64,000 nt of DNA from Plasmopara viticola (Eukaryota > Oomycota > Peronosporomycetes > Peronosporales > Peronosporaceae): contig MBPM02000006.1 of the NCBI GenBank assembly GCA_001695595.3, forward strand, positions 1 to 64,000, in the 5' to 3' direction. Made by a program: the position numbers and the translations under genes. The notes below the pieces were generated by a model that was not told the origin of the DNA, did not search any database, and saw nothing but the letters and a program-made list of their open reading frames with translations. This document shows positions 1 to 64,000 of the stretch, piece by piece; position 1 is the stretch's first letter, and the number at the start of each line of letters is the position of its first letter.

Positions 1-472
1 TTGAAAGTTTGTCTATATTATAAATAATTTAGACGGTGTGACTTCTCAATTGTACCTAGCTATAAATATAAACTCTAAATAACAAAAAATGCCGTCTAAC
101 GAGTACCTGAACAGCACTGGTGGATTCATGATTTTTTGCGGTACCCAGTTTGATGTAGACCACAAAAATATGTGTGGTCCACTCGAGATATGCGCTTGGG
201 GAGGATCTGAGCCGATCTTGGTATTATGTTTGAAAGTTCTTCAAAAGATACAGGGTATAAAGTTTGGCAGGTCCTGGGTGTTGTCGGAAGGTTTTCCGAA
301 ATTGTGGGTGGTCGGGAGAGATCTCATTTCCGAATTTACCACAGGCCCCATAGGTACCAAAAATATGGTACATTTTAGGAGCCCGATGGAGGTACCAAGA
401 AATTGGTACATTTTGGGGTCCCGACTTGGTTCGCTGGTCTGACGCTCTTTTTTTTTCTTTTGTTTTTCCAGA
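1..472 (+). mobile_element. Probable LTR/leader of an LTR retrotransposon (fragment)
   Basis: AT-rich, non-coding sequence that leads into a pyrimidine-rich tract ending in TTTTTCCAG just before the gag-like ORF at 473. It contains a degenerate internal duplication of a GGTAC(C)A-type segment near 350-410. No second LTR lies in the window, so calling it an LTR or leader is an inference from position. A short imperfect inverted repeat (GTCTA...TAGAC) sits near 10-33. Confidence 0.35.
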
Positions 473-877
473 ATGACAACGACCGCGCTTGAGGAGAGCC
501 CCAAACTGGTGGAGGGATCGGAGTGTGTGCGATCTGATTCCGTTGAAGCTGTCCCGGCTCCATCCCTCCTCAGTGAGGAAAGCTCGAGACCTCGCGATAA
601 GTCCGCTGGTAATGGCGCCGGTTCTGTGCTCGAAGAATGAACCCTATCGGCGGAGGGTTCGGAGTGTGTTCGGTCCGATTCCGTTGAAGCGGCCACGGCT
701 CCGACCCTTCAAAGTGTGGGTAATTCAGAAGCTTGTGCAGAATCGGCCGAAGTTAGCGGTGCGCGTGAGGAAGGGTCCCTGCCGTTGGTGGGTGCGGAGT
801 GTGTGCGGTCTGATTCCGTTGAAGCTGCCCCGGCTCCGCCCTCATTACGGGAGGGTGTCCCTAAGCCCTTGAGCGAA
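473..877 (+). pseudogene. gag-like N-terminal ORF with three 19-residue repeats, cut by LINE copy A
   Basis: An ATG at 473 opens a reading frame with one in-frame TGA (638-640) that otherwise stays open until the LINE 3' end at about 877. It encodes three copies of a unit with the core SECVRSDSVEA(A/V)PAP, around 516-570, 660-712 and 795-842. The nucleotide repeats are well conserved. Low complexity, Glu/Ser/Ala-rich composition and the upstream leader resemble the N-terminus of an oomycete LTR-element gag, but I do not recognise the family. The ORF is interrupted by LINE copy A, which lies antisense. Confidence 0.4.
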
Positions 878-911
878 TGTCAACTCGAAACTCTCTATCG
901 GGTGTCGTCGG

Positions 912-3900
912 CTACAAACTCGCCCGAACACGAGTGATTTCCGGTTGCCGGCTTGCAAAGTCACCGAACGCTGAATGTGACTTCATCGTCTCGATCACTC
1001 GCTGTAGCTCGCGATTCTCTTCTCGATCGTACAACCGCCGTTGGAAGAACCGAACGTGCGCGCAGAACGTCGAGAAGATCACCGCGAGCGCCGGAGCTGC
1101 TGGTGTCGGCTGTCTTCCGTCGTACAGGCACCTGTTGCGATCCGTCCAGATCGTGTGCAGCGTCACACCTCGAAGAACATGCCAGACGTCAGCGACAACG
1201 TCCTCCTTGTGTTGCCACTCATCCCGGACGCGTATCTTCCGTGCTAGCGCAATGTCAATCCACGTCGCGCGTCTCACGAGGAGCGGCGACATCACGTGAA
1301 GCACGTTCCTCCAAAGCTGCGAAGCCAGCGTGCAGTCGAAGAACAAGTGTTGCTCCGACTCAACTGCGCTGCAGCCGTCGAGGACACACTTGCGGATGTT
1401 TGGGTTCGTGGCCTCGAGGAACCAGAAGCGCGATCGAACGGGCAGGAGCCGGAATGCGAGCCGCCATTGGAGGTCGTCAAAGATCGGCAGCAAAATACGC
1501 CGCAGACGCTTCGACAGCTGTACGTGCGACTTGATCGTCTTGTCGTCAGCCTTCTCAGTGTGGGTCGTCATCGGGTGCGGTTTACGAGGAAGTGCTGACG
1601 TCCAGACGATCTGAAGATCCTTTGAACGCGGGATGTTCGGGAAAAAATATTTTTTCGCGTTAATCGTGACTCCAAGATGTGGGACAAGCAATTGGGTGTC
1701 CCTCCAAGACGGATCGCGATCGACACCTCGAGCGCCGAGTCGATCAACGATTTGACTCGCTTCGCTGTGGAGTGCACGCAACCACTTTAGTTGTTGCCCG
1801 GGATGAACGTTTGCGAGGGTGAAGTCGACGTGTCGTTCGGCGAATTCGCGCTGAGTCGGCCACGGAAGTCCTTCTCGTGCAAAGTCAGCTAGCGAGCGGA
1901 GAGCGAAGACCCGCGAAACATGCAGTCGGAAGCTGCGTTGCGGCTCAGGCACCATGCCAAGGCACCGTCGGTGCGCTGTCGTTGTGCCCGACCGTGTTCG
2001 CTGCTTGTAGTGGAGCTCAGGGTCGCAGTTGAACCAGATCGGCTGACGAAGACCGGCAACAGTGCGCTCGTCCGACGGGAGGTCGCGCCACGAGATATCC
2101 CAGCGTGTACAGTGCCACCACATCAGTGTTGTCTTCCACCACGCCGACGTGTGTCGCCAGGCGATCAAGTCTCCGTGTCGACGTGGTGATATCGTCAGGA
2201 AGTCGAGTGCGTGGCGACCGCCGTATCGAGGGAGAATGGAGCGCAGCAGCTCCACGCTTGGTGTTGTCCAATTTCGAGACGTCATCGACCGAGCTGAAGG
2301 CACAAACTGGAGTAGCAGCTGAAGTCGTTGCCGCTTGAGCTGAGCTTCCAGATACGGGACCCCGAGACCTCCGTCTCCGCGCCGCTGGTATAAGAACTCG
2401 CTTGGAATCAGCTGGATGTGCGACGCGTCTCGGTCGTGCTTGCGACTCAGCACAAACCGGTTCAGCATTGACTGCCATCGACGAACGACAGCTGTCGGGA
2501 CTGACACGTGCTGTGTGTAGTGCCACAAGCGCGAGAGAACCATTGTCTGCGCCACGAGAAGTCTGCCTCGCAATGTCCGTGCACGCCGATACCACGACTT
2601 GAAGCCGTCGTAAAAGCGCTGGTCAAGGAACTCGAGGATGCGGTCGTCGACAGGCGACTGGCTAAACGGGATACCAAGGTACTTGACCGACCCCACCCGG
2701 TCGAGGATCTGAACGTCCGGCATCGACGGACACTCGTGGCCGCGATTCAGCGCCAGCAGCACCGTCTTGGTCAGATTTAGCTTTGCGCCGGAGCCTTGAC
2801 AGTACTCTTTGACGAGATCGAGCTGTGCCTGAAGGTTAGCAATTGAGCTACCAAGGAGTGTCGAGTCGTCCGCGAAGAAGACGCTCGTCGCCGTGTGGTC
2901 TTCATTTAGGCACACGCCGTACTCCTCGTGTGATCGGAGCAGGTTACCAAGCGGCTCGATCGTCAAGACGAAAAGAAGCGCGGAGAGTGGATCTCCTTGC
3001 TTTACTCCACGCGTCGGTTGAAGTGCCGGTTGAACTTCGCCGTTGATGAGAAGATTCGCGAGCGGGTCGGTGTACAGCAGCTTCACCCAGCGGATAAAGC
3101 CGTCTCCGATGCCCATGCGCTTGAGCAGCTTGAACATGTATTCCCAGTTCACACGGTCAAACGCCTTCTGGAAATCCAGAAACAGCGCGTACGCCTCCTC
3201 GTCACGGCTCGTCACGAGGTCCTGAAGATCTGCAAGAAAGCGAACGTGGTGGTGGATCGAGCGGCCGCGAATGAACCCCTTCTGGTCGGGGTGGATCAGC
3301 TTGTGAATGACAGCCTGAAGACGGAACGTGAGCGCCTTTGACAGCACCTTGACGTCGACCGGAATCAGCGCAATCGGGCGGTAGTTTCCCGGGTCGGCAC
3401 GGGAGCCTTTCTTGTGCAGCAGTACCACAGCTGACTTGCGCTGCGATGTCAGCAGTTTCCCGCGCTCAAGGCAATTTCTGAACACCAGCGCGAGACACTC
3501 ACCAAAGACCGCCGGCGCAACCTGGTAGAAACCAGCCGTCAAGCCGTCCATCCCTGGAGACGAAGTCGCCTTCATGTGCTTGATCGCCAGCTCGAGGTCG
3601 GACGCGCTGACGCTCCTGTCTAGTGCGTTGCGGTCGAGCTCAGGCAGTTTGCGAATGACAGAGTCCAGCAGTTTTCTTTGAAGCGCGTCGACTGGCGGAG
3701 GTGCCTTACCGCCAGGGCTGTTTATGTCCCCCATCTCGGAACCCCAATGTTCGAGGAACCGGAGGTAGATCTCGTTCGAGTTAGTCGAGATACTTCCATT
3801 TGGCGTGACGACCTCCTCGATGGAGACGCGCCGGAGGCTTGTGTCGAGAGGACGGAAGAAGTGCTTCGTCGACTTTTCGGAGTTCGCAGCTTGGAAGTCG

Positions 3901-5054
3901 AAGGCTGCGTCTTGGCTATACTGGCTCGACCTTGTCACCGTCTCTTTGTACTCGCGCATCGCCGCTTCGTACACGTCGCGGTTGTCTTCATCCGACTCCG
4001 TCTGGTACTGAGCGGCCGCGCGGTCAAGCGTAATGCGGGCCTCCTCTATGGCTTGAGCGTCTTGTGCTCGAAGTTTCTTCTGAAGGCCCTGAAGTTGCGC
4101 CTTGATGCTCACCTTCCACATCTCCCAAGTCTTGCCCGGGTTTGATGTCGACCGAAGCTGCTTGAGGATGTCGTTGGCTTCACGCTGAATTGCCAAAACG
4201 ACTTGAGGATAGTCGAGAAGGTATCGTGGAAACTTCCAGTACCCTCGGCCATGTAGTTGGGATCCAGACTTGAAGCTCACACTGTGCGCCAAGTGATCAC
4301 CGGCATGCTTTGGGTCAAAGTACTTGGCGTCGTGGAAAAATTGGTTGCTGAACGATTCGGACAGCAGCACGTAGTCGAGTCGGTTCTTGCGGGGCATCGG
4401 GCCCGTGAAGACGCGCTTCGAGTCGTTGTGGATACGCCAGGCATCAGCAACCCCAAGTCGCGCCAACCAGTCAAGGCAACTCGAGCGACTAGGGTCATAG
4501 CGGAGGTCCGGTATGGAGCAGTCGAGACTCGGGTCAAGCGGAGTGTTCAAGTCGCCAAGGACAAAGTGGATCGCGGCGTCTTCGAACCCTTCTGTCGCGA
4601 GATTCGAGAAGAACGCTTGTTTCTCTTGCTTGTCGACTGGCGCGTACACATTGTGTATGTAGATGGGAGTAAGATCGACCATCACACGCACGACAAGGTA
4701 GCGGCCGGAGACAGTGAGGTGGGGAACATTGGCAGCTGAGTCAAAGCCAGGAAAGTCGGAGCGCAGCAGCGTCAGGACGCCGTTACTCCGACCTCGCGTT
4801 GGTCTATCGAGCAGCGCATTGTCATCGCTTACGAACAGCTTGTGCGTGAATGCCGACTCGAGATGGAAGCGAAAGGTGTCAAGGTGGTGGCGATCGGCGA
4901 ACTTGGTTTCTTGGAGACAAGATACCGAGTACCTGGAGAGCAAATGCTCAATCAGCAGATGGCCGTTCTTCTTTACGCCGTTGGTGTTTACAGTGAGAAC
5001 ACCAACGTTTGTCCAGGTTGGTGGAGCCGAATCCGCCTTAGCAGCGGGTGGCAA
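912..5054 (-). CDS. LINE ORF2: endonuclease-reverse transcriptase
   Basis: 1380 codons, uninterrupted. Domains in order: AP-endonuclease-like (EEP) domain at about residues 15-265 with LQETK, IHNVYAP, GDLNTPLD (about residue 166), RLDYVLLS and AGDHLAHS; reverse transcriptase at about 540-810 with RPIALIPVD, KAFDRVNW (about 635), GVKQGDPLSALLF (about 688) and the catalytic FADD (about 728); and a zf-RVT knuckle C-x4-C-x7-H-x4-C near residue 1225. The family nicks target DNA and reverse transcribes the element RNA there. The open frame begins with TTG, overlaps the end of ORF1 in the +1 frame, and has no ATG until after the first EEP motifs (VRVMVDL), so initiation needs frameshifting, coupled or non-AUG initiation, or the ATG was lost. 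It could encode an active enzyme. Confidence 0.92.
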   Translation of the reverse strand: MPPAAKADSAPPTWTNVGVLTVNTNGVKKNGHLLIEHLLSRYSVSCLQETKFADRHHLDTFRFHLESAFTHKLFVSDDNALLDRPTRGRSNGVLTLLRSDFPGFDSAANVPHLTVSGRYLVVRVMVDLTPIYIHNVYAPVDKQEKQAFFSNLATEGFEDAAIHFVLGDLNTPLDPSLDCSIPDLRYDPSRSSCLDWLARLGVADAWRIHNDSKRVFTGPMPRKNRLDYVLLSESFSNQFFHDAKYFDPKHAGDHLAHSVSFKSGSQLHGRGYWKFPRYLLDYPQVVLAIQREANDILKQLRSTSNPGKTWEMWKVSIKAQLQGLQKKLRAQDAQAIEEARITLDRAAAQYQTESDEDNRDVYEAAMREYKETVTRSSQYSQDAAFDFQAANSEKSTKHFFRPLDTSLRRVSIEEVVTPNGSISTNSNEIYLRFLEHWGSEMGDINSPGGKAPPPVDALQRKLLDSVIRKLPELDRNALDRSVSASDLELAIKHMKATSSPGMDGLTAGFYQVAPAVFGECLALVFRNCLERGKLLTSQRKSAVVLLHKKGSRADPGNYRPIALIPVDVKVLSKALTFRLQAVIHKLIHPDQKGFIRGRSIHHHVRFLADLQDLVTSRDEEAYALFLDFQKAFDRVNWEYMFKLLKRMGIGDGFIRWVKLLYTDPLANLLINGEVQPALQPTRGVKQGDPLSALLFVLTIEPLGNLLRSHEEYGVCLNEDHTATSVFFADDSTLLGSSIANLQAQLDLVKEYCQGSGAKLNLTKTVLLALNRGHECPSMPDVQILDRVGSVKYLGIPFSQSPVDDRILEFLDQRFYDGFKSWYRRARTLRGRLLVAQTMVLSRLWHYTQHVSVPTAVVRRWQSMLNRFVLSRKHDRDASHIQLIPSEFLYQRRGDGGLGVPYLEAQLKRQRLQLLLQFVPSARSMTSRNWTTPSVELLRSILPRYGGRHALDFLTISPRRHGDLIAWRHTSAWWKTTLMWWHCTRWDISWRDLPSDERTVAGLRQPIWFNCDPELHYKQRTRSGTTTAHRRCLGMVPEPQRSFRLHVSRVFALRSLADFAREGLPWPTQREFAERHVDFTLANVHPGQQLKWLRALHSEASQIVDRLGARGVDRDPSWRDTQLLVPHLGVTINAKKYFFPNIPRSKDLQIVWTSALPRKPHPMTTHTEKADDKTIKSHVQLSKRLRRILLPIFDDLQWRLAFRLLPVRSRFWFLEATNPNIRKCVLDGCSAVESEQHLFFDCTLASQLWRNVLHVMSPLLVRRATWIDIALARKIRVRDEWQHKEDVVADVWHVLRGVTLHTIWTDRNRCLYDGRQPTPAAPALAVIFSTFCAHVRFFQRRLYDREENRELQRVIETMKSHSAFGDFASRQPEITRVRASL

Positions 5055-7663
5055 GGCCGCCCGCCACTAGTGTCAACGAGCCGTCGCTCGCAACCTGAAG
5101 CTTCAACACCGACTCGTCAACCGGGTATCCCCCTCAAGTTTCGCAGCTCCTCAAGTTCGTCGAAAAGGTGGCCCTGCCACTGACACGGCTCCAGTGCTCC
5201 ATGCAAAGAGCGCCGAGGTCCGATCGTAGCAGCTTCAAGAGGGTGTTGGGGTGCAGCAGTCTTGCATGATGAGCTGGGATCCACTGGACAGGCTCGCCTG
5301 TGACGAACTGGATCCAGTGATCGTTCGAGAAGATTGTCGGTGCTGCCGACATCAAGGAGAGCTCAAAAACACTTAGCGCCTTTGTGAACGGGATAGCTCA
5401 CGAACTTGGTCCGTCGCTGTCCACCACTTCGCGCACGCCTTGAGCAGCTCTTGACGTTTCGAGGGCACAGCCGTCCCTGTCAGCTTCTTCCACTTTGCAC
5501 TGAACGTGACGTCGTCGTTCGGCGTCGTCGCGCTTAGCACACGGTTGATCATGTGCAATTGGGCGAGTTCGGCGATCTCGTTGCCATTCTCAGCCATCTT
5601 GAGGGACATCGCGCTGTTGAACGCCGGACCCGACTCAACGAGTTTCTTCATTACGTGGTCCGGGTTCGAAGCGTTTTCCATGATCTTCACGGTGCCGTCC
5701 ACCTTGCCGTCTGCCCCGCAAGGGTCGGGAAGTGTGTTGAGCAGCGCGGTGTTCTCGTCGTTCACCATCGACTCCGCAACTTCGACCATCAACGACGCTT
5801 TCACTGCGTTTTTAATCTTGGTGTGGCGCTTTTCCACGAAAAAAGCCTCTTTTGACGTCTTGAGCGCCTCCGGCATCTTCACTTCGGCTGGGACGATCTG
5901 GTGACGTTTACCGTACTTTGGGTCGATGGCCGCGTCGAAGCTCTGGAACGATGCGGACATCGTCTGAAGCTCCGCAAAGTAATTTTTGGTCGCGATTCCG
6001 TCGAGCGGGCGTGGTACATGCTTCGTCAGCATGCTGGAGAAGTCGACTCCTCCGCGCGTGCGTTTTTTTTTGTTCTCGACGGTTGTGAAGCCGTCCGTGA
6101 GCATCAGCATCTTTGTCGGCTTGGACTTTGGGCTCGAGGGTGGCGAGATTCCGCCTGACGATCTTGAGTCGAGATCGACAAGTATCATCAATGTCGATCA
6201 CCTTCTTCGCGTGATTGGTGTGCCACAAGTTGGTGGGCATGCTGAGCTCCTGGCTGGAGCTGACCTTCCCTCTTCTCTTCAGCCTCGATGGCGTTGCGCA
6301 GTGAGGAGAAACGAGGTCTGGCACGAGCGGCCGCTAGTGGTGGAATCGCCGCAGGTTGGAGAGGCTTCGAGCTGTGCTTTGGTGCTGGCTTTGGGGTCTT
6401 CAACGCCGGCTTCGGCGCCGACGTTGTCGAGGATGTACAACGCGGACTGGTCTCCGATGTCCCTAGGTCAATGCCGTGGATCGAGCGAAAGCCAAACGGG
6501 AGACGCTGGGATTGGAATGGAGCGTCTTTGCCGTGCGCCGGGTGCAACTTGTTGTCGAAGATGACTTGGTCGCATACCGAACCGCTCAAAAGCAATGGCG
6601 GCGGACACTTGTTCGAGCGGAAGAAGACGCGCCAAGTTGCAGATGTGAGGCCCGTCGCCAGGTTCACGTCGCGGAACGTATCATACACTGGCTGGCACCC
6701 CATGTCAAAGAGTCGACGAAGCATCAGGTTCGTGTCCGAGTCTGAGTCGACGTTCGAGATATCTAAGAAAAATTTGTTTGCGAGAACGTCGAAAGGCTTG
6801 AACGGGTACACGCCACCAAGGATGGTGACGGTCGTTTGCTCAAGCTTCAAACACGCGGCCTGGGTTTTCACCTTAAGTCGCAGGTTACCGCCCGGCATCT
6901 TGGACACTTGGCCGACGAGGAATTCCTCGTACAGCCGGCTCAGCGCCGGGTTCCCGTGGCTGGTGCCAACGAGTGCAGCCATGATCTTTTGCAGCGGGGT
7001 CTTTGCGAACGCTTTTCCCGTCTCGATCACCATATCAAACTTGGCGCGTGGGAGCGGATACGGGCGGGACTGACCAATGCGAGCGGCGATGCCGGACCAG
7101 TCGCCACCGGCAGCGTACTGTCGCTCAATCGCTTCGATGTCGATCGCGAGGGGCTTCGGAGTTTCTACACGTCGGCGAGCGGCGGCGACGGTAGCATGGT
7201 CGCGGCGGAGGCTTTCTTGCTGGAAGAGCAGATCGGCCATTGTTGGCCGCGGGTCAGCACCATCGGTCGCGCCAGCATCAACAGGCCGCGGAGGTGTGGG
7301 CGTCGCGACGTCGTCGTCAGGCAAATTTTCCTGGGACGACAGAAGCGGTTCGGTCATGTCGCTGTCGTCAGCTAGCTCCGCACTTCTTACCGCGCCTAGT
7401 GACACGGGGAGAGCAGAGACAGGAGGCGACGGAGGCGCTAGTTGGGACGAGGGGGTAGAGAGCGAGAGCGTCCCTGGATCGTTGCCAGCGTCATATACGA
7501 CAGCGAGAAGATCGGCGGTGACGATTTCGGCTTGTCCAACGGAAGGGGAAGCATCTGTAGCCACATACGGTATGCTGGGTGCAGACGGGAGAGCCGGACC
7601 AAGTACGACAGGGTCGATCTGGTCGGCACGAGGGAAAGAAGGGGCAGCAGCTGGATTTCTCAT
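5038..7663 (-). pseudogene. LINE ORF1 (RNA-binding/gag-like), frameshifted
   Basis: Starts at ATG 7663. The first segment (to 6188, 491 codons) has a Pro/Ser/Thr-rich disordered N-terminus, then a block conserved in copies B and C: KPLAIDIEAIERQYAAGGDW, PLPRAKFDMVIETG, VGQVSKMPGGNLRLKVKTQA, FFLDISNVDSDSD and VYDTFRDVNLATGLTSATW. This block is probably the nucleic-acid-binding core. Coding continues in another frame from 6188 to 5373, with the two frames overlapping at TGATG, then in 5355-5134, and ends LATRC-stop at 5038-5040. Alignment with copy B shows frameshifts near 6200, 5390 and two between 5170 and 5110. Several are in homopolymers, so sequencing error is possible. The usual family role is chaperoning element RNA. 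Confidence 0.75.
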
Positions 7664-7724
7664 CGCGATGGGCGGAAGAGAGAGGCGGCTGGGATGGGGA
7701 GCTGGAAAGGCTGAAGGTTGATAG

Positions 7725-7773
7725 GGGTTCTTCTGAAGAGTCGACTTGTGGGGTAGCCGGCAAATTGAGAAGT
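7725..7773 (-). promoter_or_regulatory. Conserved 5' end of LINE leader, abutting tRNA-Phe
   Basis: The plus-strand sequence before the tRNA contains GAGTCGACTTGTGGGGT, then GCCGGCAAATTGAGAAGT. The same block with few changes precedes the tRNA relic of copy C (minus strand, 38547-38592), and a shorter version (GCAGGCAAATTGGGAAGT) precedes the tRNA of copy B at 30061-30078. It is therefore part of the LINE, not of the tRNA spacer, which here would end in ACAATAGCGAC. It probably holds the element's 5' promoter end. Confidence 0.6.
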
Positions 7774-7777
7774 GCCT

Positions 7778-7835
<58 letters not shown>

Positions 7836-7846
7836 GGGTCGCGGCA
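7774..7846 (+). tRNA. tRNA-Phe (GAA), array 1 unit 1
   Basis: Consensus 73-nt copy. Cloverleaf: acceptor GCCTCGA/TCGCGGC with one U4-C69 mismatch, D arm GCTCAGTTGGGAGAGC, anticodon arm TCAGA-CTGAAGA-TCTGA, T arm CCTGG-TTCGATC-CCGGG, discriminator A. A box and B box are intact. Its upstream flank is the LINE leader, so it lacks the TATA-like and CAA motifs of other units. Confidence 0.9.
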
Positions 7847-8156
7847 CCTCGGGACATATTGTTCTGCACTGTGCTCAATTTTCGCTCTTGTTCCTCCTAG
7901 TCATTGTGTCCGCCCATGGACCACGAGTATTCTTCTTCTGCCATCCAAATGTCTTAAAACACTTAGTATTAGCAAAATATACGATCCGCCTAGCTAACCT
8001 TTTGATCGAGCATGTGCACGTCCAAGTAGTGTATGCGGTTGTAGTATTTGACTTTTTGAGTGCTGCAAGACGAATGGTATGTAGTAGAGACTGCTTTTGC
8101 ACGATGGAGATAAAATTACCAATATAGAGTGCCCTTGGTCGTACGACAATAGCGAC

Positions 8157-8160
8157 GCCT

Positions 8161-8218
<58 letters not shown>

Positions 8219-8229
8219 GGGTCGCGGCA
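8157..8229 (+). tRNA. tRNA-Phe (GAA), array 1 unit 2
   Basis: Consensus copy; the first one with the array-type upstream spacer. Confidence 0.9.
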
Positions 8230-8536
8230 CCTCGGACATATTGTTCTGCACTGTGCTCAATTTTCGCTTTGTTCCTCCTCTTTATTATGTCCGCCCATGG
8301 ACCACGAGTATTCTTCTTCTGCCATCCAAATGTCTTAAAACACTTAGTATTAGCAAAATATACGATCCGCCTAGCTAACCTTTTGATCGAGCATGTGCAC
8401 GTCCAAGTAGTGTATGCGGTTGTAGTCTTTGACTTTTTGAGTGCTGCAAGACGAATAAATGTAGTAGAGACTGCTTTTGCACGATGGAGATAAAATTAAC
8501 AATATAGAGTGCCCTTGGTCGTACGACAATAGCGAC

Positions 8537-8607
8537 GCCTCGATAGCTCAGTTGGGAGGCGTCAGACTGAAGATCTGAAGGTCCCTGTTCGATCCCGGGT
8601 CGCGGCA
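8537..8607 (+). tRNA. tRNA-Phe-like, array 1 unit 3, two 1-nt deletions
   Basis: One base is missing from the D arm (GGGAGGCGTC) and one G from the T stem (CCCTGTTCG). Probably non-functional unless the deletions are sequencing errors. Confidence 0.6.
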
Positions 8608-8909
8608 CCTCGGGACATATTGTTCTGCACTGTGCTCAATTTTCGCTGTTGTTCCTCCTATTCATTGTGTCCGCCCATGGACCACGAGTATTCTTCTTCT
8701 GCCATCCAAATGTCTTAAAACACTTAGTATTAACAAAATATACGATCCGCCTAGCTAACCTTTTTGATCGAGCATGTGCACGTCCAAGTAGAGTATGCGG
8801 TTGTAGTATTTGACTTTTTGAGTGCTGCAAGACGAATGGTATGTAGTAGAAACTGCTCATGCACGATGGAGACAATATAGAGTGCCCTTGGTCGTACGAC
8901 AATAGCGAC

Positions 8910-8913
8910 GCCT

Positions 8914-8971
<58 letters not shown>

Positions 8972-8982
8972 GGGTCGCGGCA
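8910..8982 (+). tRNA. tRNA-Phe (GAA), array 1 unit 4
   Basis: Consensus copy. The spacer before it is shortened by about 10 nt (GAGACAATATAG). Confidence 0.9.
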
Positions 8983-9292
8983 CCTCGGGACATATTGTTC
9001 TGCACTGTGCTCAATTTTCGCTCTTGTTCCTCCTATTCATTGTGTCCGCCCATGGACCACGAGTATTCTTCTTCTGCCATCCAAATGTCTAAAACACTTA
9101 GTATTAACAAAATATACGATCCGCCTAGCTAACCTTTTTGATCGAGCATGTGCACGTCCAAGTAGTGTATGCGGTTGTAGTATTTGACTTTTTGAGTGCT
9201 GCAAGACGAATGGTATGTAGTAGAGACTGCTTTTGCACGATGGAGATAAAATTACCAATATAGAGTGCCCTTGGTCGTACGACAATAGCGAC

Positions 9293-9296
9293 GCCT

Positions 9297-9354
<58 letters not shown>

Positions 9355-9365
9355 GGGTCGCGGCA
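9293..9365 (+). tRNA. tRNA-Phe (GAA), array 1 unit 5
   Basis: Consensus copy. Confidence 0.9.
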
Positions 9366-9671
9366 CCTCGGGACATATTGTTCTGCACTGTGCTCAATTT
9401 TCGCTTTGTTCCTCCTATTTTTGTCCGCCCATGGACCACGAGTATTCTTCTTCTGCCATCCAAATGTCTAAAACACTTAGTATTAACAAAATATACGATC
9501 CGCCTAGCTAACCTTTTTGATCGAGCATGTGCACGTCCAAGTAGTGTATGCGGTTGTAGTATTTGACTTTTTGAGTGCTGCAAGACGAATGGTATGTAGT
9601 AGAGACTGCTTTTGCACGATGGAGATAAAATTACCAATATAGAGTGCCCTTGGTCGTACGACAATAGCGAC

Positions 9672-9688
9672 GCCTCGATAGCTCAGTT

Positions 9689-9731
<43 letters not shown>

Positions 9732-9742
9732 GGGTCGCGGCA
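9672..9742 (+). tRNA. tRNA-Phe-like, array 1 unit 6, two 1-nt deletions
   Basis: Lacks one G in the D loop and one C at the T-arm 3' side (GATCCGGG). The spacer after it is about 30 nt short. Confidence 0.6.
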
Positions 9743-10024
9743 CCTCGGGACATATTGTTCTGCACTGTGCTTAATTGCCGCCCATGGACCACGAGTATTC
9801 TTCTTCTGCCATCCAAATGTCTAAAACACTTAGTATTAACAAAATATACGATCCGCCTAGCTAACCTTTTTGATCGAGCATGTGCACGTCCAAGTAGTGT
9901 ATGCGGTTGTAGTATTTGACTTTTTGAGTGCTGCAAGACGAATGGTATGTAGTAGAGACTGCTTTTGCACGATGGAGATAAAATTACCAATATAGAGTGC
10001 CCTTGGTCGTACGACAATAGCGAC

Positions 10025-10041
10025 GCCTCGATAGCTCAGTT

Positions 10042-10085
<44 letters not shown>

Positions 10086-10096
10086 GGGTCGCGGCA
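10025..10096 (+). tRNA. tRNA-Phe (GAA), array 1 unit 7, D loop 1 nt short
   Basis: One G is missing from the D-loop G run (TTGGAGAGC); otherwise consensus. May still fold. Confidence 0.7.
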
Positions 10097-10367
10097 CCTC
10101 GGGACATATTGTTCTGCACTGTGCTCAATTTTCGCTTGTTCCTCCTTTTATTGTGTCCGCCCATGGACCACGAGTATTCTTCTTCTGCCATCCAAATGTC
10201 TAAAACACTTAGTATTAACAAAATATACGATCCGCCTAGCTAACCTTTTTGATCGAGCATGTGCACGTCCAAGTAGTGTATGCGGTTGTAGTATTTGACT
10301 TTTTGAGTGCTGCAAGACGAATGGTATGTAGTAGAGACTGCTTTTGCACGATGGAGATAAAATTACC

Positions 10368-10396
10368 AATATAGAGTGCCCTTGGTCGTACGACAA
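10368..10396 (+). promoter_or_regulatory. TATA-like box and CAA motif upstream of tRNA (reference unit 8)
   Basis: AATATAG at 10368-10374 lies 30-36 nt before the tRNA and CAA at 10394-10396 lies 8-10 nt before it. This arrangement is known upstream of many plant tRNA genes, where it supports Pol III initiation. It repeats in nearly every unit. The tRNA copies that abut a LINE lack it. Confidence 0.5.
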
Positions 10397-10403
10397 TAGC
10401 GAC

Positions 10404-10407
10404 GCCT

Positions 10408-10465
<58 letters not shown>

Positions 10466-10476
10466 GGGTCGCGGCA
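10404..10476 (+). tRNA. tRNA-Phe (GAA), array 1 unit 8
   Basis: Consensus copy with the typical complete spacer on both sides; used as the reference unit. Confidence 0.92.
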
Positions 10477-10508
10477 CCTCGGGACATATTGTTCTGCACT
10501 GTGCTCAA

Positions 10509-10512
10509 TTTT
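10509..10512 (+). terminator. Pol III T-run terminator (reference unit 8)
   Basis: TTTT in CAATTTTCGC, 33 nt after the tRNA 3' end, occurs in almost every unit; some distal units have five or more T. Two further T-runs (10629-10633 and 10683-10687) occur later in the spacer and would act as backups. Confidence 0.55.
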
Positions 10513-10786
10513 CGCTCTTGTTCCTCCTATTTATTGTGTCCGCCCATGGACCACGAGTATTCTTCTTCTGCCATCCAAATGTCTAAAACACTTAGTATTA
10601 ACAAAATATACGATCCGCCTAGCTAACCTTTTTGATCGAGCATGTGCACGTCCAAGTAGTGTATGCGGTTGTAGTATTTGACTTTTTGAGTGCTGCAAGA
10701 CGAATGGTATGTAGTAGAGACTGCTTTTGCACGATGGAGATAAAATTACCAATATAGAGTGCCCTTGGTCGTACGACAATAGCGAC

Positions 10787-10790
10787 GCCT

Positions 10791-10848
<58 letters not shown>

Positions 10849-10859
10849 GGGTCGCGGCA
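10787..10859 (+). tRNA. tRNA-Phe (GAA), array 1 unit 9
   Basis: Consensus copy. Confidence 0.9.
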
Positions 10860-11169
10860 CCTCGGGACATATTGTTCTGCACTGTGCTCAATTTTCGCTC
10901 TTGTTCCTCCTATTTATTGTGTCCGCCCATGGACCACGAGTATTCTTCTTCTGCCATCCAAATGTCTAAAACACTTAGTATTAACAAAATATACGATCCG
11001 CCTAGCTAACCTTTTTGATCGAGCATGTGCACGTCCAAGTAGTGTATGCGGTTGTAGTATTTGACTTTTTGAGTGCTGCAAGACGAATGGTATGTAGTAG
11101 AGACTGCTTTTGCACGATGGAGATAAAATTACCAATATAGAGTGCCCTTGGTCGTACGACAATAGCGAC

Positions 11170-11173
11170 GCCT

Positions 11174-11231
<58 letters not shown>

Positions 11232-11242
11232 GGGTCGCGGCA
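11170..11242 (+). tRNA. tRNA-Phe (GAA), array 1 unit 10
   Basis: Consensus copy. Confidence 0.9.
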
Positions 11243-11552
11243 CCTCGGGACATATTGTTCTGCACTGTGCTCAATTTTCGCTCTTGTTCCTCCTATTTAT
11301 TGTGTCCGCCCATGGACCACGAGTATTCTTCTTCTGCCATCCAAATGTCTAAAACACTTAGTATTAACAAAATATACGATCCGCCTAGCTAACCTTTTTG
11401 ATCGAGCATGTGCACGTCCAAGTAGTGTATGCGGTTGTAGTATTTGACTTTTTGAGTGCTGCAAGACGAATGGTATGTAGTAGAGACTGCTTTTGCACGA
11501 TGGAGATAAAATTACCAATATAGAGTGCCCTTGGTCGTACGACAATAGCGAC

Positions 11553-11569
11553 GCCTCGATAGCTCAGTT

Positions 11570-11613
<44 letters not shown>

Positions 11614-11624
11614 GGGTCGCGGCA
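11553..11624 (+). tRNA. tRNA-Phe (GAA), array 1 unit 11, D loop 1 nt short
   Basis: One G missing from the D-loop G run; otherwise consensus. Confidence 0.7.
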
Positions 11625-11936
11625 CCTCGGGACATATTGTTCTGCACTGTGCTCAATTTTCGCTCTTGTTCCTCCTATTTATTATGTGTCCGCCCATGGA
11701 CCACGAGTATTCTTCTTCTGCCATCCAAATGTCTAAAACACTTAGTATTAACAAAATATACGATCCGCCTAGCTAACCTTTTTGATCGAGCATGTGCACG
11801 TCCAAGTAGTGTATGCGGTTGTAGTATTTGACTTTTTGAGTGCTGCAAGACGAATGGTATGTAGTAGAGACTGCTTTTGCACGATGGAGATAAAATTACC
11901 AATATAGAGTGCCCTTGGTCGTACGACAATAGCGAC

Positions 11937-11953
11937 GCCTCGATAGCTCAGTT

Positions 11954-11997
<44 letters not shown>

Positions 11998-12008
11998 GGG
12001 TCGCGGCA
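11937..12008 (+). tRNA. tRNA-Phe (GAA), array 1 unit 12, D loop 1 nt short
   Basis: Same 1-nt D-loop deletion as its left neighbour. Confidence 0.7.
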
Positions 12009-12317
12009 CCTCGGGACATATTGTTCTGCACTGTGCTCAATTTTCGCTCTTGTTCCTCCTATTCATTGTGTCCGCCCATGGACCACGAGTATTCTTCTTC
12101 TGCCATCCAAATGTCTAAAACACTTAGTATTAACAAAATATACGATCCGCCTAGCTAACCTTTTTGATCGAGCATGTGCACGTCCAAGTAGTGTATGCGG
12201 TTGTAGTTTTGACTTTTTGAGTGCTGCAAGACGAATGGTATGTAGTAGAGACTGCTTTTGCACGATGGAGATAAAATTACCAATATAGAGTGCCCTTGGT
12301 CGTACGACAATAGCGAC

Positions 12318-12321
12318 GCCT

Positions 12322-12379
<58 letters not shown>

Positions 12380-12390
12380 GGGTCGCGGCA
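12318..12390 (+). tRNA. tRNA-Phe (GAA), array 1 unit 13
   Basis: Consensus copy. Confidence 0.9.
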
Positions 12391-12700
12391 CCTCGGGACA
12401 TATTGTTCTGCACTGTGCTCAATTTTCGCTCTTGTTCCTCCTATTTTTGTGTCCGCCCATGGACCACGAGTATTCTTCTTCTGCCATCCAAATGTCTTAA
12501 AACACTTAGTATTAACAAAATATACGATCCGCCTAGCTAACCTTTTTGATCGAGCATGTGCACGTCCAAGTAGTGTATGCGGTTGTAGTATTTGACTTTT
12601 TGAGTGCTGCAAGACGAATGGTATGTAGTAGAGACTGCTTTTGCACGATGGAGATAAAATTACCAATATAGAGTGCCCTTGGTCGTACGACAATAGCGAC

Positions 12701-12704
12701 GCCT

Positions 12705-12762
<58 letters not shown>

Positions 12763-12773
12763 GGGTCGCGGCA
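12701..12773 (+). tRNA. tRNA-Phe (GAA), array 1 unit 14
   Basis: Consensus copy. Confidence 0.9.
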
Positions 12774-13083
12774 CCTCGGGACATATTGTTCTGCACTGTG
12801 CTCAATTTTCGCTCTTGTTCCTCCTCTTTATTATGTCCGCCCATGGACCACGAGTATTCTTCTTCTGCCATCCAAATGTCTTAAAACACTTAGTATTAAC
12901 AAAATATACGATCCGCCTAGCTAACCTTTTTGATCGAGCATGTGCACGTCCAAGTAGTGTATGCGGTTGTAGTTTTGACTTTTTGAGTGCTGCAAGACGA
13001 ATGGTATGTAGTAGAGACTGCTTTTGCACGATGGAGATAAAATTACCAATATAGAGTGCCCTTGGTCGTACGACAATAGCGAC

Positions 13084-13108
13084 GCCTCGATAGCTCAGTT
13101 GGGAGAGC

Positions 13109-13143
<35 letters not shown>

Positions 13144-13154
13144 GGGTCGCGGCA
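13084..13154 (+). tRNA. tRNA-Phe-like, array 1 unit 15, two 1-nt deletions
   Basis: Lacks a G between the D and anticodon arms (GAGCTCAGA) and a C in the T arm. Confidence 0.6.
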
Positions 13155-13463
13155 CCTCGGGACATATTGTTCTGCACTGTGCTCAATTTTCGCTCTTGTT
13201 CCTCCTATCATTGTGTCCGCCCATGGACCACGAGTATTCTTCTTCTGCCATCCAAATGTCTTAAAACACTTAGTATTAACAAAATATACGATCCGCCTAG
13301 CTAACCTTTTTGATCGAGCATGTGCACGTCCAAGTAGTGTATGCGGTTGTAGTATTGACTTTTTGAGTGCTGCAAGACGAATGGTATGTAGTAGAGACTG
13401 CTTTTGCACGATGGAGATAAAATTACCAATATAGAGTGCCCTTGGTCGTACGACAATAGCGAC

Positions 13464-13483
13464 GCCTCGATAGCTCAGTTGGA

Positions 13484-13526
<43 letters not shown>

Positions 13527-13537
13527 GGGTCGCGGCA
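13464..13537 (+). tRNA. tRNA-Phe-like, array 1 unit 16, D arm 1 nt longer
   Basis: The D region reads TTGGAGAGAGCGTC, net one extra base; the rest is consensus. Confidence 0.65.
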
Positions 13538-13847
13538 CCTCGGGACATATTGTTCTGCACTGTGCTCAATTTTCGCTCTTGTTCCTCCTATTCATTGTGT
13601 CCGCCCATGGACCACGAGTATTCTTCTTCTGCCATCCAAATGTCTAAAACACTTAGTATTAACAAAATATACGATCCGCCTAGCTAACCTTTTTGATCGA
13701 GCATGTGCACGTCCAAGTAGTGTATGCGGTTGTAGTATTTGACTTTTTGAGTGCTGCAAGACGAATGGTATGTAGTAGAGACTGCTTTTGCACGATGGAG
13801 ATAAAATTACCAATATAGAGTGCCCTTGGTCGTACGACAATAGCGAC

Positions 13848-13851
13848 GCCT

Positions 13852-13909
<58 letters not shown>

Positions 13910-13920
13910 GGGTCGCGGCA
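13848..13920 (+). tRNA. tRNA-Phe (GAA), array 1 unit 17
   Basis: Consensus copy. Confidence 0.9.
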
Positions 13921-14229
13921 CCTCGGGACATATTGTTCTGCACTGTGCTCAATTTTCGCTCTTGTTCCTCCTATTTATTGTGTCCGCCCATGGACCACGA
14001 GTATTCTTCTTCTGCCATCCAAATGTCTAAAACACTTAGTATTAACAAAATATACGATCCGCCTAGCTAACCTTTTTGATCGAGCATGTGCACGTCCAAG
14101 TAGTGTATGCGGTTGTAGTATTGACTTTTTGAGTGCTGCAAGACGAATGGTATGTAGTAGAGACTGCTTTTGCACGATGGAGATAAAATTACCAATATAG
14201 AGTGCCCTTGGTCGTACGACAATAGCGAC

Positions 14230-14246
14230 GCCTCGATAGCTCAGTT

Positions 14247-14280
<34 letters not shown>

Positions 14281-14300
14281 ATTCAATCCGGGTCGCGGCA
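14230..14300 (+). tRNA. tRNA-Phe-like, array 1 unit 18, T-arm variant
   Basis: D loop 1 nt short. The T arm reads CCTGATTCAATCCGGG, with two G to A changes and one deletion that damage the B box. This T-arm haplotype, together with GTTCCGCAC in the trailer, recurs in units 21 and 22. Confidence 0.55.
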
Positions 14301-14610
14301 CCTCGGGACATATTGTTCCGCACTGTGCTCAAGTTTCGCTCTTGTTCCTCCTATTCATTGTGTCCGCCCATGGACCACGAGTATTCTTCTTCTGCCATCC
14401 AAATGTCTAAAACACTTAGTATTAACAAAATATACGATCCGCCTAGCTAACCTTTTTGATCGAGCATGTGCACGTCCAAGTAGTGTATGCGGTTGTAGTA
14501 TTTGACTTTTTGAGTGCTGCAAGACGAATGGTATGTAGTAGAGACTGCTTTTGCACGATGGAGATAAAATTACCAATATAGAGTGCCCTTGGTCGTACGA
14601 CAATAGCGAC

Positions 14611-14614
14611 GCCT

Positions 14615-14672
<58 letters not shown>

Positions 14673-14683
14673 GGGTCGCGGCA
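14611..14683 (+). tRNA. tRNA-Phe (GAA), array 1 unit 19
   Basis: Consensus copy. Confidence 0.9.
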
Positions 14684-14992
14684 CCTCGGGACATATTGTT
14701 CTGCACTGTGCTCAATTTTCGCTCTTGTTCCTCCTATTTTTGTGTCCGCCCATGGACCACGAGTATTCTTCTTCTGCCATCCAAATGTCTAAAACACTTA
14801 GTATTAACAAAATATACGATCCGCCTAGCTAACCTTTTTGATCGAGCATGTGCACGTCCAAGTAGTGTATGCGGTTGTAGTATTTGACTTTTTGAGTGCT
14901 GCAAGACGAATGGTATGTAGTAGAGACTGCTTTTGCACGATGGAGATAAAATTACCAATATAGAGTGCCCTTGGTCGTACGACAATAGCGAC

Positions 14993-14996
14993 GCCT

Positions 14997-15054
<58 letters not shown>

Positions 15055-15065
15055 GGGTCGCGGCA
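14993..15065 (+). tRNA. tRNA-Phe (GAA), array 1 unit 20
   Basis: Consensus copy. Confidence 0.9.
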
Positions 15066-15375
15066 CCTCGGGACATATTGTTCTGCACTGTGCTCAATTT
15101 TCGCTCTTGTTCCTCCTATTTATTGTGTCCGCCCATGGACCACGAGTATTCTTCTTCTGCCATCCAAATGTCTTAAAACACTTAGTATTAACAAAATATA
15201 CGATCCGCCTAGCTAACCTTTTTGATCGAGCATGTGCACGTCCAAGTAGTGTATGCGGTTGTAGTTTTGACTTTTTGAGTGCTGCAAGACGAATGGTATG
15301 TAGTAGAGACTGCTTTTGCACGATGGAGATAAAATTACCAATATAGAGTGCCCTTGGTCGTACGACAATAGCGAC

Positions 15376-15446
15376 GCCTCGATAGCTCAGTTGGGAGAGC
15401 TCAGACTGAAGATCTGAAGGTCCCTGATTCAATCCGGGTCGCGGCA
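15376..15446 (+). tRNA. tRNA-Phe-like, array 1 unit 21, T-arm variant
   Basis: Lacks a G after the D arm and carries the unit-18 type T arm (GATTCAATCCGGG). Confidence 0.55.
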
Positions 15447-15756
15447 CCTCGGGACATATTGTTCCGCACTGTGCTCAATTTTCGCTCTTGTTCCTCCTCT
15501 TTATTATGTCCGCCCATGGACCACGAGTATTCTTCTTCTGCCATCCAAATGTCTAAAACACTTAGTATTAACAAAATATACGATCCGCCTAGCTAACCTT
15601 TTTGATCGAGCATGTGCACGTCCAAGTAGTGTATGCGGTTGTAGTATTTGACTTTTTGAGTGCTGCAAGACGAATGGTATGTAGTAGAGACTGCTTTTGC
15701 ACGATGGAGATAAAATTACCAATATAGAGTGCCCTTGGTCGTACGACAATAGCGAC

Positions 15757-15760
15757 GCCT

Positions 15761-15808
<48 letters not shown>

Positions 15809-15828
15809 ATTCAATCCGGGTCGCGGCA
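15757..15828 (+). tRNA. tRNA-Phe-like, array 1 unit 22, T-arm variant
   Basis: D arm normal; carries the unit-18 type T arm with a 1-nt deletion. Confidence 0.6.
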
Positions 15829-16135
15829 CCTCGGGACATATTGTTCCGCACTGTGCTCAATTTTCGCTCTTGTTCCTCCTATTTGTGTCCGCCCATGGAC
15901 CACGAGTATTCTTCTTCTGCCATCCAAATGTCTAAAACACTTAGTATTAACAAAATATACGATCCGCCTAGCTAACCTTTTTGATCGAGCATGTGCACGT
16001 CCAAGTAGTGTATGCGGTTGTAGTATTTGACTTTTTGAGTGCTGCAAGACGAATGGTATGTAGTAGAGACTGCTTTTGCACGATGGAGATAAAATTACCA
16101 ATATAGAGTGCCCTTGGTCGTACGACAATAGCGAC

Positions 16136-16139
16136 GCCT

Positions 16140-16197
<58 letters not shown>

Positions 16198-16208
16198 GGG
16201 TCGCGGCA
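16136..16208 (+). tRNA. tRNA-Phe (GAA), array 1 unit 23
   Basis: Consensus copy. Confidence 0.9.
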
Positions 16209-16518
16209 CCTCGGGACATATTGTTCTGCACTGTGCTCAATTTTCGCTCTTGTTCCTCCTATTCATTGTGTCCGCCCATGGACCACGAGTATTCTTCTTC
16301 TGCCATCCAAATGTCTAAAACACTTAGTATTAACAAAATATACGATCCGCCTAGCTAACCTTTTTGATCGAGCATGTGCACGTCCAAGTAGTGTATGCGG
16401 TTGTAGTATTTGACTTTTTGAGTGCTGCAAGACGAATGGTATGTAGTAGAGACTGCTTTTGCACGATGGAGATAAAATTACCAATATAGAGTGCCCTTGG
16501 TCGTACGACAATAGCGAC

Positions 16519-16522
16519 GCCT

Positions 16523-16574
<52 letters not shown>

Positions 16575-16591
16575 TTTTCCGGGTCGCGGCA
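16519..16591 (+). tRNA. tRNA-Phe-like, array 1 unit 24, T loop altered
   Basis: The T arm reads GGTTCTTTTCCGGG instead of GGTTCGATCCCGGG: the B box is lost and a T-run is created inside the gene. Probably inactive. Confidence 0.6.
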
Positions 16592-16901
16592 CCTCGGGAT
16601 ATATTGTTCTGCACTGTGCTCAATTTTCGCTGTTGTTCCTCCTTTTCTTTGTGTCCGCCCATGGACCACGAGTATTCTTCTTCTGCCATCCAAATGTCTA
16701 AAACACTTAGTATTAACAAAATATACGATCCGCCTAGCTAACCTTTTTGATCGAGCATGTGCACGTCCAAGTAGTGTATGCGGTTGTAGTATTTGACTTT
16801 TTGAGTGCTGCAAGACGAATGGTATGTAGTAGAGACTGCTTTTGCACGATGGAGATAAAATTACCAATATAGAGTGCCCTTGGTCGTACGACAATAGCGA
16901 C

Positions 16902-16905
16902 GCCT

Positions 16906-16963
<58 letters not shown>

Positions 16964-16974
16964 GGGTCGCGGCA
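16902..16974 (+). tRNA. tRNA-Phe (GAA), array 1 unit 25
   Basis: Consensus copy. Confidence 0.9.
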
Positions 16975-17284
16975 CCTCGGGACATATTGTTCTGCACTGT
17001 GCTCAATTTTCGCTCTTGTTCCTCCTATTTATTGTGTCCGCCCATGGACCACGAGTATTCTTCTTCTGCCATCCAAATGTCTAAAACACTTAGTATTAAC
17101 AAAATATACGATCCGCCTAGCTAACCTTTTTGATCGAGCATGTGCACGTCCAAGTAGTGTATGCGGTTGTAGTATTTGACTTTTTGAGTGCTGCAAGACG
17201 AATGGTATGTAGTAGAGACTGCTTTTGCACGATGGAGATAAAATTACCAATATAGAGTGCCCTTGGTCGTACGACAATAGCGAC

Positions 17285-17357
17285 GCCTCGATAGCTCAGT
17301 TGGGAGAGCGTCAGACCGAAGGTCTGAAGGTCCCTCGTTCGATCCCGGGTCGCGGCA
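17285..17357 (+). tRNA. tRNA-Phe (GAA), array 1 unit 26, U33C and T-stem variant
   Basis: The anticodon loop is CCGAAGG: the invariant U33 is C and A38 is G, while anticodon GAA is kept. The T stem CCTCG opposes CCGGG with a C-C clash. The CCTCG variant recurs in unit 36 and in the LINE C relic at 38474-38546. Function doubtful. Confidence 0.6.
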
Positions 17358-17667
17358 CCTCGGGACATATTGTTCTGCACTGTGCTCAATTTTCGCTCTT
17401 GTTCCTCCTATTCATTGTGTCCGCCCATGGACCACGAGTATTCTTCTTCTGCCATCCAAATGTCTAAAACACTTAGTATTAACAAAATATACGATCCGCC
17501 TAGCTAACCTTTTTGATCGAGCATGTGCACGTCCAAGTAGTGTATGCGGTTGTAGTATTTGACTTTTTGAGTGCTGCAAGACGAATGGTATGTAGTAGAG
17601 ACTGCTTTTGCACGATGGAGAAAAATATACCAATATAGAGTGCCCTTGGTCGTACGACAACAGCGAC

Positions 17668-17671
17668 GCCT

Positions 17672-17729
<58 letters not shown>

Positions 17730-17740
17730 GGGTCGCGGCA
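17668..17740 (+). tRNA. tRNA-Phe (GAA), array 1 unit 27
   Basis: Consensus copy. The preceding spacer has small changes (GAGAAAAATATACC, CAACAGCGAC). Confidence 0.9.
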
Positions 17741-18051
17741 CCTCGGGACATATTGTTCTGCACTGTGCTCAATTTTCGCTCTTGTTCCTCCTCTTTATTA
17801 TGTCCGCCCATGGACCACGAGTATTCTTCTTCTGCCATCCAAATGTCTTAAAACACTTAGTATTAACAAAATATACGATCCGCCTAGCTAACCTTTTTGA
17901 TCGAGCATGTGCACGTCCAAGTAGTGTATGCGGTTGTAGTATTTGACTTTTTGAGTGCTGCAAGACGAATGGTATGTAGTAGAGACTGCTTTTGCACGAT
18001 GGAGATAAAATTACCAATATAGAGTGCCCTTGGTCGTACGACAATAGCGAC

Positions 18052-18055
18052 GCCT

Positions 18056-18113
<58 letters not shown>

Positions 18114-18124
18114 GGGTCGCGGCA
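18052..18124 (+). tRNA. tRNA-Phe (GAA), array 1 unit 28
   Basis: Consensus copy. Confidence 0.9.
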
Positions 18125-18433
18125 CCTCGGGACATATTGTTCTGCACTGTGCTCAATTTTTGCTCTTGTTCCTCCTATTCATTGTGTCCGCCCATGGACC
18201 ACGAGTATTCTTCTTCTGCCATCCAAATGTCTAAAACACTTAGTATTAACAAAATATACGATCCGCCTAGCTAACCTTTTTGATCGAGCATGTGCACGTC
18301 CAAGTAGTGTATGCGGTTGTAGTATTTGACTTTTTGAGTGCTGCAAGACGAATGGTATGTAGTAGAGACTGCTTTTGCACGATGGAGATAAATTACCAAT
18401 ATAGAGTGCCCTTGGTCGTACGACAATAGCGAC

Positions 18434-18437
18434 GCCT

Positions 18438-18495
<58 letters not shown>

Positions 18496-18506
18496 GGGTC
18501 GCGGCA
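18434..18506 (+). tRNA. tRNA-Phe (GAA), array 1 unit 29
   Basis: Consensus copy. Confidence 0.9.
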
Positions 18507-18816
18507 CCTCGGGACATATTGTTCTGCACTGTGCTCAATTTTCGCTCTTGTTCCTCCTATTCATTGTGTCCGCCCATGGACCACGAGTATTCTTCTTCTG
18601 CCATCCAAATGTCTAAAACACTTAGTATTAACAAAATATACGATCCGCCTAGCTAACCTTTTTGATCGAGCATGTGCACGTCCAAGTAGTGTATGCGGTT
18701 GTAGTATTTGACTTTTTGAGTGCTGCAAGACGAATGGTATGTAGTAGAGACTGCTTTTGCACGATGGAGATAAAATTACCAATATAGAGTGCCCTTGGTC
18801 GTACGACAATAGCGAC

Positions 18817-18820
18817 GCCT

Positions 18821-18878
<58 letters not shown>

Positions 18879-18889
18879 GGGTCGCGGCA
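18817..18889 (+). tRNA. tRNA-Phe (GAA), array 1 unit 30
   Basis: Consensus copy. Confidence 0.9.
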
Positions 18890-19198
18890 CCTCGGGACAT
18901 ATTGTTCTGCACTGTGCTCAATTTTCGCTCTTGTTCCTCCTATCATTGTGTCCGCCCATGGACCACGAGTATTCTTCTTCTGCCATCCAAATGTCTAAAA
19001 CACTTAGTATTAACAAAATATACGATCCGCCTAGCTAACCTTTTTGATCGAGCATGTGCACGTCCAAGTAGTGTATGCGGTTGTAGTATTTGACTTTTTG
19101 AGTGCTGCAAGACGAATGGTATGTAGTAGAGACTGCTTTTGCACGATGGAGATAAAATTACCAATATAGAGTGCCCTTGGTCGTACGACAATAGCGAC

Positions 19199-19202
19199 GC
19201 CT

Positions 19203-19247
<45 letters not shown>

Positions 19248-19270
19248 TGGTTCGATCCCGGGTCGCGGCA
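19199..19270 (+). tRNA. tRNA-Phe-like, array 1 unit 31, 1-nt deletion
   Basis: One C is missing at the variable loop/T-stem start (AAGGTCCTGG). Confidence 0.65.
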
Positions 19271-19581
19271 CCTCGGGACATATTGTTCTGCACTGTGCTC
19301 AATTTTCGCTCTTGTTCCTCCTATTCATTGTGTCCGCCCATGGACCACGAGTATTCTTCTTCTGCCATCCAAATGTCTTAAAACACTTAGTATTAACAAA
19401 ATATACGATCCGCCTAGCTAACCTTTTTGATCGAGCATGTGCACGTCCAAGTAGTGTATGCGGTTGTAGTATTTGACTTTTTGAGTGCTGCAAGACGAAT
19501 GGTATGTAGTAGAGACTGCTTTTGCACGATGGAGATAAAATTACCAATATAGAGTGCCCTTGGTCGTACGACAATAGCGAC

Positions 19582-19585
19582 GCCT

Positions 19586-19643
<58 letters not shown>

Positions 19644-19654
19644 GGGTCGCGGCA
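19582..19654 (+). tRNA. tRNA-Phe (GAA), array 1 unit 32
   Basis: Consensus copy. Confidence 0.9.
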
Positions 19655-19962
19655 CCTCGGGACATATTGTTCTGCACTGTGCTCAATTTTCGCTCTTGTT
19701 CCTCCTATCATTGTGTCCGCCCATGGACCACGAGTATTCTTCTTCTGCCATCCAAATGTCTAAAACACTTAGTATTAACAAAATATACGATCCGCCTAGC
19801 TAACCTTTTTGATCGAGCATGTGCACGTCCAAGTAGTGTATGCGGTTGTAGTATTTGACTTTTTGAGTGCTGCAAGACGAATGGTATGTAGTAGAGACTG
19901 CTTTTGCACGATGGAGATAAATTACCAATATAGAGTGCCCTTGGTCGTACGACAATAGCGAC

Positions 19963-19966
19963 GCCT

Positions 19967-20024
<58 letters not shown>

Positions 20025-20035
20025 GGGTCGCGGCA
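19963..20035 (+). tRNA. tRNA-Phe (GAA), array 1 unit 33
   Basis: Consensus copy. Confidence 0.9.
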
Positions 20036-20344
20036 CCTCGGGACATATTGTTCTGCACTGTGCTCAATTTTCGCTCTTTTTCCTCCTATTTTTGTGTCCG
20101 CCCATGGACCACGAGTATTCTTCTTCTGCCATCCAAATGTCTAAAACACTTAGTATTAACAAAATATACGATCCGCCTAGCTAACCTTTTTGATCGAGCA
20201 TGTGCACGTCCAAGTAGTGTATGCGGTTGTAGTATTTGACTTTTTGAGTGCTGCAAGACGAATGGTATGTAGTAGAGACTGCTTTTGCACGATGGAGATA
20301 AAATTACCAATATAGAGTGCCCTTGGTCGTACGACAATAGCGAC

Positions 20345-20348
20345 GCCT

Positions 20349-20406
<58 letters not shown>

Positions 20407-20417
20407 GGGTCGCGGCA
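20345..20417 (+). tRNA. tRNA-Phe (GAA), array 1 unit 34
   Basis: Consensus copy. The spacer after it is the first clearly diverged one (GATCTGACTAGCAAAC). Confidence 0.9.
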
Positions 20418-20727
20418 CCTCGGGACATATTGTTCTGCACTGTGCTCAATTTTCGCTCTTGTTCCTCCTATTCATTGTGTCCGCCCATGGACCACGAGTA
20501 TTCTTCTTCTGCCATCTAAATGTCTTAAAACACTTATTATTAACAAAATATACGATCTGACTAGCAAACCTTTTTGATCGAGCATGTGCACGTCCAAGTA
20601 GTGTATGCGGTTGTAGTAATTGACTTTTTGAGTGCTGCAAGACGAATGGTATGTAGTAGAGACTGCTTTTGCACGATGGAGATAAATTACCAATATAGAG
20701 TGCCCTTGGTCGTACGACAATAGCGAC

Positions 20728-20731
20728 GCCT

Positions 20732-20789
<58 letters not shown>

Positions 20790-20800
20790 GGGTCGCGGCA
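20728..20800 (+). tRNA. tRNA-Phe (GAA), array 1 unit 35
   Basis: Consensus tRNA between diverged distal spacers. Confidence 0.9.
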
Positions 20801-21111
20801 CCTCGGGACATATTGTTCTGCACTGTGCTCAATTTTTGCTCTTTTTCCTCCTATTCTTTGTGTCCGCCCATGGGCCACGAGTATTCTTCTTCTGCCATCT
20901 AAAATGTCTTAAAACACTTAGTATTAACAAAATATGCGATCCACCTAGCTAACCTTTTTGATCGAGCATGTGCACGTCCAAGTAGTGTATGCGGTTGTAG
21001 TATTTGACTTTTTGAGTGCTGCAAGACGAATGGTATGTAGTAGAGACTGCTTTTGCACGATGGAGATAAATTACCAATATAGAGTGCCCTTGGTCGTACG
21101 ACAATTGCGAC

Positions 21112-21184
21112 GCCTCGAAAGCTCAGTTGGGAGAGCGTCAGACTGAAGGTCTGAAGGTCCCTCGTTCGATCCCGGGTCGCGGCA
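21112..21184 (+). tRNA. tRNA-Phe (GAA), array 1 unit 36, variant
   Basis: Acceptor-D linker T8 is A (CGAAAGCTC), A38 is G and the T stem is CCTCG. It shares the last two changes with unit 26, ten units away. Confidence 0.65.
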
Positions 21185-21495
21185 CCTCGGGACATATTGT
21201 TCTGCACTGTGCTCAATTTTCGCTCTTGTTCCTCCTATTCATTGTGTCCGCCCATGGACCACGAGTATTCTTCTTCTGCCATCTAAATGTCTTGAAACAC
21301 TTAGTATTAACAAAATATACGATCCGCCTAGCTAACCTTTTTGATCGAGCATGTGCACGTCCAAGTAGTGTATGCGGTTGTAGTATTTGACTTTTTGAGT
21401 GCTGCAAGACGAATGGTATGTAGTAGAGACTGCTTTTGCACGATGGAGATAAAATTACCAATATAGAGTGCCCTTGGTCGTACGACAATAGCGAC

Positions 21496-21499
21496 GCCT

Positions 21500-21557
<58 letters not shown>

Positions 21558-21568
21558 GGGTCGCGGCA
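21496..21568 (+). tRNA. tRNA-Phe (GAA), array 1 unit 37
   Basis: Consensus tRNA; distal-type spacer. Confidence 0.9.
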
Positions 21569-21879
21569 CCTCGGGATATATTGTTCTGCACTGTGCTCAA
21601 TTACCGCTCTTGTTCCTCCTATCCATTGTGTCCGCCCATGAACCACGAGTATTCTTCTTCTGCCATCTAAATGTCTTAAAACACTTAGTATTAACAAAAT
21701 ATACGATCCGCCTAGCTAACCTTTTTGATCGAGCATGTCCACGTCCAAGTAGTGTATGCGGTTGTAGTATTTGACTTTTTGAGTGCTGCAAGACGAATGG
21801 TGTGTAGTAGAGACTGCTTTTGCACGATGGAGATGAAATTACCAATATAGAGTGCCCTTGGTCGTACGACAATTGCGAC

Positions 21880-21952
21880 GCCTCGATAGCTCAGTTGGGA
21901 GAGCGTCAGACAGAAGATCTGAAGGTCCCTGGTTCGATCCCGGGTCGCGGCA
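21880..21952 (+). tRNA. tRNA-Phe (GAA), array 1 unit 38, U33A
   Basis: The anticodon loop is CAGAAGA: the invariant U33 is replaced by A, with anticodon GAA kept. The same change is in array 2 unit 3. Confidence 0.65.
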
Positions 21953-22264
21953 CCTCGGGACATATTGTTCATCACTGTGCTCAATTTTCGCTCTTGTTCC
22001 TCCTATTTATTGTGTCCGCCCATGGACCACGAGTAGTCTTCTTCTGCCATCTAAAATGTCTCAAAACACTTAGTATTAACGAAATATACGATCCGCCTAG
22101 CTGACCTTTTTGATCGAGCATGTGCACGTCCAAGTAGTGTATGCGGTTGTAGTATTTGACTTTTTGAGTGTTGCAAGACGAATGGTATGTAGTAGAGACT
22201 GCTTTTGCGCGATGGAGATAAAATTACCAATATAGAGTGCCCTTGGTCGAACGACAATAGCGAC

Positions 22265-22284
22265 GCCTCGATAACTCAGTTGAA
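22265..22284 (+). pseudogene. Truncated tRNA-Phe, end of array 1 (unit 39)
   Basis: Only GCCTCGATAACTCAGTTGA remains, with one change in the A box; unrelated AT-rich sequence follows from about 22284. Confidence 0.8.
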
Positions 22285-23104
22285 GGTCGTCTATATTATG
22301 TAATATAGGCGAATGTCTACCCAACTTGCCTGGCGTAGTACCTGTTTTAAACTTCTCTAGTGTTCTATATATAATAATGCATTTTCCCCCAAAATAGGAA
22401 TATACAAAAGTTTATGTAATCTCCTAAAAAAAAAATTTAATAATTTATGTGTTCCACGTAGTTTTTGGATCTCATTCAATCACTGGTCTGGGAGGGTTTC
22501 GGTTCTACACTTTTGCCCCCGATTTGACTTCAACTTTGGGCGAAAAAGGCCATTTAGACCCTTTGTGCGTGGCAACGTTGCTCGATAACTGCGGTCGATC
22601 AACAGCCGCAACTTTTGGCACTTAGGCAGCACATACAGCGCCCATTGCATGCCAATTGCTCACGCGTATCAAGACTTCAGGTGCTTAAACGGAAGTCCGG
22701 TCTTTCAGCACACTGTCGCGTCGTTTCGCGACGGCGTAATCCGCAGCCCAATCCGTGGGCCGACCCATTTTTGGGATCGTTATACTTTATAAGATAAAAA
22801 TCCCTCGCTTCTTATTCGTCGTGAGGAGTGAAAAAATTCTTGATTCTCCAGGCCTCACAGTAAAGATAAAAAAAGTGAACGGTATGGCCCCACAGGTAAA
22901 TTGGCCTTTTAGGCCTCTTTGGGTCACCATAACCACTGGGATTCAGCTCTCAGACTTCATCAACGCACCCTTGGCCCCCCAGGGTTCACAGAAGACAAAG
23001 CTCTTGACTAACGAAGCCGCTTTCTCACTGCTTTGTTACAGGCGCCCCCTACTCCGGTCTTTTACGCGGCTGGCTCGTATCCAGTTACCCTCCAGGTGCA
23101 CTGT
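22285..23104 (+). mobile_element. AT-rich filler and probable second LTR-element leader
   Basis: 22285-22440 is AT-rich and opens with an imperfect palindrome (TCTATATTATGTAATATAGG). 22440-23104 is richer in GC, with a TATA-like TATACTTTATAAGATAAAA at 22782-22800 and an intron-like GTTCACAG...TTGTTACAG stretch before the small ORF at 23105. The layout resembles the leader at 1-472, but the sequences are not the same. No coding gene seen. Confidence 0.35.
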
Positions 23105-23245
23105 ATGGCTACATCAAGTGCGAGACTTGCGGCAGCGGACCCCAGAAAATTCGGGCGTTCTTCAAGTGATGAGGCTTTACCCGTAAGGGCGCCCGGCAGG
23201 CTGCCCGACCAGATAGCACCCACATCTTCGGACGACGGTATCTAA
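23105..23245 (+). pseudogene. Short gag-like N-terminal ORF (46 aa)
   Basis: ATG at 23105; encodes a Ser/Ala/Arg-rich peptide beginning MATSSARLAAADPRKFG and ending in a stop at 23243-23245. It lies just upstream of the 3' end of LINE copy B, as the gag-like ORF at 473 does for copy A. Function is unknown; an LTR-element gag start is an inference from context. Confidence 0.25.
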
Positions 23246-23303
23246 ACGATTGGAATGAACTCAGTATTTGCCGACATTAGCCGTGTTCTTTTCTAGACGT
23301 TGT

Positions 23304-26300
23304 TTATTTGTTCATGTGCGCACAGGTCTTGATGGTGCTGCCTTGCAAGTTATGGGTGATGCCCGGGTGCTGACAAGTGAAGCTGTGAAACACGGAATGG
23401 GTCTTCAGTGAGTCAATCACTTGATTTAGATCTTGTCTCAGCTGCCGGTCGTACAGGTGTCGCTGGAAAAAGCGAATGTGCGCACAGAAAGTCGACAATA
23501 TGACTGAGAGTGCTGGAGCTACCGGTATCGGCTGCCGTCCGTCGAACAAGCATCGATTGCGGTTCGTCCAGATCGTGTGAAGTACCACAGCTCGAGGCAC
23601 ATGCCATACATCTCGTACCACACAAAAACATTGAACCCAGTCGTCGCGTACGTGCACCTTGTTCGCGAGAGCAATATCAAACCACGACGGTCGAGAGACA
23701 AAGAATGGTGAGACAAGCTGCAAGATCTGACACCACAGCCTTGACGCCAGCGTGCAGTCGAAAAATAAATGCTTCTCAGTCTCTATCGCTTTGCATCCTG
23801 CGTGCACGCATTTACGGATGCCTGGATGTGACGTCTCCGAGAACCAGAAGCGCGATCGCACGGGTAGCAAGCGAAACGCAAGACGAAATTGCAAGTCTTC
23901 GAAGACCGGAAGCAGGATCTGGCGCAGCCGCTTTCGATACTCCGCGAATGCTTCAATCTGTTGGTCGTCGACACGCTTTGAGTAAATTTTCATCGGGTGC
24001 GGCTTTTTTGGAGGGTCAGGCGCCCAGACAATTTTCAGGCACGCTGACCGTGGATTGTTCAGGATCAAGAATATCCTCGCTTTATTTCTGTAGCCAACTC
24101 GTGGAAGCAGACATCCGTGTGCGTCTATACTTGACGAGTCCCGTACAAGTTGTCGTGCTCCAAGGCGGTCAACAATTTGCGTCGCTTCCCGGTACAGCGA
24201 GCGCAGCCACTTCATCTGTGTGTACGGTCGCACTGAGACAAGCGTGTAGTCGATATGTCGCTGTACGAAGGTGGTTGCAGCTGGCCATGCTTCACCTTCA
24301 CACCTGAAGTCAGCGAGTGACCGTAATTTGAAGCTACATGAGATATGGAGACGAAAGCTTCGTTGTGGTTCGGCGACCATACCTAGACAACGTCGATGCA
24401 CCACCACCGTATCGGACCGTGTTCGCTTCTCGTAGTGAAGATCAGCATCAGCATGGAACCAAATTGGCTGATGTAGGCCATACATGGCGCGTTCGTGCAA
24501 ACTCAAGTCATGCCACGTGACATTCCATCGTGTCTTGTACCAACACACCCACGTCTCTCTCCACCACATTGCAGTTCGGCCAAGTGAGATAAGCTTGCCG
24601 TGACGAAGCGGTGAGATTTTAAGAAAGTCGAGTGCGTGGCATCCGCCATAGCAAGGTAATCCAGACGTCAGCAGCTCAATGCTCGCCGCCGTCCAGTTCT
24701 TCTCATCATCACCAATTACAGCTCCGATAAACTGCAATAACAGCGCAAGACGTTGCTTTTTGAGCTGGGCATCGAGACGTGGAATACCAAGACCATCGTG
24801 GGTTCGCTTGTGATAAAGAAATTCGCTCGGGATGAGCATCACATGCTTTTCGTCACGATCATGCTTACGACGCAGAACAAACCGGTTAAGCATCGATTGC
24901 CAACGCCGCACAATGACCCGAGATATATTCGCGTGCTGAGTGTAGTGCCACAAACGCGATAGCACCATCGTCTGTGCAACGAGCAGTCTACCTCGAAGTG
25001 TGCGGGCGCGCCTGTACCATGATTTTATGCTCTCAAAGAAGCGAGCGTCCAAAAAATTGGTAATCATATCGTTGACTGACGCCTGATCGAACGGGATGCC
25101 TAAGTATTTTGTGGTGTCGGAACGTCCAAGAACTTGGACCCCGGGAAGTGCAGGACACACCATGCTACGATTTAAGGCCAGCAGTACCGACTTGGACAAA
25201 TTAAGTCTTGCTCCAGAGCCAGCACAGTACACGTCTACAATTGCAAGCTGAGCCCGAACGTGATCAATTGACCCGGCGAGCAACGTCGAGTCATCCGCGA
25301 AAAACATACTTGTCACCGTACAATTCGCATTCAGACATATCCCGTATTCGTCATGTTTGCGAAGTAAATTTCCAAGAGGCTCAATTGTAAGCACAAATAG
25401 GAGTGCCGACAAAGGGTCTCCTTGCTTCACGCCTCGAGTAGGGTGCAAAGCTGGCTGGATATTACCATTGATGAGCAGGTGTGCTTTCGGTTGGTGTACA
25501 AGAGCTGAATCCATGAAATTGAAACTGGTCCGAAGCCCATGCAAGCCAGCAGCCGAAACATATACGACCAATTTACACGGTCGAATGCCTTTTGAAAGTC
25601 CAGGAAAAGTGCGTAGGCCTCTTCATCTCGATTTGTCACAAGGTCTTGCAGATCGGCAAGAAAGCGTACATGATGATGAATTGATCGGGTCTTGACGAAG
25701 CCTTTTTGGTCTGGATGGATCAGGTCCAGCATTACTTTTTGTAATCGATATGTCAGTGCTTTTGACAGCACCTTCACGTCGACTGGCACGAGTGCAATTG
25801 GACGATAATTGCCAGGCTTAGCGCGTAAACCTTTCTTATGTAGCAGTACGACCGCTGATTTACGCTGAGAAGCTAGAAGCTCGCCGCGCCTCAGTCTATC
25901 CTTGAAAACAATCGCGAGGCACTCGCCAAATACTGATGGTGCCACCTGATAGAATCCAGCCGTTAAACCGTCCATGCCTGGAGAGGATGTCGCTCTCATA
26001 TGCTGGATTGCAGTTGCAAGGTCAGCAGTGGTCAGGTCGGCTTCCAAAGCTGTGCAGCTCGTGACTGGGACGACTCTCGAAATTGAGTCAAGAAGTATGC
26101 GTTGCTGCGCGACATTTGGCTCAGAGGCCGATTCGATTGGACTCTTGACATCACCCATCTCAGATCCCCAGTGCTCCAAGAAACGCAGAGAGATTTCTTG
26201 AGGATTCGTTGAGACATTTCCACTTGGTGTTATAACCTCCTCAATCGAAACGCGTCGCAAACTTGTGTCTAGAGGACGAAAAAATGAGATGTTGAGCGTT

Positions 26301-27515
26301 CCGAGTTGTTGACTTGAAAGTCAAAAGAAGCATCATGATTGTGTTGGCGGGTTCTCGTGACTGTATCCTCATAGCTTCGTAAAGCCTCGTCACAAAAGTC
26401 TCGATTTTCTTTTCCTGACAATGCACGGTATCGGGCGGCTGCTTGATCTAATGCGACGCGAGCATCTTCGATTTCCCGCGTGTCTTGTTGCCTGAGCTTT
26501 TTCTGGACGTCTTAAAGCTGAGTCTTGATGCTTTTTTCAGATTTCCCCAAATTTTTCCGGGGTTTCCTGAACGGCGAAGCTGGTCCAAAACCTGCTCGGC
26601 CTCCCTTTCAATTGCTGATACAACCTTCGGATATTCGAGGAGGTATCGCGGAAATTTCCAATAACCACGACCATGTAGCTGCGTACCACTTCGAAGGGAA
26701 ACGCTATGAGCAAGATGATCGCCAGCATGCATTGGCAGGAAATATGAGGCATTTTCGTAGAAGCGGTCGCAGAATTGCTCCGAAATCAGAATGTAGTCCA
26801 ATCGATTTTTTCGAGGAAGAGTACCAGTAAACACTCGCTTAGAGTCATGGTGGGTACGCCACGCATCAACGACACCTAGTTTGGCAATCCACTCAAGACA
26901 AGAAGAGCGGCTCTGGTCGTAGTGCAAGTCAGGTTTCGAGCAATCGAGTTGAGGGTCAAGTGGCGTATTTAAATCTCCGAGTACGAAGTGCGTTGCATCG
27001 TCTTCAAACCCATCTGTTGGAAGGTTTAGAAAGAACGATTGCTTCTCGTGTCTATCGACAGGCGCGTACACATTGTGAATGTAGACGGGAGCACGTTGAA
27101 CCGTTACCTTTACAACAAGATACCTTCCCGGCACAGTCAGGTGTACCATTTCTGCAGCCGTTTCGATACCAGGAAAATCAGAACGTAGCAGTGTCAGTAC
27201 TCCACTACTGCGACCGCGCGTGGGTCGATCGAGCCGCGTGTTACTGTCATTGACGAAGAGTTTGTGGGCAAAATTTGAGCAGAGGTGAAACTTGAACGTA
27301 TTAAGATGCTGCGCGTCAGCAAACTTGGTTTCTTGGACGCATATTAGCGAGTGCTTGGCTAAAAGATTGTCAATGAAGAGGTGACCATTTCGCTTGATGC
27401 CGTTTGTTTTCACGGTCATAAGCGAGAGAGCGTTCCAGGCGTGTTGTTCTTTCAACCCAACTTTAGCAGCGACTGGAAACAGCTCCAGCCACAGTCGTAG
27501 CCAAGGAGCCAGCAT
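23304..27515 (-). pseudogene. LINE copy B ORF2 (endonuclease-reverse transcriptase), frameshifted
   Basis: Three open segments: 27515-26448 (EEP endonuclease with VQETKFAD, IHNVYAPVD, GDLNTPLD, RLDYILIS), 26260-25427 (first RT half with RPIALVPVD, KAFDRVNW) and 25571-23304 (GVKQGDPLSALLF, catalytic FADD, and the C-x4-C-x7-H-x4-C knuckle). The breaks are near 26520, between 26300 and 26260, and near 25490. Unlike copy A, this copy has an ATG at 27515 in the ORF2 frame, 17 codons before the ORF1 stop, which may be the ancestral ORF2 start. Confidence 0.85.
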
Positions 27516-29992
27516 TCAATTGAATCTTTAACACCGATGAGTCGTCCGGATAGTACCCTTCAAGCTGGTGGAGCACTTCGAGATCGTCTAGAAGGTGACC
27601 TTGCCATTGTACATCACGCCACTGCTCCATACAAAGCTCTCCAACCTTAGAACGCAGCAGCCGTAGCAGTGTGTTGGGATGCAAAAAGCGCATGTGGTGT
27701 GCTGGGATCCATTCGACTGGCTGGCCTGTAAAGTATTGAATCCAGTGGTCATTTGTAAAGAGTGTCGGAGCAATGGACATAAGCGCAAGCTCAAATATAC
27801 CGAGTGCCTTCGACGCACGCGCAAGCTCCGTAATCGTGTCAGAGTGGGTCCACCACTTGGCACATGCCTTGAAGATGTCATGGCGGTTGGATGGTAGTGG
27901 CATATTCATGACACGTTTCCACTTTGTAACAAAAGTTGTGTCTTCTGTCGGGTACGTATGATAATACGCGATTGATTGCATGCAGTTGCGCAATTTCAGC
28001 GATGATGCTGAGGTCACCTGCCATTTTAAGGGACAACGCACTGTTAAAAGCCATCGGACATTGAGCTGCCGGTTTCATCACAAGGTCTGGATTTGATGCA
28101 TTATCAAGTAACTTGATCATGCCATCGACCTTTTCGTCTGCAAGCACAAGACGATCTGGCAACGTATCAAGCCGGGCAGTGTTTTCATCATTGATCATTG
28201 CCTCGGTAACCTCTTGGATCAACGTAGCCTTCGCTGCTTTTTTAATTTTTGTGTGGTGTTTTTCCATGAGAAATACCGACTCCTTTGCGGTGGCCATTCC
28301 CATAGGACGTGCCACGGCTACTGGTACAATCTGCTTGCGTAAGCCATACTTCTTGCTTGCCGTGACGTCTTTAAGCTCAAGATCGACTTCCATGTTCTGC
28401 AGGACGTCAAAGAAGTTTTTAGTCGCGATTCCATCGAGTGATTGCGTCTGTTTTTTGGTAAGAAGATTTGAGAAGTCAATGTCTCCGCGGCTCCGTTTTT
28501 TGCTGTTGCAGACGGTGGCGAATCCGTCTGAGGTTTCTCCGTTTGTAAGATACATCGTTGGTCTCTTCATACTGCTTTCGGGACTGCGGGGCGGAGAAAT
28601 TTTTCCGCTCGACCCTTCGAACGTCGCAACTGACAGAATATCGTCAGTGCAGCTTGGAGGACTCGCGAGCTGATTGCAGTTGTGTAACAGACCATGCTGA
28701 ACTTGTTGTTGAAACTTCTTATTATTTTTCGCTCTGGACTCTTGTACTGCACGCTGCAGTGAGGTCATCGACTTGGACTTCGAAATGGCTATGTTTGGGT
28801 TCGTTTGATGCTCCTGTTTTGCTACAGCAAGTGCCGTGACAGTTTGCAGTGGCGATGACCCGGTTGGAGTGGCTAGACGTTGCAAGTTGGTGTCACTCGT
28901 GCGAAGGTCGATGAAATGATGCGAACGATAGCCGAACGGCAAGCGCTCGGAAGAATATGGAGCGTTCTTTCCGTGCACGGGGTGCAGTTTGTTGTCGAAT
29001 TGAAGCTGGTCACAAACCGATCCATTCACAATAAGAGGACCAGGGCATGTCGTGCTAAGGAAGTATACTATCCAGGTGGCTGACGTTATTCCAGTTGCAA
29101 GGTTCACTTCACGGAAAGTATCGTACACCGGTTTGCAGCCCATCAAGAATAAGCGGTGCAACATTACGTCCGTTTTCGTGTCCGAGTCAACATTAGAATA
29201 TCGACAAAGTACTTGCCACCTAGCACGTCGAATTCCTTAAACATAAATACACCCCCTAAGATGTTTATCTCTGTGCGTTCGAGAGCGATGCAGGCATCCT
29301 TCGGCTTAACTTTAATTCGAAGATTGCCACCAGGAAGTTTGGACACTTGGCCAATCTCGAAGTTGCTGTACAGGCGCTCAAGTACATCATTGCCGTGATG
29401 CTTGCCCGTTAGCGATGCCATAATCTTCTAGAGTGGTGTTTTTGCAAACATGCGTCCGGTATCGATTACCATATCGTACTTGGCACGAGGTAGGGTATAT
29501 GGTCGCGCCTGCTCCATTTTAAGAGGCGATAAATGACCAGTCCCCGCTGGCGGCGTACTGACTTTCGATTTTTTCGATGTCGCAGGCGAGTGGCTTGGCC
29601 GTTTCTACCCGCCGGCGCGCAGCGTCAACGTCCTCGGTGCTCCGACGAATGGTTTCTTGCTGAGCAAGTAAGCTAGCCATGGTCGGGCGCATGTCTTCAT
29701 CTGGTGGGGACGAAACATTATTGACGCGTGACTGGGGAGAGAGGATCGATTCACTGTCCGGACCACCAGACACAGTTGACGAAGCGAAAGCGTCCGAGGT
29801 GGAAGCATTGAGCTCCGGCAGCGTGACCGTAGCCGCAACGTCATTTGAAGTGGATGCTAGAGGCAACTCTATATCGGGTCGCTTTTCCAATTGACGATTA
29901 CTTGCATTAAGTAACGACGAAGACGAGACAGATTTATCGTTTTCGAGAGATTCTTTACGAGGCGCGCATGTAGAAATCTCACGGCTGTCCAT
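27463..29992 (-). pseudogene. LINE copy B ORF1, broken
   Basis: ATG at 29992. Segments are 29992-29519 (Ser/Thr-rich N-terminus, then KPLACDIEKIESQYAASGDW), 29421-29164 (IGQVSKLPGGNLRIKVKPKD), 29164-27878 (VYDTFREVNLATGITSATW and a long charged C-terminal half) and 28041-27463 (ending SSRC-stop). In-frame stops include one near 29518 and one near 29430. The 29164-27878 segment is continuous where copy A is frameshifted, which shows the intended frame. Same RNA-binding role inferred. Confidence 0.75.
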
Positions 29993-30078
29993 TGCGATAG
30001 AACAAAGGGTAGAAGATGTAGTTAAAAGGGAGTACTTCCTGTGATTTCACTTGCGTAGAAGCAGGCAAATTGGGAAGT

Positions 30079-30151
30079 GCCTCGATAGCTCAGTTGGTAA
30101 AGCGTCAGACTGAAGATCTGAAGGTCTCTGGCTCGATCCCGGGTCGCGACA
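30079..30151 (+). tRNA. tRNA-Phe-like, array 2 unit 1, abuts LINE copy B
   Basis: 73 nt, anticodon GAA. Changes: GGTAAAGC in the D arm, T54 to C, and GCGACA at the 3' end, which adds a C2-A71 mismatch. Upstream flank is the LINE leader. Confidence 0.6.
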
Positions 30152-30459
30152 CCTCGGGACATATTGTTCTGCACTGTGCTCAATTTTTGCTCTTGTTCCT
30201 CCTATTCATTGTGTCCGCCCATGGACCACGAGTGGTCTTCTTCTGTCATCTAAAATGTCTTAAAACACTTAGTATTAACAAAATATACGATCTGCGTAGA
30301 TAATTTTTTTGATCGAGCATGTGCACGTCCAAGTAGTGTATGCGGTTGTAGTATCTGACTTTTTGAGTGCTGCAAGACGAATGGTATACAGTAGAGACTG
30401 CTTTTGCGCGATGGAGAATTACCAATATAGAGTGCCCTTGGTCGAACGACAATAGCGAC

Positions 30460-30532
30460 GCCTCGATAGCTCAGTTGGGAAAGCATCAGACTGAAGATTT
30501 GAAGGTCCCATGTTCGATCCCGGGTCGCGGCA
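30460..30532 (+). tRNA. tRNA-Phe-like, array 2 unit 2
   Basis: Anticodon GAA. Changes in the D arm (GGGAAAGCATCAG), the anticodon stem (ATTTGA) and the T stem (CCATG), leaving unpaired positions. Confidence 0.6.
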
Positions 30533-30834
30533 CCTCAGGACATATTGTTCTGCACTGTGCTCAATTTTTGCTCTTGTTCCTCCTATTCATTGTGTCCGCC
30601 CATGGACCATGAATAGTCTTCTTCTGTTATCTAAAATGTCTAGTATTATTAAAATATACGATCTCCCTAGCTAACCTTTTTGATCGAGCATGTGCACGTC
30701 CAAGTAGTGTATGCGGTTGTAGTACTTGACTTTTTGAGTGCTGCAAGACGAATGGCATGTAGTAGAGACTGCTTTTGCACGATGGAGATGAAATTACCAA
30801 TATAGAGTGCCCTTGGTCGAACGACAATAGCGAC

Positions 30835-30907
30835 GCCTCGATAGCTCAGTTGGGAGAGCGTCAGACAGAAGATCTGAAGGTCCCTGGTTCGATCCCGGGT
30901 CGCGGCA
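30835..30907 (+). tRNA. tRNA-Phe (GAA), array 2 unit 3, U33A
   Basis: Consensus except for the anticodon loop CAGAAGA, identical to array 1 unit 38. Confidence 0.65.
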
Positions 30908-31218
30908 CCTCGGGACATATTGTTCTGCACTGTGCTCAATTGCCGCTCTTGTTCCTCCTATTCATTGTGTCCGCCCATGGACCACGAGTATTCTTCTTCT
31001 GCCATCCAAATGTCTTAAAACACTTAGTATTAACAAAATATACGACCCGCCTTGCTAACCTTTTTGATCGAGCATGTGCACGTCCAAGTAGTGTATGCGG
31101 TTGTAGTATTTGACTTTTTGAGTGCTGCAAGACGAATGGTATGTAGTAGAGACTGCTTTCGCACAATTGAGATAAAATTACCAATGTAGAGTGCCCTTGG
31201 TCGAACGTCAATAGCGAC

Positions 31219-31224
31219 GCCTCA

Positions 31225-31258
<34 letters not shown>

Positions 31259-31291
31259 AGAAGGTCCCTGGTTCGATCCCGGGTCGCGGCA
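31219..31291 (+). tRNA. tRNA-Phe (GAA), array 2 unit 4
   Basis: Two changes: G6 to A (CCTCAATAG) and a base in the anticodon 3' stem (GATCAGAAGG). Confidence 0.7.
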
Positions 31292-31331
31292 CCTCGGGAC
31301 ATATTGTTCTGCACTGTGCTCAATTTTTGCT

Positions 31332-31619
31332 GAGCTAATCTTACTTGCGGCGTAGGCATCTTCCAACATGGGCAGTGAAGACTGTGTAGTTGTACGCATG
31401 GCGGGACTCAAACCCGCGGTCAATCGATTGAAGCCACCACACAAATCAAATGAGCCAGATTGCTTGTCGATTTTGGAGAGGTGATACCATGAGATAAGTC
31501 TTCGGCATCGGCAGTGCTTGTGCTTTTTGAAGTGGCTCAGCTGCCGGTGGAAAAGAGTTATTTCTTGTTTTTGAAGTACTCACTCATCAACCAACCTTTT
31601 GCACCTTCAGCTTGCAGAT
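31332..31619. other. Non-coding stretch between array 2 and a decayed ORF
   Basis: No gene seen. 31401-31417 can form a T-arm-like hairpin on the minus strand (GCGGG-TTTGAGT-CCCGC), but no full tRNA fold was found around it. Confidence 0.5.
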
Positions 31620-32956
31620 AAACTCGATCATGCGGAATCAGGTCTGGTCGCCGATGCCGGAGTCTATGCCGTATTTGTGCACGATGATGTCTTCTTCGTC
31701 TGTCACTTCCATCACAAAGCAATGTGTGCGCATGTTACGCTTTAACGCACCGACGACGTACACGCCCGGCTTCGACACTCGCACGGCATCATCGTTTGAG
31801 AGGACACGAGTCGCTATAGCCATGGGTCCAGCACAATTTCCGTCAAACAGATTGACCCGCAGCGTCTTGAGGTCGAGCTCAATTCCGCACTTGGTGACGC
31901 CCTTAACGCAGTAGCGCAGGATCTCGCTTGTTTTGTGGAAGCCTTCTTGTAGCTGGACCTTCGCAGCAAGCGCATCTGCCAGGTACTCCGACCAGATCGC
32001 CGGGGGAAGGGTGCTCTATTCTTGGTAGTCAAGCAGCTCGAGTGCAATCTTGAAAGCATGCAGCACGCATGAATTGTCGTCACAGCAGCCAACGCGAGGG
32101 CGTTGCGGCTGACGAATGCTTGAAACGTCACCTACCGTTTAGGGTGTCGCTCGAGATACGAGTCGAGGGTCTCGACCAGGTTGGTTTTGCCGTCTTTGAT
32201 CTGGTCTCGTGGCAGCCAATCGGGTCGGCGCCGTCGCTCCAAGACGCGATATTCAAAGCCGCTGGAAACCTCTAGTCGGTTGTCGATGCAGTCAATCTTT
32301 CCGACTTCCACGCTGGGCTTGTATTGTCGAGTGCGCTTAACTGGACGCATGGCTTCGAGTTGGTCGGCAGTGCGCTTGGATACTGTGTAACCGTACACGG
32401 TTGTTGTCGAAGCAGGGTCACGAATAGGAGGCGAGGTGTTCAGGATGACAGGGCACTGTCGTCATCGCCTGCACCTCCTTCGCTGTCGTCGACGACGCCA
32501 AAACCACCGTTGTCTTCACAGTCGGCAGGTTCATCGCCTTCGTTGTCTCCGGCATCTTGGCCGCTATCTTCGTCGCTGTTGCCGTCGTCACTGTTGCTGT
32601 CTTCATTGCTTGCGCCATCGTCGTCGTCTCCTTCGCCATTTTCTTTGCCGCACTGTGAGGTTGTTGGCACGTCGTACGGCTCAGCCATGGTGTCGTCGAT
32701 CAGCTCCTCCTCATCCTTCGGCCGCTCAACCTCATCCCCATCGCTCTTGACCGAGCTATCCGCCTGGCTATTCTTTGGTCTCATGGCCTTTCGGGTGCCG
32801 CCGGAGACAATACATTCCGCAAAGGTAAGTCAGGTTTCGAACCGGTAAAGGCGGCTTCGGTGAAGTCGACGGGGTCGAAGGCGTGGAGATGCTGTGGGGA
32901 CATCTTGGGTCGCTTGTGCAGGAGCTGAAAATTTTATAAATGAGACCTTTGGACAC
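31620..32956 (-). pseudogene. Decayed ORF of unknown, probably transposon, origin
   Basis: Read on the minus strand, segments in different frames follow each other. 32784-32440 is a highly acidic Asp/Glu/Ser/Gly tract. 32398-32132 contains a segment (YRVLERRRRPDWLPRDQ...LDSYLERHP) that resembles a chromodomain-type fold by its aromatic and charged pattern. After about 32130 a segment contains DDNSCVLHAFKIALELLDY with an early stop. 31823-31638 gives VYVVGALKRNMRTHCFVMEV. Stops and shifts separate all parts. An acidic N-terminus plus a chromodomain-like part suggests a mobile-element ORF, but I do not recognise the family. Confidence 0.35.
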
Positions 32957-33019
32957 GTGGCGGTCGTTGGCGTAGATTAAAAGCTCTCAAACAGCAAAAT
33001 GTAGACTCGAAATTCTCTA

Positions 33020-36000
33020 TCGATGGACGTCGACTACAAAAACTGACCGAACCTGGGGATATCTGGCTGCCGGTTTGGAAAGTCGCCGAGTGCTGAATGA
33101 GTTATCATCGCTTCGCTCACTCGCTGCAGCTCGCGATTCTTTCGATCGTACACCGCCGTTGGAAGAACCGATCGTGCGCGCAAAACGTCGAAAAGATCAC
33201 CGAGAGCGCCGGAGCTGCTGGTGTCGGCTGTTTTCCGTCGAACAGGCACCTGTTGCGATCCGTCCAGATCGTGTGCAGCGTCACAGCTCGGATAACGTAC
33301 CACACGTTGCGCACCACGTGGGCACACTTGTTCCAGACTTAACGGATGCGCATCTTGTTCCCGAGAGCAATGTCGAACCAGCCGGAGCGAGAGACGAAGA
33401 ACAGCGAGACGAGTATCAAGACCTTTCGACGCACCTGCGATACGGGCAAGCAGTCGAAAAACAGGTGTTGCTCCGTCTCGATCGCTTTGCAGCCATCGCG
33501 AACACAGATGCGGATATTCGGACGTGACGCTTACAGGAACCAAAAGCGTGAGCGCACGCGAAGTGGCCGAAATGCGAGTCGGAAGTGCAAGTCGTTGAAG
33601 ACCGGCAGCAAGATTCTCACTCAGTCTCTTGCCGTGCTCGGCGAATGTCTTGATGCGCTGCTCGTCGACACACTGAGAGAAAATTCCCACAAGATGTGGC
33701 TTGCTCGGCAGCTTACGACTCGAACATCCCGAGTGCGAGAGCAGACGCCGCGAGCTGGTGTTTGACGAGTCTCGCACCTGCTGCAGTGCACCAAGTCGAT
33801 CCACAATCTGCGTGGCTCGTGATGCAACGCACGTAGTCACTTTGCCTGTGGACCCGGCAGAACCGGTACGAATGTGAAGCCGAGGTGGCGTTGAGCGAAG
33901 TGATTAAACGCCTCACCGTCGAGTCGGAAGTCAGTAAGCTAGCGCAGATTGAACACGCGCGAGACATGCATCCCGAGACATCGTCGATGCGCTTCTAGCA
34001 TTGATGTCCGCATGATCTTCTGATAGTGTAGCTGTGCGTCTGCGTGGAACCAGATCGGCTGATTCAGACCATACATCGCGCACTCGTTCGCAGGCAGGTT
34101 TGGCCACGTGATCTCCCAGCGCGTCTTGTACCATTACGTCCACGTTGCTCTCCACCATGCCGACATTTGACTCCATCTGATGAGCTCGCCCTGTCGAAGG
34201 GGGGGGGGATCGTGAGGAAGACCAGCGCGTAACTTCTGCGGTAGCAAGGCATTACGGATGTCAGTAGCTCGACGCTCGCCATTGCCAAATTTCTCTCGTG
34301 CGTCGCACTCGCCGCGCGCATGTAGTGTAGCAGTAGTGCGAGACGCTGACGCTTGAGGTGCGCGTCGAGTCTTGAAATCTTCAATCCACCGTCGCTGCAC
34401 CGTTGGTGCTAGAATTCACTCGGGATGAGCTGCACATACTTTGTATCGCGGTCGTGCTTGCAGTTCAAGACAAAGTGGTTGAGCATCGAATCCCAGCGGT
34501 GCACAACTGTCTCCGAGATCGCTTCATGCTGTGTGTAGTGCCACAGGCGCGAGAGACCATCGTCTGTGCTACCAGAAGTCAACCAAGCCTTGAAGTCGTC
34601 GTAGAAGCACTGATCAAGAAACTCGATGATCATGCTGATCAGAGGTGCTTGTTTAAATTTGATGCCCAAGTATTTGATCGTGTCAAGCGTATGGACGCCA
34701 GACAGTGCAGGGATACGGCTTTTTGATTCAGCGCTAGCAGCACAGACTTGGACAAGTTGTGTTTTGCATCAGAGCCTTGGCAATACTCGCCCACGGACGC
34801 AAGCTGCTCCTGGATATTCAAGATCAAGCTGGCGAGGAGCGTCGAGTCGTCCGCGAAAAAAAACACTCGAGACCGTGTGGTCTACGTTCAGGCACACACC
34901 GTGCTCCTCGTGCGACCGCAACTTGTTTCCAGGCGGCTCGATCGTGAGCACGAAGAGCAGCACCGAGAGCGGATCACCTTGCTCCATGCCGCGCGTCGGA
35001 TGCAATGCTGGCTGGACGTTGCCGTTGATCAGCAAGTGCGCTTAAAGGGTTTTGTTCACAGCTAGATCCCCTTGATGAAGCCCTGTTTAAAGCCCATGCG
35101 TTTAAGGTGCCGGAACATGTAGTCCCAGTTGACGCGGTCGAAGACCTTCTGGAAGTCCAGGAATAGCACGTATGCCTCTTCGTCGTGACTTGTGGCGAGA
35201 TCGTGCAGGTCAGAGAGGAAGCGCACGTGGTGATGTATCGATCGGCCTCTGACGAAACCCTTTTGGTCCTGATAGATCAAGTCGAGGATCACGCCCTATA
35301 ACCGATACGTCAGAACTTTTGACAGAACCTTCACATCGACTGGTATAAGCGCGATCGGCCGGTAGTTGCCAGGCTCGGCGCGTAAGCCCTTCTTGTGCAG
35401 TAGAACGACTGCCGACTAGCGCTGAGGCGTCAGGAGCTCGCCACGTCGGAGTCGGTCTGAGAACACAATTGCCAAGCACTCGCCGAGCACATCTGGCGCC
35501 ACCTGATAAAACCAGTGGTCAAGCCATCCATCCCCGGCGATGACGTCGCCTTCCTATGCTCAATCGCACCTGCGAGGTCTGCTGCTGTCAACTCAGCATC
35601 AAGCATTTCGCGATCAGAGTACGAGACGAAGCACGAGACTTGTCGAGAAGCTTGCGCAGCATGACGTCGTGGGGTTGAGGAACTTTTCCTGTCGGACTGT
35701 CAAGGTTTCTATCTCAGACCCTCAGTACTCTAGGGAACGGAGCGATATCTCGTGAAGGTCCGTCAAGACATTTACACTCGGTGTCCTGATTTCCTCGATC
35801 AAGACTTGTCGCAAGCTCGCGTCCAGCGGACGAAAGAAGTGCTTAATGGACTTCTCAAAGTTGGTGGCTTAGAAGTCGAACGCAGTGTCTTGATTGTACA
35901 CGCCCGTCCGCGTCTCTGTCTCCTTGTAGTTGCTCATGGCTTCGCCAAAGAGCTCGTGGTCAACTTTGCTCGACTACACTCGTAACCGCGCGGCAGCTTG

Positions 36001-36985
36001 GTCCAGCGCGACGCGGGAGTCCTCGATGACTTTCCGGTCCTGCTGTTGAAGTTTATTTTGCATGTCTTGTAGCTGCTTCTTGATGTTCGCCTCCCACTGC
36101 TCTTAGAACGTTTCCGAATTCTTCACTGTGCGCAGGTGATCAAGTACCATCCCGGCTACCTTCTCGTGGGGAAAGTCTAGCAGGTACCGCGGGAACTTTC
36201 AGTATCCGCGACCGTGAAGCTGCGCGCCGGAGCGGAGCGAGATGCTGTGCGCAAGGTGTGTCGCCGACGTGCTCGGGCAAGAAGTACTTGGACTTGACGT
36301 AGAAGCGGTAACAAAACCGTTCTGACATCAAAATGTAGTCCAGCCGGTGCTTCCGTGGAAGCGCACCGATGAATACGCGCTCAGTGTCGTGTTGCATCCG
36401 CCAAGTATCGACGCCCCCAAGCTTCACGAGCCACTCCAGACAATCAGAGCGTCTAAAGTTGTAGCGCAGATCGGGCTCTGAGCAGTCTAGTCGCGGATCG
36501 AGCGGTGTGTTCGGGTCTCCAATCACGAAGTGTGTCGCGTCATTCTCAAATCGGTCGACAGACTCATGAAAAATTGCTGCTTCTCTTGCGATCAACTGGT
36601 GCAAACTCGTTTTGTTTGTAGACGGGAGCAGACTCGACCGTCATTTTAACGACGAGGTACCTGCCTAATACTGACAGGCACGATAGTACAGCAGCCGTGT
36701 CGGAGACTGGGAAGTTGGAGCGTCACAGCGTCAGGACTCCGCTGCATCGACCGCGCGTGGGTCGATCCAGCAATGCGGGTAGGTCGTGAAGCTCGAGTCG
36801 AGGTAGAAATTGAAGGTTGAGAGGTGTTGTGCGTCGTCGAAATTATTTTGTTTGGACGGACGACACCAAATGTGGGAGAGGAGGTTGTCAATGAAGAGGT
36901 GGTCGTTTTTCTTGATGCCATTGCTTTCACAGTCATCGGAGAGACGGCATTCCAGGCGTGCTGTGCAGCCGAGGAAACTTTAGCA
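33020..36985 (-). pseudogene. LINE copy C ORF2, heavily decayed
   Basis: Recognisable pieces: endonuclease GDPNTPLDPRLDCSEPDLRY and RLDYILMS (36604-36140); RT KVFDRVNWDYMF and GFVRGRSIHHHVRFL (35292-35062); GMEQGDPLSVLLFVL (35035-34769); FFADDSTLLASL (34866-34639); LSRLWHYTQH (34669-34409); and C-terminal pieces to 33034, ending RQPDIPRFGQFL. Many stops and shifts separate them, and segments such as 35400-36130 lack an open frame. Not expressible. Confidence 0.85.
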
Positions 36986-38002
36986 ATGGTGAAAAAGTCG
37001 GTCATTGCGAGGTCGTCAGCATTCACGCAGACCTTCAGCACCAACGAGTCAACCGGGTAGTAGCCATCAAGCTGGCGCAGCGCCTTCAGGTCGTCATGCA
37101 AAGAACCTTGCCACTGTACTTGACGCCGCTGCTGCATACAGTGTGAGCCAAAGTCCGACCGCATCGGCTGACCGACTAAACACTGGAATCAGTTATCATC
37201 TTTAAACAACGTCGGCGCGATCGACATGAGCGCGAGCTCAATCATGCCGAGCGCCTTGGACGTGCGCGACAGCTCTGAAATCGCGTAGGTTTGGGTCTAC
37301 CACTTTGCACACTCCTTGAAGATGTCTTGACGCTACGGCAGCATCGACGTCCCTATGACGCGCTTCCTCTTCATTACGAATGTTGTGCCTTCGTCAAGAT
37401 ATGCCGCGCACAAGACGGAATTGATCGCGTGAAGCTGCGCGAACCCGTCAACCGGTCTGCCGTCACCATCTATCGCGAGCGACAGCGCTCTCTTGAACGT
37501 GAGCAGACAGGCAACGGCCGACTTCATGATACGGTCGGGGTTCGTCGTGTTCTCGATGAGCTTCACCGTACCAGGGACCTTTGCGTCTGCATGTGCGAGA
37601 CGGATCGGGAGAATGTTGAAGCGTGCATAATCTCATCGTTAATCAACGACTGGGTCACCACGAGTATCGGCGACCTCTGGCCGCCTTCGCGATCATTGTG
37701 TGGTTCTTCTCGACGAACAACTCCTACTCCGCTGCGGTTGTCACCGCGTCGGAATGCTTCGCGTTGGTCAGCACGATCTGCTTTCGCACGTCGTGCTTCC
37801 TATCCGCGGTGGCGTTTTTGACCGCGAGCTCGACTTCCATCGACTGGAATGCTTTGAAGTAATCCCAGTCGCGACGCCATCGTTAGGCTGTGGTTGCTGC
37901 TTCGTGAGTAGAGGAGTGAAGTCGATGTCAATGTGTCTACGCCTTTTTTAATTCTGGATCGTTGATAATCCGTCTGAGTTGCCGTCGTTTGTCAAGACCC
38001 GC
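36986..38002 (-). pseudogene. LINE copy C ORF1, C-terminal half, decayed
   Basis: Homology to ORF1 of copies A and B runs from the DGNSDG segment near 37990 to VQWQGSLHDDLKALRQLDGYYPVD near 37060. In this copy an indel puts the ORF1 tail in frame with the start of ORF2 (open frame 37164-36646). Confidence 0.7.
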
Positions 38003-38473
38003 TAGGTCTACAAAGTTCTACAATCTTGTCAAAATTGCCTTATCACCTAAAGGTATGCCTCAAAAGGCACCAGCCTAACCGGCCATGCGAATGGCCCCAC
38101 CCGTCAAAGAAGGAAGCTCATAGTTCTCACTGCCTAAAATGACTTCGGTAATATATTCACTATTAGTTGTGACAAAGAAGAAGGGGATGAGGATATAGAC
38201 GACAGCCCTCGACTCATATCTCGGGTCGCCGACGAAGTAATATATTCGTCTTTGAGAAATCCACTTTTTCAGCAAATCGCGTGCTCAAGGCTCTACATCG
38301 TTTCTGATTATAGAAATTCATGGCGTTGCGTAGATCCTAAGTATAAGAGAGGCTAACAACCGACTGAATACCTTGTCAGGTGCTTCTCAGTATGTTCCTA
38401 CCACGGTGCAATCGAAGAAGTATTCTGGAATCAGGTAAAGCTACAAGGTCCCAAAACTAAAACCTTTCTGAGG
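38003..38473. other. Flank beyond the tRNA relic of LINE copy C; possible LTR-element fragment
   Basis: AT-rich, not related to the tRNA array spacer. On the minus strand it reads through TTCTTTGTCACAACTAATAG into a short open stretch (GSENYELPSLTGGAIRMAG, 38131-38075), which resembles an LTR followed by a gag start, but no second copy is available to test this. It was carried by the inversion together with the tRNA relic. Confidence 0.3.
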
Positions 38474-38546
38474 TGCCGCTACTCGGGATCGAACGAGGGA
38501 CCTTCAGATCTTTAGTCTGACGCCATCCCAACTAAGCATTCGAGTC
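38474..38546 (-). pseudogene. tRNA-Phe relic at the 5' end of LINE copy C
   Basis: 73 nt aligning end to end with the array tRNA. The anticodon loop is CTAAAGA (anticodon AAA), the T arm is CCTCG-TTCGATC-CCGAG, and the acceptor has three mismatches. Its 5' nucleotide joins directly to the LINE leader (GCCGGCAAATTGAGAAGT), as in copies A and B. On its 3' side only CCTC is shared with the array trailer before the sequence becomes unrelated. Confidence 0.85.
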
Positions 38547-40230
38547 ACTTCTCAATTTGCCGGCAACCCCACAAGCCGACTCTTCGAAATAAACCAACTT
38601 TCTCCCGCTTCTAAAGCCACCTATTTCGCTCCCTCGCCAGTGAATATGGCGAAACAAACCTTAAGAATTGCCGCAACTTCCCTCCCAAACGCATCTGCGC
38701 CACCCGCCGCTCAGCCTCCGCGCGACGCAGCCGGATCTACGCCTGTGTCTACACCAAGAATCTAATCGGCACCCACCTCAGGAAGTCCATCTCTCTCGGA
38801 TCCATCGACTGGCTCTGATTTCTCAGACGACGCCTCACCAGCCACTCATCCGGCTGCGCCATCGTCGCCTCCCTTATCCGCGCTCTCCGTGCCGCCTGCA
38901 CCCATGCTCGAAGACTCGGACGACGAGTCGATGGGTGCGTCTCCCGATGCTGTCTTTACCGTCGCTGCTACTGCTGCCGTGTTTGCCGTTGTTCATGCTC
39001 CCGCCAACACCGTCGATCCCAGCACGTCTGGGATCAAAGATAGCGATGACGACTCGATGAAATCACCTCTGACTGAAAGAGCGTCGACCACACTTGTCGA
39101 CACGCGTCTGACGATGGCCGCTCTGCTGCAATAGCAGGAAACCATTTGTCGCGAAGAAGCTAATGTCGAATCGAAGCGGAGCCGCATCGAGACGCCAAAG
39201 CCGCTCGCATGCGACATCGAGTCGGTCGAGCGCCAGTACGCCGCTGAGCGTGGCTGGTCGTTCATCGCCTCGCAGATGGAGCAAGCGCGGCCGTACGAAT
39301 TGCCCCGCGCGCGTTACGACATGGTCATCAATACAGGACGCACTTTCGCGAAGACTTCGCTTCAGAAGATGATGGCATCGCTGGCTGGTTCGCACTACGG
39401 CAACGACGCGCTTGAGAAGTTGAACAGCGAGCACGCGATCGGCCAAGTGTCGAAGCTCCCTAGCGGCAACCTCCGCGTGAACATCAAGAAAACGGAAGCC
39501 GGCCTCAAGCTCGAGCGAACGAAGGCGAACATCTCGGGCGGTGTCTTCTTGCTCAAGGAGCTCGGTGTCTTTGCAAGCAAGTACTTTCTCGACATCTCCA
39601 ACGTCGATTCAGACACCAATACGGATGCGATCCTGTATCGGCTCTTCATTCTTGGGTGCGAGCCGTTTTATGACACGTTTCACGAGGTGAACATGGCGAC
39701 CGGCATCACCTCGGCGACGTGGTGAGTGTACTTCCTCATGAATACGTTTCCACAACCGCTGATTGCGAACGGCTCGGTATGTGACAAGATCCTGTTCGAC
39801 AACAAGCTGCACCCACCTCACGACAAGAGTGCACCGTATCAGTCCGAGCGTCTGCCGTATGGTTATTGCTCGCTCCACGGCATCGACCTGCTCACAAGCG
39901 ACGAAGTCTTTCCAAGTTCGAAGCCTCCGGCCGAGTCGCCGAAGCAGCATACGAAGCAGAAACAAGCTATACCGAAGAATCCCCTGCAAGCGGCGACGAA
40001 CAGCAAGCAAATGACCTCGCTGCTAAAGGCAGTTAGGGAGCCCAAGAAGCGCAATGGGAAGGTCCAGAATGGAGCTCCGCATGGCTTACCTCCTGGCATC
40101 AACTAGCTTGCGAAAGTCCCAAGCACCCAGGACGACGCTCTGTCGATCTCAACGCACGAAGGATCCAGCGGCATGATTTCTCCCCCCGGCAGTCTGAAAG
40201 GCAAGACGAAATCTTTACTCATGCTGAAGA
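38547..40230 (+). mobile_element. LINE copy C, 5' part (inverted)
   Basis: Leader (38547-38645) matching the 5' end of copy A, then the N-terminal half of ORF1. Homology ends at about 40230, after the segment SGMISPPGSLKGKTKSLLMLK, exactly where the minus-strand part at 38002 resumes. Together the two parts make one complete ORF1. Confidence 0.85.
38646..40230 (+). pseudogene. LINE copy C ORF1, N-terminal half
   Basis: ATG at 38646 (MAKQTLRIAATS). Stops follow in frame at about 38763, 39132 (TAG after LTMAALLQ), 39722 (TGA within SATW-VYF) and 40107. Conserved blocks: KPLACDIESVERQYAAERGW, ELPRARYDMVINTGRTFAKT, IGQVSKLPSGNLRVNIKKTE, FLDISNVDSDTNTD and YDTFHEVNMATGITSATW. Apart from point stops the frame is well kept, so this half is less damaged than the ORF2 of the same copy. 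Confidence 0.8.
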
Positions 40231-41295
40231 TCCAGGCAAAAACTTGTCAGAGCGACTGCGACGTTCCTCATCATTCTCGGTACCCGAAGGTTGAGATGAT
40301 TGCGGACCATCGAGCAATGGAGAGTGATTGGCGGGCGAAAGGCTCTTTTATAGATTTTAGTGCAAGCACGGTATTTGTGACAGGAGCAGCTTCGGACACA
40401 GAGACTGATTTTGGTGCTGAGGCACATTTAAAAGCCGATTTTTTTTTGTGAAAGCTTGGCTGGTCATTGTTATATAAATCAGTTCATCTTCGCTGCCTGC
40501 GCGACCTTAATTTCACAAAAGTATAGATTTATAGGGTGCGGTGTTTTGGGTAGATACAAAAGGCCATTTTGTTAAGTGAGATCCGGCGATTTCTCTTGGG
40601 AGAGCTTCAAAGATGGTAGATCCAGGTGCATGACAGGTACTCAGATCGACATGAGGAAATTCTAGGTAGGACAAATATATCAGTATAATACTTAATAAAG
40701 CGGTCTTTAATTTGCAACAACTTCGGAAAAGGTTTGGGTGACGCCATCCTTCCAAGCGCGGGGGCTTAATGCTCGCGCGCTTCGGGCAGGTGCTCTTAGG
40801 CATGTGCAGGTCTCTAACGAGTCTCACCCTCGACGCGACGGTCTCCAGCACCAGGGCGCCACCTGGGCTCTTACCAAGTCAGAGTTAAACAAAATAATGG
40901 AAGACCCTCACGACCTCGGTGCTGGCTGCACTGCCCGCCGAACGAGACCCGACGTATGCGGACACCACTCTATGCCGTGGACCAGCCAGACTGAGCCTAG
41001 CACGTGCATAACTTGGCAACGCGATAACGTAATACAATACAATACAATGCACACGTCGACCCCTTAAATATTCAATTACCTGGAAATTGTAATTTTTCCT
41101 GCTTTTTTTTTGTGCAGGTGCTTTTGCAATTTGCAGCGAGATGAGAGCGTGGTAGAAAAACCGAATTTTTATCATCAATTTATAGTAATATTGAGATAGA
41201 TTTTCACCGTGAAATTCCACCTATAGTCAGCTAAAAATTTCTCACAGCTTACTCGCTATTAAAAAGCAAAATTCTCACTGCTATTAGTGGAGACA
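40231..41295. other. Intergenic: GC-rich block within AT-rich sequence, upstream of eIF4A-III
   Basis: 40231-40730 and 41060-41295 are AT-rich. 40735-41030 is a GC-rich, CpG-containing block of unknown nature with no convincing ORF, followed by a short (ATACA)3 run at about 41032-41046. The promoter of the eIF4A-III gene must lie in the last few hundred bases; I see no clear motif. Confidence 0.4.
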
Positions 41296-42704
41296 ATGCC
41301 GCGAGAGGATACCAAACGACGTACGTGGAGTTTAAGCAATAATTATCAACACATCTCATTTAAAAGCACTCCACTGATACTATTATTGCCTGCACTATCG
41401 ACTGTGGCTCATTTCGTTCTCCAGGCACGCGTCTTGTGGATGAAGATGACGGAGACACGGTTGAGTTCACAACGTCCAAAGACATTACCATCTTTTCTAC
41501 TTTTGAAGCCATGGGGCTCAAGGAAGACCTACTGCGAGGCATATACTCGTATGGTATGAGCCGTCGTTCAAGTTGTAATCTAGAGTGCTTACGAGAGCCT
41601 TTATGCTTGAGATTCTAACACTTTTCTTGTATTATAGGCTTCGAGAAACCCTCAGCTATTCAGCAACGTGCCATTAAACCTGCAATTCAAGGTCGTGATT
41701 TAATTGCTCAGTCACAATCAGGGACTGGCAAGACAGCTGTCTTTTCCATCTCAATTTTGCAGTCCTTGGATACGTCTAGTAATGAGACACAGGCGCTCGT
41801 TATATCACCCACCCGGGAACTGGCGGAGCAGACGCAAAAGGTGGTGCTTGCACTAGGCGATTTCATGAATGTACAGTGTCATGCGTGCATTGGCGGCAAG
41901 AGCGTAGGTGAGGACATTCGTCGACTTGACTTCGGCGTGCAGGTAGTTTCTGGTACACCTGGTCGGATTTTTGACATGATTCGTCGGCGCAACTTGCGCA
42001 CGCGCAACATCAAGTTGCTAGTAATAGATGAGGCGGACGAGATGCTGAATAAAGGCTTCAAGGAGCAAATCTACGACATTTACCGGTATTTACCACCGTC
42101 CACGCAGGTACTGCTGGTATCCGCGACCATGCCACAAGAAGTACTGGATTTGACCCGCAAGTTTATGAATGAACCGGTTAAAGTGCTCGTTAAACGTGAT
42201 GAGCTCACGCTTGAAGGCATTAAGCAGTTTTTTGTGGCAGTTGAAAAGGAAGAGTGGAAATTTGACACGCTCTGTGATCTCTACGACACGCTGACGATCA
42301 CCCAAGCTGTGATTTTCTGCAATACGAAGCGTAAAGTGGATTGGCTCACGTCTAAGATGCGCGAGGCAAATTTCACCGTATCTGCCATGCACGGCGACAT
42401 GCCACAGAAAGAGCGAGACGCCATCATGCAGGAGTTTCGTTCCGGCGGGTCTCGTGTGCTCATTACTACGGATGTGTGGGGTCGTGGACTTGACGTTCAG
42501 CAAGTGTCGCTCGTTATCTGCTACGACTTGCCGAACAATCGCGAGCTATACATTCATCGCATTGGTCGTTCGGGACGGTTTGGACGCAAGGGTGTTGCCA
42601 TAAATTTTGTCAAGGACGACGACATTCGTATTTTGCGCGATATTGAGCAGTACTATAGCACACAGATTGATGAGATGCCTATGAACGTGGCTGATCTCAT
42701 TTGA
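41296..42704 (+). CDS. EIF4A3: Eukaryotic initiation factor 4A-III (DEAD-box RNA helicase)
   Basis: Three exons: 41296-41320, 41425-41553 and 41638-42704 (introns GTACGT...CAG and GTATGA...TAG). They encode 406 aa, against 411 in human eIF4A3. Start MPREDTKRR. Motifs in order: Q motif ([12 protein letters not shown]), [53 protein letters not shown] and [13 protein letters not shown], ending NVADLI. The stretch FFVAVE(K/R)[14 protein letters not shown] separates it from eIF4A-I. Known role: RNA-clamping core of the exon junction complex, in splicing-linked export and nonsense-mediated decay. Motif V has Gly where most orthologues have Ala (ARGLD); the catalytic RG-D is kept. Confidence 0.95.
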
Positions 42705-42989
42705 TCTGAGCATGCACTGGCTTTATTGGTGATATCAGAATAAACAGCACCCACAGCTCGTTTTGGTGTTAGCTTTGTGTCTGTTATGCATCGCTTCAAA
42801 GTTCTTCGTATTATTCGTAAAATTCAAGTTGATCGACTAGAATGGAAGAGATACCGGCATGGAGCGAACTCGTACACTTTAGTACGGTGAGTACCTGTTG
42901 AAGCCGCTGGGTAGGCGTCTTATAAAGCTCGTCGAGTGCTTAAATCTTTGTTGCCTTTTTGTTTTTACAATGTCAAATTCATTGTCTTG
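42705..42989. other. Convergent intergenic region (3' ends)
   Basis: 285 bp between the stop codons of two convergent genes; AT-rich, probably both 3' UTRs. No other feature seen. Confidence 0.5.
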
Positions 42990-43626
42990 TCATAAGTTTT
43001 CCTCACTTTCCCATTTAAGGAACAATCTACGACGACGCTGCAAATTGTCTTCCACCATTTCCATCCAGAAGCTTTCGATGGCGTTTTCGTCCATTTCCGG
43101 AAACTTGTCGAGAGCGATACTACGTGTAATTTCGAACAAATTACTAGCACTGTCTTCCACTCGCGGCTTGCTCTCGAGTACCATTAAGGTGAAGTCTTCT
43201 TCTTTGACTTTGCTACGAAAGTGAGGCGATGTCAATGCTACTTGCAGGTGAATCACATAGTGAAAGTCGCCCACCTGGACATGATGGATAAATAATAACA
43301 ATTTATATACTTTTGCAAAAATGACGCACCTCCGTCGCTGCTGCGAGGATTTTGGCCAGTGCCAAAGTTGAGTAAATGCCTGAATCCGACAAATTACGAA
43401 GCTGACCTACTGCAAACTGCATCAAGGAGATATTTAGTGCTTACAAAGGGGTTTGTTATATCTAGAAGCGTTTCACCATTGCGGCGTCAGCGATGAAAGG
43501 ATCGTCGGGCAACTGGGGCGTGCGAACATCGGTAAAGTACGATCGGGGAGCGATAGAGGCAAACACAATGCTCTTGTACAAACAAGTAAATATGGCAAGA
43601 AGAAGGAAGCGAGGGACTAACCACAT
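42990..43626 (-). CDS. Small secreted protein, possibly cystatin-like fold
   Basis: Three exons on the minus strand: 43626-43477, 43416-43330 and 43274-42990, all phase 0 with GT...AG borders, giving 173 aa. The N-terminus MWLVPRFLLLAIFTCLYKS... is a typical signal peptide (Arg, then a hydrophobic core; cleavage probably after about residue 24). Then come an amphipathic helix (FAVGQLRNLSD...ALAKILAAATE), a beta segment (VGDFHYVIHLQVAL), a second beta segment (DFTLMVLES) and a charged helical C-terminus with Arg-rich LQRRRRLFLKW. Helix followed by antiparallel strands is the order seen in cystatins, but QxVxG is not intact (LQVAL) and cysteines are few. I therefore propose a cystatin/monellin-like fold only tentatively. 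Transcribed convergently with eIF4A-III. Confidence 0.6.
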
Positions 43627-44073
43627 GGTATGAATTCTTAAAACACGAAGATCGTGCTCGTATGATGCGCAGAAATATAAAAACTAGAAAAAATTACATT
43701 AAATTTTGCGCTTCACATACAATACGATTCGTATTTCTAGCTTTTAATGCGAGACATGTGATTAAATGCAGTGAAAGCCTTAATGATCGGATGCATTAAC
43801 CTAGCGCGACATAGTGTTGTTGTTAAATTTATTGCGGACTTCATTGAGCTAGGTGTACTCGGTGAAATCAAATACATACGGCACATACGACACAATATGC
43901 ACGTAATTTTCAGCTTCCCCTTTCTATCTTAGAATTACGTGTCTACAAATAACGGCCGTGATATATGCCAGCTCATAAACACAATCTTTGGATAGGCTCT
44001 CAAAGCTAACGAAACAATCTTCAGACGTACTTACAATGACTTGAAGCAACGGGTCCTCACATAAATTAAAGAA
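43627..44073. other. Intergenic, AT-rich; upstream of the secreted-protein gene
   Basis: No ORF or RNA gene recognised. Contains the promoter side of the minus-strand gene ending at 42990. Confidence 0.5.
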
Positions 44074-44167
44074 GGGAGCCGCTAACTTCCACCCAGTTTT
44101 TGCTGACTTCCACCCTGCGATTATATAAAACCCCTAGCCCCAATACTCAACGGTGATTGGCTATAAA
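44074..44167 (+). repeat. MULE terminal inverted repeat, left
   Basis: Begins GGGAGCCGCTAACTTCCACC and extends through CAACGGTGATTGGCTA. Relative to the right end it carries an extra segment of about 19 nt, partly a repeat of GACTTCCACCC. Confidence 0.85.
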
Positions 44168-44477
44168 TACCTCTATCGTGACGAAATACACAAAAGGTAG
44201 CTTTGCTCAAATTTACTTTTTACCCATGTCAATTTAAATGCACAATCTGCTGTAGTCACTTTGAGAGAGGAAAACTCATACATTTGAGGACTATTAAGAG
44301 CATGTATTCTAACGCAGGCATGCGTCAATGCCAAAATGCCTCCAGACAGTGTTGGCGTGTGCCTTGACACCACGGTAAATGGGCGCTTCATCAGACTCCT
44401 CTCGCAGTCGTTTAAAGTAACCTCAATCGACGGCGGGCTCCAGTGACTACAGTTGCGCGAGATTGCTGTACCAACCA

Positions 44478-45848
44478 TCAATGGGTATCAAACTCGCTGA
44501 GAGATAACGGCACCACTCCTGCTGCTGTAGGTGCTGTCGCTGCCGCTGACTTTGCACGAAATGTGTGCTTGCAAGGATGGCCAAAGTTGGAAACGAACAT
44601 ACCAAGATACTCTTCACCTGCTTTATGGCGCATGTGTTTTGCTGGAATGCTGATCGCAATTCTGCTATCGATACCTTGCCCATGACGGCAGAGAACATCG
44701 CTCCAAACTGCAAGTCGGCAATCGCACGCTCCTGCGCAGTTTTGAGCTTGATTGAACTTGATTGCAGCAAGTTGCCTATGGCAAGCAAGTCTGCAGGCAC
44801 CGTCCACCGTGAAAACATCGCCAGTGGAGACAGAGATACACTTTTTTAATGCCGAATGCGCACTCTCGACTCTTGATGTGGTGGTATAACCGAAGTGTGA
44901 TTTATTGCGCAAGAAGGCAGCAACAAATCGGTCTTTGTATATGAGCCACGTGTTAGTCAGGTTCGTCATAATATGAGTAGGGAAGTTTTGCCGCATGGCT
45001 ACATGCTGCTGGTCGAATGAGATGACTGTCGACGCGAACACAAGAGCATTCCATTGCCGAACCAGTTCTGAAAAGGTATCAATACTCTCAAACGTTCTTC
45101 GCAGCTTTGCCGTGATATTCTTGGAGATATGCCAGCGACAAAGTAGATGGTTGGCAGTAGGAAAAGCGCTGTCGAGGGCGTTCATCAGCCCGAGTTCTCG
45201 ATTCGTGACAAAAGTTCCCGGGGCAACCGAAATTTGACCAATGACGCACGCCAGCAAGCGCACCGCTCAGAGATATCTCTCTTCTTTTTCTGATGCGATA
45301 AAGCAGTACGCGAAGGTGAAAGATTGCGACGTAGCTGTCACCCCCACATCGTGCATCAAAGGCAGACCAAAACGGTTCGTTTTGTATGTTGAATCGATCA
45401 ACCACACCTTGCAGGCCGAAAAGGTGCTGCAAATCTCCCTTGCCGAAGGAGAGACAATGAAAAGGTGGGTAAGGCGTCGAAGGTTGTCAAACTTCGTGTA
45501 GTAAGGGGCATCAAAAGCAGTGGCCTCAAGGCTATCAAGCAATGCAGCAATTGGGGACCTTCCAGCCAGGATGCTTCTGCGCTCTAGGTCGCGAATATTG
45601 TACACATCACGAGGCGTGACGGTGATTCCCTGGTCGCGCATTGCGGCGACAATACGTGTAGGTGCCAGAAGAGACCGACAGAGACTAAGAATTTCCTCGT
45701 GGTGATGAGGCTCGAGACCGCGGCCTCTTGGATGTACGGCTGGGTCTGAAAAAGGTTCGTGGTTGTGCTCGGCGTTGTCAAGCTCCACGGCCCAGTTGTA
45801 CTGCTCTCACATTTGCGTTGGAGGTAACAGTCCTTAGATTTATTTTTA
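44478..45848 (-). pseudogene. MULE transposase (FAR1/FLYWCH type), broken
   Basis: The N-terminal zinc-finger-like part (CYLQRKCE, then QYNWAVELDNAEHNHEP) is split by a frameshift near 45795. The main frame 45788-44478 is open except for one TGA at 45267-45269. It contains a helical region (EEILSLCRSLLAPTRIVAAM), the first catalytic Asp (VWLIDSTYKTNRFG), GTFVTNRELGLMNAL where the usual second catalytic Asp (TDRE) is Asn, LLCRWHISKNI, SRVESAHSALK and a SWIM-like GHPCKHTF near the end. The Asp to Asn change, the stop and the frameshift make it inactive. It would move the element and related non-autonomous copies in trans. Confidence 0.88.
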
Positions 45849-45929
45849 GGCAACTGTAGCCGATCACCGTTGTGTATTGGGGTTAGGGCTTCTAAACAAT
45901 CGCAGACTGGGTGGAAATTAGTGGCTCCC
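45849..45929 (-). repeat. MULE terminal inverted repeat, right
   Basis: On the minus strand begins GGGAGCCACTAATTTCCACC, then TGCGATTG...CCCCAATACACAACGGTGAT and GGCTACAG, matching the left end over about 80 nt. Confidence 0.85.
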
Positions 45930-45938
45930 ATTAAAAAA

Positions 45939-48900
45939 TCAGGAATAATGAGATGAGGAGCTCATATCAGACCGAATATAAAAATGAAATTATATCTGCG
46001 TTTCTAAGCAGAATATTTTTTTGGAGAACTGGATTCAGACTACCCAAAAACCTTTAGTCAATTTCTAGCCACAAGCCTAAAACGCATCAGCGGCTCTCCG
46101 TTATGAAGTCCACATAGTAAAACGGCATGCCATCCTTCGCACATATCTAACGCAACAGACAACACAATATTTTGGCCGTCGGCACACATCAAGGACTTGC
46201 AAACACCAATCACACCTTCCTGTCACGCATCCACTATCTCACAGAAAGCGGCAGTAATTTTTGCAACTTAATCACGCGAAAGATCAAGGAGTTCACAATC
46301 CGATCGCAGTCTAAGTATTTACGATACCAACCTCAAGCTCAAGAATTACCGTGCGGCTGTTTGGATTCTCACTTTACTAATCCGTTATTGTCGGTATGCT
46401 TACTTACAGGATCCAAGGCAGCACATGTTGCTTTTTTCGGCAGCACTTAAGTCCATCGAAATTGGGCCAGGTTAATCCCTCTGCTTTTAAAGTGGCTGCT
46501 AGATTGCCTCTCAAGTATTTGATGTGCCTGACAAAAATTAATACGACTCCACTCTCATACTGTTATCGATGATGTATGATAAGACACAGTCTGAAAGCGC
46601 ATTGCGAGCAATTGACAGTAGCTACAAAGATAAAAGACCGCACAAATCTTTTTAATGGACAGCCGTTATCGATCGCATACTTCTATTTTAAAAAGGTCAG
46701 AAACTATCGAGGTATGGCTTCCAGTAAATACTAATTGGTAATACACAAGCCAATTGATGTTTTAAAATAAGCAGTGTTCAATACAGAGAACTTAAAAGAA
46801 AAATAGTATGTGGACTACCTATTGTAAGTATGTAGAGCTAGATAGTAAATGTACACTATTTATCGTAAAGATTTATATTGATGAAAACCTCACAACACGA
46901 AATATACTGGCAATGTAGCCTGTGGAGTCAGACAGACAGCAATCGGCGATTCATGCTGACTCCAGGTAAAAAAAGCTGCTTGAAGGCGTTGATTTACACA
47001 GATAAGAAAGAATCACAGGATTCCGATAGCGATTGTTTTCAATCTACATCTGGCACAATTTTCATAGAGATGGAGAGGTACGCTCAACTATGCAAGACGA
47101 GCTTAGCAAGCCAAAGTTTTCTTTGGCTCTGGAAAGATGCAAAGTTTGGTTGCACGAGGACCTGATGCGATCAATGCGCGCAAGTAGGCATTCTACAGCT
47201 ATGCACGCTCACTTCTATAGCTTTTTTATCAGACGATGACAGAGTCGCTCCCATCAGTATTGCTAGCTTTTCTTAGCAGATGCCTCGCTTACACTTAAAT
47301 CGTTCACGGCGTGCGTGAAGGCATCGAAAAGGAAAGATGCGAAAGAATTATATATGATTTTCGCCTTGTTGCAAGCGAAAAACAAAGAGTAGCTGTGGTC
47401 GTCTCAAGGATCGGTGGACACTACCGTGCAATTCTGTGACTGGAGCGGTGTCTCTCATCAGGAGTGGGTTAGAGCGTCAGCTGACGCGAGTCTTCTTGTG
47501 CACCGTTTGGTACAAGACTTTATTGTACCCCGCCAAGGTGAAAAGGAGCTTAAAATCTCTGTTCAAGAGCCACAAAAATGTTTCTTTTCGGGATGACCAG
47601 TAGCCGTTTTCTATAGGGGGTAATAGTCACCTCCATAGATTAGAGAAGATGGTACGGTCGATCATGATGTTTTACTAGAAGGTGACTACGAATACTGCCA
47701 AGTGTGGCAGGGTCAGGCCCTTTTTTACTAACAGAAACCATAACATGATACAGTTTTACAGCATCGGGGCTGTCGGGGCTCTTTGTTTAGCGGAAGAGTG
47801 TTCTCAGGTCTTCGGCCATCATTATTTTTGTAAAATCACGTAAATTGCAGACCGCTATTGGGCTGCACCCAAAAAGTAGTATTCAATTCAATGACCAAGA
47901 CTCAATATACAATCAAGGAGAATCGAACTTGAAGCTAAAAGAGTTTATCAATTCAGCCTCGATCAAATCAAAAAAAATCATTCATTTTATAGTTTCGGCT
48001 TAAGAGTTCACAAAAACTTTCAAAGTGGTAAGTTGACTTTAAATGAGAATTGAGCATTACCTAGCATTATCTGCAAAACTCCCTATGAGATATATACACT
48101 ACAAATAGTATTTGGCATAGCAGTAAGTGGGATTTTCCAAGATGCAGGACAAGCTCAAAGTGTGTTAAAGCTACACTTCAACCCGGCAAAAGTACACGAT
48201 GCCGTCAAATGGTAACTTGATCGGTTCTTAGGTCCCACTCGCGTCGCACACATCGGTCGCTCTCTGCATAAGTGAAAAAACGATTATTCTCATGATTGAC
48301 GACGACTTTTCAACACAGGGCATCAGAGATTGATGATGAGCAGTGCTCTCATAAACGCAACTTAAGCGTTGCTAGTAAGCCTCTGGCTTGTTCTCAAAGC
48401 CAACTAACCCGAGAAATCTAACATATAAGTGATCGAAGTCAAGGCCCACCATCAATAACCTAGGTGAGCTGCAAGAGCTTGAGGTGTAGGCAAGATTAAA
48501 TGAACACAGTTTGGTCTGGCTTCAAGCTCATGCCCATATTCGAAAGGCTATATCGGGCACCATAGGTATCCTTAAACATTTGACCTTTTTTCCTTCTCCA
48601 ACGCTCAGCATGAGACACGCGTAGCTTTCAGAGCCAGGCTATAGCTTAAACAGAATAAAAAGTGTACGTGCTGCTTTACTCGTTAAGTAGTAATGGTCGG
48701 TAATCGGCTGTACTTACGCCTCATGAAGGGACTGAGGATGGTATAAAATTTAATAGGCACTTGGTCCGCTAGACTAATAAATTGCGTTTGTGCTCAGAAC
48801 TGTAATGTGATGGTGTTAGAGGAATGCTTGGATTGGCAAGCTAATTCATGTAAAACTCCGTGCAGCCTGCTGAGGCATGGTTGACATTGTTGACAACAAA

Positions 48901-51900
48901 CTTAGCGATTCCTAGCATGCAGCTCGAATGCCTTGACGCATTCGCACACATATCACATAAGAACGCATTTTCGACACCGCATTTCACTCGCTCTATCTAT
49001 TAATCGATTTGCATATGATCCGCTGTAGCCGAACTTAGCTTAAAGTCAAGCACTCTTTGATAAAGATACGTCTAGGCCCATACGAATTGACTTAAAGAGT
49101 CCATGTTATTCAAAGCATGTCTGGAAACTATCCCAGCTATTTCAACACCATTCGATCGAAGTCAGCACAGGATTCATGGGGCCGTTTACTAAGCAAATTG
49201 ACAAGTACCCCAGTATCCTGTAGCCTGCTGAGCTATTCAATCGACGGTCACACGATAGATTCTAAGAAGCGTAAAGCGCAGGTAAGCTTGCTGACGATGT
49301 GGTATGTTTGGCTAGGGTTTAACCTGTTGGTACTGAACACATGTGCAGACTTACTTTTGCAATTAACGGCTATAAGAATGGGTGCTTATGTTCTTCTTCA
49401 ACTAAGGGTCGCTAGACAATGTACCTTGAGCCTTCAAATGCATCCATAGTCTAAGCTCTTCCCGTTAAGGACCATAGCCGACCATAAATTATGCTGCACG
49501 ACAAGAGTCGAGCTATTATCGAGGGCTGATGTAGCCTCTTGATTTACCGCGCTGACACTTTTTTGCTCGATTCTTTGGACTTGATACTTCCCTTAGCCAA
49601 TGACAAAGCTACGCACATGACATCTCATGTTGCAGACGCGATCCGGAAACCTTGGACGATGACTAGTCCATCACGAAGCGTATCTTTTAGAGCGCTTACC
49701 GCAATCAACGGCATTACACTATCTTGCATTGGTCGTCAAAAATATTGCTGACTTAGTCGAGAGCACTGTAAATTGTACATCTAGCCATGTTCATTTGCAA
49801 CACATCCTTCCCAGATATCAGTTCATGTACCGGAATGATGCCACATTCAGCTTGTTATGAGTGTGTGACTTACCATTTGAAATTCTGACGCAGTACGTCG
49901 GACAAATGAAGGAAGTTATTTTTTCGGGCCGTTTCTGTCTTTACTTGAAAGAGTGCTTCAGCAGAATCACATTGCTTTATAGTAAAAAGTTTCTGGCGTG
50001 TAAAATGGTATCGTGCTCGTGCAAGTATGTTCGCTTCATGAAGTACAACTTATTCAGATGGTCCCGCCGAGGGCGTTTCGCGAGACTACAACCTAGTGTA
50101 ATTTTACCAAGAATAATATAAGCCTTTATGGTCGAGAATCCACTTCATGCACAAAATGCCTCCTTCGTATCTTGAAGAGTACTGTATGAGATTATGATGA
50201 GAAGTTAAATTTTCTCTAAGCCGTATGGCCACTACCTTAAGCTATGCTGTCAGTTTGATGTCCTCTTCAAATTATGCCATAGAGCTCAAGCGGAATATCC
50301 ACGGGTGAAATATGCTTCTGATTTATCGAGTCTTAACCCATACCTGATTTAAGCTCTATAAAAGTATTTTGCCGACATTTACTCTAGACCCTTGCTAGGA
50401 TGACCTACGCTGCTCAGTAAGCGCCAAGAGCTGGCGTCATTTTCTATACGATTTAAAGTGACGTTTTGTGTTGTACTTTTGTCGACACTATGATGCATTG
50501 TTACGCCGACGTATACATGACATCGAGGGAGGAATTGAACCCTGATCAGAGGAATGTGTATATATAAAAAAAGCAGGACCTTGCATATCTCAACTTTGAG
50601 CTGACTATGTCATAGCGAATGCTATCCACACCATGCGCTAATTAATGAGCTACATTGCACTTCACATGCGTTTATAATACTTTGGCCTTCAGTCAGCCTT
50701 GATTCGCATGATTTAAAGTGAGCACTGTTCACAACTAGTTTCGCTCATGCCGCCTCACGTCTATCACCGAGGCCTCTTCTTTAATATTTGGCTGGAAGCG
50801 AACAATGCCTCTTCCAGTGGTTAAGCATGCACTATTTTCAAAGAGTATTAACATGAATTAATGTGCCGTTTCACACGCAAAATTAGGGCCTCGCTCAAAC
50901 TGATTTGGCTCAAAAGCCCGCCATGCCATCCGCGACATGCAACTATTAATTTATTGGCTCAATTCCAGACTTGTCATTCATGACATTCAGGAAGTCCATT
51001 GTTTGGCAAGGGCGGCTTAGTAATTTTCGTGCCACCTACTTCTGTCCCAAGATTGGAAAGTTTGACTAAAGAGATGCACGAAAGGCCTTTTTACTTTTGG
51101 CTTCGTTGCGAAGAAGATACACAAATGATTGAGCGCAAATACTTCGTGTTGCTTTATCCACGCTTCGACTAGTTCTGCTGCATTTGCTGTTCTGCTACAT
51201 AACTTTATCATCATCAATATGAGAAGCATTTGAATTTTTAAATTGACATAAGCATTAATAGTGACACTATTTTTCGATACTGAAGAGCGATCTCATTAAC
51301 AAATGAGTCAACTGTGCGTAATCTACGCAGATAGATACAGCTCGCAGCTTGTCTCATTCTTGAATAATCCTTTTCAGTCATAGTGTGTGCAACATATTAT
51401 CACGCCTACTTGTGTTGATTTACGATGCTACAACTGCTCAAACAACACTCCACTTCACTCTTCAGAAGTTATTGTTTATTATAAATGTGCTCAACACATG
51501 GACAACGCATCGTGCACGTTGACCTATGGTCAATATAATTCAAAGAGCTTCTTCTAGACTGATCAGATTTTGCATAACAGGGCGCAATGGAAGTCAATAG
51601 AAGCAGCTCACAACATTCTATTTATACCGTTAAAGGCTTTGATTAAATTAATATTACAATATGAATGCTACATTTTTTTGAGCCAGTACCATATGTGTGC
51701 TCAAATGTCAATTAAAATTGTGCTTGGGCAAATTTGCAAAACCGTAAATTTAACCATTGCTCGTAAACGCAATGAAACATACTAAACAAAAACACGTCAA
51801 AGTGCTTAAGCTGAGCTCATAAAGCGTGAGAACATTTTTCGCTGTACTCATTACATTACATAATGCGAAGCATGCACACAAAAATTTGCACACAGTAAGA

Positions 51901-53862
51901 TTTTAATTATTGCTAAATTCATAAGGCTGTAAATTGCCGGTGCAGTCGGTCGCAGCGTCGTTCGCGTACTTTCTGGCATGTGAAATATTACAAAAATCCG
52001 GCACTTATCATTATCAGTCAGTATCAAAGCCGCATGTGCAGTAAAATTACTGCGTTTTGACCAGAGAGAATGCCTAAATGCATAGTTGCCAAGGGCCTGG
52101 GTCAATGAAAAGACCAAATTTGCGTCACGCTTAATGGGCCCTATTATTAATACCGGTGTAGCAGAGTAAAAACTATAAATTAGATCTGTGAACTACTAGA
52201 GTATCGAGCCCATAGGCCGTGTGTGGGCAGATTAAATAACGAAATTCCAACCAGAATTGTATAGGGGATAGATGGAGGCACAACGCAGGACTCTGTTAAA
52301 TGTATAAGATATAATGTATTGGGTCCTAATCTTTTTGTCCGTGACTGGGTTTTAAAAAATTTGTACTCAAGCATCTTTCTTTAGTGCCAGAAAGTTAATA
52401 TCACACATTCTTTCAAGCGACTACCTCAATCAAAAAAACTAAAGAGTAAAGCTGTAACGCTCACCATAGGTATAATATGAACATGATCATCGTAGGTTTG
52501 ACAAGTTATTCCGCAATTTTGGCCGAGTGGTAGAAAAAACTGTCTTCGTCAAGGTTAAGTCTTCAAAACCCAACATGCCGGTCAAACGCACTTGAGACAA
52601 CTCAAATTTCGATCGTATCATCGTGAAGATCAATAAAATATATTGCCGTATACTAGTTTAATGTTCAGTCCAGCTTTTTTGCCTGAAGCAAACAGCTTGA
52701 GTAGTCATGCGCGTTGTTAAGTATATCCTTGACAAGTCTTCTTTCATAACTACTTTTCTATAAGCTAATTCGCGTTCTGGCAGATACACGAGAATATTGT
52801 GCTGAAGCGTATACATTTTTATTGTTAAAGCATGTCGAAATTTATCTTTAAGGGGCATTATGATGATGAATGGCCCAATATAATTTAAATCGCAATTTAA
52901 AGCACAGCAAATTTGTAACTACACTGCATTCATAATAACTTGCGTCGGTTGGATAGCAGCTAGCTAAAACGTATGATTTTTTTGTATTTTTTCGACTGCA
53001 CATACCTCACTGGCATATGTGGCTGTCATTTAAGAGCTTGCAGTAAACAGTAAGTCATCAAAAATCTGTCCATAAAGTGCAACATAGAGTATCAATGGAA
53101 ACGTTTTGGCTGGAAGCGCCCACAGCCAATCACAGCACTGCAATCGTCTTAAGCAGCTATTTAGGTTCGTTGTGCGCAAGCAATCGGAGTGACGATGCCG
53201 TATGTTTGAAAGGAAAGGTAACAATGCGGTAATAACTGTCGAATTAGCAAATTATACTTCGATCTATGCTTAAACTGAGTTCCGCGCTCTATTAATTGTG
53301 CAGACAGAAACTACTTGTGACATACGGTTGAAGCCCCGGCCAGCGTTAGCAGACCACCAAGACAGAATCCCAACATTGCTTCATGTAACAGTAATCAAAA
53401 GTATATTTTATGTGCAGGTTGTATAGCTACTACCTCGGCTACGGTATCGACTGATAACCTCTTCAAGCATAATCGTAAATAAAATGATCAGCCCAGGTAG
53501 TGCATTTAATTACTACATTGGGTTTTAGGGTTATTTTGCCTTCGACGGTACCGGTTCCTCTTCCATAAAGGTGTAAAGCCCTCATATGTCGACACATTTA
53601 CCTAAGGCCTACTACAATAAAGTTTAGCCGTTGTGCATTGCTGGATGAGCGTCAAGTTTCGCTATAATTTTCCCTCACGCAAATGTCAGTCTCAATGAGA
53701 CGTTTTGCGCTGTATTTGCGTCGACACAATTGTGTTTTGCGTATTGTCTACATTGACGTCCAGCATAGCGCTCTGCTAAAAAGAGCCTCCACTCAGCCCA
53801 ACATGAGCCGTTCTACCGGCTTATCATCGGAGCCTTACCCTTAACTTTGGCTTTTGGTGAGC
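45939..53862. other. Long AT-rich gene-poor region
   Basis: About 7.9 kb with only short open frames (up to about 110 codons) that show no recognisable domain, no consistent splice structure and no RNA gene. A minus-strand piece at 51229-51017 (AAELVEAWIKQHEVF) looks protein-like and could be a worn effector or other gene relic. 50450-50490 and 53697-53730 share a degenerate segment (GACGTTTTG...GTCGACAC). Confidence 0.5.
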
Positions 53863-54040
53863 CATGGATACTGTGACAGGTTTTCCAAACAAACGTTGCT
53901 CAATGGATAATGTGTCACCCCAACACAACGTTGCTCAATGGATAATGTGTCACCCCACTTTAATTGTCATGGATACTGTGACAGTTTTTCCAAACAAACG
54001 TTGCTCAATGGATAATGTGTCACCCCACTTTAATTGTCAT
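53863..54040 (+). repeat. Local tandem duplication, about 60-100 bp units
   Basis: CATGGATACTGTGACAG with CCAAACAAACGTTGCTCAATGG occurs twice, and the inner piece GTTGCTCAATGGATAATGTG followed by TCACCCCA occurs three times (at about 53895, 53929 and 53999). CACTTTAATTGTCAT closes two of them. Copies are nearly identical, so the expansion is recent. Confidence 0.85.
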
Positions 54041-57000
54041 AGCTGCTTGGCTGAAAGTCACACAGTGGTAAGGTTTTGTCATGCTGCATTGTTGAACGCT
54101 CACCATGCAGCAAATGACACAATTTTACAAGTTCTTCTCCATGCATTACAAGCCACACCGCGCGCAGAAAATGGGCGAGCGTCACCACCACGTGGTTAGA
54201 CTAAAAGGGCTTTTATTTGTACGAAATACACAGCACAACAATTGAGAGATATAGAAGCCTTAACAAGAGAGCATTTCCAAGAGAATCATCAATACAGAGT
54301 TTTGAACAATAGATCGGTATCAACACTTGACAACTCTTGCAAATTTTGAGGTCCGTATATGGCAATATTTCTAGTCACTTTTGGTCATGGTGAGTACCCT
54401 ATCTGGAGAACTACAACTCTCGCCTACGGGACTGGATGACGAACAGGGCTCATCTTTTGATCCCTGATGACCGCTGCGAAAGCAGTATTTACAAGAAAAT
54501 GATTTTGCAAATGCAGTTTGCAGGACGATAGTCTGCTAGTAGTCGATGACGAGTCGTTGGCCGAGTAAGCCTGTACCAAAGGTACCACATAGACGTCGCT
54601 GATATTGTTGCGAAACACGAGAAGAAAACTCAGCTTTCTTGTCCCCAGCTTTATCAGGAATTTCGTCATTTTCAGACGCTTCATTAGGCGTAGGTATTAT
54701 CATTTATCAATAGGGCTCGCACTACTAACATTGCTACTTACCTCTTTTGTGTTGCCAAATGAGCACGATGATTCGCAGAAAAATTACGCAGACAAAACGT
54801 CTGTCTCTTAGTTTTGTGCGTACCTTCAACTGAGCATTTGTCGAGGATGAAGCAATTCCATTGTATCCGATGTTGTCTTGGACACGGCTCGTCGGGGACG
54901 AATTTTGTAGATCACTTGCGTAACTAAATTAAGCGACACTTAGTCGCTATAACTGCACCTCGAGCTTTCGCTCCTCACCTAAGTTCTTAGTTATGAGCTT
55001 TTGCATATGAAACACAGGTGCTAAATAGAAGAACGGGCACGATGTGTCGAGGGCATTAAAGCGTTGGTTGCTCGTGAGCACGCGATGCGCGATGCACAGG
55101 CGTGTGAGTTTTTATCAGATAAGCGTGGCTACCATTTTAAAAATTCTCTGGATGTTTTGGCTTAGTGATACAAGCCACAGGGTCATGAGCAGGGCTCAAA
55201 GCTTGCCAAGGGGAACACTCATCTTAATGCCGAATTTGGCGGGTCATAGTCAATGATGAGGCTTAAGTCTTGTTCAATTTAAAAATGGGTGAGCGATGAG
55301 TGTGGCACGGGTGTGCTCTTTTAGCGACCGAGCCATCATTCGACGGCATAGCTAGCTTACATTGGTGTATCACTTAGTATTCAAATACCGTAAGCTCGGC
55401 TCGTGTTTTGGGGATTTCTGTCCGTTTCAGACCGCAGTTTGCACTGGCAAAATAGTCAGTCGATTGATTCATAGTTTGTGCACTAGAATGTGCTCTAAGT
55501 CTCATCCAGCTTGTCGTGTGGAATTCATCTTCAGTAATTTTCAAAGAAATGATTTGGCTTGTAACTACTAAAGGACTTTTAAGTGCTGTTAGGTGAGAGT
55601 GTAACGGAAGTGCGCAAACCCGACGATGTCACGCTGATTGGTGGCATTACCATATTGTGCTACCTAATATTTGGAACAGCGAAAAGAGGTAATATTGTCT
55701 CATGATTACTGCTTATCTCATAAAGACTAGATGGTATTCATTTTCCACGTCCGCCAGAATCTCATCAAAGTTTGTCGTTGCATACAATATGTATGTCTGA
55801 ACAATAAACAGATAAGCTGCACGAGCGCTTTCAAAACCCCGTCGGACACAAAAAAAGCCATACCGCTTGGAATGCTGACCATTGACAATGGCATGTCTCC
55901 CTCTCGCATAATAGATTGGTCCTCTTTGTCGATTAAAACGAGTGCGCTATACATCGTACGTCGTGTTACGTTGTTTAGCAGCTTATCTTTCGAAGAAATC
56001 AACGTTCACGCTAGAAAATTTCCGCAATCAGCGAAAGTGTATTTCACGCTCAAAAAAGCTTGTACGATGTGCCACTTGCTGTTTACCTTTTCGTTGCCTA
56101 AAAGCGAGAAATTACTTCTTTTGCTCCTGCCTCATGCTTTGCTCGAAAAAAAAGAGTCAATGACTTTACTCTAATTCTTTGGTAAAGGTCGCTGTTGTGT
56201 CACAAAGTTTAAGATCTTTTAACCGAATCGGCATCATGACGTACACTTCTATCATGCGATGGCACCAAAGGCGGATCTCGTACGACTACATTCTCCCATT
56301 AACATAGTGAAAGGCTACCCGTATCTGACAGATTCTTCCGAATTGCTGAATCATCCCGCTCACAAAGCTTCTTTTAGTTTGTTTTGTAGATTGCTTTATC
56401 GAGTAGTAATGTGAAATTATTGTCTTTTTTAGCTTAACTTTGCTACGACCACAAAAATACTGTCAGTCTTACAAGCTCCTTCAAGCTTTGCTATTGCCAT
56501 ATCGTCTAGCTTAAGCAGTATTATAACGGATCAAGTAGGTCCCAGCCTTATCTTGCCGTCGACCAGATTGTTAATTTCCTCTATCAGGGTTCATAGCCGA
56601 GCGTTATTGTCATTTACCTTCGCGTTTATGTTGAGACGCCTTGCACGGTCCGATGAGCGCTATACATTGTTGTTGTTCTTTAGGCGAGATCAACGTTGCG
56701 TCGTTAATCAAAGTGAAGAGAGTAATGTTAATATTCAGCAATATCTGAGCTGTGCTTGCGAGCTTGCGGCTCGTAGCACCGAGCCAGAGCGATAAAAAGC
56801 CCTTATATGGTACTCTACATATCTGCCTTAAAAGTAATGTATCTTTTAGACCTAAACTATGTATTTGAAAGTAAGCTTTGAAACGAGTTTATAAGTTGTG
56901 CAGCTTTCGGAGAAGCAGTACATGCCACAGGAAAATATCAAGTTAACAAAAAAAAATTAGTCAAAAGGCTGGCTTTCATTGACTAAAGGGGATTAAGATT

Positions 57001-59399
57001 TTGAGAGAGATAATGTAGCAAACGTACACAAACCCAATGTGCGTAGCACTAGTTGCTGCTAATACGAGATGTAACCTAGATCAAGAAATGTTTCGAACAA
57101 CTATTAAAGGCAGTTCTTAAACTATATAGCTAACAGAAAAGCAGCTTGATCAATTAACATATAAAATAGTACTTTTTGATTGGTTATCTACGCCACAGAG
57201 GCTTCAATTTTATAAGAGATCCTTTCATGTTATAAAGTGAAATGTTTTAAGAGTCAGATTGAGACTTATACTTTCGCGAGGACTTTTGACCTTCATCAAT
57301 TTGCAACCCGTATTCGTTCTGGTGAATAGATAAGGTTGAAATCTAGACTCATATTTCTTTAAGCAATAAAGCTACGGCATGAGTTTCATAGTTTCCATGT
57401 TGATATGAGGAGTTGGACATCTGAGCTGCTGAGCATCCTTTAACTATCCGTCGATGGTTTGGCTGTGTTTGTAACCGTTATTTGCGACTTAAGTTTCTTC
57501 CGCACTAGCGCCATATTAAGAATAGCAACAAAATACAGCAAATCCGTCAGCTGGTACGCTGCGGAGAAATGCCAGCACTCAGTCAGCGCAGGGCAACCTG
57601 CTTGAAAGGAAGCCTAAATTATCGAGCCTTAGGGATAGATAAACCGTCAGCAATGCCTAGCTCCGAAAAATTCCGTGCTTCTTAATATTATGTGCTTGCA
57701 AGCATGGTTTGACTGTGGTTAAGGCAGTCGTTAGGGAAATGGTAAATATTGACATTCTGTATTTACACGGGGGCACTAAGCAATTACATATGACGTTTCA
57801 CTGTTTTAAATGGCCATATACTAAGCCTTTACGAGCATTTCAACATGACATTAACCCTTTTGCTTAGGGACTAGTGTGAAAGCCATCATATTTCAAATCC
57901 CGAAGGATCGAGGTGTAGAGTTCTCCAACTACGATAGCGTCGAACGGTGTTGGACTTTGGCATTCTGGTCTCATCCTACACATGAAATGGCTATAGCGCT
58001 ACATGCCCTGGATTATTTGAAGGTCAAAAGCACCTGCTCTGCTCCTAGCAGAACTCCAGTGAGTCGGGAACGCATCGCTGCTAGATAGTAAAGATGCTAT
58101 TGTTGTGGAAACTCACGCAACGTCGTAGACATTGAGCTGCTAGAAATAGCCATTAGTGATGTCAAGAACAAAAGTATAAATTATGTGAGCCAATGTGCAT
58201 GCTCGTCGAAAGCAGCACTTTCAAGATAGTCGAGGACTCATTACTGCGCTTGAAAATCACTGATTAATGCTCGCAATGCTAGCCCCGTGCCACGAGCGGC
58301 GTGATTGGCTTTGAGACTAGGCATCAAGGGAGAGGCCCTGCAGTTGCACGTAAAATGGCACATTTTTCTTTAAGAAACACCACTAGAAGTGGACTGCTCA
58401 CATCGCATACCGTGTGAAGTATGGTCAACTGAAAGTTAATGCATCAAGAAGACAGCCCTGACGTTGCACATAATGGGGCGTGGGTAACTCTCGTTGACAC
58501 CAGCAAACGAATGTGATATGTCAGCCGAGATTTTGCCTTCTGATGCGTTTGAAGCGGCACAAAAGTTGCTGAGAGGGGGCTGTGACGATCACAGCTCTTT
58601 GCTAAATATCTTTGTAGACGTCTATGCGTCTATGCGTGATGGTGCAGGGTGTGCCGGTCATAGTCGACAATAAGGCTAAGTTTTTAATCACTTGCAGCGG
58701 AGATGAATCGATGCGCGCGGCGCGAGTTTTCTCCACATGCGACCAGCTTATCATCAGACGGCACAGCGTGCTTACGCTGATTTGCTTCGTGGCATCCGGA
58801 CAGTGTGATCTCGTGAATTGATAATTTGACTTGTATCAGGCCTTGACGATACACGTGGTGCACATATTAAAAAAAGAGATTGACCTGAAGTCTTGGCAGT
58901 ATAATGAGTTCTACAGCTCATTCAAATTTCCAAGCAAACTGTGTGTAGTGGTTAAACTTACGACGATTATGTCTGCAAGACAGAAAATTTCGGTGAGATC
59001 CTATGACTCGGATGAACTCTAGACGCTTGAATGTCTCGAAGGGAAACTGCATTTAAGATATATGCAAGCCTAGGATGTGTTGCACTTGTTGACGGCAACA
59101 CAGGTCAACCAATGCTTTGACCAATAGTTAAAGTCAGCAGCCTCGCTACGAGCAACTACTTTGCAATCCTTGGGTGTTGCAGAGCCAGTCGGCTGTCCTC
59201 TTGTCTAACCCATTGTTTCGATTTTGCGACGCCAACTGCTTTGATCGACGTGGACGTCGACTCTGACCTCTCGGCAGAACTGTCGCAGTCAGAGGCGGCA
59301 TGTCCGTGATTTTACGCGGCACGACTTCGCCGATGAATTTGGACGAAGAGACGCGAGACAAAGCGGCGTCGCTACCAGCAGCGCATACCTCCATCAAAC
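54041..59399. other. AT-rich gene-poor region
   Basis: No gene recognised. 58320-58360 and 58439-58480 are degenerate direct copies (GCATCAAG...CCCTG..GTTGCAC). A segment near 55230-55260 resembles one near 58650-58680 (GGTCATAGTC.A..A..AGGCT.AGT), so worn interspersed repeats are present. Confidence 0.45.
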
Positions 59400-59945
59400 T
59401 GCGAGTGTGACTTCAACGTTGCACCACACGCTTCTCCGGTGTGATACCGAGATCCGTCGCGACAACGCGTCAGCTTCGACCCTCACGCGATTGACGTTGC
59501 CGCTCCCTCGAGCTGCCGACATTGAAGCCATCGAAGTGCTCTCATTACTGGTAAGAGTAAGCACGCTATGTACATCTCAATTGCCATCGACCGTTCGAGC
59601 AAGCTTTCTCGTGCCAAGTACGTGATGACGATCGATACCGGCCACGCGCTCAAACGCACGAGCACCATTAATATTGCAAAATCCTTCCTTAAGGACAACA
59701 GCAACCACGTCGTTCAGGAGTGACGATGAGTCATTCAGATCGGTCAGATCTCCACGGGTCGCGGTGGGGAACTTCGTGTAAAGTTGAAATCTCGCGCTGT
59801 CTGTGAAGCGCTGAGATCAAGATTCTTGGTGGCAGGTACCGGTCCTCCGAAGTTTCGGGCTCTGACAGCGACTTTGACGATCGAGTGATGGTGAAAAACT
59901 TTCACGACCGTGGGGCACAGAGGCACTTCGTATTGAAGAGCTAAC
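59400..59945 (+). pseudogene. Distant, decayed LINE ORF1 relic
   Basis: Frames read in turn give AADIEAIE, then SRAKYVMTIDTGHALKRT, IGQISTGRGGELRVKLKSRA with CEALRSRFLVAG, and SGSDSDFDDRVMVKNFHDRG. These match, in order and spacing, KPLAIDIEAIE, PRAKFDMVIETGKAFAKT, VGQVSKMPGGNLRLKVKTQA and DSDSDTNLMLRRLFDMGC of LINE ORF1. Frameshifts and a TGA near 59722 break it. No ORF2 follows, and it is more divergent than copies A-C. Confidence 0.7.
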
Positions 59946-60316
59946 AGAAAAGCTTATGAACTACTTCTTTTGCATATTATTGTAACTTTTATCCTGTATA
60001 GTTTATTTACTGTACACGAGTGTATAGAGTTCAATTTGCATTTAAAAATATGAGAATTATATCAGGTCTTGGCACTAAGACATGCAATGCCCACGTTGTT
60101 AGACTCTGTACTTGGACTTTTTTGAATGGCTCTCAGCATAGGTCATACGACGATCCTCCAACTGTTGGACACGCAGCTCAAAGATTATCTGCTGATTATT
60201 GCAAGCCTCGTAAAAAGGTTGCATTTGCAGCCTGGAATTGGTCTATTATATTAGCAAGGTATCACATGTTAGGCCCTGACATATTCGTCAATGTCTGATT
60301 TAAATTATAATTCAGA
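59946..60316. other. Upstream intergenic region of the M96-like gene
   Basis: AT-rich; an open stretch at 60020-60298 has no recognisable domain and is probably chance. Confidence 0.4.
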
Positions 60317-60323
60317 TCATTCT
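60317..60323 (+). promoter_or_regulatory. Oomycete initiator-like element (TCATTCT)
   Basis: Matches the oomycete Inr core YCAYTYY, 63 nt before the ATG at 60386, in a pyrimidine-rich context. Placement is typical for oomycete genes with short leaders. Confidence 0.45.
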
Positions 60324-60385
60324 TTTTGACTAATCAGTCGGCCTCTCTTTGACAATTACTTTACATCTCAAACATCGACACCACA

Positions 60386-62265
60386 ATGGCAGCAACGCTC
60401 TCCGACGACCTTATGCTGGAGTATGACATGATACAGCTTGTTGCCGGTCATGACAGCATCGATAGCAACCTATCTAAAGTGTGTGCGTCTCCAGAGGCTT
60501 TGCCCAAAGTCGAAAAGTACTCAGAAGGCGTCACGAATACAGCAGTCTCGAGTGGTCCCTGTACATCCTCCACCTGTGCTTTGGGTGGCGCTGATTGCTC
60601 AATTTCTACAAACACGATGCCCTTAGAAGAAGAGTCTATCACTCGGGGCGATTCTACTGACGTTCTATTGGATGACGAGCAGATTTTACGCGACGTGGTG
60701 AATCTATACCTGGACAGCAGCGAGAATCAAAAGTTTCAGACAACGTTGGAAAAAAGTAATGGCGCACTTGATCTAAGCGCCTTTGCTGACTTGGATTCGC
60801 TGGCATCACCGTGCTCAAGCTCCTCTAGCACGTGTTTACCTTCAGTGAATGAGTCGCCATGCAAGACTGACGTGAATGAGTTTAATGTCGAGAGGTTGAA
60901 GATGGAAGAAGTTAGGGAGCTTCCTGCACTGTCGACGGGGCACATCCTTCCCGCAATACCTTCTCCTAAGCTTTCGCATGCAAACTTACTACCGTTCGAG
61001 ACATCCCCACGAGGTCGTGCGCCCAACAGCGATATGACGACGTCTCGAATGTCTTTTAAGGAGAGTATTAATGAGTCGGAGCTAATGGGGATTTATGACG
61101 AAGAGGACGAAAAGATGGACGATGAGATCATAGCAGTACGTGGCTGAGAGGTAACCAGGTATACATATTAAAGTATGTTACTCATCGTGCTTTCTCCAGG
61201 ACGAAGTTGACTTGTTGGAAAAGGAAGCAAAGTATTTGGATGCTCAGAAGGATTTCTTACAGTCTCGCGCCCGAATGAGTCGTCCTCGAAGACAAAGCAT
61301 TAAGAAGCATCGATCGCGGGAAGCGGAGTCGAATTTGTTGGTGAGGAGTTTAGAGGACAATAAACTCTTGAGCGAGCTGGTGATGCAACAGAAAGTTTAC
61401 CAGGAAAACTTGAAAGCCATGCTTGCACTAGCCCCTGTTAACGAAGTGGTACGTGACTCGGTTAGCTGTTGTATAGTGTATTGTGAGATGGTAATGGTGT
61501 GATTTGTGCGTTAAGCGAATGGCTCTCATGACGCCTATGGAGTCGTACATTCATCTAAGCAAAGATTTTAATGAGCGAAGACAGAAGCTGTTGTCACTGC
61601 GTGATGAAAAACTTGACACGACGTACAAGTTTATCGAGCAGAAGGCTGCTGGGCTGGACTATAACAAGCCTTACCAGTACTCTGACATGTTTGAGAAGTT
61701 TGGTAAACACTACTGTATAAACTTTGCTATCTCTAAGTACGACGGCGTGAGCATATATCAAGTTGGACGTGCTCTCTACGAACAAATCGCTGGGAAAGAC
61801 GAAGCGCTCAACAAAGCAATGGGAAGTACCACGATATGTGAATCATTCGACACGATCAAGTGCAATTTCATGCACCAGCGCATTGTGTCGAGTATGAATT
61901 GGGAGGGTGACAGCGCCGAAAAGATGCCGGATATGGAGTCGAACACTATCTTTTACTGCAGGTTTGGAGACGATTCGGCGGTTTTCTTGACCGATTATAT
62001 TGACCAAGACGATTTGCACCCGTACGACGCATCAAATTGTATTCGTAGGGATATTTCCAGTGGCGTAGTGCTGTCCAGACACACCGATAGTAGCGGGATG
62101 AACTTTGTCGTGATGAAGCGATATATCATGGCTAAGTACCACATGTACCCACACAAGGTATCGAAAGAGCAGCAAGACCGTTATTTTGCAGACATGCCCA
62201 AGCGTCTTGACGCAATGGAATCGCTGGTCATTGATCGCCTTCAGCAAGGCGAAACCTGTCCATAG
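60386..62265 (+). CDS. bZIP-like / START-like protein (M96 mating-specific protein family type)
   Basis: Three exons: 60386-61135, 61200-61448 and 61516-62265 (introns of 64 and 67 bp with GT...AG borders, all phase 0), giving 582 aa. Residues 1-250 are acidic and Ser/Thr-rich, probably disordered. Exon 2 encodes a basic stretch (RPRRQSIKKHRSREAES) followed by Leu-spaced helix (VRSLEDNKLLSELVMQQKVY), a basic-zipper or coiled-coil layout. Exon 3 encodes a START-like domain (DMFEKFGKHYCINFAISKYD through FVVMKRYIMAKYHMYPHKVS). This domain order is typical of a large oomycete family annotated after the mating-induced gene M96 of Phytophthora infestans; its biochemical role is not established. Nuclear regulatory function is inferred. 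Confidence 0.8.
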
Positions 62266-64000
62266 AAAGGGCTAGTGACATGCAGAGTTGTCGTAGCGCT
62301 ATTTTCGCGGTATCTCACTTTTATATTATGATTTACGTGTTTCTGGAAAGACGCGTGTGTAGAACAAGATTAGTACAAGATACAATTGAGAAGATTTGGA
62401 TTGTGATACACTTAAAAAATTATCATATCACTTATCCTTGCCCCCCTCAGTAATTATTAGTGAAGCTTAGAAATCCAAAGCCCAACCTCATGAATCGCAT
62501 GCCCATACTACGGCTAAGCAGAACAATTTTACATGTTGAAGGCGCCGACATCATCGCAATCGTTGACAAGAATGTATACTTTACAACCGCGCTGCACCAT
62601 ATTATGGTAGTATGGCTCAATGTGGCTTCTGTTTATTACGCTCAATGTGGTTTCTGATTTTTTACGCATCTCCTTCCAGAAATTATATTGTCCGCTATTA
62701 TTGCAGCAACTAATGAGTAAGCGTCAGCTTCTGAAAGTACTTAGTGCTAATGGATTAAAATGTGCTTTAGATTGGTGCATTTCAATCGTGATGCTTTCAT
62801 GCAAAGTGGTGCATCATGTGTATTACATATACGGTTGTAGTATGAAAGTCAGGTCCTGATAAGTGCGAGATGCATTGATATTGGCATAAGGCTAATTCAG
62901 GCGCCAGAAACATAAGTTCCAAGCGCAAGTACGAAGCTACATTTACCAAATTTCAATGTCTGGCCATCAAAAAGCGGCTTTCAAACGAGCGTTATTTAAT
63001 TTGAATCCAGATCGTAACGACCTTTAGGTAGTTGTGCTGACGTCATTGAACGGGTCCCACGAAATCTATGAAGCAGAGAATCGCACAACTTTACACGAAG
63101 CTTCTAACGGCATGAGAGCGAGTTCTTCGCAGCGCACTTTACATGGAAGGGCCGCTAGCCTCGGCAAATAAAGAGCATTGGAGAAGGCCGCTTACGTCTT
63201 GGCCTTGCGCATTCTTCGTCAGGAGTAGCAGCTTCTGTGCAACCGAATTTACGAGCTTAGATTGCTCTCAGAGTCGGCCCTAGTGGCTAGACTGCGGCTT
63301 CTTCAAAATCACCTCAGATCTTTTAAGCCCCTTGAAAAGGAGCCAAACTGTCTCATTGGCTTATGAGCTTCACAGTCGAATTGACCGCGGCGCATTTCAG
63401 CGCAAAGTATCCGGACTGTTCTGAGAAATCACTTTCCTTCGTAGTGAGGTCAGACTTGGTCAGCTGCTCAAAGTGCGTAACCTTATGTGTAGTTCGCCCA
63501 CCAGCCGTATCTTGCACTTGTATATCCTTACTAATAAGGTTGAAAACGGTAACGACGCAATAAAGAGGTGATTGAGCCGCTACGACTCTTACGAGAGTTA
63601 ATTTTTTGACCTCTCAAGACTTAAAAATAAAAGGTTGATTGCGTCGGCATGTACATAAGAAGTCAATACTGCACATCGACCCATCCATTTTGAAGGCCGA
63701 AAAGATGAGCTGAAATGATGCTAAGAAATCGCAAATATCGATCTTCATCAAGTAGCAGGTCTTTAGTGTCCGAAATTATTTTTATTGCTTTTATTCGAAT
63801 CGCAAAAATATCCGAAACTTTCCTTTTATTTTGAGTGACTGAAATTTCATGCCTCTCTCTGCTATCTATCTACATCATTTTTTTGCTAAGTCAGTCACCA
63901 GGAGGCTAGTCTCAAAATCAAGTCCTGGGTGGACATTTTCCGAGCCTCTTTCCATTTCTCTTGAAAGCATTCGTTTTTCATAAAGTATGCAAACCTTGAA
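62266..64000. other. Downstream intergenic region
   Basis: AT-rich, no gene recognised. 63090-63360 has a coding-like composition on the plus strand with stops (RIYELRLLSESALVARLRLL-type reading), possibly a worn ORF. Confidence 0.4.

Follow-up and report, generated by a model that had tools for sequence, protein, structure and literature searches.

Diverged L1-type LINEs of Plasmopara viticola very probably use tRNA genes in general as landing sites

The window analysed here comprises bases 1-64000 of contig C6 of Plasmopara viticola, and the assembly searched along with it holds 92,937,831 bases on 358 contigs. It carries four LINE copies, named A to D, and several tRNA-Phe sequences. The features are the following:

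1..7773, minus strand: LINE copy A, running from the contig start (3' end) to 7773 (5' end); the sequence from base 1 onward (TTGAAAGTTTGTC) is a 3' terminus common to 27 places
6188..7663, minus strand: ORF1 of copy A, 491 aa, with homologous ORF1 in copies B and C and a sub-threshold Pfam match only
5373..6191, minus strand: middle ORF of copy A, 272 aa, with homologous stretches in copies B and D and no Pfam match
912..5054, minus strand: ORF2 of copy A, 1380 aa as listed, with APE-type endonuclease, reverse transcriptase and a possible C-terminal zinc motif
7759..7773, minus strand: 5'-terminal 15 bases of LINE A, on the LINE strand ACTTCTCAATTTGCC, core-promoter-like (CAWTTTNYY)
7774..7787, plus strand: tRNA-Phe nt 1-14, expected right copy of the LINE A target duplication, whose left copy would fall beyond the contig start
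7774..7848, plus strand: tRNA-Phe at the LINE A junction, array unit 1 (ARAGORN)
22265..22278, plus strand: 14-nt tRNA-Phe stub GCCTCGATAACTCA, left copy of the LINE B target duplication, with array spacer before it
22279..30078, minus strand: LINE copy B, with ORF2 broken into several shorter ORFs (ORF listing, homology to A)
30079..30092, plus strand: tRNA-Phe nt 1-14 GCCTCGATAGCTCA, right copy of the LINE B target duplication, 13/14 identical to the left copy
30079..30153, plus strand: tRNA-Phe at the LINE B junction (ARAGORN)
32998-37977, minus strand: LINE copy D, fourth and older, with 37-67% aa identity to copy A ORF2 in pieces; it lies after the end of the B array and before copy C
38473..38546, minus strand: tRNA-Phe in decayed form adjoining copy C, with nt 1 at 38546 and an approximate lower end
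38547..40085, plus strand: LINE copy C, 5' leader and ORF1-like remnant (homology to other copies)

The leader of copy A (...GGCAAATTGAGAAGT) stops at 7773 and that of copy B (...GGCAAATTGGGAAGT) at 30078, and in both cases the tRNA-Phe (GCCTCGATAGCTCAGTTGG) called by ARAGORN at 7774-7848 and 30079-30153 follows directly. Copy C shows the mirror arrangement at 38547, with the leader on the plus strand and a tRNA-Phe-like sequence, for which ARAGORN gave no call, running from 38546 down to about 38473 on the minus strand; no ORF2 match was found within 38001-48000. An earlier sequence-only reading of the window had described three head-to-head junctions of a LINE 5' end with nucleotide 1 of tRNA-Phe, at 7774, 30079 and 38546 (minus), and all three were confirmed to the base. 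The same reading had drawn the elements too short, as the 3' end of B is located at 22279 and that of A at base 1 of the window and of the contig, and the ‘gag-like’ material that it had taken for the 3' flank of A and B is actually inside both elements. The true 3' ends are located further out than it had placed them and are preceded by tRNA upstream DNA plus tRNA nt 1-14. Copies A and B share 62-74% aa identity in the three long pieces of ORF2 (and 53% in an overlapping piece of 95 residues), 41-64% in ORF1 and about 66% in their DNA, and ORF1 of copy C is 50% identical to that of A. The divergence of A and B is thus larger than the reading had given it. Weak ORF1 homology (33-47% aa over short pieces) is also seen at 59431-59804 on the plus strand. 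Opposite to LINE A, inside its 3' region, the plus strand at 40-940 contains a core-promoter-like ACTTCTCAATTG followed by a 117-aa ATG ORF (89-442) and further short ORFs, a stretch that is possibly an antisense transcription unit. The window from 7774 to 22278 as well as contig C224 hold a tandem array of units of about 383 bp with one tRNA-Phe each, and the units looked at show by eye a T4-C69 mismatch in the acceptor stem (GCCTCGA...TCGCGGC).

Judged by their sequences, the elements are L1-type (APE endonuclease) LINEs. ORF2 of copy A contains a reverse transcriptase of the non-LTR kind (Pfam RVT_1, 2.4e-35) and a zf-RVT match of 0.0054, which is under its cut-off, and no RNase H was among its Pfam matches. 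The alignment to human L1 ORF2p (5.6e-59) extends over residues 17-878, from the endonuclease through the reverse transcriptase, and places an APE endonuclease at the N-terminus. It keeps N (NTNG/NING), E (QET), D and N (GDLNT/GDFNT), D (LDY/IDH) and DH, which we take to be the acidic and histidine residues of this enzyme. The Pfam model Exo_endo_phos gave no match in copy A, and among five scanned relatives it was present in P0001, P0004 and P0053 and missed in P0018 and P0034. The elements have no LTR, their two ends differ (leader versus GTTGAAAG end) and about 14 bp of target are duplicated. Using a protein search in which the 7999 candidates with most words in common were scored, 88 related proteins were found, the closest named among these being from Globisporangium splendens with up to 78% identity, further ones carrying the names Peronospora, Phytophthora and Lagenidium and one a name truncated at ‘Plasmo’; these oomycete relatives are known here as proteins alone. 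Searches of viral contigs found no relatives, and of the searches of genome contigs one found none and another gave one 30%-identical stretch in a worm endosymbiont record (L125).

In order to view the family from its 5' end, the last 84 bases of the copy A leader were used as query, resulting in 66 candidates, 40 of which were scored (L009-L038, L047, L048, L101-L108) with the outer flank of all 40 being read. The sequence-only reading had named non-tRNA 5' flanks in most other copies as the finding that would speak against it; instead, tRNA sequence adjoins the leader in 37 of the 40 scored matches. The tRNA starts at the junction or at most 2 bases off in 32 of these 37, three show a tRNA-Lys 14-mer and then the 3' end of another LINE (stacked), and two have the junction upstream of box B. 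No recognisable tRNA was found downstream of the remaining three of the 40 (L030, L031, L104), which with 83-84% identity to the query are among the most diverged. Twelve more places were read beyond the 40 (L109-L120), with tRNA at 11, two of them stacked; L120 belongs to another repeat, and the 5' junction of L110, which is located within tRNA-Lys, follows none of the TCA rules. Taking together every junction locus that was read, ARAGORN called 13 anticodons for 9 amino acids, namely Phe(GAA), Lys(TTT, CTT), Thr(AGT, CGT, TGT), Ala(CGC), Asn(GTT), Arg(ACG), Ile(AAT, TAT), Met(CAT) and Cys(GCA), and a junction at tRNA-Tyr, an intron-bearing gene without ARAGORN call, was recognised by eye. 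Just 14 nt of tRNA separate the neighbours in the stacked elements (L021, L027, L028, L111, L112). All these counts come from one assembly and translate only inexactly into independent events, as many of the insertions lie inside arrays.

For the 3' end, a query of the window's first 100 bases (copy A type) gave 27 candidates, all 27 of which were scored, and 24 outer flanks were read (L072, L073, L075, L078, L081-L100; L080 is the same place as L081), leaving out copy A of the window, which has none, and two places on C147. By eye, 21 of the 24 flanks end in box A (some with a changed base), one in box B (L084) and two are unclear (L089, L093), and the LINE is antisense to the tRNA in all 22 box A or box B flanks. 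We compared 19 end pairs, which were paired by position at 7.3-9.5 kb with their interior unread, so that the pairs L105/L088, L035/L091 and L108/L092 with 9.4-9.5 kb may contain more than one element. A script found agreement over 13-15 bases, with one difference at most, in 15 of the 19 pairs; in two of these (L014/L070 and L024/L079, tRNA-Phe) the close spacing of several LINE 3' ends leaves the match ambiguous. Of the others, L011/L074 agree by eye at 15/15, L104/L093 at 12/14 without tRNA, and L026/L080 only with a gap. The pair L025/L082 (C255) disagrees, with a tRNA-Lys stub on its 3' side and a tRNA-Cys box B on its 5' side, due to either a recombination between two insertions or an assembly join. 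For L030 the 3' end was seen as a degraded match only (L122, 4 edits), for L031 none was found in the stretch read (L121) and for L076 none was matched in the scan. In the window itself the two copies of the LINE B duplication agree at 13 of 14 bases, and at the box-B insertion L022/L084 14/15 bp are duplicated, terminating in GTTCA. Target duplications inside the tRNA had been proposed beforehand as the sign of targeting, and as they were found there they argue for it. Empty sites also exist: among 230 candidates, 40 of them scored, the 45 bp of 3' flank plus nt 1-16 of a tRNA-Ile on C23 recur at 100% in 21 units of the neighbouring array among the matches listed, the match ends where the LINE begins, and one empty unit was read beside both junctions.

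The offset was counted between the end of the leader and the final base of TCA (A14 of box A). It is exactly 14 in 31 of the 37 tRNA junctions, the other six showing 12, 13, 15 (three) and 16. In the whole genome 256 places carry the 15-base leader end when one mismatch is allowed, and this motif also terminates other repeats. Followed by TCA at offset 14 it is present at 73 places, 67 of which end in box A, (T/A)(A/G)GC(T/C)CA; the remaining six are the decayed tRNA-Phe of copy C with its duplicate and four places of other sequence including L104. The neighbouring offset 13 gave 4 places (1 box A, 1 box B, 2 chance-like) and offset 15 gave 12 (5 box A, 1 box B, L031, 5 chance-like), and a backwards-read control at offset 14 gave one (0 forward, 1 reverse). 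By these counts a chance adjacency of LINE and tRNA was rejected. Only 7 of 30 loci fetched with the 14-mer GCAAATTGRGAAGT alone (L039-L068) are tRNA-linked and most of the others are a different dispersed repeat, thus the terminal motif alone is not LINE-specific. The non-LINE loci in L039-L066 represent a separate dispersed repeat ending in ...AAAGCAAATTGAGAAGT followed by GATAT, with the LINE terminal motif in common, perhaps since both are oomycete core promoters. The LINE strand start ACTTCTCAATTTGCC contains CAATTTGCC, matching the oomycete FPR element CAWTTTNYY (PMC3599244), and this suggests that the LINE RNA may begin at its first base, beside the tRNA.

The position of the nick follows from a comparison of genes with 3' junctions, which read CCCA-ATGG and CCCA-GTTAAAG for tRNA-Arg, CTCA-GTGG and CTCA-GTTGAAAG for tRNA-Thr, and GTTCA-AATC and GTTCA-GTTGAAAG for the box-B case. 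As the base after A14 in tRNA-Arg is an A and the junction shows GTTAAAG, the nick lies after A14 and the GTT is derived from the LINE, and from all three cases the LINE end supplies GTT(G)AAAG with the cut after ..CA at nt 14. In the sequences read, the LINE lies antisense to the tRNA with its 3' end after nt 14 (A14 of box A, ..GCTCA^) and its 5' end adjoining nt 1. As nt 1-14 are present at both ends, the LINE has a whole tRNA gene next to its 5' end, and its 3' end is bordered by a 14-nt stub and, beyond this, the old upstream flank. Insertions also stack at one gene.

All of this makes it very probable that a diverged group of L1-type (APE endonuclease) LINEs uses tRNA genes in general as landing sites. 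In our model the element endonuclease would nick the sense strand of the tRNA gene after A14 and the 3'-OH at the nick would prime reverse transcription of the LINE RNA, whose 3' end would read ...CTTTCAAC or ...CTTTAAC; target-primed reverse transcription is the established scheme behind this step. The other strand would be cut 14 bp upstream, and the junction would consequently fall on nt 1. Hence nt 1 looks like an outcome of geometry and not like a recognised feature, and the box-B insertion L022/L084, which keeps the distance but leaves nt 1, points in the same direction. Of the earlier proposal that the lineage inserts at the 5' boundary of tRNA-Phe genes, the location was correct and the specificity for tRNA-Phe was not, as many tRNAs are used, and nt 1 is probably not recognised with the first nick being 14 bp away. 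Recognition may, less surely, be mainly of the box A DNA sequence itself, and we regard it as probable that the APE endonuclease reads this DNA directly. Direct reading by an L1-type endonuclease is also suggested by the precision to a single base, by the rare box-B insertions with their TCA and by the rare non-tRNA insertions, the latter at TATACGTTGGATCA (L104/L093) and TGGCAAAATTAAGCTCA (L030, degraded partner in L122). The rebuilt tRNA would still contain box A and box B and with them its internal Pol III promoter, so that an insertion would be nearly harmless and the gene could be hit again, and the tRNA at the junction presumably stays usable; ARAGORN still calls a tRNA at most unstacked junctions.

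The explanation favoured by the sequence-only reading, namely that the element carries an antisense tRNA-Phe as its 5' part, accounts for three window junctions at the same tRNA base. It is hardly tenable in view of the 13 anticodons found at the junction, the outer sequence beyond the tRNA, which is specific to each gene, and the stub with matching upstream flank at the 3' end, and equally of the empty array units and the stacked elements with only 14 nt of tRNA between them; the empty-site match refutes it. Nearly as improbable is an origin of the three window junctions from one segmental duplication. Such duplication does occur, as the copy C junction sequence is present twice, at C6:38533 and C245:23105, suggesting that either a segment was duplicated or a haplotype was left unmerged, and the two are probably duplicates of each other. 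A, B and C are different lineages, though, by the identities given above, and like junctions are found at tRNAs with 13 anticodons on many contigs; divergence rules out a common duplication for A versus B.

A more serious alternative, which we still consider unlikely, is that the Pol III machinery (TFIIIC/TFIIIB on the gene) sets the target as for Dictyostelium TRE5, with an endonuclease that is only weakly sequence-selective. The use of many tRNA species is what a shared factor predicts, and an interaction of TRE5 ORF1 with TFIIIB has been described (PMC5911963). On the other hand the site is fixed to the base, with offset 14 at 73 places versus 4 and 12 at its neighbours, unlike the 40-54 bp window of TRE5, and the box-B junctions at GTTCA (L022/L084; L025 on its 5' side) as well as two tRNA-less sites with GGATCA or AGCTCA and imperfect duplication (L104/L093; L030/L122 with 4 edits) point to sequence reading, unless these represent decayed tRNA genes. 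A mixed mode, in which the factor brings the element and the endonuclease chooses the base, fits as well.

We lean slightly towards direct reading of box A in its full form, an old oomycete LINE lineage with an endonuclease reading the Pol III box A, to which every tRNA gene would be a self-restoring landing pad. The 14-bp duplication would rebuild the gene, the Pol II-type LINE start would stand head to head and base to base with a Pol III gene, and elements could stack with no tRNA gene being lost. It is known that retrotransposons have a refuge in tRNA genes. The tRNA-linked LINEs found in our literature search land beside the genes, whereas here the cut is inside an internal promoter element common to tRNA genes and, by its geometry, the duplication restores the gene. 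This raises the question how a LINE endonuclease can come to recognise a motif that is short and degenerate with base-level specificity, and whether insertions of this kind contribute to the form of the tandem tRNA arrays in oomycetes. For targeted insertion tools, too, a LINE whose target is short, defined and gene-preserving is of interest.

Among known systems, Utopia is a LINE with a restriction-like endonuclease. It is an oomycete LINE in U2 snRNA genes with RNase H upstream of the reverse transcriptase (PMC4640811), and is similar in using one site of a multicopy small-RNA gene but differs from the present LINE with its tRNA target and APE-type endonuclease. Large tandem tRNA arrays have been described in Phytophthora infestans, where the accessible text makes no mention of LINEs at them (PMC9584435), and in a literature search of partial coverage no report of an oomycete LINE in tRNA genes was found. 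Ty3 of yeast shares the narrow placement at tRNA genes generally, but is an LTR element that lies upstream of the mature tRNA by about 12 bp, at a distance of 1-4 nt to the Pol III start (PMC5911963, PMC5006619). TRE5 and TRE3 of Dictyostelium are likewise L1-type LINEs landing at tRNA genes, TRE5 40-54 bp upstream and TRE3 40-150 bp downstream (PMC5911963, PMC5006619), thus outside the gene and in windows, whereas the present LINE has its junction at nt 1 and enters the gene itself at a single box A base, the duplication rebuilding the tRNA. In Dictyostelium purpureum, NLTR-A is a non-LTR element very near to nt 1, at 2-6 bp upstream, with an RNase H domain after the reverse transcriptase (PMC5006619), whereas the present junction is at 0 bp with 14 bp duplicated, and in copy A no RNase H was detected within ORF2. 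Dada elements insert inside tRNA genes, and the duplication TAGCTC proposed for some families corresponds to the same box A stretch as the present site, but they are DDE DNA transposons, in Perkinsus each family being confined to its own tRNA genes (PMC3706591), whereas the present elements encode a reverse transcriptase and an APE endonuclease. In summary, the closest precedents are Dictyostelium TRE5 and NLTR-A and the Dada DNA transposons.
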